Shown piece by piece: positions 1-64,000 of a stretch of DNA of 64,000 nt. The stretch is from NCBI GenBank assembly GCA_023078555.1, contig CM041203.1:1999481-2063480 (forward strand). The letters are read 5' to 3'. Source of the DNA: Ulva prolifera (lineage: Eukaryota > Chlorophyta > Ulvophyceae > Ulvales > Ulvaceae). A program made the position numbers and the translations under genes. A model generated the notes under the pieces. The model saw nothing but the letters and a program-made list of their open reading frames with translations. It did not search any database and was not told the origin of the DNA. Numbering within the stretch: the first letter of the stretch is position 1; each line of letters starts with the position of its first letter.

Positions 1-3000
1 GACCGGTCCAGGGTCATTCATTACGAAGGCGGGGGCTCTTCGACGCCTGCCACAGACCTCCTGTGCCCGATGTATGCCCGCCTGGCGCAGATTGAAACCT
101 TCGCCGAGAAGAACCCAGGTCGGCCAGTGGTACTATGTGAGTACGCCCATGCAATGGGCAACTCCGGCGGTGGGCTCGCTGAGTACTGGCACCTCTTCAA
201 CTCCAATCCCCGGTGCCAGGGAGGATTCATTTGGGACTGGTGCGATCTATGCCGTGTGCCGTGCGTGGGAGGCATAGCTGCAGCTGGAAGCGGGGGAGGC
301 CTGCGCATATGCTCTGATCAGGCGTTGGATGGCGACGTGGCCAATTCCTGGCGAGTGACAGCAGGCAGGTGCACACCCAAGTGCAGGATCGTTCCAGTGT
401 TTCCCCCTTCCTGACCAGCGCCCGCATGCTCCCCGGATCGATCTGCGGGGCCAGCAGCGCTCGGCATGCATGTGACGCGTAGCCTGCCGGGCTTAGGCCT
501 CTCCAGCGGCTTCAGTGCGCCGATTGCTCTTCACGTGCCTGGTGTGAGCTGGCCCACTCCACGCACCCATTTGCAAAGCACCTGCGGGCCTTTGGGTGTC
601 TGTATATAGCTACTACCGTTTGGCTCTGGGGGTACGGTCTATTCAGCTGATGCTGTAGAGACCATGCGCTGACAGGCCGTGGAATGCAGGGTGGATCAGG
701 GGCTCATGACACGAGCAGGCATGCCGGGATTCGATGGCATCGAGCACTGGTGCTATGGTGGAGATTTCGAAGACCCCATCCATGACGCGCAGTTCTGTAT
801 CAACGGCATCATGTTCCCAGATCGCACCTCCCACCCAACCATGCACGAGCTACGCTATCTGCAGGCTCCGCTGCGAATCGAAAATGTTGCAGTGGAGGAG
901 TCCAAGGACGCGGAAGGATCCGGTGTCAGCATCACAGTGGCTGTGCACAATCAGTGTGACTTTGAGTCCCTAGGCAATCTTCGCTTCGAGGCCCGGCTGG
1001 TTGCAGGAGGCATTGTGGTGCCACTGGACGGCAGCCAGTCGGCTGCGCCTGGGTCTGTGCATGTGCGCTGCGCTTCCGTGGGCCTCATGCATACACCTGC
1101 TTCACCGGCGAGGACTGTGGTGGGCCACGGCAAGGGGCGGTACTGTGACAGTGCTATGCTGGAGTAGGGGCGGGTGCTAGCATCTTTCAGGCGGAATTTC
1201 ACGGGGACATTTTGCATTTGAGGACACAGGACTCGTGTGCATGCCAGCCTGAAATCCATGTGCATACTTCGCTCTCCAGTCGTGGCTGGGTCACATGCAG
1301 GAGGTTCTGCCAGGAGTCTGGCAGGCGCCATGCATCACACAGGGCAAGCACGGGCTGTCCCTCAGTCAGCCTGCAGCTGTGGGTCAAGCAGTGGAGCTCG
1401 GCTGGCATGAGCTTCCCCGTGCAGACGTATTGCCAGGGGACTCATGTGAGCTTCCAATCAAAGTACAGCCGGCTGCGCTTCTGCAGGCAGCTAGAGCACA
1501 TTTTGCTGCTCGCGGCCCGGGCATCCTTCTAGAGGTGTGCATCGCTTGGGGCAGCGCCAGCCTTGCCGCCCTCAAATCTAGGCTGCCTTGGCTGCATGTA
1601 GCTGTGCGCTGCCTGAGGGTTCATCAGGATGAGGTTGCAGGTGAGAGCTGTGATGGCAGAGGACATGCACTGGTGCGGCGCTGGTCACGAGGTGCTGTGT
1701 GAACAGTATGACATCTCAGTCGCGTGCACAGAGGCAACTACAGAGCAATCAGTCAAAACAGCTGTGATACAGCAACCGGCACCTGCTGGGGTACATGTCG
1801 ACACCCAGACGGGACAGCATGTGACCGTCACAGCTGCAGGTGTGCCGCTGTACCATTGACTGGACAGAGTGGGGGAACAATGCCTCTGCAATTGCACAGC
1901 CACGCATCACGAATGCAGGTGCTTCAGAGCCGCACTGGTCAATGCAGTTCAGCTTGAAGACGGGAATGATGACCAGGTGAGATGTCCATCTGAATACACT
2001 CAGTGTGCACTGGTGATTTGGTCTTGGTGTCAGAGTAACCAAAAATCAGCTTGAAGTACTTGATGGACATGTGCAGTTGGAAAGTGGGCACGACAGATGC
2101 TATTGTCAGCCCGCTAGAGCCTTGTTTTGTCCGGGCTGCGACTGACAACGATGTGGGCGGCAATGGTGGAACTTCACATGCAGCACGATGGCTGCACATG
2201 GGACTAGATCGGCTGTCGACGGAGGAATGCATCGTGGACACCCAGGAGACCAGTGGCGGAGGCGCAACAGTTCAGGTGTCCCACCCACACCATGTTCACA
2301 GCGGACCAAGCGTCGGAGCACTGTGATCGGTCCCCGTTTTGAAAAACTGGGCACAAATATTTAGCCTTGAGCCTTTGCTGTACCACTCTGACTGAACAGC
2401 AAGCCTTTCAAGAAGTATATAGTCGGGGTACACAGTGTCAAGCATTGATAGCTGCTGTAAAATGCGGTGAACTGTTCCGACCTCAACACCAACAACAAAT
2501 GTGACTCAGGCTGCAACTGAGCTGTGGTTCACAGGCCACCCTGGAAATCGAGGCAAAGGGCGACAGCATTGTTGACAAAGCACATCAGACAACGGGAGCT
2601 GGATTGGAGGTCGGAGGTGCTCACTGGTTTGCACAGGATGGCCCGGATGAGGATAATTCAGCTGCAGACACCTCACATGTGGATGGCAAGATCAAAGTCC
2701 AAGTGAGTCTACCATTTATACTCCAAGGGTCTTGTGATGTGCCCAGCTCCATCATCTCCACTTATACATTTCGACCTGCACATGTTAAATGTTAAATAGC
2801 CCTCTAGCGCTGCAACCGTGGGTGCTGGTGATGAAATTTGTTTGTTCGTGGTGTTTTCATCCTGTCACAAGACACATGACATGAACCGATGCTTCAATGT
2901 GTTGCTGGTCATCTGCAGGTGGTATATGAGATCTCACCTAATGGAGCTCTTACTATGTCTTGGTCAGTGGACACGAGCACCTTCATGCCTCTGCGCAGTG

Positions 3001-3674
3001 CTGGTCACATGAATTCCTTCCCGCGTATCGGGGTTCAGCTCAGTCTACCTCAGACTGTGCGACAATGCCTCTGGCATGGCAAGTGCGGTCCTGGCTCTAC
3101 TGAACTCGAAATAGCTGGTGTGAAACTCCATCTGGACAGGACAGCGCCAAGCAAATCTGACTCCTCGGTGTGGTGCAGAGGCCCACATGAGAACTACGTC
3201 GATCGAGATGCAGGGGCACCAACACGCATCTATGCTTCGGAGGTAGACCTCATGCAGAGCCCATATATTGCGCCAGCTGAGAATGGCGGCCGAGGAGGCG
3301 TAAAGTGGCTGGCACTGCTGCCTGCACCTGCAGACGCAGCTCATTGTCCGGGGATGCTTGTGAGCCACGTCCCATGCGAGACTGAAGAGAAGACACAGCC
3401 ATGGCCAATTTTGGCTGGGGACAAGTCACGTGCTGCAAGTGACTCATACCATCAGGACGTAAGCGTGCCGTGTGTTCCTGGGGAGGGTCTACATTTCAGT
3501 GCCAGCTACCATGGCCTCATGACGTTACTACGATCAAAGCATCAGCATGAGCTTCAACGGGGTCCGTGCCAGCTGCACATTGATGGAATGCACATGGGTG
3601 TTGGTGGAGATGACTCCTGGACTCCATCAGTGCGCTCCTGCCACTATTGTTTTGTGCCTTCGAGCCTAAATTAA
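1..3674 (+). CDS. GH2 beta-galactosidase (LacZ type), 5' truncated by window
   Basis: Hydrolyses terminal beta-galactosides. Exon 1..239 encodes the nucleophile block [11 protein letters not shown] (its Glu is the GH2 nucleophile) and GGFIWDW. The donor at 240 and acceptor ending at 689 rejoin WDW to VDQG, so the intron is 240-689. The exon from 690 carries YGGDF and [11 protein letters not shown]. Later coding blocks lie near 1380-1560, 1650-1720 ([10 protein letters not shown]), 2110-2215 ([11 protein letters not shown]), 2525-2700 and 2920-3674. The last holds [15 protein letters not shown] and [12 protein letters not shown], typical of the C-terminal small-chain domain, and ends at TAA 3672-3674. 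The acid/base Glu lies upstream of the window. The gene is bacterial-like in sequence but has introns, so it is not contamination. Internal borders between 900 and 2900 are approximate. Confidence 0.9.
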
Positions 3675-4646
3675 ACCTGACACTGCTGCTACCATGTGGT
3701 CATGACTGGAAGGTCATCAACACCAACAGCTTCATCTGCGAAACCTGGTTGACACACTCTTATCGGTGTGAGACATTCACATGATGCTAAGCCAACGTGG
3801 AGATTGTCGTCTACTCAAGCATATGCGATTCTTCTTCTGATAGTCATGTCCACTGGCTGACGTGTTAATGGCTGGTGGCAAAGTACAATTCTGAGCAGAG
3901 AAGTTCTCGTCATGCTTATGATCTCCGGCAGATTGCCAGCGGCAGATCAGTAGCTGAGTCATAAGACTGAATGCTGTACAGGTTTCTTCTGCATGCAGGT
4001 TCACTGCAAGTATCTGCTCCCACCTGGCTTGTACCGGTACAGCATGAAATTGCAGACTATCAAAGGCTGTGCCACTTGGGATGAAGTGATGCGGCACTCA
4101 CAGGAGTTTTGATTGACGTACATGCCACAAAGTAATGCACTAGGAGGGAATGCAACGACAGCGACAATTGTTCGTGTCGATATGAGCGAAATTGGAGAGC
4201 CGCGATGCACCCAGCATTCGCAATTAGTCACCGTCATGAAGTTTTGGAAGAGTAAACATAGGATTGATATGCGTGGGTTGTATTATTGCACAGTGAGCCA
4301 TATTACAGAAGCACAGGTGTGCAAGCATGTGACGACCAAAACGCTTTGACTGGCAGTCTGGAGCTGCCATCGTTCATGTGGCAAATTGCTTTGATGTTAT
4401 CAATCATCTTATGTGCAACGCCACATTGTGAGTAGTCGTTATGATCGTGGACTACTGAACCCGTAGAGATATAATGGCGGAGTGGATGGAGACAGGTACA
4501 CCAACACTTTTTCTGTTCGTAATAGGGCTCTAGCACCCTAGGCCAGGCACACACGCTCCGACGGATGCCAACATGTGATAGATGGGTCATGCACTGGTTA
4601 GCGTCCAGGTTAGCCCGCAGATTCGGGGGAACAAATCGGTTCAACT
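3675..4646. other. Convergent intergenic region, no gene seen
   Basis: The region lies between the convergent 3' ends of the beta-galactosidase and CDC27 genes. Open frames here are short, overlap on both strands and show no family motif. It probably holds the two 3' UTRs and polyadenylation signals, none of which I can place firmly. Confidence 0.5.
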
Positions 4647-7389
4647 TCACATTTCATCGTCGACCTCTTCATCCTCGACGTGTAAATTTTCTATAGCCGA
4701 CTTTATCAAGTTCTGATCAGTAGAGGTCGGCTTCAGATCTAATGCATGGCAGAAATGCGTCAATGCGGCATCTCGCATCTTCAATTTCTTGTAGATTTTT
4801 CCCATTTGGAAGTACACAGACGCTTCACGCGGAGCCATGTGCTGCAGCACATACCAAATCAGCATGTCTCTTGCACATCCCTCTACGACAGCGTACAGAA
4901 TTTCCATTTCAGGCAACAAAGGCATGATGGAGCGCACTTTCAGCTTCTCAAGCTCAGTTATGGCATCCTGCAACCTGTCCATGTGGACCAGAACTGAAGC
5001 GTACTCATACCGAGCAAGTGGGTTTTGATCGTCCAGCATGATTGCTTCAGCCAGAGCCTTCAGTGACTCGTTGCTTCTGCCCTGCTTGTGGTGTGCCATG
5101 CCCAGGTAGCACATGAGTACAGATGAGCGAGGATTGATGTTTAAGGCATGCTTGAAGTTATTGATAGCCATCTCATATTTTTCCTGTCTGTAGTAGATCT
5201 GACCAATGCCATACCTACAGCCAGTTCTGCCGTCACCACAAGCATTGGTGGAACCGGTCACATCAGGGAGCAACATTTCATGAACTATAAATAGGCAAGG
5301 GGGAATACGGAAGCAATCACAATATGGAGCACAGGGTGGTCACACCATGCATTGTAGTGCCGGGGATCCTGAGTGATGGCATTTCGATAGTACGCCAAGC
5401 TCTTGTCAAAATCTTCATTAGCAAAGTACTCATGTCCACACAATGTGTACGCATACGTGAAGTGCGGATCAATCTGCAAAGCTCGTTGGAAGAAGCGTAG
5501 CGCTGTCTCATGCTCTTTCTGCAAAGAGAAGCAGTTGCCCATGACGCACCATGCCTGAGGGCACAAACGATCCAGTGATAGTGCAGTCTTGGCCAGGTTG
5601 CTGATCTCAACCTGCACAGAGCTGATGTTATTAGTGCGAGCGCACACCATCTTGATATTCTCAGAATGGGTAAATGGCACACCTCTTTTTTCATGTGCCA
5701 TAGCACTGTAGAGTACCATTCTAGACCCTCCACACGATAGGGGTCTTGGGACTTGCTCCACTCAAAGTAATCTTTTGCCTGAGAGTAGTTGACCATCTCA
5801 AAATGAGCTTTTCCGACTTGTGTCAACACCCACGGAGTCTGGAAATGTTGATACGGAAGCGCTGAAAATTCGTCGACAGCCTCCTCGCTCTTGAATTGCA
5901 TCAGCAATCGGTAACCTTTGCCCAAGCTGCGCAACAGCTTCACAACAGCAGCTTGTCCAGAAGAGTTGTTGCATCCAACCATATTGACTGGAAGTGCCGG
6001 TGACATCATGACATGTTCAGTGCCCACATCTTTTTGAACAATGTTCGTTTGATATTCCGGAGGCACCTGCATTCTCAAGAGGTCAAGCACATTGCTGTTG
6101 ATGATCTTCATATGATGCAGAGCAATGTATGCAGGTGATTTCAAGGCATATGCGCATGCATGTTATGTAGTTGAAATGGACATAGTGCGGGTGGACACAC
6201 TGCTTGGTCGTCCAGCGGGCCACGGGCTGCTGAGTGCACTGAGTACCTGGGTGGTACCTGCAAGAACATTGCTAGAGTGACACAGTCTATCACTGCTGTC
6301 CTTTAATAGTATCCATTTATATCCAATGTAAGATTCACCTGTGGAAACCGACTGCAAATTGAAAGATCCAATCCTGGGAGCTGCGGTGTCAGGGCGTCAT
6401 TTGCGGTGCCCGAATGATTAGACTCTTCACGCACGGAGCCGGACACTGGAGAGGTGTACATTGGTTCTGACTGCGATGGCACCCATGCCACGCGCGGCAC
6501 GGCCACAGTGGTGATGGTGGCAGCAGCCCGAGTACATGCGTCTGGTGCTTCGATCAAGCTTGTAGCAGAGTCGAAAGCTCCTGCATAGCATATTCACAGC
6601 CGTGTACCTTGCGGGTTCAGGAATCAAAACCAGGGAGCTCCCCCTTGTATGATCGTCCGAGTTTTGACTAGTTGCCTGCCCCATGCGAGCGCACCCAACG
6701 CACAGAGCTCTTCAAAAGCACTCCACATCATCGGATTCAGGAGCAGGCATTGCTCGAAATGTGCCACTGCCTTGTCATGTCGATTTGAAAGCTTTGCTAT
6801 CCGCCCCAATAGAAATTGTCCGTATGCACCATTAGGCACCTGTACAGGCCCATAACAAGATGTGGCGCGCTCCACTTGCCAGGTAAATAAACTGTGTACA
6901 AATGATCACTGATTGTGTCCGGGATACAAGCGTACTGCCGAATCTTCAGCCTCCAGAGCTTTTTCGGCCTCCAGGTATCGTCCCAGCTTCATGCAGCAAA
7001 GAGCGAACATGTAGCGACTCTGTGCTGATGTGCAACCTGTGGTGATCAATTCAATGAATTTACAATGTTCAGATTCTTCACCGCTCACAACTCAGGCTGC
7101 TACATTTTCGCACCTCGCAGGATCTCGTATGCCGGGTAGGCCTTATCGCACCAATAATTGCACACTCCCAGAAGGTAAGCATTACTCTGCACGTTGTTAC
7201 AGTTAGATATGCAGCTTTAACCTCCAGGAACACGTGCTCATCCAGTCGTACTTCTCTGGGAAATTCCGCGTTCAGGCGTTCGGCCATAAAGCGGGCATTG
7301 TCCATCATGTGCATCGCCAATGAGTCCACCACTTGTGCCACAAGCTGGGATTCAAAGGCAGACGCCGAGCCATCGTGAGAAGCAGTCAT
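4647..7389 (-). CDS. CDC27: Anaphase-promoting complex subunit 3 (CDC27), TPR protein
   Basis: Scaffold subunit of the APC/C ubiquitin ligase; in known homologues its TPR superhelix binds the IR tail of co-activators CDC20/CDH1. The start is ATG 7389-7387, followed by an N-terminal TPR block (MAERLNAEFP), SRYMFALCCMKLGRYLEAEKA near 7040-6930, and LLLNPMMWSAFEELCALG near 6720. Clear C-terminal exons are 5683 and above (SEEAVDEFSALP ... WHMKKE), 5346-5611 (LCPQAW ... RHYNAW), 4938-5214 (YGIGQIYYRQEKYE) and 4647-4841 (VYFQMGKIYKKL). Introns 5612-5682, 5215-5345 and 4842-4937 are GT-AG and restore the frame. The 96-bp intron 4842-4937 is a multiple of three and stop-free, so a gene finder may read through it. 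The protein ends in an acidic tail (EDEEVDDEM). The low-complexity middle (5950-6600) is the least certain part. Confidence 0.88.
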
Positions 7390-8010
7390 GAAAAGTAACG
7401 GTACACGTTTCCACTTTCAGCAAGAGATCGGGTTGGACCCCGTCGGCCAGCTTGGCTGTGTTAATATCGTGAATAGAATCTCGTATGACCTCAAAATTGA
7501 GTAGAAGCAGCTGTGGATTGCGCGAAATTGCAGTAAATTGAAGCGATGTATCTTTTTACGTCGGGAATTGTTTAAGTTTGGCAAGGTCTGAATTTCACTG
7601 CATCGCCGGGCAACAGGGAATAACGGGCCCAGGACTCAATCACAGTACGCATGACCTACCCAAACTCAGCAATACATACCTCCGGAATTTAGTGTCATTT
7701 TCGTGACTACCAGACGAGATGATCGGCCTCGCATGCGCGAAGGCTCATTGTGGCGACAGGACATTGATGCTATGCCAGTCACCATATCTCATATACTCTC
7801 CGTACAACTCACAATACATGATGTCCTCATCATCGTTTAACACAGCATGACTAATTGCTCAGCTTGTAGATCAACTCCTTTGTGTCTGTGCATTTCGTCA
7901 CTTGCGACAGTGGCTTGATTTGTACGCTGTCCTGCTGATCGGCAGAGCCGGCACTTACCGCTTGCGCACAAGGCAGCATTGAATATTGCTTTAAGTTAGC
8001 AACTTTGAAT
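7390..8010. other. Divergent intergenic region upstream of CDC27
   Basis: About 620 bp between the CDC27 start (-) and a small predicted gene (+). No coding signal is seen. It may serve as promoter for both, but no core element stands out. Confidence 0.4.
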
Positions 8011-8492
8011 ATGTTTGGATACGATAGTGGGTATGACACAGATGACACGGACGAGCTGCTCGCAAGGAAAGGTTGTGCACATGTGCCCATTTGCACAGTG
8101 TCGGAAATGGCTTTGCGACAACACTCCTCGATACCAAGAAGTCACACAATCTGTGAACCAGATAGATGCTCTGTCATTGTGAACGAGGACTGGCTTTTTT
8201 CGTTGGACTCGACCCGCCAGCATTGCGGTAAGTTCTCCTGGCCTCCTCTGTCATGACATGCGCTGCCTCTTTGAACTCGGTAGGCACATGTTGTGTTCAG
8301 CTTCACAAGTCAAGTATAGTTGTGCTGCAGAAGGAAAACAGGAACCGGCGAGAGATACGAAGGGGCATGGCCATGTTGAGTGCCCAGAAACTGCAGCCCG
8401 GCAAGAAATGGGCATCTGCAACGGCGCGCAGCCAGGCGTCAAGGAGTCACCGAGACACACTCCTCATTCAGGTCAGGCTGTGTGTGCACTAG
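8011..8492 (+). CDS. Small predicted protein, function unknown
   Basis: A two-exon model. ATG 8011 opens an acidic, Asp/Tyr-rich N-terminus (FGYDSGYDTDDTDELLARK). The exon ends at 8227 before GTAAGT, a strong donor. An acceptor TAG at 8281-8283 leaves a 56-bp intron. The frame continues from 8284 with a very basic stretch (ENRNRREIRRGMAML ... GKKWASATARSQ) to a stop at 8490-8492; a donor-like CAGGTCAGG at 8470 could instead lead to another exon. The acidic-then-basic layout resembles a nuclear or chromatin-associated protein, but no domain is recognised. It is divergent from CDC27. It could also be the first part of a longer gene. Confidence 0.35.
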
Positions 8493-8545
8493 CAGCTGCT
8501 ATAGTATCAGTTGAGAAAGCCGGACCACAAACAGCCACTCCGTGA

Positions 8546-9170
8546 TGAAGCACACTGCCATATGCAAAGGCGGGCTTTTGTGCTATTCGCTAGCTGATGA
8601 TTTGCAAAGGTGTGGCGTGCATCGTCAACGTAAGCGTTACATTGACAAATTCCGGTGCAACGAGCACATTCATGCATGCATTGACCCCAGGGTACGGCTG
8701 TGAAAGTTGGAAAGCCATATGGCATGCGATTCAAGATGTGTTGACACATAAAGATACGACAAAAGTGAATATGAGATGTGTGCAATACTTTGCCTTGATT
8801 GTGGCTCTCTTCTAAACTTGAGAAATTCATGTGTGTACGTATATTCTGAGATTCAGAGCAAACTCATTATGTCCAATACCTGCATTCAGGTATAAGGCGG
8901 TGTCCATGCAGTTCAATCCACATGCTGTGAGCGTTCCGTGGGTTTGCTAGATGCAAAAAGTCCACATTCAAGTGTGATATTTTGAATTGGTTCTCGACTT
9001 CACTCGACCACACGTTCTACGGGCCCAATTGTAGACACTTCTTGCGTGATCGATCTGCCGCTTCACCTCGCCTGTAGCTTTCATTCTTTCATACTTTTTT
9101 CTGTTCGCAATCTGCAAGTAAAGCATGACTTTGTCGGTGTGCCTCACTCAACTCCCAATCTCTCCACAGC
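8546..9170. other. No gene seen
   Basis: Moderately AT-rich sequence between the small plus-strand gene and the 3' end of the channel gene. Only short unsupported frames are present. Part may be untranslated sequence of either neighbour. Confidence 0.4.
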
Positions 9171-9337
9171 AAGTCAGCACACCTCCAAAAGTATTGAGAT
9201 TGCAGTTGACACATGGGCCGCCACCGCACGCCGACTTGCTCGGCACGTTGACTTGAGAACTCCCTGAGTCCCCGCACTCTTTGCAATGTTTTCCAGAAAT
9301 GCAGCTGCTGTTCGAATGGGGACGCGATAAACACGCT

Positions 9338-11734
9338 CTAAATCCTTGGGCTGGCATTGACTGAGTGTCCATGCATCATGTTCATGCTCCAGGAACGTCT
9401 GCACGCATCAAGAGCAGCGTTGAGGTTGATGCTTGAATGCCTTTTACTTTGCCACAATTCCACAGAATGGAGTTTTGAGAGGCAGCACACAGGAAGAAGA
9501 TGTTCAATCCCGTGGGACTGCATGGCTTGCTCCATAACCCACACAAGTGGCTGATACCCAGCACGCCGTTCCAGGTCAGCAAGCACTAAGTGGCGAATGC
9601 GATGGTACCGTCTCACCCGCTGCAACATTTTTACAGCATTGCGAAGAGGTCCTCCAGTCGACGGTTCAGCCAGGACAATGTTCAGTCGTATATCATAGAG
9701 CATTTGCAACTGCCCAGGAGTAGCAATCCGTTCGATGTCCAACATGTCACCACGTTTCAATAAGGTTGGCAGGGCACGGCGCACAAGATCTGTGTACGCA
9801 ATGACCTGCACACTGCAAGCACGTCTAGGGTTGCAGCTGAGCTGGCAGGAATCCGACGTGGGCTGATCAGAAGACCACACCCCCTCTCGCACTTTGTCTC
9901 TGATTGCATTCTGCCTCAATGCTTTAGCTGTTCCAGGGAACTCACGTACCAGACTGAGATACATTTCTTTGCTGATGGACAGTGTCATGACGTTTGTCAG
10001 ACACACTACACCCCTCCAAGTTGGGAACTCCGACACCAACATTTCCATTCCCAACACAGCATGCGGCTTCAGTACTCTGGCCGCTTTCATGACGATCCCT
10101 CGTTCGAGGATGTGCATTGCTGGGACTGGTCTGCCAGGACTGCAGGTTGATGAGCACATGTTGCGTTTGCCCAAGGAGAAGTTCTCTAATCAAAGAATGT
10201 CGGCACATTGCCAATCACCAATAAATCTCAGATAAGCGGGGATGCAGCACCGGATTATCATGTCTTGTGATGAGAACATACACATGCTCATTCGCTCACA
10301 TAAGGTTATCAGGAAGTCATTCGCAACTCCTCTGAATGGGTGTAGACTTTTGAGCAGCGGAATGTGCGTAAATTGATATATCGCTGTTGACAGGCTGGAC
10401 GTCAGGGCCAGGTCGCTCATGTCACTGCCCTTCAGACGGCGCTCTCGCCACCGAAAGTGCACAAAATCTCGAAGCTTGACACGCAATTGTGTTGGCAAGT
10501 TACGATATCGCATGAATTGATTCAAGTTATCCAGTTCTGTGATAAATTCTTCGTTCTCCACATGCATCGCCGAGAGCAATGCAAAGACGACTCCAATGAC
10601 GTAAGCGTAGAAGCCACAGCATGCCACAGGAACAATAACTTGCATCATCACAGACACAAACAGGGGTGCTTCTGCCGTGGAAGCAGGAACAATGTCCCCG
10701 ACTCCCAACCTTGTGATGATGGCAGCAGCAAAATAGACACTGGCAATGTATTTCTCTTGTGGTCGAGAGAGATCGCCCCATCGATTGAGGAAGTCATCAA
10801 TCCAAGTATCCTGGTCGGCGGGGTTGGCTGAGAGCAAGTCTGAGTAGGAAGCAAACATGAATAGCAGGCATGCTAGCCAGTGAGTACATATGGCAAACAA
10901 TCCCATGTACTTGCAGAGCTTGAGCTGCATGTAGTTTATATCCATTGTGGTCTCCAGTCCATGCAGCAGATGAGGAGTGCGGAAGATGCGACCAAGCTTC
11001 AGTAGACGCAGCAGTCGAACTAGTTTCACAAGTTGTAAACTACTTGCCCCTCTGCATGCGGCCGACTGCGTCAGAGCAGTGCCCAAGGCGGAGAGTGCTT
11101 ACTTGTGCCTTCAATGCTGGTTGCAACTGTCGTACTCAGTGTGTGTCCCGGATAGAAACATATCAAACGGAAATATCGAGATGAGGTCCGGGAAGAACCA
11201 GCTTCGTATATAATGTGCAACGATGTTGTGTGGATCTTTGATCCACTGATCTTGTTCGTGAAATGGCAACACAAAGCGGAGGATCATGTCTACCAGAAAC
11301 ACCTGCACCTGATGTTTGCTGTGGTGCATTTTGCCGCACAGTCATCCGCCCAGAGAGCTGCTAAAACACCGCACCATGTCTACTGAAGTCCCGAGCCACC
11401 ACAGCCTTGAGTGGACCTTAATCTCCGCGAATGCGACTTGCGGCGGCACCAACAGCGCCACATACGCCACAGCTACTGTGGTCACGACGCGCCAGCATGC
11501 AGGTAAGTGCTTGCAAACCTTCGACATCGATCTTGGAGCAAGAGTACGGACAATGTCGTGCCGATTTAAACACCGAAGCCAGTTCATTTGCCAATTCCAA
11601 ACACTGTCGCTGCTCAGCCTGTAAATCCGCAAAACCTTGGCCAGGCCGTCTGTCCGATCGTGATCATTCCTGAGCGCTTGCTCTTGCACATTGCTCTCAC
11701 AACCAGGAAACCCCCACGCCACCCTTGCTAACAT
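9338..11734 (-). CDS. Cyclic-nucleotide-gated/KCNH-type cation channel
   Basis: Membrane channel of the CNG/HCN/KCNH superfamily. S1 lies near 11470-11400 (VAVAYVALLVPPQVAFAE). The exon 11136-11302 encodes S2-S3 (VFLVDMILRFV ... SWFFPDLISIFPFD). The exon 10251-11050 has the charged S4 (KLVRLLRLLKLGRIFR), S5, pore helix and filter TRLGVGDIVP, then S6 and the C-linker. The exon from 10139 downward encodes a cyclic-nucleotide-binding-like fold (AMHILERGIV ... LGMEMLV). Introns 11303-11374, 11051-11135 and 10140-10250 are GT-AG and frame-consistent. The filter has Val where most K+ channels have Tyr/Phe, and the phosphate-binding cassette lacks the usual Arg-Ala pair, so ligand gating is doubtful. 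The C-terminus is uncertain: the frame runs to a stop at 9338-9340, but similar sequence continues to about 9174 in another frame. The N-terminal start is tentative. Confidence 0.82.
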
Positions 11735-12875
11735 GCAACCTCGCCAGAATTCAATCCACGACCATCACAATACGATGCAGCAGGTGAAAACGAGCAAACT
11801 TTCGTCCATAAATTATGGCCCAAAAGTATACTAAGCATCGCCCGCGTAGCCGAGATGCGCGCAGATGTCATGGGACTACCGACGCACGCATCGCAAACGT
11901 CGTACAAAGGGAGTTGAAGTCTCGCATACAGAGGATCCAGCAGCTGTTCAGCCGCTTCAGCAACTAGCCTTGTGCACCATGTAGACCACAGCAGGGCCTA
12001 AATAATGCTGAATACATGCATCTAATTGGTCACATCACCGTGGTCCGCCGTTCAAAAGGGTCACGTCAGATGTGCTTCAATGCATCATTAAAATATGAAT
12101 TAGCATGCTTCTGCTGGGCCCTGTGCCTCGTAAACAGTATGACTGCTTCTGCAGCGCTGATTGTCCATGGTTGTGGCTAACTCATTCGAGCTCAGGCTGG
12201 TCTGGTCGTGATATCACGCTTCATGCCATTGTGGTCTTTCATTGAAGTGTGCCTTGAAGCTGCTCTTGGATTTGCAGAGTTTTTATCTCAGCTTGATAGA
12301 CAAAAGGTGGTGCTTTTCAGAGGTGCAGGCCGCTACATTGCAAAGCACTGATATGATCAGAGAAAGGTGAAGCAGTTGCAAATCTGGGGCCACAGGGCAT
12401 GCATCGCAAAGCAGCACATACCCACAATACCTTGCAGAAAAAAGCAAGGAAATGGTGAGGGGCACCAAGTGCAAACACACATAGCCTAGTAGGCACCTAG
12501 AGATACACTGCTCGAGCCAGGACATGTCCTGCCATGTGTGCAAGCACCATCGGTGCACCATATCATGTGTGCCACAGAGCTGTACACATTTACATTCATT
12601 GATACGAGAACATGGACAATTTCATTTCGTCTGAAACTGGTTAATGAATCAAAGATACATCATGCTGTGAATGTTGACGTGATGTCGGAATGTGTGTAAT
12701 GAGAGCATGAAGATATGTTGTCTACCCCAACCACAGTGTATGTTCACTAGTCTTGCGCTGACTTGGGAAACTTGAATTTAGTTCTCCAGCGAAGAGTTCC
12801 CAATGAACCATGTTTCAAAGATGAGACTAACTGCACAGCTCGCCAGTTCTGCCCCACAGTCTTTCTGAGTTGAGC
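11735..12875. other. No gene seen
   Basis: About 1.1 kb between the channel and coiled-coil genes, both on the minus strand. A 92-codon minus frame at 12283-12561 is Cys/Leu-rich with no motif and is treated as chance. The upstream part probably contains the channel promoter. Confidence 0.4.
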
Positions 12876-15443
<2,568 letters not shown>

Positions 15444-15561
15444 GTATGCCTCTCTCAAGATGACTGTGAAAATCATTGACAGCTTCGAAATGACCCCTTC
15501 TGTAGCATTAATTATCCCCAGGTTCATTCAAGCCCTCCCACAGGCAAGTGTATAGTGGGCG

Positions 15562-15987
15562 ATGGCACTCACAACAGTACACGATTTTGAGCAGCAATGG
15601 CTCAAGGGCACGCATAGACCTTCACCGATGGGCAAATACGCAACCGAAGGAAGATTTCCACCCAAACTCCCAGGCAATGTTGCAGTCCTGGTAAGTGCAA
15701 GGTCGCTGTCGTTCGGCACTTGCAAACAGATGCCTGCCTGGATCATCAACGCTATGCACAAACGCAGACACCTAACAGAGAAAGTTCGGTACAGCATCGC
15801 TCTTGCCCTTTATTGATAGGTTGTGGTCAACTTTGTGAAGGGATCGAAAGTGTGTCCAGGATGCATCATCAGGATTCGAGCCGAAACCTCGAGGTGGACG
15901 CGATGTCCGGCGAGGACATGCAACATAGTGGCTACAGGTCATGATCTACGACAGGGTATAGCGTACGCAGCTGTTACGCGGGCGTAA
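15562..15987 (+). CDS. Small 98-residue predicted protein, function unknown
   Basis: Exon 15562-15690 starts at ATG (MALTTVHDFEQQWLKG) and ends phase 0 before GTAAGTGC. The acceptor TAG ends at 15819, and exon 15820-15987 continues in phase (VVVNFVKGSKVCPGCIIRIR) to TAA 15985-15987. A short CPGC knuckle is present. A GT after 15949-15951 (CAG|GTATAG) could alternatively extend the gene to a further exon. It lies between the divergent coiled-coil gene and bL21m. No family is recognised; the clean splice signals are the main support. Confidence 0.4.
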
Positions 15988-16331
15988 CGCAATCAAACAG
16001 CCTGTTAGTTTGCCCACGCAATTTTGTCAAGACTAAACAGATGTATATCGGGGCCTGAGTGCTAAAGGTCTGGACTGGCTGCTGTTGCAAGTACAACACT
16101 TCGGTGCAGCGTCAAATCTGCGACATCGATCAAAGCCCCGTCCAGACAGACAGCCATGCGCGGTGCTCAAACAATATATTGCCTTGTGTCCATCGAAATA
16201 CCGTGATCATCTGAGGATGTCTGACGTGCTTTGCTGCGGAGTCGGGAATAGCGCGTGATTCAGGAGAGAACATTTGGCACCTAACAGCGATCAGCTTACA
16301 GCATAGAATTTCTCATCATCTTGAGGATAAT

Positions 16332-17607
16332 ATGCCTACCTCCGCCACTGCCCTGGCCGGACGGTGCAACTCGATCTGCAGTGTTGCACTCCACGGCGTG
16401 TGTCCAGCAGTGCTCCAGTGGACGGCACGTCCATCACAATTTCAATCTAGATTATCGGTGGCGGCTCCATTGCCTCGCCTCATGTCTGCAAGTTCCACCG
16501 TGGATTCGGGGCCATCAAGCAGCACCAATGTTCCTGTCCCGGCAGTCCGGGGGGTTGGACTGAAGCAGAGGCTGAAGGCTACCCCAAGTGCCGAGCTCCG
16601 CACCTTGATCAAGAGAACGACCGCCTACGATAAACTCTTGTCCCAAAGTCAAGTTGCTGCTGCTGAAGAGCTGCCAACAAAAGATTTGTCACAATGGACA
16701 CGGCTGAGCTTCCGTGTGGTCACACCATACGCACGGGATGACATTGTTCTTCAAGATGCATTTGCGGTTGTTGAGGCTGGGCCAACACAATACAAAGGTA
16801 CACCACGCCTCGAGAATTGTAGTTCCCGTGTTGCATGAATAGCGCATTTGAAGCGTCAGACCAGTGTACTTTTTCTTTCTCACATCAAGGACCCTGCTAA
16901 TCCTCTGAATCTGAAGGCAGAAACATGCATATTGGCACGCGCCATCCTGCAGCTGAGCCAATAGAACTGATCTGAACACGGTGATGCAGTTGTTCCTGAT
17001 GACAAAATTTATGTTCACAAGATGCAAGGTGTTGACGTGGATGATATTGTCCAATTTAACCGAGTACTGCTCGCTGGTACTCCACTCGATACAGTCGTTG
17101 GCAGACCATTCGTACAGAATATGCGAGTTATAGCTACGGTGGAAGAGCAAGTTCGTGATGCCACAACCTACATATACAAGCGGAAACGTGCAAGTGGATA
17201 CCGCCGGTTTCGAGGTTTTCGTGCGGTGTGCCCCTCAGACCCCCAAAAAATCGTGATGCATTTCAGTATCCATGTCCAGCTGGGAGCGTTAGACTCGAAT
17301 TGAGGTACTTTCGGGGATAATTGGCAATGTACTCCAGGAGCTGACGGCGTTACGGATCCTTGGAATTGTTGGGCTTGAGGATTACGGTCTCTGTGTGCCC
17401 AAATGGCAAGAAGACAGAAGCACACCTCTCAGGCAAATGGAGTCTTTTGGACGCCAAGTGCGTGCACGCAGGAGGCGTGGACGCGCCACTCATCATCAAC
17501 AAGAGAGCGATATCGTCGTCGCACACTTGGAGAGTGGTCAAGACTATGGCGTGTCCTCGTACCCAGAGCCGACTTCAATGCCTTACAAGCCGATTACGGG
17601 TAATTGA
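16332..17607 (+). CDS. MRPL21: Mitochondrial large-subunit ribosomal protein bL21m
   Basis: Protein of the mitochondrial large ribosomal subunit. Exons 16332-16797, 16990-17225 and 17338-17607 join in frame across GT-AG introns of 192 and 112 bp to give 323 residues. Residues 1 to about 60 are rich in Ser, Arg and Ala and look like a mitochondrial targeting sequence. The bL21 core follows: FAVVEAGPTQYK | VVPDDKIYVHKM, DIVQFNRVLLAG, then the rRNA-binding YKRKRASGYRRFRGFRA and ELTALRI across the last junction. A C-terminal tail of about 80 residues, with a basic patch VRARRRRGRA, goes beyond the usual bL21 end, so the protein is longer than most bL21 proteins (about 100-200 residues). A plastid location is possible but the leader looks mitochondrial. 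Confidence 0.9.
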
Positions 17608-18942
17608 GTAATCTGTAATAAGATGCAATGTACTGGCAACGCATTGTGTTGCACCACTGCAGATTGCGGGATTGCACTGTCGCCAGCACCCGCATCAAGT
17701 AACCCCCCATTTCACGCCAAGCCCATATGTATTATGGTGTGAAAGCGGCAAAGTAAACAAATCACGTCACTGCTCCATCCAATTCAATGAATAACTAAAA
17801 CTCCTGCATTCTCACTGAACGACCATGAGGGCATACAATTATAACAATAACAAACCTTATGTTCAAATACGGATTTTTTTTTTTAAAAGTTCCATCCGCA
17901 CCTGCTGCGACGATCACGGTAAGTTCTTCATCCAATATATGCCCCCAGATCTTGGAAGGTGACTTTCATGTTGGCACAGGTAAGATGATGGTGCCAAATT
18001 CAGCTTTATTGCACATAATTATAATTTCATGTGCTTTGAGTGGTGGTATTTTTGTCAATTTGCAAAACAGAGTCATTGGACCGATATAAACTGCGTCCAC
18101 AGAAAATATTACAGCAGCTATGCTGTTTTCCCCCCAAAATACAAAAAAGAAAAGAAACATGACTGCGCCCAACATTGATAAGAGTAGTAAAGTGTTTGTG
18201 TGATCAAGTCGAAGGGCCGCCTGAACAACATGAAGATCGTGAATATCCTCAGCAGCCGCACAATTTTGAGCATTTGCAATGTAGGGACTGGCTGTCAAAG
18301 ATCCTGCCGCACACAGTACTGACTGTGACAGAAAAACATCCTTTATGTGATCAAACAACACACAGTACATAGAAGCAGAAAACTAATCATTTTCAGGTAA
18401 TGAGATCCTATTGAAACCAGATCCTGCCATATGATGTCTGTCATTCATTCCTTCATTTTGGTGTAGCTGAAAAGTCTTGACACCAAATTTCCCAGTTAAC
18501 GTAATCGTTCTGACTCTTTTAGCCCGCATGTGGTTGCTCTGTTATGAATGCGGCAATGACGCTAACAAAATAGTATTGAAGCAATTAAGCCTAATGGGGC
18601 AGTGAAGCTAACAAAATCGATACTGTACTGACAACGATGCAAACACTCCATACTGTCTCCCAAATTACCACCGATGGAATACATCTCTGAAAACTGAGGA
18701 AATATGTTGCAAATGACATGTCCCAACTGGACTTGATGCGAACCCGCCTTCAAGGGCAGTCCGCATACCAGGTGTGAGGTGAATCCTGAGACACACGAGA
18801 TGAAACGAGATACCAGCTTTTGTGGTCTGCGTGCAGAGCGGGCGCGTCACCATACAAGTGTGAGGGGCATGCGTCAGGACCTAGATGGGCAAGGCCATCA
18901 GCAGAAAGCTTTCCATAATTTCGTGCAAGTCCGTTGATGGGG
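17608..18942. other. Convergent intergenic region, AT-richer, no gene seen
   Basis: About 1.3 kb between the convergent 3' ends of bL21m and the RBR ligase. It contains T runs near 17872-17884 and short frames only. A 134-codon minus frame (17966-18370) has a hydrophobic run from AT-rich sequence and no homology signal. Confidence 0.45.
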
Positions 18943-21848
18943 TTAATGTATTACATAAACTGGACTGTACGGTGAAATTTGCATGTTGTCCGAATGCACC
19001 GCTGAAAGTATATCTTTCTCTAACAGACTGAAGAGATTCAAAATACGCTTCTCAATGCTGTCGGTGATGTTTATCAGTTTGAGTCGCCTGGCCTCGGCCC
19101 CATGACCTGTGCTTGAATGATCTACCTGCAAACCACCGCTGCTATACCCTGACAGTGTCCCTTGCACCTTGCCACACATCACAGCATATTTCTCACCTTG
19201 TTTGGCTGAATTGGCGTGACTGGTGCAACATCGATAGGTTCTTTGACAGCCAGAATGGCATCACTCAACAGCGTCAACTCCTGACTTAAATCATGAGACA
19301 ACTGCTCCACAGCCGAGGTGAGCGTGCTCATGCTATCTTCAAATAGAAGCTGTAGCCTTCCATTCTCTTCAGGTGTCATGGACTGCATGGCCCTAGCTCA
19401 AGTGCATCAGCTCAAGTGCATCAGCTCTATCGAAAGACGGACAACATACGATATCTATGCAAGTCCTTGCACAGGATTAATAGACATTGGATCAAGAGCG
19501 ACTCACCTCCAAGAAATTTTCTGCGTTGAACATGAAGAATGCAAAAACATATGCATTGGAAAGAACCCTCCGACACTCCAGAAGAGTGCAGTTTGCTCTG
19601 TGTAGATATGACCAATCAACCAACCCTGATATCAGATCTTTCAAATCTGGAAGTAGCTGAGCAATCTTCTCACCTTGAGATTCTTTTTGCAGGCTGGCAA
19701 CATGTCCCTGCACAAACATCTTACTCAAACACTTGGTCAAACGCGAAATCAATACAAGCACTAACATCAAGAGGTCCCAAAGTGTCCACTATAAGGAGGA
19801 TTGGAGGTCGACCTGGTAATGATTGTAATAATGTAAGTACCGTTGTAGCTTGGCCTTGGAGTCTTCGATTTTTCTGTCAGCATTGACTTTCCACTCGCCA
19901 CATGTGTGACCATCTATACGGGTCCATGTGTGCGCTGTACCAGTTTTGGCACCACAGAGCCAGCAAAATGCTTGACGGCATGACCGGCAGACCACAAGAT
20001 TACACCCACCCTGCATTTGCCTCAGATTACAGCGGTTGCAGTATTCTAAAGGCGCAGACCGTAGTTTTCATGTCATGTGGTAGCACCCAGACAACTGCCA
20101 TTGACAGATTTAACATAACATGACAAACAGCGTTGTGGGCTGTGGTTCGTACATCTTTCTCAACCGGAACATCACACTTTGGACAAGGCTTGATATGGGC
20201 CTGCACACTGTGAAGTTTAGGTCGGGATACAGGACGGAAGCTGAAGCAGCCGCTGCTTCTGCCCTTCAGCATACTGCTATGCACAATGCAGAATGAATTC
20301 ATAGTCACTAACTGCGAATTGTAGATCAAGGCATTTCATCACCTGCAGGTAGTTCATTGTTTCGCTGTCATCACTCAGTTTCGTTTGCCACGTCCGCCAC
20401 ATGGCACACGTACTAGGGCTGTGTGGCTGCGACCCACACTTGAAACAGAATGCATGGCCGCATTCACATTTTGGCTCACAGTATCCGTCATCCAGAGATT
20501 CCACAGCCCGTCCACAGCATGGCACTGACGGGCACCATCTTGCATTGCCATTGTCCTGAAAGCAGGTCAGCGGTGATTTATCATGTGCTGGTGTGATTTA
20601 TATTAACCACATGTTGGTGTGATTTATATTAATCACACCAGCACATGCCACTGTGGTTGCAGGTCAAGATGAACAAAGTGGCACCCGCTGTACCAGTATC
20701 AATGCAGCATGAGACAAAGCACACTTCAATGTAGCTGTTCAACAAAGCCGCTGTATATCTGATCAATAGATCTGGGTTGTGGAATTCCAATAACTTCGTG
20801 ACGACCCTGTATGTTGAAGTATGTGCTGAATTCTATGAAGCAATGGACATGCTTTCAAAAGGACACATGGTGCTCGTACGGTTGGGCGCATATGGCTCCA
20901 CACTTGAATGCCATACATGGGATATCACAAGCATGACCATCCGAAATCTTCACTTGAATGTGCTGTAGCCAACATGTTTGACACGCAACATGGCCACAGT
21001 CCATGAGGATCCGGTCCGCAGGACCGATATCGTCCATGCAAACCATACACGCAGCAGCATCACCTGCAGAAGCAGCTCCGTGATTAAGGCATCATAGATT
21101 ACATATGTCAGCCGGCAGATTCCATGGTAGTCGTTGTGCTGTCATGCTGTGCGAACGTGCGATGTTTGGAATGCAATCCAGGTGTCGGTTGGTGTCGTTG
21201 TGACACAAACTGCGCATTCCACAAGGAACAGAGGTCTGAAGAGCAGCCTTCAGTTGAGTGGTGTTGGCTGAGTACAGCGTCTGATGAGTTGAAGAGGCTG
21301 AGCAGTGACAGTACACAAGGAGTGTCAGTAGCTGTGCACACAGCGACATACCTGATCCTTCTGCCAATCCACTTGTTACAGCCCCCACTCGTGCGAATAC
21401 TATGTCCCTGTCTGTCTCTGCAACAGCTTCTGCAGTACAAGTAAACGGGGGTCGATGTTGGCTGTGTCCGTGCACATGCGAAACAAATTCATACGGCAAG
21501 AACAGAAGCAATCGTGCCTATCCTGGCCTCCTACGCACCAAGAAGACGCTCATAGTTCCAGCGGTAATGTCTCAACGCTGTGCTTGCTTGCGAGGCTGTG
21601 CAAGCAAGCGTATCTACAGCCCTTTCAACTGCTTCGTTCTGCGCAGATAAGATGTCGTCACCGTGTACTGCGGATGATCACGTCTGATAGAGGCACTGTA
21701 TTACACGCACCTGATGCTTACTCATGGTCGCGGGTGTGATGATTCTGTATGTGCTTAGCGACCTGGTCATATCCATATGCGTTGCATCGTCCGCGAAATC
21801 TGTCCCGTCGCATGAGTTGGATGCTGATTCCCATTCGTACTCATCCAT
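18943..21848 (-). CDS. Ariadne-type RBR E3 ubiquitin ligase
   Basis: RBR ligases accept ubiquitin from an E2 onto a RING2 cysteine before passing it to substrate. ATG 21848-21846 starts exon 1 (21711-21848), an acidic N-terminus ending STYRIITPATMSKHQ. Exon 2 (21539-21638) is the UBA-like helix block (TALRHYRWNYERLLG). The exon from 21063 holds RING1 (CMVCMDDIGPADRILMDCGH). The exon from about 20555 holds the IBR (RWCPSVPCCGRAV ... CECGHAFCFKCG). RING2 is split by intron 20011-20152: PCPKCDVPVEKD | GGCNLVVC, with the catalytic Cys codon at 20002-20004, then FCWLCG and HTW. Exons at about 19750-19500, 19388-19195 and 19140-18943 form the Ariadne domain (YVFAFFMF; ENGRLQLLFEDS; KLINITDSIEKRI ... 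ISPYSP). All zinc and catalytic residues I could check are present, so it looks functional. Its E2 partner and substrates cannot be inferred. Confidence 0.88.
20582..20647. repeat. Inverted repeat with 17-bp perfect arms in an intron
   Basis: CATGTGCTGGTGTGATT (20582-20598) is repeated in inverse orientation at 20631-20647, with a 32-bp spacer. A direct repeat TGGTGTGATTTATATTAA also occurs within it. It lies in an intron of the RBR ligase gene and could form a hairpin in the pre-mRNA. Confidence 0.9.
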
Positions 21849-22944
21849 TTATGAATCCGATACCAACAGTGGGGAGTCGCGTCGTGTCTGGAAAATTGCC
21901 TGCGTGAACTTGATGTCACGGAATGAAGAGTCGCGGAGACAGAGATACGATGTTCAGGTGTGGCTGTATGGTTGCCAACACAAGTCCTGAAAGCATGCCA
22001 TCTGCATGCGTACCAGATTACTCACTTGTCGTTGTTGTTGCCGCCATTTCGGACAATATGGCACGCGTATGGCTGTACCAGCGAAGCAGCTCCCAGAAGG
22101 CCGTGTGCCAAAAGGGCCCGCGGGAAAACGCGACTGTGTTGTTGCTTCACGCGTCGGCAAGCAACTCACACATGCGAGTGGGTGGTGTTCCTGTTCTAAT
22201 TCGTGTTGTGCGCGCGGACCCTGCGGTGCTCCTTGCCTCCGACTCTGTCCTTGTGACACATGCAAGTGGGCAGCGGATTCACGGCGTGGCCGGCACAGGG
22301 TTGTTCGGTCGGCGCACGTGCAGGCTAATGCGTCAGAAAGCAACAGGCATGCCGTGTGAGTCTGTATTGGGTAGTGTGCGTTGGCTGGTGTTGGTGCAAA
22401 GATCGCGCACGTCTCTCTGTTTTTCTGGCCATTACATGTATCCCGAGATGTGTAGCACTCCAATAGGCGGCCACAAATGAACCATAGCATCTTGGCTTCA
22501 GAAACTGGTGAGGCCCGCAATTTCACTGTGTCAAGGGTACAAATGTGCCATGTTTGCTCTGCCCACCTGCTGGTTCCCAGGCCAGGATGTAGCTGCTGCC
22601 AAATGGCCCGGGCTTGTAAAACTGGCTAATTTGCACCATACACCGGTGTCGCGAGCTGGTGTGTACCTTCATGACACATTGGTATCACGACTTGGCATGT
22701 ATCGGTATTTGCATACAACACAACAATCCCCCTTGTCTCGATCTCACCACCCCATGGACGTACAAAATTAATGCTACAAGTAGATTGCATTTGGCAGCGA
22801 CCGACTGACTGCCATCACTTTGCAGAGGACTACAGAGGGGCAACGTAGACGCGACCCCTTTGAAGGTCACAGAAAGAACGCAAGGAGGCATATGCATGGC
22901 CTTTCCATCCCATGTACTAACAGGTAGAAAGTTCACTGGTTGAT
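21849..22944. other. Upstream region of the RBR ligase, no confident gene
   Basis: Two long overlapping frames exist on opposite strands (21923-22480 + and 21954-22526 -). Both have atypical composition and no motif, so neither is called. The region probably contains the ligase promoter at its left edge and degenerate repeat sequence at its right. Confidence 0.4.
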
Positions 22945-22995
22945 TGTTGAGACCTATTGGTCTGGTCTTGGGTAACAGACCTCGATGGCAGTAAG
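22945..22995 (+). repeat. 51-bp truncated repeat, target of element A
   Basis: It begins TGTTGAGACCTATTGGTC and matches 42746-42796 throughout. The two copies diverge immediately before their first base and again exactly where the copia LTR begins at 22996. The last bases, GTAAG (22991-22995), are the presumed left target duplication of element A; the right copy is lost. Confidence 0.8.
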
Positions 22996-23346
22996 TGTCA
23001 CAATGCATGAGCCTGCGGGCAGCAGTGTGGTGACAGGTGCACCCATGCACGGACGATCCGCGGATCCAGTGCAGGGGTAAGCCGCCAGCCGAGATTGTCT
23101 CGATGTAGTGAGAGAGATCCCGCGAGGGTTTCCCGAGCGTAACCTTGAGTGTTCAGTGTGCATATAAGCATGTGCACACTGAGATCTGTAACCATTTCTT
23201 ATCACTGTTTCACGGTACTAGCTGTATCTTGTCTCCCCTCAGCATCTCTCTGGTTCTACCTCTGTGCGCAGCAGGTATGAGATGCTGGCCTCCTGACTTG
23301 ACATAAGACTGCGCGTCTGACCTGACGAAGGATAGACTTTCTGACA
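22996..23346 (+). repeat. 5' LTR of element A
   Basis: 351 bp, starting TGTCACAATG and ending CTTTCTGACA, so the ends are short inverted repeats TGTCA/TGACA. A TATA-like TATAAG (23163-23168) lies between inverted arms 23154-23162 and 23173-23181. Confidence 0.92.
23154..23181 (+). promoter_or_regulatory. Palindrome-flanked TATA box of the copia LTR
   Basis: CAGTGTGCA, then TATAAG, then after four bases TGCACACTG. The layout recurs in the other LTRs of this family in the window. It is the likely pol II core promoter of the element. Confidence 0.6.
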
Positions 23347-23358
23347 TGGTATCGGTGA
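23347..23358 (+). other. Primer-binding site of element A
   Basis: TGGTATCGGTGA follows the LTR with no spacer. TGGTAT is the usual start of sites matching the 3' end of initiator tRNA-Met in copia elements. Confidence 0.8.
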
Positions 23359-23617
23359 ACGTTAGCGTTATGTCTGTCTATGGTCTTGTTCAGGAAGCCG
23401 TCGGCCAATGTCTGTGCGCAGACACGGCAGGCATTCCACTGTTCTGCCGGCGCTCAGACTGCGGTCAAAAGCGCAGGCATCATCTAGCTTTCTCGTAGCA
23501 CATTGTTATCAGATACAATTCGAGAAGCTTGCTTTAAATGATCAGCGCTGAGAAAAAGCGAACGCGTTCGCTTATTTTTCTCAACCTGTCGGCTCGCGAG
23601 CCGCCCCATGTGTTTAG

Positions 23618-24346
23618 TTGCTGCGCGCGACTAATCACCGTTTGTCCTACTGCAGGCTGTCCAACTCTGATCGCTCCAACTCCAACTCTCCTCGCGAGGA
23701 GAGGCGTGACGAGGCTGAGCAGCAGCCGATCGTCAACAGGGACGCTGACCAGCAGCTCCCTGACGGGGAACGGCCCGCGGGCATGTTACTCCGTGGTGGA
23801 CGAGTTGTCCGGCCACGTCCCTCTTCCCACACTGGGCAGAGCAGCCAGCAGGTGCCTTTTTCCTCTCGTGTTGTTGACGATCACGGTCACACTGAGTCAT
23901 TCATCACGCTCGAGACGTTGACCGAAGCGCTGCGTGCATCTCGGGGACGTAGCGAGCCTGATTTGACCAAAGGGAAATTGCCTGAATGGAACTTTAAGAC
24001 CGAAAGCTTCGTTGCGTACGAGCAGAAAGTCTTTTTGTGGTTAGGTCAATTCGAGTTAGACCACTTATTGCAGCACGCACCGTCTGCGGACGAACAGCGT
24101 GTCCATGCTAGGGCGAGGACACAGGTCCTAATGTCTTTGCCTGACGCGGATAGGACGACTGTCTATCGCATGTCACACCTGTGTGAAGCATGGGCCTATT
24201 TGACTGCAAAGTATAGGCCTAGCACCGAAGCCGAAATCCACAGACTGTGGAGTCGGTTCAATTCTTTATCACAACACAATAAAGATGTCGCGACATATTG
24301 TGGTGATGTGATGAGTGTATATACTCAACTGGAGGCACTAGGTGCC
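23618..24346 (+). pseudogene. Element A gag, first part, interrupted by element B
   Basis: Encodes the copia Gag head with LPEWNFKTESFVAYEQKVF and YRPSTEAEIHRLWSRFNSL. Coding stops making sense at about 24341, where element B begins. The codon matching the likely Gag start of element B is CTG here instead of ATG. Gag resumes at 30903. Confidence 0.88.
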
Positions 24347-24693
24347 TGTCAGAAAGCACTCTATCTGTCAGGTCAGACACGCAGTCTTAGGTCAGGTCAG
24401 GTAGCCAGCATTCCATACCTGCTGCGCACAGAGGTAGAACCGAGGAATGCGGGAGGAGACAGGGTACAGCTAGTACCGTGAAACAGTAAAGAGAAAGGTT
24501 ACAGCTCTTAGTGTGCACTGCAATATATGCACACTGTAAACACTCGAGGGTCACGCCGGGAAAACCCTCGCAGGATCTCTCTCGCTACCTCGATACGATC
24601 CTGGCTGGCGGCTTACCCCTGCACGTGATCCGCAGATCGTGCATGGGTGCACCTGTCACCACGCTGCTGCCCGCAGGCTCATGCATTGTGACA
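24347..24693 (-). repeat. 3' LTR of element B
   Basis: 347 bp; the minus strand runs TGTCACAATG to TCTGACA. I saw no difference from the 5' LTR at 30556-30902. The polypurine tract TATGGGGGAG precedes it on the minus strand. Confidence 0.95.
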
Positions 24694-24710
24694 CTCCCCC
24701 ATAAACCCTG

Positions 24711-27700
24711 CTAAGTCTCCACTAGCTGGAGTTTATTACGAACTTCTAACAAAGCAGGTCCGGGCAGCACTTTAGTAAACACATCCGCTAACTGATCAAC
24801 TGTGCCCACCCATGCTACCTCAAGTTCATCCATCTGGACATATTCCCGCACTCGCAAGTGCCGCACACGAATGTGCTTGGACCTGTCAGAGGACACAGCA
24901 TTTACTGCCAAGATATTGGCACTTTTATTATCACCCCACAGAGTTGGCTTATACGGGACGAGCTTTAGGTCGAGAAGCAACTGCTTCACCCACATCAGCT
25001 CGTTGGCTGTTGCACTCATCGCAATGAGCTCAGCCTCTGTTGTATCCCCTGCCACTATACTCTGTTTCTTCGAGCGCCAGAGAACACAGTTCCCATACAC
25101 TCGAAGAACCATACCAGATACACTCTTCAAATCAGCAGAGTTCGCAAAATCTGCATCAGAAAAAGCTTCTAACAGGCACCCATGCCCCACAGAGCCTACA
25201 AATTGTATTCCTAAATTCTTTGTGGACTGCAGGTATCTCAGAACGTGTTGCACAGCCAACCAATGTTCCTTCAGACTACTGGACATGTGCCGGGCCAGGG
25301 CATGTGCCACGTAGCTGAGGTCAGGTCGTGTCACTCCTGCAATGTACTGGATGCTTCCTACAGCACTCATGAACCTGGAATGCTCAGCAGCACTGGCTTT
25401 CTCCAGGTCCGGGTGCTCTTTCGCACTCCTCAGTTGTTGCCGCGGCACTAACGGAGTGGGAGACTTTCGACAATCAGACATACTATACTTTTCAAGCAGG
25501 CTATGGATTTTGTTTCGCTGTGTCATGGTGATTGTCTTGGCCTTACGATCACGCATGATTTCAGTGCCAAGTGCCCATGCTAGTTCACCCAGGTCTCTGC
25601 CTTCAAATTTTGTGAGGATTATGTCGACAAGTTCTTGCAGCCCCGCAGTGCCGCTGAATATGAACAAGTCGTCGACCCACAGAAAAATAAAACAAAGACC
25701 AGATGTTCTAACATACAGTCCGGGATCACTTTGTGCGCACACAAATCCCATCTCTGCTAAGACCTTTATTAAAGCTTTATGCCACTCGCGAGCAGCTTGC
25801 TTTAGGCCATACAGGGTTTTATGCAATCTCCATACACGTGCTGTCCCGTCAGTGAAGTACGGGGGCTGTTCAACGAACACTTCCTCCTCCAGCTCACCAT
25901 TCAGAAAAGCACACTGTATATCTATGTGTCTAATTTCTAAATCTGCCTGAGCAGCAACTGACAGCAACACACGAAGTGTCGCATAGCTCCCAACAGGTGA
26001 CCAAGTCTCAAAAAAGTCTACACCCTCTACCTGAGAAAAACCCCGCGCTACATAGCGTGCCTTGTAGCGCTGAATCTCCCCCGCAGGCCCACGCTTGATC
26101 TTGAGCACCCATTTGCCCGAGATAGCCCGTTTGCCCGCAGGCAGATAGCACAACCCGAAGGTTCCGTGCTCACCCAGTGCATCTACCTCCTCCTGCATGG
26201 CACGCAGCCATGCATCCCTGTCCGGACCCGCAAGTCCTTCCTTCATAGAAGGCATATCAGGGTCGGAGGAGGCCTTCTGCTTCCTGGCGGCAGCTGCTCG
26301 GCGCGACCCACGACGCTGAACACTCTGCTGCTCACCAGACTCCACATGCTGAGGCTTCAGGCCTGCACAGGACACTCCACAGTCAGCCGCGGCTGATGTG
26401 TCCTGGCTACAAGCTGAAACTTCAATAGCAGCAACAACTGTTTCACTACTAGCATTAGAGCCCGCAGGCTCATTCATATGCACAGCTGCTACATCCGCAG
26501 CCAATGGAACAAGGCGTCTGCGTACAAGAGGATTGATTTTTATGCGGGGCAAGGCGGCTGGAATGGCCCTCACCTCGTCAGGCAAATCAACCCCGACAGC
26601 GGCTGAGGGGTCCGGGCCCTCTCCCCCTAATTCGGACCCGGTCTCCACCTCATCTGGCTCATCCTCCCAGAAGGGCCTCGGCGCCTCTGCTCCTCGCAGG
26701 GGCGGAGCAACTGCCCCCGCGCCAGATGCTGAGGCCGCAGCCGAATTACTCCCTGAGCGGACCCGCTGAGCCTCCAGATTCTGATGAGCCGCAGCTCTTT
26801 CATCATCTGAGACGGTGTAGTCCATGCGTTGTTCGTCATCGTCGTCATAGACGCCAGGACCATCACTGTCCATGTCGTCGTCCGATTCACTCGCAGACAC
26901 AGGAACGGGGAACGCAACGTCTACACCTGGGTCGTGCAATGCAGCAGCACGTGTGGGCACATAACGAGTTGTGCGCGAGGGACCAGCCTCCAAATGACGC
27001 AGTTCACCACGTGCACGGGGAGGGGGGATGACGTCAGGATGGGCTGCAGCCCTGGACATCGCACGCGTGCGATGCAGAGCAGCTTTGGCCATTTCCGGTG
27101 TGTCCCGAGCAGGGTCACGCCGAATTATCTCCGCAGAGTCGCCATACCCAAGCCGAGGTGAATATGCCGTGGGGTTTGGCTCCGGGTTGTCTTGCCGGAA
27201 CGTCATGTCCATGACAGGAACCCTACCGTGCCCAGGGGGGGTGTGGAGCTGGTCACGCAGACGGCGCAGCACTCCCCCATCATATGTGTGGTCAGACAGG
27301 AAATCAGGAACATCGCTGTCTGTCACACGTTCACCCTCGTTATCCCCCTCAAAGACAACCTTATAGGAGTTCGCAAACTCCGCAGGCTCTCTTTTGTCCA
27401 CAACGGCGGACGCATCGTACTTTCGTACGTGGCGGATCATCTGATCCGCAGTGCACATGACCTGGCGCACAACAAACACCCTACCCCCAGGAACATCCTG
27501 GGCGTACACACGCTGCATGCTGGGGCCCAGCCCAGCCCCGACCCAATGTGCCAACACACCCCTAGGGGACAACTTCCGCAGCTTGTCATCCCTGGGATAT
27601 GCATACACCTCAACCCCCCATGGACGCTGCTGCTGCAGCAAATCCTGGAACACCTCAACGGAGGTGTCCCTGAAAAAAGACATATAAGGAATTATATCCT

Positions 27701-30341
27701 TATCACACGACCGCACTAGAAACTCATCTAACTCAGTACTTGCAAGTAATTTATACTTGCGTTGCTCCTCCTCTTTCAACTTGTCGCGCTCGGCCTTTTT
27801 CATGCGCTTTCCCTGACCCTTTTCAGCCTCAGCCACGTCCGCCGCAGCGTTTATGGCCATCTGAGCTTTCTGGGATTTCAGGATACGTGCCAGCTTGTCA
27901 TGGTACAGCGCCGAACACGGCGTCAGATTGTGACCATGGACAACACTGGCAAGGCATTCAATCCACAGGAACAGAGGGAGGCCACTCGCAAGCAGCACAG
28001 CACGGAGTGCCTCAAAGGCGACTCCTATCCTCCGCTCGATCATGCCATTACAGCGATGATCAGCTGTGGGGGTAGTGCGGTGAGTGATGCCGCGACGTTG
28101 GAGGTAGAGCTTTAAGGCCTCGACCATAAACTCGCCCCCTTTGTCAGTGTGAAGGATGCGCACACCCGGTTCACCTGGCTTCACCACATTTACCCTAATG
28201 CGCTCTATGATATAAGAGATCATGGCCGCAGCCTCACTCTTTTTGCGCAGACCGACCACGAAAGTATAACGAGTAAAAGCACACATCACAAACAAGACAT
28301 ATTTCACACCTCCAATTCCTACTGGAGTGACAGGACCAGCTAGATCGGCATGCAGTTGCTCGCCAGGGTATTTCGCCTGGCCCATGAGCTCACGGTCATT
28401 GGCAGAGAATTTACCCGCAGGTACTTTGCCAATTCTGCAGCCATGACATCTATTTCCGAAAGGTTCGGAATCGACACTCAAATTCAAACTACCATAAAAC
28501 TCAGCGTTCGACTGCATACGCTTGAGCACCCAGTTCGATTGGTGAAAGGACAAATGCGCGATAAAAGCAGGGTTCAGCAAATACGCATCATGTGGGACCT
28601 CGGCCCCCCCAGCATTGGGGCGCACAAGATCAACAGCCGCAACTGCCACATGATGCCATTGTTGCTGGTCCGCGACCATGCAGGTCGGACTGCTCTGGTT
28701 AGACCAGACCACCCCCCTATTGACAGGCCCACCGACGAGAATGGGCTTAGTTTCCACAGCCATTTTGAACGCAAACACAGGGTGACCATCAACATCTAGT
28801 TCCTGACATTTGACGTCATCCTCTACGTCGGTGGCCATGTCACCAAGACCCGGGACATACAACACATTTCTACGCGTGTCTAGGAACATTTGTTCGTGTC
28901 TAAGACACATTGTACTAAGCAGGTTATACGGACATTCAGGAGCATAGTATACACCAGGGATCTCGACATCTAACGGATGGGTTTGACCATGCTTATCCAC
29001 GTAAGTACCCAGGTTCACCAAAATGGTTCCCCTGCCCATGATAGAAAGCTGCCCAGGTCCCGCGAGATTGGCAACTTTCTGACACGGACCGTACTCAGTG
29101 AACATTTCACGATTCCCTACTATGTGCATGTCCGACCCACTGTCTACAATAATGTTCCATGGCAGAGACGCGTCAGGCATTGGATATTGCTCAGGCATCT
29201 CAACCGCACACACATCTTTGGCCGCAGCCTGTTTGCGTTGGGGGCAGTTCGCACGCAAATGTCCCTTCTTCTTGCAGAAGAAACAGGTCCTGGTCTCCTC
29301 GCGAGGAGCCTGGCCAGCCCCAAGAGCGGCGACCACAGGACCATCACCACGGGGTTGCTTTCGCCAGCCTTGGCCAGGTTTGCCCGCGGGCGCCCCAGAC
29401 CTAGCCTGCAGCTGCCGCTGTTGCTTCAGCAAATCGGCGTGTTCGGTCAAACGTGAAATTATGACATGAGGGGAGGAGTGAAGAACTTCGCCGCGCACGG
29501 CATTGAACTCCTCCCCCACCTCTAACAGTTTGAGTCTGAGCCATCGCTGGCCCACATCGGCACCTAGTGCCTCCAGTTGAGTGTACACACTCATAACATC
29601 ACCACAATAAGATGCGACATCTCTATTGTTCTGTGACAAGGAATTGAACCGGCTCCACAGCCTGTGGATCTCGGCTTCGGTGCTGGGCCTATACTTGGCA
29701 GTAAGGTAGGCCCAGGCCTCGCACAAATGCGACATTCGATAGACAGTCGTTCTATCAGCGTCGGGCAAAGACATAAGGACCTGTGTCCTCGCCCTAGCAT
29801 GAACACGCTGTTCGTCCGCAGACGGTGCGTGCTGCAACAGATGGTCTAGCTCGTATTGCCCTAACCACAAAAAGACTTTCTGTTCGTACGCAACGAAACT
29901 TTCGGTCTTATGATTCCACTCAGGCAGTTTTCCCTTTGTCAAATCAGGCTCGTTACGTCCCCGAGACGCTCGCAGCGCTTCGGTCAACGTTTCAAGCGTG
30001 ATAAACGACTCAGCGTGACTTGAATCATTCACGACATGAGAAGGATTGGGCACCTGCTGACTGCTGTGCCCAGTCTGAGCGGAAGAGCGTGGCCGGACCA
30101 CTCGTCCATCACGGAGCAGCATGCCCTCGGGCTGCTCTCCATCAGGGAGCTGCTGGTGAGCGCCCCTGTCGACGATAGGCTGCTGATCAGCCTCGCCGCG
30201 AATCTCCTCGCGAGAAGAGTTTGAAGCTGAGCGGTTGGATTGAGACATCCTACAGTAGAACAGGCGGTTGTGCGTCGCGCGCAGCAACGAAGCAAAGGTT
30301 TGGCTCGCAAGCCGTCGGATTGGAAAAATAAACGAACGCAT
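24711..30341 (-). CDS. Copia Gag-Pol polyprotein, intact
   Basis: 1,876 codons from ATG 30341-30339 to TAG 24711-24713; a second in-frame ATG at 30248-30246 (residue 32) is the better match to the Gag start of related copies. Domains in order: Gag; CCHC zinc knuckle CFFCKKKGHLRANC (about 352-365); aspartic protease IIVDSGSD (about 397-404); integrase HHCC (about 595-640) and catalytic core with LHADLAGP (about 662) and HTDKGGEF (about 733); a Ser/Asp-rich spacer; reverse transcriptase with KARYVARGFSQ (about 1427) and LWVDDLF (about 1553); RNase H with SDADF (about 1729), TTEAEL (about 1767) and DNKSAN (about 1802). Integrase before reverse transcriptase defines Ty1/copia. The catalytic box is WVDD, not the common Y(V/I)DD. 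No frameshift or internal stop was found. Gag and Pol share one frame, so no recoding site is needed. Confidence 0.96.
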   Translation of the reverse strand: MRSFIFPIRRLASQTFASLLRATHNRLFYCRMSQSNRSASNSSREEIRGEADQQPIVDRGAHQQLPDGEQPEGMLLRDGRVVRPRSSAQTGHSSQQVPNPSHVVNDSSHAESFITLETLTEALRASRGRNEPDLTKGKLPEWNHKTESFVAYEQKVFLWLGQYELDHLLQHAPSADEQRVHARARTQVLMSLPDADRTTVYRMSHLCEAWAYLTAKYRPSTEAEIHRLWSRFNSLSQNNRDVASYCGDVMSVYTQLEALGADVGQRWLRLKLLEVGEEFNAVRGEVLHSSPHVIISRLTEHADLLKQQRQLQARSGAPAGKPGQGWRKQPRGDGPVVAALGAGQAPREETRTCFFCKKKGHLRANCPQRKQAAAKDVCAVEMPEQYPMPDASLPWNIIVDSGSDMHIVGNREMFTEYGPCQKVANLAGPGQLSIMGRGTILVNLGTYVDKHGQTHPLDVEIPGVYYAPECPYNLLSTMCLRHEQMFLDTRRNVLYVPGLGDMATDVEDDVKCQELDVDGHPVFAFKMAVETKPILVGGPVNRGVVWSNQSSPTCMVADQQQWHHVAVAAVDLVRPNAGGAEVPHDAYLLNPAFIAHLSFHQSNWVLKRMQSNAEFYGSLNLSVDSEPFGNRCHGCRIGKVPAGKFSANDRELMGQAKYPGEQLHADLAGPVTPVGIGGVKYVLFVMCAFTRYTFVVGLRKKSEAAAMISYIIERIRVNVVKPGEPGVRILHTDKGGEFMVEALKLYLQRRGITHRTTPTADHRCNGMIERRIGVAFEALRAVLLASGLPLFLWIECLASVVHGHNLTPCSALYHDKLARILKSQKAQMAINAAADVAEAEKGQGKRMKKAERDKLKEEEQRKYKLLASTELDEFLVRSCDKDIIPYMSFFRDTSVEVFQDLLQQQRPWGVEVYAYPRDDKLRKLSPRGVLAHWVGAGLGPSMQRVYAQDVPGGRVFVVRQVMCTADQMIRHVRKYDASAVVDKREPAEFANSYKVVFEGDNEGERVTDSDVPDFLSDHTYDGGVLRRLRDQLHTPPGHGRVPVMDMTFRQDNPEPNPTAYSPRLGYGDSAEIIRRDPARDTPEMAKAALHRTRAMSRAAAHPDVIPPPRARGELRHLEAGPSRTTRYVPTRAAALHDPGVDVAFPVPVSASESDDDMDSDGPGVYDDDDEQRMDYTVSDDERAAAHQNLEAQRVRSGSNSAAASASGAGAVAPPLRGAEAPRPFWEDEPDEVETGSELGGEGPDPSAAVGVDLPDEVRAIPAALPRIKINPLVRRRLVPLAADVAAVHMNEPAGSNASSETVVAAIEVSACSQDTSAAADCGVSCAGLKPQHVESGEQQSVQRRGSRRAAAARKQKASSDPDMPSMKEGLAGPDRDAWLRAMQEEVDALGEHGTFGLCYLPAGKRAISGKWVLKIKRGPAGEIQRYKARYVARGFSQVEGVDFFETWSPVGSYATLRVLLSVAAQADLEIRHIDIQCAFLNGELEEEVFVEQPPYFTDGTARVWRLHKTLYGLKQAAREWHKALIKVLAEMGFVCAQSDPGLYVRTSGLCFIFLWVDDLFIFSGTAGLQELVDIILTKFEGRDLGELAWALGTEIMRDRKAKTITMTQRNKIHSLLEKYSMSDCRKSPTPLVPRQQLRSAKEHPDLEKASAAEHSRFMSAVGSIQYIAGVTRPDLSYVAHALARHMSSSLKEHWLAVQHVLRYLQSTKNLGIQFVGSVGHGCLLEAFSDADFANSADLKSVSGMVLRVYGNCVLWRSKKQSIVAGDTTEAELIAMSATANELMWVKQLLLDLKLVPYKPTLWGDNKSANILAVNAVSSDRSKHIRVRHLRVREYVQMDELEVAWVGTVDQLADVFTKVLPGPALLEVRNKLQLVET

Positions 30342-30543
30342 TCGCTTTTCTTGGCGCTAATCATTTGAAACAGCTGCTCGAATTGTATCTGATAACAATA
30401 TGCCACGAGACAGCTAATGATATCTGCGCTTATTGACCGCAGTCTAAGCGCCGACAGAACAGTGGAATGCCCCGCCGAGTCTGCGCACAGACATTGGCCG
30501 ATGACTTCCTGAACAAGACCATACAAAGACATAACGTAAACGA

Positions 30544-30555
30544 TCACCGATACCA
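30544..30555 (-). other. Primer-binding site of element B
   Basis: The minus strand reads TGGTATCGGTGA immediately inside the 5' LTR, identical to that of element A. Confidence 0.85.
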
Positions 30556-30902
30556 TGTCAGAAAGCACTCTATCTGTCAGGTCAGACACGCAGTCTTAGG
30601 TCAGGTCAGGTAGCCAGCATTCCATACCTGCTGCGCACAGAGGTAGAACCGAGGAATGCGGGAGGAGACAGGGTACAGCTAGTACCGTGAAACAGTAAAG
30701 AGAAAGGTTACAGCTCTTAGTGTGCACTGCAATATATGCACACTGTAAACACTCGAGGGTCACGCCGGGAAAACCCTCGCAGGATCTCTCTCGCTACCTC
30801 GATACGATCCTGGCTGGCGGCTTACCCCTGCACGTGATCCGCAGATCGTGCATGGGTGCACCTGTCACCACGCTGCTGCCCGCAGGCTCATGCATTGTGA
30901 CA
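30556..30902 (-). repeat. 5' LTR of element B
   Basis: 347 bp, apparently identical to 24347-24693. The target duplication GTGCC follows at 30903-30907. Confidence 0.95.
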
Positions 30903-33701
30903 GTGCCGATGTGGGCCAGCGATGGCTTCGTTTGAAACTGTTAGAAGTGGGGGAGGAGTTCAACGCTGTGCGCGGCGAAGTCCAACACTCCTCCCCTCAT
31001 GTGATCATATCGCGTTTGACTGAGCATGCTGACTTGCTCAAATCACAGCGACAGCTGCAGGCTAGGTCTGGGGCGCCCGCGGGCAAACCAGGCCATGGCT
31101 GGCGCAAGCAACCCCGTGGTGATGGTCCTGTGGTCGCTGCTCTCGCAGCCGGCCAGGCTCCTCGCGAGGAGACCAGGACATGTTTCTTCTGCAAGAAGAA
31201 AGGACATTTGCGTGCGAACTGCCCCCAACGCAAACAGGCTGCGGCCAAGGATGTTTGTGCTGTAGAGATGCCTGAAAAGTATCCGCAACCAGACGCGTCT
31301 CTGCCTTGGAATATTATTGTTGATAGTGGTTCGGACATTCACATCGTAGGCAATCGTGAAATGTTTACTGAGTACGGCCCATGCCAGAGGACTGCCAATC
31401 CCGCGGGACCAGGCAAGCTCCCTATCATGGGAAGGGGAACCATCCAGGTGAACCTGGGTACTTATGTTGACAAGCATGGGAACAAGCATCCATTAGATAT
31501 GGAAATCCCTGGTGTTTACTATGCGCCTGAATGTCCGTACAATCTGCTTAGCACAATGGGTCTTAGGCATGAGCAGATATTTTTGGACACGCGTAGGAAT
31601 GTGTTGTATATTCCTGGTTTGGGTGATATGGCTACTGATATCGAGGACGGTGTCAAATATCAGGAGCTAGATGTAGATGGTCATCCTGTTTTTGCGTTCA
31701 AAATGGAGGTAGACACTAAGCCCATTCTTGTCGGTGCCCCAGTCAACAGGGGAGTAGTCTGGTCTAACCAGAGCAGTCCGACCTGCGTGGTCGAGGACCA
31801 GGGGCAGTGGCATCATGTGGCGGCTGCGGCCATTGACCTGCAGCGACCCAATACTGGGGGAGCTGAGGTCCCACATGACGATTACCTGCTTGATCCTGCT
31901 TTCATAGCGCATTTGTCATTTCATCAGTCAAATTGGGTTCTCAAGCGCATGCAATCCAACGCTGATTTTTATGGTCATTTGAATTTAAGTGTCGATTCCG
32001 AGCCGCTGGGAAATCGGTGTCACGGCTGCAGAATTGGCAAAGTGCCTGCGGGTAACTTCTCTGCCAATGATCGTGAGCTCATGGGCCAGGCCAAGTGGCC
32101 TGGTGAGCAACTGCACGCCGATTTAGCTGGTCCTGTCACTCCAGTGGGAATTGGAGGCGTGAAATATGCTTTGTTCGTGATGTGTGCCTTTACCCGCTAT
32201 ACTTTCGTGGTCGGTCTACGCAAAAAGAGTGAGGCTGCGGCCATGATCTCTTATATTATTGAACGCATTCGGGTGAATGTGGTGAAGCGAGGTGAACCGG
32301 GTGTGCGCATCCTACACACCGAAAAAGGGGGAGAGTTCATGGTTGAGGCCTTAAAACTCTACCTCCAGCGTCGCGGCATCACTCACCGCTTAACCCCACA
32401 GCTGATCATCGTTGTAATGGCATGATCGAGCGGAGAATCGGAATATCTTTTGAGTCACTCCGTGCAGTGCTGCTTGCGAGTGGCCTGCCTTTGTTCCTGT
32501 GGATAGAATGTCTCGCCAGTGTTGTACATGGCCACAATCTAACGCCGTGCTCGGCGTTGTACCATGACAAACTGGCGCTCATTCTAAAGTCCCAGAAAGC
32601 TCAGCATGCCATCAACGCTGCGGCAGATGTGGCTGAAGCTGAAAAGGGCACAAAGCGCATGAAAAAGGCCGAGCGCGATAAGTTGAGGGATGAGGAAAAA
32701 CGCAAGTACAAGTTTCTTGCGTCGACAGAGTTAGACGAGTTTTTAGTGAGGTCTTGTGACAAGGATATCATTCCTTACATGTCCTTTTTCCGGGACACCT
32801 CCGTTGAGGTGTTCCAAGATCTGCTGTGGCAGCAGCGTCCGTGGGGGGTTGAGGTGTATGCATACCCTAGGGATGACAAGCTGCGGAAGTTGTCCCCCCG
32901 GGGTGTGCCTGCATACTGGGTCGGGGCTAGTCTGGGCCCCAGCATGCAGCGTGTGTACGCCCAGGATGTTCCTGGTGGTAGGGTTTTTGTTGTGCGTCAG
33001 GTCATGTGCACTGCGGATCAGATGATCCGGCACGTACGCAAGTACGATGCGTCCGCCGTTGTGGACAAAAGGGAACCTGAGGAGTTTGCGAACTCCTACA
33101 CGGTTGCCTTCGAGGGGGACGATGAGGGTGAGCGTGTGACTGATGCTGATGTCCCTCCTTTCGCGGCAGAGCACACGTATGATGGGGGAGTGTTGCGCCG
33201 TCTGCGTGACCAGCTTCACACCCCCCCTGGTCATGGTAGGGTTCCTGTCATGGAAATGACATTCCGGCAGGACAACCCTGAGCCCAGTCCCGCTGTGTAC
33301 TCTCCACGATTTGGAGCTGGCTCCTCTGCAAAGATTATCCGACGTGACCCTGCTAGGGCAACACCGGAAATAGCCAGGGCAGCTTTGCATTGCACGCGTG
33401 CAATGTCCAGAGCTGCTGCTCACCCCGACGTCCCTGTCCCCCATCGTGTGCGCGGCGAAGTGCATCACTCTGTCGCCACGCCCTCCCGTACTGCGCAGTA
33501 TGTTGTCACGCGCAACGCTGTGTTGCACGACCCTGGTGTAGAAGTTGCGTTCCCCGTTCACGTGTCTGTCAGTGCGTCTGATGACGACATGGAGGAGGAT
33601 GACGACAGTCCTGGCATCTATGATGACGACGATGAACAGCGCATGGACTACACCGTCTCAGATGATGAAAGAGCTGCGGCTCATCAAAATCTGGAGGCTC
33701 A
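30903..33701 (+). pseudogene. Element A gag-protease-integrase remainder, frameshifted
   Basis: Resumes Gag after B with DVGQRWLRLKLLEVGEEFN, then the zinc knuckle, protease DSGSD and integrase. Near 32390-32396 the run ACCCCCAC of sister copies is ACCCCAC, one C short. The first frame ends at 32423-32425, and the true frame resumes at 32422 (MIERRIG). An integrase-core position reads HTEKGGEF instead of HTDKGGEF, losing a catalytic Asp. The copy breaks off at HQNLEA near 33700. Confidence 0.9.
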
Positions 33702-33713
33702 TGCATTGTGACA
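33695..33713 (-). repeat. LTR terminal stub at a deletion junction
   Basis: AGGCTCATGCATTGTGACA is the last 19 bases of a minus-oriented LTR. Its first seven bases, AGGCTCA, are also present in the element A coding sequence, so the join falls in a 7-bp microhomology. Confidence 0.88.
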
Positions 33714-36700
33714 GTGGCATCATGTGGCGGTCGCGGCCATTGACCTGAAGCGACCCAATGTTGGGGGAGCTGAGGTCCCATATGATGCATACTTGCTGGA
33801 ACCTGCTTTTCTAGCACACTTGTCTTTTCATCAGTCTAATTGGGTTCTAAAGCGCATGCAGTCTAACAGTGAATTTTATGGTCATTTGAATTTGGATGTT
33901 GATTCCGAGCCACTGGGGAATCGGGGTCACGGCTGCAGAATTGGCAAAGTGCCTGCGGGTAACTTCTCTGCCAATGATCGTGAGCTCATGGGTCAGGCCA
34001 AGTGGCCTGGTGAGCAACTGCATGCCGATTTAGCTGGTCCTGTCTCTCCAGTAGGAATTGGTGGTGTGAAATATGTTTTGTTTGTGATGTGTGCCTTTAC
34101 CCGCTATACTTTCGTGGTCGGTCTGCGCAAAAAGAGTGAGGCTGCGGCCATGATCTCTTATATCATTGAACGCATTCGGGTGAATGTGGTGAAGCCAGGT
34201 GAACCGGGTGTGCGCATCCTACACACCGACAAAGGGGGAGAGTTCATGGTCGCGGCCTTAAAACTCTACCTCCAGCGTCGTGGCATTACTCACCGCTTGA
34301 CCCCCACAGCCGCTCATCGCTGTAATGGCATGATCGAGAGGAGGATCGGAGTGGCCTTTGAGTCACTCCGTGCTGTGCTGCTCGCGAGCGGCCTGCCTCT
34401 GTTCCTGTGGATAGAATGCCTCGCCAGTGTTGTCCATGGTCACAATCTCACGCCGTCGTCGGCATTGTACCATGACAAACTGGCAAGCATCCTCAAGGGC
34501 CTGAAAGCTCAGCATGCTGTCAATGCGTCTGCGGACGTTGACGAAGCTGAGAAGAGCCTGGGGAAGGGACAGCGCATGAAAAAGGCCGAGCGCGATAAGT
34601 TGAGGGATGAGGAGAAACGCAAGTACAAGTTACTTGCGACGACAGAATTAGATGAGTTTTTAGTGCGGTCTTGTGATAAGGATATCATTCCTTACATGGC
34701 CTTTTTCAGAGACACCTCCGTTGAGGTGTTCCACGATCTGCTGCGGCAGCAGCGTCCGTGGGGGGTTGAGGTGTATGCATACCCCAGGGATGACAAGCTG
34801 CGGAAATTGTCCCCCCGGGGTGTGCCTGCATACTGGGTCGGGGCTGGGTTAGGCCCCAGCATGCAGCGTGTGTACGCCCAGGATGTTCCTGGGGGTAGGG
34901 TTTTTGTTGTGCGTCAAGTGATGTGCACTGCGGATCAGATGATCCGGCACGTACGCAAGTACGATGCGTCCGCCGTTGTGGACAAGAGAGAACCTGAGGA
35001 GTTTGCGAACTCCTACACGGTTGCTTTCGAGGGGGACAATGAGGGTGAGCGTGTGACTGATGCCGATGTCCCTCCTTTTGCGGCAGAGCACACGTATGAT
35101 GGGGGAGTGTTGCGCCGTCTGCGTGACCAGCTTCACACCCCCCCAGGTCATGGCAGGGTTCCTGTCATGGAAATGACTTTCCGGCAGGACAACCCTGAGC
35201 CCAGTCCTGCTGTGTACTCTCCACGATTTGGAGCTGGCTCCTCTGCGGAGATTATCCGACGTGACCCTGCTAGGGCAACGCCGGAAATAGCCAGAGCAGC
35301 TTTGCATCGCACGCGTGCAATGTCCAGAGCTGCTGCTCACCCTGACGTCCTTGTCCCCCACCGTGTGCGCGGCGAAGTGCATCACTCTGTCGCCACGCCC
35401 TCCCGTACTGCGCAGTATGTTGTGACGCGCAACGCTGTGTTGCACGACCCTGGTGTAGAAGTTGCGTTCCCTGTTCAAGTGTCTGTCAGTGCGTCTGATG
35501 ATGACATGGATGAGGACGACGAGAGTCCTGGCATCTATGATGACGATGATGAACAGCGCATGGACTACACCGTCTCAGATGATGAAAGGGCTGCGGCTCA
35601 TCAGAATCTGGAGGCTCAGCGGGTCCGTTCCGGGAGTAATTCGGCAGCGGCCTCAGCATCTGGCGCGGGGGCAGTTGCTCAGCCCTTGCGAGGAGCTGAG
35701 GCGCCGAGGCCCTTCTGGGAGGATGAGCCAGATGAGGTGGAGACCGGATCCGAATTAGGGGGAGAGGATCCGGACCCCTCAGCCGCAGTTGGGGTTGATT
35801 TGCCTGACGAGGTGAGGGCCATTCCAGCCGCCTTGCCTCGTATTAAAATCAATCCTCTTGTACGCAGACGCCTTGTTCCATTGGCTGCGGATGTAGCAGC
35901 TGTACAAATGCATGAGCCTGCGGGCTCTGACATTGCTAGTAGTGAAACAGTTGTAGCTGCTATTGAAGTTTCAGCTTGCGATCAGGACACATCAGCCGCG
36001 GCTGACTGTGGAGTGTCCTGTGCAGGCTTGAAGCCTCAGCATGTGGAGTCTGGCGAGCAGCAGAATGCTCAGCGTCGTGGGTCGCGCAGAGCAGCTGCCG
36101 CCAGGAAGCAGAAGCCTTCTGACCCTGATCTGCCTTCTATGAAGGAAGGACTCGCGGGTCCGGACAAGGATGCATGGCTGCGTGCCATGCAGGAGGAGGT
36201 GGACGCACTGGGTGAGCACGGGACATTTATGTTGTGCTATCTGCCTGCGGGTAAGAAAGCTATCTCGGGCAAGTGGGTGTTCAAGATTAAGCGCGGACCC
36301 GCTGGTGGGATTCAGCGGTACAAGGCACGATATGTAGCTCGTGGTTTTTCTCAGGTAGAAGGAGTAGATTTCTTCGAGACATGGTCTCCTGTAGGTAGTT
36401 ATGCGACACTGCGTGTGTTGCTGTCTATAGCTGCTCAGGAGGATCTGGAGATAAGGCATATAGATATACAGTGTGCTTTTCTGAACGGTGACCTGGAGGA
36501 AGAGGTTTTCGTTGAACAGCCCCCGTATTTTACAGACGGGACAGCACGTGTATGGAAATTGCATAAGACTCTGTATGGCCTGAAGCAAGCCGCTCGCGAG
36601 TGGCATAAAGCTTTAGTAAAGGTCTTGGCTGAACTGGGATTTGTGTGCGCACAGAGTGATCCCGGACTGTATGTCAGTAAAACCAATCGCTGCTTTATTT

Positions 36701-37691
36701 TTCTGTGGGTGGATGATTTGTTCATTTTCAGTTGCTCTGCGGGGCTGCAAGAAATCATCAGTGTCATTCTCACGAAATTTGAAGGTAGAGACTTAGGTGA
36801 CCTGTCTTGGGCACTTGGCACTGAGATCACGCGTGATCGAAAGGCCAAAACAATCACAATGACACAACGTAACAAAATCCAGAACTTGCTGGAAAAGCAC
36901 AGCATGTCTGATTGTCGTAAATCTCCCACTCCATTAGTGCCGCGGCAACAGCTGAGGAGTGCGAAAGAGCATCCTGACCTGGAAAAAGCCAGTGCTGCTG
37001 AGCATTCCAGGTTCATGAGTGCTGTAGGAAGTATCCAGTATATTGCAGGAGTGACACGACCTGACCTGAGTTATGTGGCACATGCCCTGGCCCGGCACAT
37101 GTCTAGTAGTCTGAAGGAACATTGGTCTGCCGTGCAACATGTTCTGAGATACCTACAGTCCACAAAGAACTTAGGAATAAAATTTGTAGGCTCTAAGGGA
37201 CACGGGTGTTTGTTAGAGGCTTATTCAGATGCAGATTTCGCGAACTCTGCCGATCTGAAAAGCGTGTCTGGTATGATTATTCGGGTGTATGGGAACTGTG
37301 TTCTCTGGCGTTCGAAGAAGCAGGGTATAGTGGCTGGGGATACAACAGAGGCTGAACTCATCGCGATGAGTGCAACAGCCAACGAGTTAATGTGGGTGAA
37401 GCAATTGCTTCTCGATCTGAAACTCGTCCCACACAAGCCCACTCTGTGGGGTGACAATAAGAGTGCCAATATCTTGGCTGTGAATGCTGTGTCCACTGAC
37501 AGATCCAAGCACATTCGTGTGCGGCACTTGCGGGTGCGGGAATATGTCCAGATGGATGAACTTAAGGTAGCATGGGTAGGCACTGTTGATCAGTTAGCGG
37601 ATGTGTTTACTAAAGTGCTGCCCGGACCTGCTTTGTTAGAAGGTCGTAATAAACTCCAGCTAGTGGAGACGTAGCAGGGTTTATGGGGGAG
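33714..37691 (+). pseudogene. Element X, right half: integrase, reverse transcriptase, RNase H
   Basis: It opens with the target duplication GTGGC (33714-33718) and continues without a stop from 33724 to TAG 37672-37674. It encodes the integrase HHCC region, HTDKGGEF, the spacer, reverse transcriptase (LWVDDLF) and RNase H (YSDADF, TTEAEL, DNKSAN). The polypurine tract TATGGGGGAG (37682-37691) abuts an LTR. It lacks Gag and protease, which lie inverted at 38041-39944. The enzyme domains are intact in frame but have no start of their own. Confidence 0.92.
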
Positions 37692-38040
37692 TGTCACAAT
37701 GCATGAGCCTGCGGGCAGCAGTGTGGTGACAGGTGCACCCATGCACGAACGATCCGCGGATCCTGTGTAGGGGTAAGCCGCTAGCTAGGATTGTCTCGAT
37801 GTAGTGAGAGAGATCGTGCGAGGGTTTCCCGCCGTAACCTTGAGTGTTCAGTGTGCATATAAGCACGTGCACACTGAGATCTGTAACCATTCTCTTTACT
37901 GTTTCCCGGTACTAGCACTCCCCTTTCAGCATCTCTCGGTTCTACCTCTGTGCGCAGCAGGTATGAGATGCTGGCTGCCCTGACCTGACCTGAACGAGGA
38001 CTGCGCGTCCGCCCCTGCACAAATGATAGCTTTTCTGACA
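37692..38040 (+). repeat. LTR of element X, probably a recombinant
   Basis: 349 bp from TGTCACAATG to TTTTCTGACA in plus orientation. On its left is the X polypurine tract, as for a 3' LTR. On its right is GCCAC, the complement of the GTGGC duplication at 33714, followed by the inverted left half of X. One LTR with these two neighbours is what recombination between two inverted LTRs produces. Confidence 0.88.
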
Positions 38041-39944
38041 GCCACTGCTGTTGATCCTCAATGACTGAGGTCGGACTGCTCTGGTTAGACCAGACTACCC
38101 CCCTATTGACAGGCGCACCGACGAGAATGGGTTTGGTATCTACTGCCATTTTAAATGCAAAGACAGGGTGACCATCCACATCTAGTTCCTGATATTTGAC
38201 GTCATCTTCTACGTCGGTAGCCATATCACCCAGACCAGGAACATACAACACATTTCTACGCGTGTCTAGGAACATCTGTTCATGTCTAAGACCCATCGTG
38301 CTGAGCAGGTTGTACGGACATTCAGGAGCATAGTAAACACCAGGGATTTCCACATCCAGTGGATGCTTGTTCCCATGCTTGTCCACATAAGCACCCAGGT
38401 TCACCTGAATGGTTCCCCTGCCCATGATAGAAAGCTGCCCTGGTCCCGCGAGATTGGCAACTTTCTGACACGGACCGTACTCAGTGAACATTTCACGATT
38501 TCCTACTATATGCATGTCCGACCCACTATCAACAATGATGTTCCACGGAAGGGACGCGTCCGGCTGTGGATACTTGTCAGGCATTTCTACAGTGCAAACA
38601 TCCTTGGCCGCAGCCTGTTTGCGTTGGGGGCAGTTCGCACGCAAGTGTCCCTTCTTCTTGCAGAAGAAACAGGTCCTCGTCTCCTCGCGAGGAGCCTGGC
38701 CGGCTGCGAGAGCAGCGACCACAGGGCCATCACCACGGTGCTGCTTGCGCCAGCCATGGCCTGGTTTGCCCGCGGGCGCCCCAGACCTAGCCTGCAGCGA
38801 CCGCTGTTGTTTGAGCAAATCAGCATGCTCGGTTAAACGTGATATTATCACATGAGGGGAGGAGTGTTGAACTTCGCCGCGCACAGCGTTGAACTCCTCC
38901 CCCACCTCTAACAGTTTCAAACGTAGCCATCGCTGGCCCACATCGGCACCTAGTGCCTCCAGTTGAGTGTAAACACTCATCACATCACCACAATATGTCG
39001 CAACATCTTTATTGTTTTGTGACAAAGAATTAAACCGACTCCACAGTCTGTGGATTTCGGCTTCGGTGCTAGGTCTGTACTTGGCAGTCAAGTAAGACCA
39101 TGCTTCATACAAGTGTGACATGCGATAGACAGTCGTCCTATCCGCGTCAGGCAACGACATTAGGACCTGTGTCCTTGCCCTAGCATGAACACGCTGTTCG
39201 TCCGCAGACGGTGCGTGCTGCAACAAATGATTTAACTCAAATTGACCTAACCACAAAAAGACTTTCTGTTCGTACGCAACGAAACTTTCAGTCTTAAAAT
39301 TCCATTCAGGCAATTTCCCTTTGGTCAAATCAGGCTCGCTACGTCCCCGAGATGCACGCAGCGCTTCGGTCAACGTCTCGAGCGTGATGAATGACTCAGT
39401 GTGACCGTGAGCGTCAACAACATGACAGGAAAAAGGCACCTGCTGGCTGCTCTGCCCAGTATGGGAAGAGGGTCGTGGCCGGACAATTCGTCCGCCCCGG
39501 AGCAACATACCCGCAGGCTGTTCTCCGTCAGGGAGCTGCTGGTCAGCGTCCCTGTCGACGAGTGGCTACTGGTCAGCATCGTCACGCCTCTCCTCGCGAG
39601 GAGAGTTGGCGTTTGAGTTGGCATTGGAGAGAGACATCCTGCATTAGGACAGACGGTTGTTTGTTGCGCGCAGCAACTAACCGATGGGATTGCTCGCAAG
39701 CAGACAGGTTGAGAAAAATAAACGAACGCGTTCGCTTTTTCTCAGCGCTGATCATTAAAACAAGCTTCTCGAATTGTGTCTAACAACAATATACTACGAG
39801 AAAGCTAAATGATGCCTGCGCTTTTGACCGCTGTCTGAGCGCCGGCAGAACAGTGGAATGCCCGCCGTGTCTGCGCACAGACATTGGCCGACGGCTTCCT
39901 GAACAAGACCATATACAGACGTAACGCTAACATCACCGATACCA
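38041..39944 (-). pseudogene. Element X, left half inverted: gag, protease, integrase start
   Basis: On the minus strand, ATG 39637-39635 starts Gag (MSLSNANSNANSPREE). A stop TAG at 39566-39568 replaces a sense codon of sister copies. The frame then stays open through the zinc knuckle CFFCKKKGHLRANC, protease DSGSD and SPTSVIEDQQQW, and ends at 38041, exactly where the right half begins in the other orientation (W followed by HHVAVAA). Both halves therefore come from one element. Confidence 0.9.
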
Positions 39945-40290
39945 TGTCAGAAAAGCTTAAGTTGTGCAGGTTGGACGCGCAGTCCTTATGCAGGTCAGGT
40001 CAGGACAGCCAGCATCTCATACCTGCTGCGCACAGAGGTAGAACCGAGAGATGCTGAAAGGGAGTGCTAGTACCGGGAAACAGTAAAGAGAATGGTTACA
40101 GATCTCAGTGTGCACAAGCTTATATGCACACTGAACACTCAAGGTTACGGCGGGAAACCCTCGCGGGATCTCTCTCACTACATCGAGACAATCTCGGCTG
40201 GCGGCTTACCCCTGCACTGGATCCGCGGATCGTCCGTGCATGGATGCACCTGTCACCACACTGCTGCCCGCAGGCTCATGCATTGTGACA
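39945..40290 (-). repeat. 5' LTR of element X
   Basis: 346 bp, minus orientation, with the primer-binding site TGGTATCGGTGA just inside it (39933-39944). It differs at many sites from element B's LTRs but resembles the LTR at 37692-38040. ACCGG follows at 40291. Confidence 0.92.
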
Positions 40291-40868
40291 ACCGGTCGAT
40301 GCTTTGTTTTTCTGTGGGTAGATGACTTATTCATTTTCAGTTGCTCCGCGGGGCTGCAGGAAATCATCAGTGTCATTCTCACAAAATTTGAAGGTAGAGA
40401 CCTAGGTGACCTGTCCTGGGCACTTGGCACTGAGATCACGCGTGATCGAAAGGCCAAAACAATCACAATGACACAACGCACCAAAATCCAGAACCTGCTG
40501 GACAAGTACAGTATGTGTCTGACTGTCGTAAATCTCCCACTCCCTTAGTGCCGCGGCAACAGCTAAGGAGTGTGAAAGAGCATCCTGACCTGGAGAAAGC
40601 CAGTGCTGCTAAGCATTCCAGGTTCATGAGTGCTGTAGGGAGCATCCAGTATATTGCAGGAGTGACACGACCTGACCTGAGCCATGTGGCACATGCCCTG
40701 GCCCGGCACATGTCTAGTAGTCTGAAGGAACATTGGTCTGCCGTGCAACATGTTCTGAGATACCTGCAGTCCACGAAGAATTTAGGAATGAAATTTGTAG
40801 GCTCTGAGGGACATGGGTGTTTACTAGAGGCTTTTTCATATGCAGACTTTGCGAATTTTGCAGATCTT
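40291..40868 (+). pseudogene. Element E: decayed copia reverse transcriptase/RNase H fragment
   Basis: Starts inside the reverse transcriptase (RCFVFLWVDDLFIFS) and ends within RNase H (SYADFANFADL) at about 40868. A two-base insertion near 40511-40518 shifts the frame (ATGTGTCTGAC against ATGTCTGA in X). The first RNase H catalytic Asp is Tyr (SYADF). Both flanks are cut, by the LTR of X on the left and by LINE sequence on the right. It is probably the old copy into which X inserted. Confidence 0.9.
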
Positions 40869-40878
40869 TCGGAGGGGG

Positions 40879-42498
40879 TCACATACGCGACCGGACACAT
40901 TCGCGGGACACATCACGTATCATCAAATAACTTTTAAACGCCTGCGAATCAGGACAAATTATCGATGCAGCGATACTTGAATTATGATCATATGTGTAGT
41001 TGCTGCTTCGTTCAGGCATTTTGCAACTTTTTTGTTTCTCGACGTCAGTCCACTGAACACGGCCTTTGCTGCCTTGATCATTGAGCCCACAGGCAGAAGG
41101 CCCGCGTCGGAAAAAGAATCTCCTCCCTGCAATCACACTGCTGCAGACCAAACACCATGCGGATTGCCTTTTACAGATGGTATCAAGTTTGTCAGCTTCA
41201 GTTTTCGGGCCAATCCAGATCTCAGCCCCATACACAGCAAGAGTATATATGAACGCATAAACAAGGCGGAGCCGGGCGGTCACCGGGAGGTAGTGGCAAC
41301 GCAGCACTGGCCGCCACGCGCCAAGTGCCTTGTTCATCTTTGCGCGTACATGATGCATATGTTCAGACCAAGAGCCATTCGACTGAAAGAAAACACCCAG
41401 GTATTTGTAGTTGTGATCCTTCTCCAACTGCGACCCCCGCAGTTGGAAGACAACTGGTGCGCCACCCCGCGGCTGATTGAACACCATAGTTTTTTACTTT
41501 GACAACACATTTGGTAAGGAGCGCCATTGAAACAACCATTGATCGATTGTATCAATGTGTCCCTAGAGCCGTGCCGGTGTCAAGGACATTTCGTTGACAT
41601 CATCTGCATAAGTGAGTCCGGAAATTTTATCGGTGTCTGGTGAGTCCAGGGGAATGCAGAGTTGTTTTGGACGGGTGTGCAGTGTTTCAAGCAGATCATC
41701 AATGAACACATCAAAGAGAATGGTTGACAGGGGGTCGCCTTGGCCGACCCCGAGGGTGATGGGGAAGTATGGTGATTCCTGGTCTTGGAAGCGCACCCTT
41801 GATTTCGTGTTCGAGAGCATGTGTGCGATGACCCGACCGAGGCGGCCTGTCACTCCTTTCTGGAGCAGTTTGTACAACAAACCGTCGCGCCACACAGTAT
41901 CGTATGCTTTCCGGATGTCCAAGAAGGAAGCATAAAGTGGAGTGTCCGCCGCGGCAGCCGCCCGGACAATGCGTGCAAAGGTGTGGACATGGTCTACGCA
42001 GCCGCGATCCTCGCGGAATGCGGCTTGAGACCCATGGAGGGTTATATTGTTTTGGAGGCGGGACCTGAGCAGTGTGCTAAAAAGCTTCCGGAGTATTGAA
42101 AGCAGTGTGATACCCCGGTAGTTGGAGGGGTCTGTTGCATCCCCGGCTTTGTGGAGGCTTACAATTGTTCCAAGTGACCATGCATTGGGAATGGTTTCGT
42201 GCGTCCAGCAGAAATTGATGAGCTGCAGGACGATGGTTTGCAATTGCGGCCCTCCGGCCTTCAGTAGTTCGCAGATGATACCATCGTGGTCTGCGGCTTT
42301 CCAGTTGTGCATTGTAGCAAGTGCTTGTTGAAGTTCGTGAAGTGTGAAGGCATCATCCATCTCTTGGTTGTGTTCAGGCTCATTTTGGCGCCATGCGTGC
42401 AATGTGTCTCTGACATGTGCATCACTTTCCTCGCAGAATGTGGCATGTGGGAGCTTAATCGGCTGCGCCACATGGCTTGTGTGTGTTACAAGGATCAA
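40879..42498 (-). pseudogene. LINE (non-LTR) reverse transcriptase remnant
   Basis: Minus frame 41563-42498 encodes an RVT_1 reverse transcriptase: WKAADHDGIICELLK, SNYRGITLLSILRKL, ASFLDIRKAYDTVWRDG, VGQGDPLS and the catalytic LTYADDV. After a frame break at 41487-41563 the C-terminal part continues (YKYLGVFFQSNGSWSEHM, IYTLAVYGAEIW) to a stop near 40879. No apurinic endonuclease domain is visible upstream, so it is 5' truncated and frameshifted. No poly-A tail or target duplication was seen. Confidence 0.88.
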
Positions 42499-42507
42499 GG
42501 TGGCGAG

Positions 42508-42602
42508 GTGTCATGAATTCCGTCGAAACTAGGTTAAAGCTAGTCAAAGCACTCAACTGTGCAGCGAGAGCTACTCGCACCTCTAACACCTAGTTTGTTA
42601 CA
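42508..42602 (+). repeat. Solo mini-LTR of the TRIM family
   Basis: 95 bp from TGTCATGAATTCC to CTAGTTTGTTACA, matching the two LTRs of the TRIM at 44267-44563. It is flanked by CGAGG on the left and TGAGG on the right, a 4/5 match consistent with an aged 5-bp duplication. No second copy or primer site is adjacent, so it is a solo LTR. Confidence 0.85.
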
Positions 42603-42745
42603 TGAGGCGGGCAGCACCGCAAAAGAAGCTGGCTTGTGTGTGTATATGAATGTATTTATTTGCATAGCGGGGAGAGGCTGGCTTCATTGCACACCAGCTC
42701 AGCCACGGCTTGACCTACCTAGGCATGGCATGTAGGGTGGGTACC

Positions 42746-43050
42746 TGTTGAGACCTATTGGTCTGGTCTTGGGTAACAGACCTCGATGGCAGTAAGAAGA
42801 AGCAGTGATGGGTCAAGATTGCCGCAGCACGAGGGCTGTATAGGCACAAACAGAGCAGGGGTACACTCACACGCGGGGATGCGACGTGGTAGTGCAGAAA
42901 TGGATGGCGCCCCAACCAGACTACTGGCAAGCGTGTCTGGTCCCAGCAAGCGCTCGGTATAAATACCGGGGTGTGTGCGCCCAGGTCAATCCCCCTGTCA
43001 AAGCCGGCCTCGCCGAATCGTGCCGCATAACTGCCACACCGATACCAGAT
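42746..43050 (+). repeat. Probable LTR-like repeat fragment (right end uncertain)
   Basis: The first 51 bp match 22945-22995. Both copies begin TGTTGAGACC with unrelated sequence to the left, which marks a true repeat end. A TATAAATA box lies at 42960-42967. The minus strand at 43038-43048 reads TGGTATCGGTG, like the copia primer site. The right boundary is a guess. Confidence 0.4.
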
Positions 43051-44261
43051 CCCGCATAACCGCGGGAGATCTTAAATTGTGGCTCACAGAGTTTGAGATG
43101 AGTGTAAGCAAGGCTGCGCACGTAATTCGTGGGCAGCTCTGGGTGGTTGTACAGATATCATCGTGCATGCCAACCCTGGAGCCCGCCGGGCGGACCCTGT
43201 GTAACGACGGTAATGCACACAGTAAGACGTAATATGTGCAGTAACGATTCGGCTAGCCGCATAAAGCCATAATAAGCCTATGACGGGACACATTGTGCCG
43301 GGAGAAGGCTGTACACAGTGCTGATGCAATGTGCACGTAGGGCTGGTGGACGCGTGCAGTCACACGTGGCGAGTGCAGGCACGTAAGCCCACTGAGCGTA
43401 CGTGTGATCACACTGTGTGCAACTCGATCGGTAATTCAAAAGCTATGCGTGTGCGACCGTCCACTTGGCTGGACAAGTTGCTACGCATATAAGAAAAGGT
43501 GTTAATTGTGCCTGCATGCGCTAGTGTGAGAGATATCTCACAACAGTACCCATGTGCAATAAAGCACTGCGGCCCGGCCAGATATCCTAGCCAGAGTAGG
43601 AGGACATGAAATTGAGGACCGTGAAACTGCTCACCTACCACAATCCGCCGCTGCCCTGCCCGACTGATGGACTGTGACTTTCTCCTTGACCGAGGGAGTG
43701 CTCTCCTCCAACCCGTACCTCGTGCGCGCTATTCTTCCCATCAGAGCGGCCTGAAAGTCCATGAATCAGCTCAAACGTGCTCCTATTTATCATGATCTGG
43801 CCGCGGGCGCAGTGTGACCAAGCCCCGTAGCTCGAACAGCTGTTTCCGTCAGAGTATATACCCCCCAATGCAGCATCAGAGAATTGCCGCTGCACGAAGC
43901 CAGACTCAGGTGGCTGGGATTGATCGTCACGAGAACAAGATGTCCATCTGACCACTTCGCACAAAAGCATCAGCTATCTTGAAATGCTGCATGGCCGGCT
44001 GGTCCAACCTGACAAGCACGACACATCGGCACGACTTCGAACTATCCAGATCATGCGCAAGAATCCCCATGTCCCTGTTACTACGTGCCGTTGCAACATC
44101 GTCACGCGGACCGCGCCCATGCAGTGCATCTAGGCAGCCGGTACGATCACAGACACATGCCGTACTACATGGTGCCGAGGTCAGATGTTGCCAACCTTGT
44201 CACGATCATATAGATCTTCTGTAGCTCACCCCTGGTACTCCTCATGGTCCTGGACGGCGGC
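43051..44261. other. No gene seen
   Basis: About 1.2 kb between the LTR-like repeat and the TRIM. It holds short frames on both strands without motifs. It is probably old repeat-derived sequence. Confidence 0.4.
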
Positions 44262-44266
44262 CTCGT

Positions 44267-44364
44267 TGTCATGAATTCCGTTGAAACTAGATCAAAGCAA
44301 GTCAAAGCACTCAACTGTGCAGCTAGAGCTACTCACACCTCTAACAAACACCTAGTTTGTTACA
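44267..44364 (+). repeat. 5' LTR of the TRIM
   Basis: 98 bp with TG/CA ends. AAACTAG near the left end and CTAGTTT near the right end form subterminal inverted repeats. Confidence 0.9.
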
Positions 44365-44401
44365 TTTGGTATTGGTGAAGGTCTTTCCTCCAGGAGAACC
44401 G

Positions 44402-44412
44402 GGTTCAAATCC
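44402..44412 (+). promoter_or_regulatory. tRNA box-B-like motif inside the TRIM
   Basis: GGTTCAAATCC matches the pol III B box of tRNA genes and is followed by TGCCTGCGCCA, which resembles a tRNA acceptor 3' side. The internal domain may have captured part of a tRNA. No complete tRNA fold is evident. Confidence 0.5.
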
Positions 44413-44465
44413 TGCCTGCGCCATTCTACCGCCTTCGGGACGAAGTCTTCCCGGCGGGGGAATTC

Positions 44466-44563
44466 TGTCATGAATTCCGTCGAAACTAGTTCACAGCTAG
44501 TCAAAGCACTCAACTGTGCAGCGAGAGCTACTCGCACCTCTAACAAACACCTAGTTTGTTACA
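44466..44563 (+). repeat. 3' LTR of the TRIM
   Basis: 98 bp, differing from the 5' LTR at several positions, so the insertion is not very recent. The target duplication CTCGT follows. Confidence 0.9.
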
Positions 44564-44568
44564 CTCGT

Positions 44569-45193
44569 CCTGCACGGACAGCAGGATGGATACGACAGCG
44601 ACGTGTTCCTTGGTCGGACCGGCAGCCTTTGCTGCCATCTAGTCCTGCAGAGCAAGGGCCTGACGGTCAGTCGCTTCCTCCGCATCGAGCTCCTGATCTT
44701 GCTGGATAACCCCCACATGCGGGCAGGCTGAATATTCTGTGGTTGGCTCGGCATGCGGATCCGGGCTGTGCCGTGCCGTCAGGGCCCTGCGGTGGGCAGT
44801 CGTGGGTGCGTTGGCATCACCCATGGGGGGACACCAATCAACCTGCAATGCTGGGGGCTTCAGCTTTGCAGCGGGTGCAACCTGTGGAGCTGCCTCCACA
44901 CAAGCTTGCAGCGCGTTGGGCTAGCGTCGGCCGGGCTGCCAGCCTGGGCCGCCGCGAATGGGCGGCGAGGTCGTATTGCCCCGGGGGTGCGGGTGTTCGG
45001 GGGTTGAGCGGGGATGGGTGCGTGGGTGTGGTGTGGGGGTATGTGGGTGTGTGTGAAGTGGATTCCTAACGGGCTGAGGCCGGGTGTTGCGTGCGGGTGC
45101 TTGCTCTGACTTGGCCCTGCGTTCGGGCGGATTCGAGGTGGCTGCCGCTCTCCTGACGCGTGTGCTTTGGGCTGTTCGTGTGCTTCCTCGTTG
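44569..45193. other. GC- and G-rich tract, no gene seen
   Basis: The region is rich in G on the plus strand near 44985-45060 (GGGTGTGG-like strings). Frames of 80-110 codons are compositional. Function is unknown. Confidence 0.4.
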
Positions 45194-45802
45194 TCATGGC
45201 GGTGCTACCGGCCCCTCCGGCTTTGCCCTTGTAGCACACAAGCTTGCAGCATGGACTTCGTAACGACCATACCTGGAGGATGCTGAAGCTCGCAAGATAA
45301 GCCTGGGATGCGACTTGACGTTATGCTCTCTTGGGAACTTGCGGCTTTCTGTTCTAGACGTCTTGTTGCAAATCAATGCATGGTCGAGGTCATCAGGGAG
45401 GACATCCTCTCTGCACATGCCTGTGCTGCCAATCGCATTCGCTGGCGCCCGCCACTGAGGTGTCCTGGTGGTGGCAGACTGAGACTTCACATTAAGTCAT
45501 GTTTGAGGTTTCAGTCCAGATGCAAAAACGCCCACGAGACCAGCTGCGCCAGCACGCCATGGCGTGGGCTCCAGCGTGTTTGCCGCTGTTCAAGGTGCCC
45601 CAGGTGCCCCGGAGGTGGGTTTGGCGCTGATGGTCTCTTGTCGGACCTCACAGAACGTGATGACTTGGCGGCTGGCATCGTCGGGAGAGTTTGCAGGTGC
45701 ATACACATCCACCTGCAAGCCACGTCCTGCCAGGGTGTACACAACTGTTGCCACATGTAAGCCAGACAAGAATTTGCATGTCTGGCAGACATTCTCTTGC
45801 AT
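45194..45802 (-). pseudogene. Possible protein-coding relic (retroelement-like), uncertain
   Basis: The minus frame near 45430-45230 reads DDLDHALICNKTSRTE then KFPREHNVKSH, similar in style to the Cys/His block (HxxxC) near the C-terminus of many LINE reverse transcriptases. Another minus frame, 45590-45802, has QTCKFLSGLHVATVVYTLAG and LQVDVYAPANSPDD. The two are in different frames. They may be pieces of one decayed retroelement; neither is firmly identified. Confidence 0.3.
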
Positions 45803-45974
45803 GGATCACTGGATCGGGGTGTGCATCCCGCTATCTATCCGGCGCAGAGCGGTGTCTGTAAAGTAAATCTGAATGTACTGAGCCATATCCTGAAGATGAC
45901 ATTGACAACTCCGAATGAACGGACCACATATGCTGTCTGTAGGTGCTGTGTTGGTTCCATTCGACTTGTTTGAG

Positions 45975-46723
<749 letters not shown>

Positions 46724-49700
46724 TCATGCATTCGTAGCTATCCTTGCATGGCAAAGCGAGCAAATGCGCAGCCGCTTCGTGTCAACAGTTTCTAGCAGCA
46801 TGTCATGGCGACACCTGCGACACCGCAGGACAGATTCAAGGCCACCCCCCTGAACACTTTTAACAACACGGCCACTTGCAACACAAACTGTGTCTTTTTC
46901 GCTGCTCAGACCATCTAGCAGGTGTGATGCTGCATCGCCAGCTTGCATATGTTGCGCTTCGCAGATGTCACCAGGATCCTGCAGCCGCACAGGATGACAG
47001 GCTCAGTGTGTGTCAGCTAAGTCATGCGCTCGGATCACATGACACATGGCACTGACACAAAATGAGCACCTCAGGCAAATGCTCCATGAAAACTGAAGAT
47101 GCCAGCGACGCAACGTTCTCCTTCTGGAGCACGGACAGGCCAGGTATAGACTCCAGCTTCATGAATGCTTTGCTTGCAATTCCGAAATGACCTGTACAGA
47201 GGGCTACCAAAGCTAGCATCGAAAATACATCAAAAGCATCCAGAGCATCTATGTATCTCCGAGTGTTCAAGGCTGTCCGAAGTGCTGCGTGATACTCTCC
47301 GGCTTGCACTTGGGCTTGAGCTAATGTCCAGAAGTGATGTGCTTCTGCTCCACGCCATGCCCGATCCATCCCCTCGTCCTTCTGCAACACGTAGGACTGC
47401 TTCAACATGCGTAAGATGTTGATGAGAGTAAGAAAGATACAGATTCTGGTGTTGAATGTGTTGCTGACATGTGGTAGCCTTGTCGATACTGCAGCTTCTG
47501 CAGTGCATGCCTGCACACCTTAGCATCAAGCGAGTCACGCGTCACAAGGCCCTGCAAAGTGTTCCGTGCATGTGTGACTGTACTCATCGTGTTGCCTGCT
47601 GCAAACCCTCCACCAAGAAGAGTCAACCCGTGTGATGCCGCAAGCTCTTTCTCGTTTATATTTCGCGCTTTCTCCACCTCAAGGGCTGCTAGAACATACA
47701 GCTGCTTGATGCGGACTGGCCGCATATGAAGTTCCTGGATGTGCCCTTTCTGTATTTCCGCTTCATATTGCCCGTAATGTGAAGAGAACTGGCTTCATGG
47801 ACACAAGCAAGCGGCGCACGATTGCTTCTTTGGCAAGTTCAGCCAGTGCGGATGCTGACAAATGATGCTGCGCTGCAGATTTGTACAGGTTGACCTCATC
47901 CACACGGCGCCCGTGCTTTTGCAGGTCTGACATCCTGCTGTTCAACAGATTGTCTATCTGAATTCCATATTCCTGAGCAATTCGGACTCCGAGTGCCCAG
48001 TTATTGAATTGTGCACAGCAGTCTATTGCTTTTTGCACCATTCCGGCCTGCACAATGCTAGAGCTGTGATCAATACGAATTCCACAGCACCTGCAGTTCA
48101 GACAACATCGTGTTTCGGATGATACACCTTGACGTAGCTGGTGCAGGCTTCTGTGCACATGCCTACCGACTGGTAGCTTTGTGCCAGGAATTTGTGAACT
48201 TCACATTTGTCTGTGCAGTGTGTCTGCAAGTCAGTAAGCTTTTCATAGTCACCCAGCCGAAAAAGGCATTCAGCAACTTGCTCTGTCTGCTTGCATTGTA
48301 CAAAGTGCATGGCAGCTTTCTTCCACTGTCGCTTGTCCATATACATGTATCCAAGCTGTCGTTGTGCGCGCTGTATGAGCTCATCTGTTACCATAGCATG
48401 CCCGTGGCTTGCGTTCTCGACTCCATACCCCGCCTTGACAGATGGCAAGCGCATCCTGTCCTTATGCTCCTATAGAGCAGAGCGTTTCTATGACGAGCCT
48501 CACACATCAATCAGCATAATAATATTGATGAAAGCTGCCCGCATCTGTACCTTTAAAAGTGCTTCCACCCGAGACCACAACCCTAAACGCATGAAGAGTT
48601 GCAATGCTAAGTCCAATCTTCCATGTTCTTGATAACATGTTGTAGACTTCCCATGATCCCCAAAATAAGCAGCTATCTCCGCATCCTGCGTTCTTTGATC
48701 ATGCAGACGCTCCACCTATAACCTGTCCATGCTCATTGATGCTTTCAAACTCATCGCATCCAGACCAGAACGTACCTGTTTTGCATACTGAATCCTGTTG
48801 TAGTCGTTGAGACGAACAAAAGCTTTGATTGCCTGCTGAAAGTCTCTGCTGATCAAAGCATGGTCACCCAGCATTGTCCACAGACGTTTATGCGGGCATC
48901 TCTCCACAAATCCAAAGGCATCCTCAAAGCTGGTCTGGAGGTAATTTTCGGTGTCCTTGAGAACTTGCGATTGAACCTTATGGAGCAACTCTTTTGCTGG
49001 TTCCTGTACAGACAGGGGCTGCGGTCGCTGCTGCAAGTCACCAACACGAACAATCAAGAGCCGTACATCGTATGAATTTGAGAACGCATGGGTCCAGACC
49101 CACCTGAACTTTGGCCTGCAGCGATATCGCATCTAGCATTGACACCTCAAGGTTCCCAAATGCCAGAAGATAGTCATTTGTCCGAACTGGGTCCTCAGCT
49201 TCTGTTCCATGTATTACCAACATCTTGGATTTTTCCATGACCGCCAGTGAACTTGGATCATCTGAAGCCCACAGAACATCCCAGACGTCTGTTCTACAAG
49301 GTTCACATGCTGTTTCATCATCCACCACTGAAGTCAGCTGCATGTTTCCCTGCGCGCTGGGACAGGTGATAATCCAACATTAGTGAATTAGCAGGAATGC
49401 AAGCACATGATCTGCTGCCACTCTCTGTGCTCCAGATCTCTACCAACTATGTGTACGGACGTGCACACCTGCAGGTCAATAATTGCTACCTGCGTGGCAT
49501 CACAATTGAGCCACATTCTGCAAACGGATTGTGAAAGCTTCTTGCTGCTCTGGAGCTGCATGTCAGGCAATGAAACTCTGGACAAGGCAGTGCTTCCAGT
49601 AGAATACTCTTGGGCTACCAGAACGAAACGGTCACACGCACAGATAGCCTGTATTTCTCCTGAACCCAGACAGAACTCTACTGGCCATTTTTCTGGCAAA

Positions 49701-51454
49701 CCTACAACATGAGGTGTGCCGTCTTGCATCTGTACAATGTAATGATTGTCGTTTGGTCCACAAGAATCTAGATCGGTCGTTGTCAACTTGCCCTGCACGT
49801 TCAAGGCACAGATTGTGTTTGCACAACTCACAGCTGTATTCACTTGAGACGACGAACAAAAACAGGACCTGTGTTGTGCAGTATGCCCACAAGAACATGA
49901 GGCAGCCGTCAGTGGCGATCACATAAATGTCAGTAACTGTAAGGCATGTGGGTACAAAGTCAATCATCTTTGATACCACTGGCGTCCCAATAGAGTTGCA
50001 TATGATCAAGGAGTGCTGTCCAGAGTGGTCTGTTTCTGCCGCAAGCAAGAAATGTCTGTCACTGGAACAGATGCCGGTCACATACTTCGAAGATTTGGTG
50101 ACCATTTGATCAGTGGCAAAGTTCCAGAAATGCAATTGGGGACATTTGGGCAACCGAACATTAACGTAGGCAAGTGTGTTATGTGTCACTGCCCAGACGC
50201 GCGGTGACCGGACAGTGACAATGTAGAGTGATGCGTCCGTTGCCAGAGCAAGCCGGCTGCCATCCCCAACTGAGTCCCATGATGCACCTGAACCAAGCAC
50301 GCGCCTACTGTGAAACTCTGGTCCACTCAGTAGTCGTACACACATCTGAAACGCGCACCATGGATTGTGCCTGTATTTGGCACAGGCATCTGGTGCAAAA
50401 GTCGACCAGTGTGACTGTAGAACTTCAAGGCATGCGTTTCGACATCCTCATGTTCCATCACAAGAGATCCTGCAACCAAGAGGATGTTTCCCCCGGGACT
50501 CCATGCTGCACATGAGATCTGCATTGCCGTCTGCATGAGGATAGGGTCTTGATCCAGGTGCGAGCGCATCAGCTGAATTCTGCCTTGAACCATGGCCAAC
50601 GCCAACACCTTCTGTTGACCAGCCTGCGCATGTGCGGGTCCGTTGAACCTGCGCCACACAACCACACAAACTCACTCATAAAGTGCAGAAAGGATGAAGA
50701 CGCCACCATACTTACAGGAGGAGGTCATAGTTGTACCACTCTAGCCCTGCCAGCCTGCTCAATCTTCCACTGGAAGGGCAATCCGTTTTGAGCTGGCTGA
50801 TCTGGTTCCCATCGGCGTCGTACACATAGACCTCGCCTTGCATTGTCGAGAAAACGATATTTTGCCCATTGGGACTCCATGTGAGCTTGTCCAACGCCAT
50901 CTGGAGTTCTTTCCCCCACATCCTGGCCCCGTCTACATTTCCAACAATGACAGCACCATCTCGGTATGCGATGCAAATTCTTGTCCCATCCGGCGACCAT
51001 CTCATATCTGTTACGACACTTTTGTTTCTGTTATTGATCATTTCCTCATGCCACTGACTTTCGTGTTTAGCCCATACAACAATGTGTCCCGTCTCATCCG
51101 TTGTGGTCAGTTTCCTGTGTGCCTCATTCCAGCAGCAGGCCGTGACTTTGGAATTGCTTTCTGTATGTCCCGTCAGCGTGAAAGTCGTCACTTTGGCCTG
51201 CCCCGACGAATCACCGTCCAATTTGATGATTTTTATCAAGCCGTTACCAGCACCACAGCATAACCAGCCATCGCGGTTGTCCCACGACACGCAGCCCACT
51301 CCAACGCCACCCGGCATGGAAATCTTTTTGCTGCACCCTCATATGCATTCAAGCGCGCTACTGGAAAGTGCAGGACTAGCGTGCATTGACCATAGGCCCA
51401 TATCGCGCAACGTATACGCAGGTCTCACCTCATGAAAGCGGAGAAGCACGACAT
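46724..51454 (-). CDS. WDR35: Intraflagellar transport protein IFT121 (WDR35)
   Basis: Core subunit of IFT-A, which drives retrograde transport in cilia and entry of membrane proteins. Exon 1 (51429-51454) encodes MSCFSAFM and splices across 51331-51428 to SKKISMPGGVGVGCVSWD. Two WD40 propellers follow: blocks near 51330-50712 (EEMINNRNKSVVTDMRWSPD, AVIVGNVDGARMWGKEL), 50620-50330, 50345-49860 (IICNSIGTPV), 49800-49460 and 49320-49080 (TDVWDVLWASDDPSSLAVME). TPR-like helices run from about 49060 to 47060 (ERCPHKRLWTMLGDHAL; YMYMDKRQWKKAAMHF; MDRAWRGAEAHHFWTLAQAQ). A C-terminal zinc ribbon CRRCRHD ... CSLCHA ends at TGA 46726-46724. The order and spacing cover the whole family length with no missing block. 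It is divergent from DNAAF11. Confidence 0.93.
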
Positions 51455-51906
51455 GCTTTCGGGTGTATCAAGAGCGTCAAGTCAATGTTCTAGATATGAA
51501 GACCGTCTTCCGGTTGGAATATTGTACGAAGAACAAGCGGGGCCTCGCAAACGGTGTATGTTGAGCACCAGCAGCATTGCTCAGCGCGACAGACAAGAAA
51601 CTTGCATACTTTGGCTGGTACACCATTGAGTGCACCAGCTTTTTTCTCACCAGATCTCTCATCACTGGACCGATCTTAGCCCGCATGTGCTACCTCGCGC
51701 CGGCCGCGCCCCATGCGTCAGCACACTTGTAGCCATGCCTGTCGATCTTGTACTCAAGGCTCAGTCACAAGACTGGAGGCGGGACATGAGCCGAACAGCC
51801 AAAGCTACACTGAACATGGAATCAAATGCATCAATGTCTGGACAGTCTATGTCTGCACTGTCAATCGTGCGAATAGTCTAGCGATTACCCAGGTCAACTG
51901 TTTCAG
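51455..51906. promoter_or_regulatory. Shared upstream region of IFT121 and DNAAF11
   Basis: 452 bp separate the start codons of two divergent ciliary genes. It must hold both 5' UTRs and promoters. A short frame in it (51477-51686 minus) has no family match. I could not confirm an RFX X-box by eye. Confidence 0.6.
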
Positions 51907-53777
51907 ATGGGTCGGATCACAATCGAGCTGCTCCGAAAGGTGGGTCTGATAGCTCGCGAGACTAGCTTACCGTACCATCGCTGACCACGCTTTGGATTGC
52001 AGAGGTCCGAGCATAATGAAGGGATGCTCTCGAACTTAGAAGAACTTGCTCTTCACCAACAGCACATCGAAAAGATAGAGCTGCTTAATCGAATATGCAG
52101 GCATTTGAAGATACTTCTTCTGCAGAACAATCTCATTCACAAGTTTCAAAACCTTCACCGCATGAAAGATTTACAGTACCTGAACGTCGCTCTGAACAAT
52201 ATCACCAAGATTCAGAATCTGCAATTTTGTGAATCGCTCATGAAGTTAGACATGACCATGAATTTTGTCCCCACAGAAGGCTTGCTTTCTGTCCAGTCTC
52301 TGCTTGCGAATCCTGCACTCGAAGAGCTATATCTGTTGGGAAATCCGTGCGCAGATTGGGCAGCATACCGCGATTATATCGTCGCTGTGCTGCCCAAATT
52401 AAAGCGGCTTGATGGCCATGCCATCAAACCTTCAGAGCGGATCTCTGCGCTTCAGGTAGGTGGCGCTTTAAATGCTGCACAACGTTTGGCTGCTAATTGC
52501 ATTTACCAATGTGTGGGGCCTTGGGAGGATCGTCTTGCGAAGTACATGGAAGGACAATTCGCAAGATCACATTTTTGGTGAGTGCAGCGGAAGGAGGTCA
52601 CACACATGCGACTCTTGGATGAACTAGTTCGATCAGGGGTTGACGTATTCGATGCACAGGAGGTAGAAAATGATGGCCTTGATTATGATTCTGGTGACGA
52701 GATTGTTGACCCCGGGTTTGTCGATCCACTTGATGGCAAATTCAAAAGGCCATGGTGTCCCGCAACAAGGATTGTTGAGCACAGGGAAAATGAGAAGATT
52801 GAACGGTATCGTTGGTCTGCGCGACTAGTGTGAAATTCTTGTTGCTTGAATTTTTCATCAGAATCAACGATAGTTACTTGCAGGGAGCAAGAGGAAGGAA
52901 GGAAGAAAGCCAGCCAGTCCGCATACAGAGATCCACAGCCTGCACGGCGGACGTCGTTCCCTTCCGTTTCTGAAGATCACAACCCAACACAACGAAATGA
53001 AGGGTCCTGGGAATTCACAATGGACTTGAGCGAGGACTCTAGTAATATCGAGCTGTCCGTTTCAATTGGGAAACACTTGGACTCCGCTCTTGTTCAGGTC
53101 CGTTGTTAGCGCGTGTCCAATTGCATGGTGAGCAAGCAGTTCAGAGGTCACTCCCCAAAATCTTGTAGGCAGATGTGCAACCGCGATGGGCGCGCTTGTT
53201 GATCAAAGGACTGCTTCTGCAGCTGAGGCTGCCATGTGAAGTTCATGCAGACCGATCATCTGCACAAAGGTCAAAAGCTACAGGAATGCTTGTTTTGATG
53301 ATGCCACGAGTAGATCTTACTTCTGGACACCTGGACATCACGTGTATGCGGCCAAAGAGTATCAGTGCGATACTCCTGCTGTGCCTGTGTGCATTTGTCA
53401 TTGACGTTCACATTGCAAGGTGCGGGTAGATATCACTATAAACACTCGAGGCAGTTATTTGGTTGTATGTCCAATGATGTCAGCGCTCCTGGCTTGTGCC
53501 TTTACTTATCCACTCGTCTGAGTTTCGCAATTGTTCCAGATACATCTTGACCAGGGACAGCCGTTCCCTGCCGCCCTGCCGGAGAAATTTATGCAGTGTT
53601 TCAGCGTCTGCAGGAAGCCAAAAGGCCTGTGAACAGTCTGCAAGGCATGTGGACGTGGCGGAGAAACATACTAAGCACAGTTTCCCCAGTGGGCATGTTT
53701 CTGAACTGCGGCCGCTTGTTCAAGCACAGATTGATGCATGTCATGCAGATGATGAGATGCCACCACCACTATGCTAG
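51907..53777 (+). CDS. DNAAF11: Dynein axonemal assembly factor 11 (LRRC6/TILB)
   Basis: Cytoplasmic factor needed to pre-assemble axonemal dynein arms. Exon 1 (51907-51939) is MGRITIELLRK, exon 2 (52003-52455) holds the SDS22-type leucine-rich repeats (LEELALHQQHIEKIE, LKILLLQNNLIHKFQNL, YLNVALNNITKIQNL) and the LRR cap (LYLLGNPCADWAAYRDYIVA ... PSERISALQ). Exon 3 (52588-52805) has PWCPATRIVEHRENEKIE; exon 4 (52884-53097) begins the CS-like domain (WEFTMDLSEDSSNIELSVSI), continued in exon 5 from 53169 (ADVQPRWARLLIKG). A last exon, ending in TGA 53775-53777, carries HTKHSFPSGH and DDEMPPPLC. All listed junctions are GT-AG and in phase; the border between exons 5 and 6 is not resolved. Confidence 0.92.
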
Positions 53778-56160
53778 GTACAACTTGTGCATGCGCAACT
53801 AGACTGAACTACGGGAAGCTTAAGACAAATAATACTATACATCTACAGATTGAATTTGCTCAGCCAAAACTAACGGTTTGCGCATTACTGCGACGCCAGA
53901 CGGGATATACAAGTCCCGGGCCAGTTTACAAACTCGTTTCTAGCGAAGGAGCTTGATGCAGACTGTGACCCACACCCAGCCGTCCACGAGCTCCAAAAAT
54001 TTTCGTACAGGCTATGCGATATATTGGAAGCCGTTGTACCAGTGTCACTAACTTGAACTTTGGGGGACTCGAAGGATATGCATATGTTGGACATGTACCC
54101 GTTGATGGGATTTTGGTGAGAGGGTTTGGGCAACTGATGGGCCAACGGATTTCCACCATGACCAGCGCCTGCATAGGCCATCGGAAAGAGTGAGCTCATT
54201 GGAACCTTGCTTGCGCCACAGCCTCGCATTTATATGCCCAGTGGCAGGTCTGGCAGCATCCTGACAGTGCAAACGTCGACATTGATGACTCGACAAGGCA
54301 GGCTCGGGACGAAGCTTGTACTTCCTCTTTTGGCTGTATTGCAAGTTTCGAGCCTCCAGCCGGCCCCACTACCAATGAGAGCCTAGAATCGGCTCATATT
54401 GGCAATGGCCGACACTAGTTCATTGCATAGGATATGTTCAGATTGTGCTTGAGCATTGTGGGGTCGCCACACGTGGACTTGCCAGGCTGCCTTGAACAGG
54501 CGCAACGCTGGGTTTGTCTGCCATTGTGTTCTCCTCTGCCCTGATGGGGTGGCTGGGCCTGTTTTGGTGCCTGCAGGCTGTGCATGCCATGGTCCTCGGG
54601 ATTGGTAATTGCGGTGACGCGTGTGAATGGTTATGTGTTGGAACATAAGCGGCAAACTTAATGTACACGAGAATGCTCTGTGTGGCATGAGAAATTCATA
54701 AATGCAGCAGATGATCAAGGTTGCATACCAAAGGTGGTCCTAAGGCAGGTCCAGGAACATGTATGTGTGACTCCAAATTCACTGTGTCGTGGGCAGCATC
54801 GATCATAATCTGTGTCCGGTGCCACAGCGAAACAGGCATGGCCCATGACCTTGGGGCTTTGTGAGGGCCACATCACACAAATGAACCATGACCCACACTC
54901 ATAGGGGCACACTCCTTGGCACTGTTGGGGTTGGACTTTCTCAAGTGCTCATGTCCCCGAGCAGGGCACAGCCAGCCGCCAGAGGCTGTTTTGGGCCCAG
55001 TTTCAGTGACCACCACCTGGCCAGGGGTAGCGCAAAATATTTCGTAAGTATTGGGAGTTGAGCCCACCGCATCGCCACTATGGACCCTGGTAGCAGCAAT
55101 GTCCACTAGTCTGCCTGTCAGCTGGGTGTGATCGCCAACGAGCCGTTCAGCAAAATTTTAATCCAGTAGAAAGAGCATTCCGTGCTCGATGCTGGGAATC
55201 CACTTATAGATCACCTGAATGAGGTATAGCACCGTTCGCTAGTACACATCATTGAGCCAATCTATCACCACATCAAGGAGAGGTCAGGCAAAAGCAGATG
55301 CGATTTGTGCAAGCGCCGACAGCTAATCGTCCAGCTGCCGTCTTCACCAGGCTTTCGCCTACACATACGTTTGAAAAAGCATCGCCAGACAATACGAGGT
55401 GCACCCTAGACTACATTGGAGCGTTAAGACAAAATGATACAGTGTAGGCCTAGCTAGATTGCACACGTGACTAATTTAACTATAGATGTGGCTCCACCAA
55501 GTTTGTGGTGTGCATGCAAGCACAAGGCTATAGCAATACATACAAAGATCTTTCTGCTTCACAGAACTACAGTGCTTCATTCAGCAGCCCATGAGTGGGT
55601 CCAGAGTAACGTATGGTCGGACATCGTGCACAAAACTGATGTTGACGGTAAATTGGGCGAACGGATCTACGCATCGTTTAAGCAAGATCTGTGCCCGAGT
55701 CATGGACTCCTTGTGCAGATCATGTTCTTGTTGAGACGGCATGGGCGGGGTGCCCTGCTTGGGTCGAGAGGTAATTTGCCAATTGGAACTGAAGCTGTGC
55801 TCTGGTAGCAAAATGTGACGTACGATATGGTCATGGTTGACCAGCTGCACTGTCCTTAGTACACAGCAAGATATGTCTGCACATTTCAGCCGGTTGTAAT
55901 GGCCACAGGAGATGACGGTACCAGACCCACAGCACGCCCTGCATGACCCTGGCAATTTGCTTTGATCGATTTCCATGTTTGAGAGTGATCATCTTCTGCG
56001 GCACCAGTAGTCAGAAAGGGTTTTGGAGCAAAACCACGAGTTCTGGAGCAAAAACACACATACCTACACTCTCTGTAGTATGTGTCATGATCGCCGCATT
56101 GGCACTGTCAAACACATAGTCTCCCCGGCCCAGGCTTGTCAACACTAAATAACAGTGCAC
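53778..56160 (-). other. Region with weak minus-strand coding signal, no confident model
   Basis: Stop-free minus stretches include 53885-54229 (SSLFPMAYAGAGHGG, Gly/Asn-rich), 54873-55106 (GDAVGSTPNTYEIFCATPGQ), 55581-55976 (VNHDHIVRHILLPEHSF; FTVNISFVHDVRPYV) and 56090-56160 (YSGTVAVADVHCYLVLTSLG). Some resemble beta-propeller strands (for example FLTTGAAEDDHSQTW near 55985), so a decayed or poorly resolved WD40-like gene downstream of GID4 is possible. No splice pattern or repeat register confirms it. Confidence 0.25.
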
Positions 56161-56495
56161 ATCAGCAACAGCAACCGTGCCTGAGTAGGCTAGCACGCCA
56201 CACAGCAGAGCTTGGAAGCCGCAGCTGTACAGCAGAGCAGTGAAGCCCCTTGGCCCTGTTCGATGGAAGCGTGGTCAACACAAAGACAATGGCTCAGCAT
56301 GGACCGTATTGACCCGTCACCATGAAGTTGAATCAAAACAAAATGGGTATCACCAAACAGCAGACATTGGAGAATATCAAGTCTTCGCATTATAAAGGCA
56401 CGAGTCATCCAAACAGAAGGAATCCAACGATATTTACACATTTCAAACGGGAGAATCATTTAGCTGGTAGCACCAAAAAGCACCATTGTTTTAGC

Positions 56496-58495
56496 TCACG
56501 AGATAGACACTGTTCCAAAGGAGTAGCCACATTCAGGGCTGCGACTGGGTTTCAATTGCAGCTTTTGCAAAGGGGATGTCTTCGGATCATAGTAAATCCC
56601 GTCAATCTGGCCTGTCCTTCGATCCAAGCATGCCTGCAACACATATAAGCAACTTGTGATGATCAAACATCTGAATATCAGTCCAACAAAAGGAGCACCC
56701 ATGGCTCCAGCTCAGTATTCGAGAGGAATTCTCACATAGTAGAAGCCAGCTATGGTCAGAGAGCCGAAGCTACCGCCTGTGGTCCGTGATAGGAATGACC
56801 GCTCTTTCCACCTCATAAAAATGTAGCCGGATGCGTCCAAGTCCTCTAAAGTCAGCCGCTTCACTTGCGATGGCGATCTGCACCCTAGCACATGGAATGC
56901 ATCAAATTTCCGCCACTGCTCACAATCAGTGCTTGCATCTGTACCATGGTGAGGAGATATGAAAGTGTTTCGAGCCATATCGATAAGCTCGCCTCGCCAG
57001 AACGTTTTAGCATCTCCATCGAAGCTTGGAATGTTGTCTGCATGCCATCACATCAGTGTCAGCAGGTATCGAACAGCAGGAAAGTCGTGATGTTGACCAA
57101 GAAGAAAACGCCTGTGCGACATTCTTGCCAAGCTCATACAGCGCTTCAATGTCAGCAGTATGGCACCTGCAGTCATTGTCCCAGATAGAACTCCATCACG
57201 TAATGATACCTGCATGTACAGGTGCAGAATGGCGCTTGGGATCGTTGTCTGGACACAGTCAAAGCAAATGCAAAGGAATGCAACACACCTCTGTTATTTC
57301 AACTGTAACATTCCAGGCCTTGAGGGGGAGAGATTCTGATGTAAGGAATGATTGCGATCCGACAAAGGACGTCCCTGCTTGCAAGAATGCGCAAGGTGTC
57401 AGGTACTTGCCTTCATCTGGAAGTGCCAGGCTTGGGCGCACACGCTCACAGCTACGTTGGCGAACCAAACGGGAGTCCTCTGCTGGCAAAGCGATCGAAT
57501 CGTCCCGTAATCTCTCCATCCTCATGCGTGCAGCTGCGCCAATGCGCCCTTGAGTGTCCGAGTGCTGATGAGGTGGCCTGAAAATGAGCCTTGGAGAAGG
57601 AGAATGCTCGTCGTGGTCAATGAAACGCTGCAATGCTAGGTCTTCCTCATCCACCATGGCCAGTGAACGCTGTACCCCACGCACCATGCTGTGCAGTGCC
57701 CGACGCTCTGCTGACGTCCTGTGCTGGTGCATGGGCTGTGCCTGGTCCTCCGCAGCACTTTCTTGTTGTTCTCGATGCCACTGTCCTACAGAGGTTGAGG
57801 GTCTGTCTCCAGCAACAGCTTGCCTTGCATTTCGTGGGTTGGGTAGCCCAGGAGCACTGAGTCGACGCTGAAATCCTGGATTGACATAATTCAAATCATA
57901 ACACTTGCCCCAAAATTGGTGAGATACAGTCGAATCAAATCAATCGTGGTCGCGTAAAGGGGAACAGCTCGGAACGGAGCATACAAAAGCTCGGCACAGA
58001 TGACCAGATGTGCAACGGACCATATTGAAGAGAAGATTGACCCATCGAGTGGTCTGATCGGCCTCTCCTGGTGGACGGGCGTGGTTGAGGCCGCGACCCG
58101 TCGTATCTCGCTCTCTCGGTTTCCCATGGAGCCATTGTCTGGAATGCTGCTGCATTTGCCGGATCATCACGAGCTTGGAAATTTGGCATTCCCAGTGAGT
58201 GAGATTGGCTAAACAACGGCTGCGGACCTTCCCTAGCCAGCAGAGAGTGCATTCGGACAAACGCGTTAGGCTCAGATCCATCCCTGTCACGATTCTGGAG
58301 CGCCTGAGAGGCCTGAATATGAGTTGTTGCGACTCTAAACACCATATCACGTAGGCTCGTGCCGGGTGAGCCTAATGATGCAAACACTTGATGGTCGTCG
58401 TCGCGGGTCGCATTGCTGGTAATCATGTAGCGACTCGGATGCCTCATTGTTTGCGAATCATCTGCGGTCGCTAAAATCTCAGTACGGGCACGCAA
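56496..58495 (-). CDS. GID4: GID4, substrate receptor of the CTLH/GID E3 ligase
   Basis: GID4 recognises N-terminal Pro degrons for the CTLH ubiquitin ligase. The conserved barrel is split over exons: about 57400-57310 (CAFLQAGTSFVGSQSFL ... AWNVTVEITE), about 57215-57170, then an exon ending at 56736 (FDGDAKTFWRGELIDM, CEQWRKFDAFHVLG, YIFMRWKERSFLS, AGFYY), intron 56634-56735, and 56496-56633 (ACLDRRTGQIDGIYYDP). The junction restores GFYYACLDRRTG. Upstream, a long polar, Arg/Ser/Gln-rich N-terminus is open from ATG 58495 to about 58030 and from 57882 to 57420 (HSMVRGVQRSLAMVDEEDLA). This extension is much longer than in many homologues; it may include a separate start near 57894, so the first exon is less certain than the barrel. 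Confidence 0.85.
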
Positions 58496-58974
58496 GCCAA
58501 TCGCTGGGAACAGTGCAATATTATTAATCGGGCCCGTGCAGCGTGTCTCCTCATAAACACAACTGCTGGTCGCGCTGTGCGTAGTCTAGTACGTGTGGAT
58601 GTCGCTCGTGCGTAGTTTTCTTCTTGAATACTAAACGGCTTTGAGCGTCGTTGTGGTGCGTGGTGAGCGAACAAACAAGTGAAACGTGGCTATGAGGGTC
58701 TTTACCCTTCGCGGCAGCGCGCCACCACCCACACCTCTGTGTGCACCGTATCTCTATGAGATATTGTGTACATGCCAGCACAGCCCCAAATGCCAAGAAC
58801 CTGACATTTTTTTCCCTGCACAATGCAACTATTCATCAGCTGTTGCGATATGTTTTGCAACGGTCGCATCGCCTATCGAGGAATTTAAGGTGCACGGCAC
58901 GAGCGATGATCCTTCAACAGGCACCTCAAAGTGAACGAGATAAGGCAATTCGGGCTCAGATCTCCCTTTAAAAC
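58496..58974. other. Divergent intergenic region
   Basis: About 480 bp between the presumed GID4 start (-) and a plus-strand ATG at 58975. No coding signal is seen. Confidence 0.35.
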
Positions 58975-61694
58975 ATGGACTTCAGAAGCGTTCGCGACTC
59001 TCTGTGCATGCAACTTTCCGATCAAGCAGGCAAGGACGTGAATTTTCTGTGGGATTGTGACTTGGTGCGGGCCCCCGGTGTTACTGAATGCTATTTGAGC
59101 TACATATCATTAATACACGCCATTATCATCGTGGTAGAGGTGCTGCCAACTGCATTGTGAGAAATGCTATGGGATGTGAGATGTCATACCATCTTGTACT
59201 CCTGGATGATGGATTAGAAGGAGTTCAACGACCATTTTGCCATATTATATTGTGATAGTAGCAAATTTGCAAGGTTCCTGCGCTTGTCAGGACCCAGTGA
59301 TCATGTAGGACGTCCACGGCACCTTGGTGTGGCTGAATGGCTGTCAGCTGCACGATGGAACCCGGGGTGATGGTTCGCACCGAAAGCGAATTATGCAACA
59401 GCTTTACCTCGTCAATGAAGTCGCTGATGACACACTCATGCTTGCACCAGTGTTTCGGCATGCTGGTGTTGCGGGGGGGACCCGATTCCTGCGGCGAGCT
59501 GACGCGGAGAAACTGCAGCTGGCTCAAGCAGATGATTTGTATGTCCTGGCTATGATTTGCAGAAAAATCCGATTCGCACACATTGTTTGGACCACACCGC
59601 AGCTAAAAACTTCTGTTTGTGGAAAATGCCTAGTTGATGGCTGCTTCCATGTGTGGACTCTGTATGCAACATTTATGGCAGCAACAACATTGCAGGTCCG
59701 TGGTTGCTCGCAGCTAATGTCATCTCTGAAAGACCTCGTGTGTCCAGCTCGGGTGACCGAATCAGTGAGGTGATGTTCATTTGGCTTGTATCAAGGCTGC
59801 GAAATGAAGACTCACAATGGGCTCCAAAAGGCCTTAGATCAAGATGGTAGCGCTTTTACACTAGGCTGCTCATTTCATGAGGCTTAATGCATAGCATTTT
59901 CTGTTGCTGTAGGTTGCACTGTTTGTTCTTGTACATCGCCTAGGCTGAGGGGCATGTTGCACGCTTCCAACTTTGCATGTTGCTGCAGGGCTCATGAATC
60001 CAGTTCAGGAAAAGTGTACTCCAAATCATTGCCTGCAGACAAGCTTCGATTGCTCCCGCATGAACGGACTAACAAGCCAAAGTATCAGAGAACTGCATCT
60101 CTCACAGGCAACTTTTCTTCGCAGCAGGCAGCCCCATGCACAACTACCCAGCATGTATATGAAGCAGGTCAGTTTCTGTGTTGACAAGCTCGTTTGTCCC
60201 AATGCTGCTGTGCCGCAAAGTGAATTTCTTGTTTGCTGTGCCAGCTCAAGGCTTCATTTGATGCATGACATCATGCATGTGTTGTGTTTCATGCTGGCAC
60301 ATCTGCACTTTCTTGCGATTCTCCGTCCGTGACTGTTCCTGCCATCATAGCGCAGAGAGTCAAGTTGACTCTTGGGTACATTCGCAGGCAGAAGCGCTCC
60401 GGACATTGAGTATGCTGATGGGTTGAAGCCAGCGGCACCTAGAGTTGATGTGCATAGAACCAAACATATGAAGAGCATAAAGCTAGCATCACAAGTGAAC
60501 TCTGATCCTTGCAATATCCCACGTGGCACAACTACAAGGGTACCCAATGCTATCTCCAACGCCAAAAAGGTGGTGCCTGCATTAAGTGTATACTGTTCTG
60601 CCCTGGCATTGAATTCAGAAGCAATCTTCAGATTGTCTGCAATCTCTGCACTGTCTGCAGAAAGTGCCAAATTCAAACAAACGTCGAATCAATGCTGATA
60701 AGAGGAGGATGCGTGACCAAATGGCCAAGTGATCTCCTGCACGACTTTTTCTTGTAGTAATTACCAACAGTGTGCTGGGTCGTCATAAACTTTGCGTCGC
60801 GTACACATAACATGATGGCATGCAGAGTGCATGAGCGGAAGGAGCAGCAGAAGCAAAGCTTCTTGAATCTTCCTCAAGAGAACACGGTACGGAGTGAATC
60901 CTGTGCAAATTTGGCATATTTTCCCCTTAGGCGCCTGCCCATTTCCACTGGGGGTGTCTTACATCTTTGCTTGCCGCACGCATTAACTGTTAAGTTTGGG
61001 TGCCTCTCATCGCACGTGTTGTTCAGGCGGCGGCGGATGTTCCATACATGCGTCAAACTGCGAAGCAGTAGTCCAGATGCAAGGACAAAATCGACAAGGT
61101 GCATGTGCTCTGGCGGACCCTGCTTTGGAGTAGGATACAGAGTCGAAGGCTTGATTTCTGCGCCCGGAATGGTGTGGAAGTTTTTATGGCATCCGGTTGG
61201 CAGTGCCTTGCATCAATGTCAAATAATGAATTGTTGATATCAAAGCTGTCACGCTGCTCAGAATATTTCTACGCATGACTCACATACGATTACATCACCG
61301 TCAGCTCCTATTTTGTCTGAGTGTGCCTGCCAGAGGTAGTTGAATCAAGAATGCTCAACTGCCTTGTTATTCTAATTCTGTCACTGCTCCTCTCACAGCA
61401 AAGCTCATGGTCCCAGGATGTCTTGTCAATTCATCACAGTGTCGAGTGATGCCCGTCGCATGCCAAAAAGGAAGAAGTATCTATTTTCATTTTAGGACGC
61501 TCCTGAGATGGCATTGCGGCACAGTAGTTGCATGCATGGACACTTGCAGAAGCACAGTGATCCCACAAACAGAACTGGGCGATCTATCTGGGACATATTA
61601 CATGTATCATTGCCCAAAATTTAATAGCGGTTGCCCAAGGTATCATGAGACAAGGTTCACTCAAGGCATTTTGGAAACTCAGTTGTTGATATGA
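58975..61694 (+). CDS. Tentative gene with a PHD-like cysteine cluster
   Basis: ATG 58975 opens MDFRSVRDSLCMQLSDQ ... VNFLWDCDL, with a possible donor at GGTGCGGGC (59064). Further plus frames lie at 59324-59773, 59990-60165 (NGLTSQSIRELHLSQATFL) and 60509-60757. The last has CIKC, then CNLCTVCRKCQIQTNVESML, which resembles the zinc-binding start of a tandem or extended PHD finger, a chromatin reader. The frame 61407-61694 ends in DLSGTYYMYHCPKFNSGC. Splice borders are unresolved, an antisense frame overlaps 59225-59581, and these pieces may belong to more than one gene. No function is claimed beyond the cysteine pattern. Confidence 0.3.
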
Positions 61695-61929
61695 CAAGTC
61701 TCTGAATTCAGCGAATTTGGTGTCACGATAATTGATTCAAATTTGCGTATTAGGAACACAACTATTGACAGTTGTTTGGTGGTGTGCATCAGTGCCATCT
61801 GCGTTGCATTATTGTGGGGAACACGCAATTGACCCTCATGTTAGCATGGAACGCGCTTCCATTGGACCCAGACGTGAGAATGCACAGATGATAAGACATC
61901 CGTGTTGAAATTGACGGCAGTGCTCTACA

Positions 61930-64000
61930 CTACCTATGGGCAGGCCCGCGTTCACCTCCGAATTGTCGCCCATTGTAACCAATGCGTTGTCGAGAGTGCC
62001 GACCATCATCACCCCCATTGTCTCGTTGCCGCTTCCCACTCAGACCCTCATCTCCATCTTGCGCGTCCACGTCCATAACAACCTCACCCTCCTCTGCATC
62101 ATTCTTATCTTCTCTGTTAGCTTCTGAAGATTTCACAGTGACCATACTTTTCACTTGCCGTGTCACCGCATTCAAAAGCATTGAAACACTGGAGATATCT
62201 CCAGGCTTCCCGGATTCCTCCAACTTCTTTTCCAGCATGGACAGCGATGTCAACAGTGTCCCTTGTGACTCAGTGTCTGTGACCAGATGGGGCATTAGCT
62301 CATTGATCATGTTGAGAGCATTTTTTTGAATCAGTTCCCCACTGTCTGGCGCATTGAGGACGGTGGTAAGGACTCCGCACATCTGCCTCTGCATGAAAGA
62401 CACCTTGTTGGCATGATGAGTGCATACACATAGAATTCCCGTGAGATGTGCGACAATGTACGCACCTGATGCTTTCTCTTTAGAATGGCCCACTTACTTT
62501 CATTCTCACCTTGGTCTATTTTGGGCAGTTGTCTGTCTTTTGTGAGCTGTTCGACCAGCAAGAACATCTACAGCACCAGAAACAACTTTTCAGAATCTCA
62601 AATGACAATGTAGCAGGAAATGGCAGCATATCCTTGATTGACCAATGCTGGAGGTTCTGAGAATGATTCCATACCTGCTTGAAAAAGAAGGACAGGTTCA
62701 TTGTCTCTTGTTGAGTGCAAGATCGCAGCAGGACAGAAACTTCATTAAACACCGCTTGGAGAGCATGAGGAAATTGGAAGTGAGGCGGGTCCAGCAGAGC
62801 CATACGATACAGAATTTGAGCACAGAAAAGTGCATCTTCAACAGAAAATATGCAACGCGGTACAATACATTCCTGCACAGCCGGAGATACCCTTATCATT
62901 TACGCCCACGTGCAGAGGTTGTGGTGCAGACTGCTGCAGCCATGCTCCAGGTGGTTCCCACAGTGTGTCACGGAAACAGAATTTTGGCCATCAATGCCCA
63001 CACAGACTTGATGACGAAATTTGAGCACCACACCTGCATGAATGAGTTGCAAAGGTTCTTCTGACCACTGCCAGAGGGCGAGAACAACCGGGCGTAGCGC
63101 TCGAATGCCTTGCTTGCAACAGTTGAACGTCGATAGAGAATATCACACTCTTGCGGCACTTTCTGCACTTTGACCTGTAGATTGGTCACTTCCTCGCTGG
63201 CCTCAAACACATCAGCCTTCGTGACCAAGGGCTCCTCGGCTGCAACATTGCGGCTGCCCCATGGTCGTGCATTCCGCCCTCGGTTCTCTGCAGTTTGGAG
63301 ATCACGCAGTCTCTTGGATTTTTCCTCCAAGTCAGCTTTCAGCACGGCCTCAAATGTTGCATACGTCTCTTTCACCTTTTCTGCAAGGTCTGGAAGCTCC
63401 AGTGCCCAGAACATCACATAGAACTGCGGACTGATCAAAGGCTTTGCAGGACATCCTGGGACCGCTGCATCCTTTAAGCTGGGGCTGATTGCTGCATTCT
63501 GAGCGTGATCCTGTGTAGTATGCGCCAGCATAGGCACGCAGCTGCAAAGATCCTTGAAGAACTCTTCTGTTGAGATGCCCATCCCTGCCGCAAACTTATC
63601 ATTATAAATAAAAAAACACATACGAATCATCACGGATGTGACATGATGGTCTTTTTCACTCACAGCTCAGCTAATCCGCGTGCTGTACATGTGAAGTCAG
63701 AACCCATCCAGAACCAACATGATCGATGGATATAGAGAGAAGCACAAAGCTAGACTGGAAAACACCTGGTGTCAAATCTTCCTGTGGATTGCTTGCACCC
63801 TCCTCAGCCTCCACTGGCACTTCCACCACCCCAGTTGCCCACCCGTCGCCTTCAGAACCATCAGCAAACTTTCGAGGGCCTAAGACATCCTTCCCTGTTA
63901 CAGGTAGAGGAATGATGACAGCGTCTTGCATGTTCTCATCTCCGGCCAGCTCCTTTCCCTGGGCCGCATCCATGTTGAGTCCGCATAGCAGGCGCAGCAG
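61930..64000 (-). CDS. THOC2: THO complex subunit 2 (THOC2), 5' part outside window
   Basis: THOC2 is the scaffold of THO, which couples transcription to mRNA export. The exon 63776-64000 enters from the right edge (LLRLLCGLNMDAAQGKEL). Next, from 63584 downward, come ISTEEFFKDLCSCVPMLAH, LISPQFYVMFWALELPDLAE and a charged helix (AVLKADLEEKSKRLRDLQTA). An exon near 62890-62660 has the family hallmark CIVPRCIFSVEDALFCAQIL. The last part (about 62540-61930) has KWAILKRKHQ and QKNALNMINELMPHLVTDTE, then an acidic and Arg/Gly tail (DAEEGEVVMDVDAQDGDEG ... RQFGGERGPAHR) to the stop at 61930-61932. The disordered C-terminus is far shorter than the long Lys/Glu-rich tail of animal THOC2. Confidence 0.87.

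Follow-up and report, generated by a model that had tools for sequence, protein, structure and literature searches.

A copia element of Ulva prolifera split into two inverted parts: a probable trace of nested insertion, inversion and deletion

A copia-type element of Ulva prolifera is split into two parts that lie in opposite orientation on either side of a long terminal repeat (LTR), and both broken ends carry the same 5 bases, read inverted in the second case. The best account of this arrangement, and in our judgement probably the right one, is a nested insertion followed by an ectopic inversion and then by a deletion. The locus belongs to the window, i.e. the whole analysed stretch of 64,000 nucleotides (contig CM041203.1), taken from an assembly of 88.9 Mb in 44 contigs, the largest being 12.7 Mb long. 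Sequence comparison and profile matches within the window reveal a single copia family piled up across positions 22996-40867 (Table 1). Hereafter the split element is denoted X and its putative guest Y.

Table 1. Features of the copia pile, in window positions
Feature	Position	Strand	Remarks
Element A: 5' LTR (22996-23346) and initial 1 kb of the internal region	22996-24346	+	
Element B, intact, nested in A	24347-30902	-	LTRs identical (347/347); duplication GTGCC
Element A: internal region continued as far as the deletion joint	30903-33701	+	
Microhomology AGGCTCA, 7 bases, where A meets the inverted LTR (deletion joint)	33695-33701	.	
Inverted LTR remnant: terminal 12 bases (LTR 5' end)	33702-33713	-	Sole guest remnant on the left side
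Target duplication GTGGC, copy 1	33714-33718	+	
Split element, 3' part: integrase and RVT_2 matches	33714-37691	+	Reaches the purine-rich stretch before the LTR
LTR H	37692-38040	+	Left: usual purine-rich flank; right: inverted target
Target duplication GCCAC (inverted GTGGC), copy 2	38041-38045	-	
Split element, 5' part: gag and Pol_BBD matches	38041-39944	-	
LTR X5, the 5' LTR of the split element	39945-40290	-	
Element A: pol region, continuing beyond a gap of about 1.06 kb	40291-40867	+	Truncated at 40867

In Ty1/copia elements gag and integrase precede the reverse transcriptase (RVT_2), and an LTR lies on either side. In element B the Pfam matches follow the order Retrotran_gag_2, Pol_BBD, rve, RVT_2, and the same set is divided over the two parts of the split element. 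Element B, a very recent insertion, has an open gag-pol frame of 1881 aa with gag, integrase and RVT_2 matches, those to gag and integrase (rve) being slightly under the curated cut-offs. The 3' part of the split element has an open frame of 1320 aa, with rve again slightly under the cut-off; in the 5' part the gag match is above the cut-off, and a stop near the start of the gag frame breaks that frame. The truncated end of A adjoins an RVT_1 reverse-transcriptase fragment (41563-42510, minus strand), which probably comes from a non-LTR element. Elsewhere in the window, two open frames (49635-51338, minus strand) match WDR35, a ciliary transport protein, through beta-propeller models, which suggests a ciliated host, and long dinucleotide arrays, AC and TG, occupy 14532-14664 and 45976-46175.

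At the left joint, the start of an inverted LTR, ...TGCATTGTGACA, with its last base at 33713, is followed by GTGGC at 33714 and leads into HHVAVAA. At the right joint, the LTR end ...CTTTTCTGACA (38040) is followed by GCCAC at 38041 and then by an opposite-strand frame ending in EDQQQW. Both junctions had been described in these terms by an earlier sequence-only reading, and both are present. The two parts are complementary pieces of the internal region, and each broken end adjoins a family LTR terminus; as in a nested insertion, the interrupted sequence resumes past a short target duplication, the second part being inverted here.

That reading also held that the halves, aligned to element B, would abut except for 5 bp. 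As element B reads ATGGC at the homologous site, compared with GTGGC at the split locus, closer relatives provide a cleaner test. The overlap was exactly 5 bases in all 11 loci with abutting parts (the window excluded), these being loci among the matches listed by both part searches and counted by hand from a comparison of the two listings. The same overlap was observed in five of the loci fetched for closer analysis (L014, L022, L024, L025 and L056), of which L014 is also among the 11. Thus, the expected abutment is borne out on family relatives, and the overlap equals the duplication length of the family (see below). When the genome was searched for the pattern of a TGACA terminus on each of the two target flanks, allowing at most 2 mismatches, the split locus matched exactly at both joints; the one other exact match, confined to the right joint, belongs to a different guest, located on C7.

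Ty1/copia elements duplicate 5 bases of the target, and their LTRs end in TG...CA. Identical 5-base flanks in 14 fetched loci and in element B set the duplication length of this family at 5, and in the fetched loci its LTRs mostly run TGTCA...TGACA. One more locus, L015, has matching flanks once its LTR end is moved outwards by 3 bases (read by eye); its LTRs differ by 2 substitutions, and it stands outside the 15 matched LTR pairs considered below. The fetched loci were picked by similarity to H, to X5 or to either part, and hence form a non-random sample; in each genome search the best approximately 40 of 404-1035 first-look candidates were scored, and the LTR comparisons cover 18 fetched two-LTR elements and 84 distinct LTRs. 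Same-family nesting is common among the fetched loci: 27 of the 104 tested LTR flanks match internal sequence of the family, a count that includes the right flank of H itself and one flank at L002, the latter being a deletion joint and no nest. Recombination between LTRs and between elements also occurs in the family, as seen from solo LTRs with a duplication (17 of the 84 distinct LTRs) and from chimeric elements. Three of the 18 two-LTR elements (L019, L024 and L030) are without matching duplications and have diverged LTRs, with 42, 29 and 14 differences, respectively; they are probably chimeras of two insertions. At L069 (about C3:10740179) we observed a head-on inversion within family sequence, its joint being without an LTR.

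Between H and X5 we counted 20 substitutions and 3 gap events, compared with 0-8 substitutions in each of the 15 LTR pairs with matching duplications (a row of L061, 638 with 7817, 9 substitutions, was left out of this count, the LTRs coming from two different elements). In a larger alignment the number of substitutions between H and X5 is 22, distributed by segment as 1/47, 11/133, 2/109 and 8/57. Among 18 elements only 4 positions are private, three to H and one to X5, and so the difference is mostly standing variation of the family rather than age. H and X5 are not the LTR pair of one element; therefore H looks like the LTR of Y, nearly whole. The sequence-only reading spoke of one element split in two, which is too simple, as H is not the partner of X5. 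The mismatch has a practical side too: dating from this apparent LTR pair would start from about 6% divergence and give a badly inflated age, because H and X5 belong to different insertions.

Under the preferred history, X would have inserted, inverted, into A. Element Y, of the same family and opposite to X in orientation, would have entered X with GTGGC as its target, so that these 5 bases were duplicated. Inverted repeats would then be present, formed by the 3' part of Y (the end of pol and the 3' LTR) and its counterpart in X, and recombination between them would flip the intervening segment, setting the 3' LTR of Y, i.e. H, behind the pol region of X, where it faces the 5' half of X in inverted orientation. 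A later deletion, mediated by microhomology, would have taken away the outer LTR, the body of Y and about 1 kb of A, and just 12-19 bases would be left of the 5' LTR of Y. The surviving pieces have the order and orientation that such a history predicts, and divergence between H and X5 would be expected because H would belong to Y. At the deletion joint, the 7 bases of microhomology fit both sides, a relative of A running GGAGGCTCAGCGGG and the inverted LTR running GCAGGCTCATGCATTGTGACA, which suggests a deletion mediated by microhomology; the two pieces of A are separated by a loss of about 1.06 kb. The body of Y is absent from the locus, and we infer Y from one terminus and a foreign LTR, along with the crossover and the order of events.

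The sequence-only reading had likewise proposed an insertion of Y into X, an inversion and the loss of most of Y. This fits the anatomy and the recombination seen in the family, but the crossover that it placed inside H was not found: within LTR 37692-38040 there is no switch from X-like to Y-like sequence, as H differs from X5, and is foreign, on each side of a shared middle. If there was a crossover, it fell in the first approximately 56 bases of H or in the homologous pol region upstream, which is eleven times longer than the LTR. In the pol region the nearest relative often switches between adjacent 250-base windows, and no crossover could be located there. With the crossover at either place, the right end of 33714-37691, the supposed 3' half of X, may derive from the guest Y.

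An alternative is that one site was hit twice, independently. A plus-strand element Z would nest in the minus-strand X at GCCAC, a minus-strand element W would nest in Z at the homologous GTGGC, and a deletion would finally remove everything leftward, with no inversion necessary. We regard this as unlikely, although it does account for H and X5 being unpaired. If targeting were even over the internal region (about 5.9 kb), such a coincidence would occur approximately once in 5,900 cases by our own estimate. In the fetched loci the nested sites range over internal positions 364-5815, and no other nest lies at position 1900, the nearest being at 1876-1880. No same-family insertion hot spot at the split site was found among the listed matches of the searches with the junctions, in the pattern searches or in the fetched loci. 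On the other hand, at C7:4481089-4488012 (L010, L076) a guest sits at exactly the same 5-base site of another family copy, flanked left and right by GCCAC. Its LTR stretches show no difference (161/161), and its ends have no match in the window (blastn, E 1e-3); a weak gag match (E = 1e-4, under the curated cut-off) suggests that it may be copia-like. The site may thus be favoured, and the presence of this guest, unrelated at the nucleotide level, weakens the argument from the shared site in favour of the preferred history. A similarly shaped candidate at C5:2125100 (L044) is explained better by a nested insertion, since the other side of its host was located leftward of the guest, the two being separated by about 1.5 kb of unassigned sequence.

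If the two parts come from one element, they should share ancestry across the split. In this test, for which there was too little linkage for a firm answer, r was 0.54 at 200 bases, a value attained by 10% of different-element pairs; r was 0.20 at 400 bases and 0.39 at 800 bases, each attained by 42% of different-element pairs and each under 80% of the same-element values. The outcome thus leaned towards a single element at 200 bases; at the two greater lengths it did not, in which respect it agrees with two independent hits. Private mutations do not distinguish the parts: we counted 11/1904 in the 5' part and 9/1989 in each half of the 3' part. Element B stayed outside the panel for the nearest-relative, ancestry and private-mutation tests, the site not being located in it.

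We give still less credence to a captured autointegration product. Both ends of one cDNA would attack its own interior, creating a 5-base duplication, and the resulting inverted two-LTR circle would re-enter the genome by recombining homologously with a copy already resident in A. The derived order of such a circle (LTR start / GTGGC, 3' part, LTR / GCCAC, 5' part, LTR) is the observed one, no second element Y is necessary, and the LTR termini do abut a single internal site in inverted order, a short duplication being present. However, LTRs made from one cDNA are identical at birth and stay nearly so unless they are old, and such a product needs both LTRs from one cDNA, whereas H and X5 differ in source and are far from near-identical. 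For the explanation to hold, X5 and the sequence around it would have to stem from the resident copy, with the crossover placed within the 5' half, since H and X5 differ at their U5 ends as well. Hence, due to the mismatch of H and X5, a simple captured autointegration product is disfavoured. In passages of their texts, PMC4751563 names inverted two-LTR circles and PMC2644782 inversion circles as autointegration products. The abstract of PMC4751563, which deals with Ty circles, describes circle junctions without signs of autointegration, and one mosaic read in the same source is compatible with the other kind of product, the truncated circle. If autointegration did operate here, the locus would be a chromosomal fossil of a reaction described, as far as these passages of PMC4751563 and PMC2644782 go, for extrachromosomal circles only.

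Finally, two copies of this large family could have been misjoined at an LTR during assembly, as might happen with 404-1035 first-look candidates per search, but this is very improbable, as both joints coincide exactly with LTR termini and share the same 5 bases, a reciprocal duplication is not expected from a misjoin inside repeats, and the genome is assembled in 44 contigs of up to 12.7 Mb.

The nested insertion with inversion and deletion, as preferred here, has parallels in several known systems. Nested Ty1/copia elements with solo LTRs and chimeras are similar in their 5-base duplications, nesting, LTR recombination and inner LTR borders; to these our locus adds the inversion, through which the parts face each other with an LTR between them. 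Ectopic recombination between transposable-element copies in inverted orientation, as a source of inversions, is discussed in PMC12368964, and the substrate, inverted copies of the same family, is alike; compared with the inversions treated there, the present one spans a few kilobases, lies within one retroelement nest and retains integration scars at the inverted joint. The autointegration circles of retroviruses and Ty1, as described in the passages of PMC4751563 and PMC2644782 referred to above, resemble the locus in the derived order of LTR, duplication and inverted halves, but they are extrachromosomal and have both LTRs from one cDNA, whereas the LTRs of the split locus are unpaired. No printed description of the same structure was found among the papers listed in literature searches, judged by titles or the beginnings of abstracts.

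The mechanism is ordinary, consisting of known processes, and its trace is well preserved. A nest of an active family can rearrange in place, with the integration scars staying readable, and the locus is a clear but ordinary record of repeats rearranging a genome.
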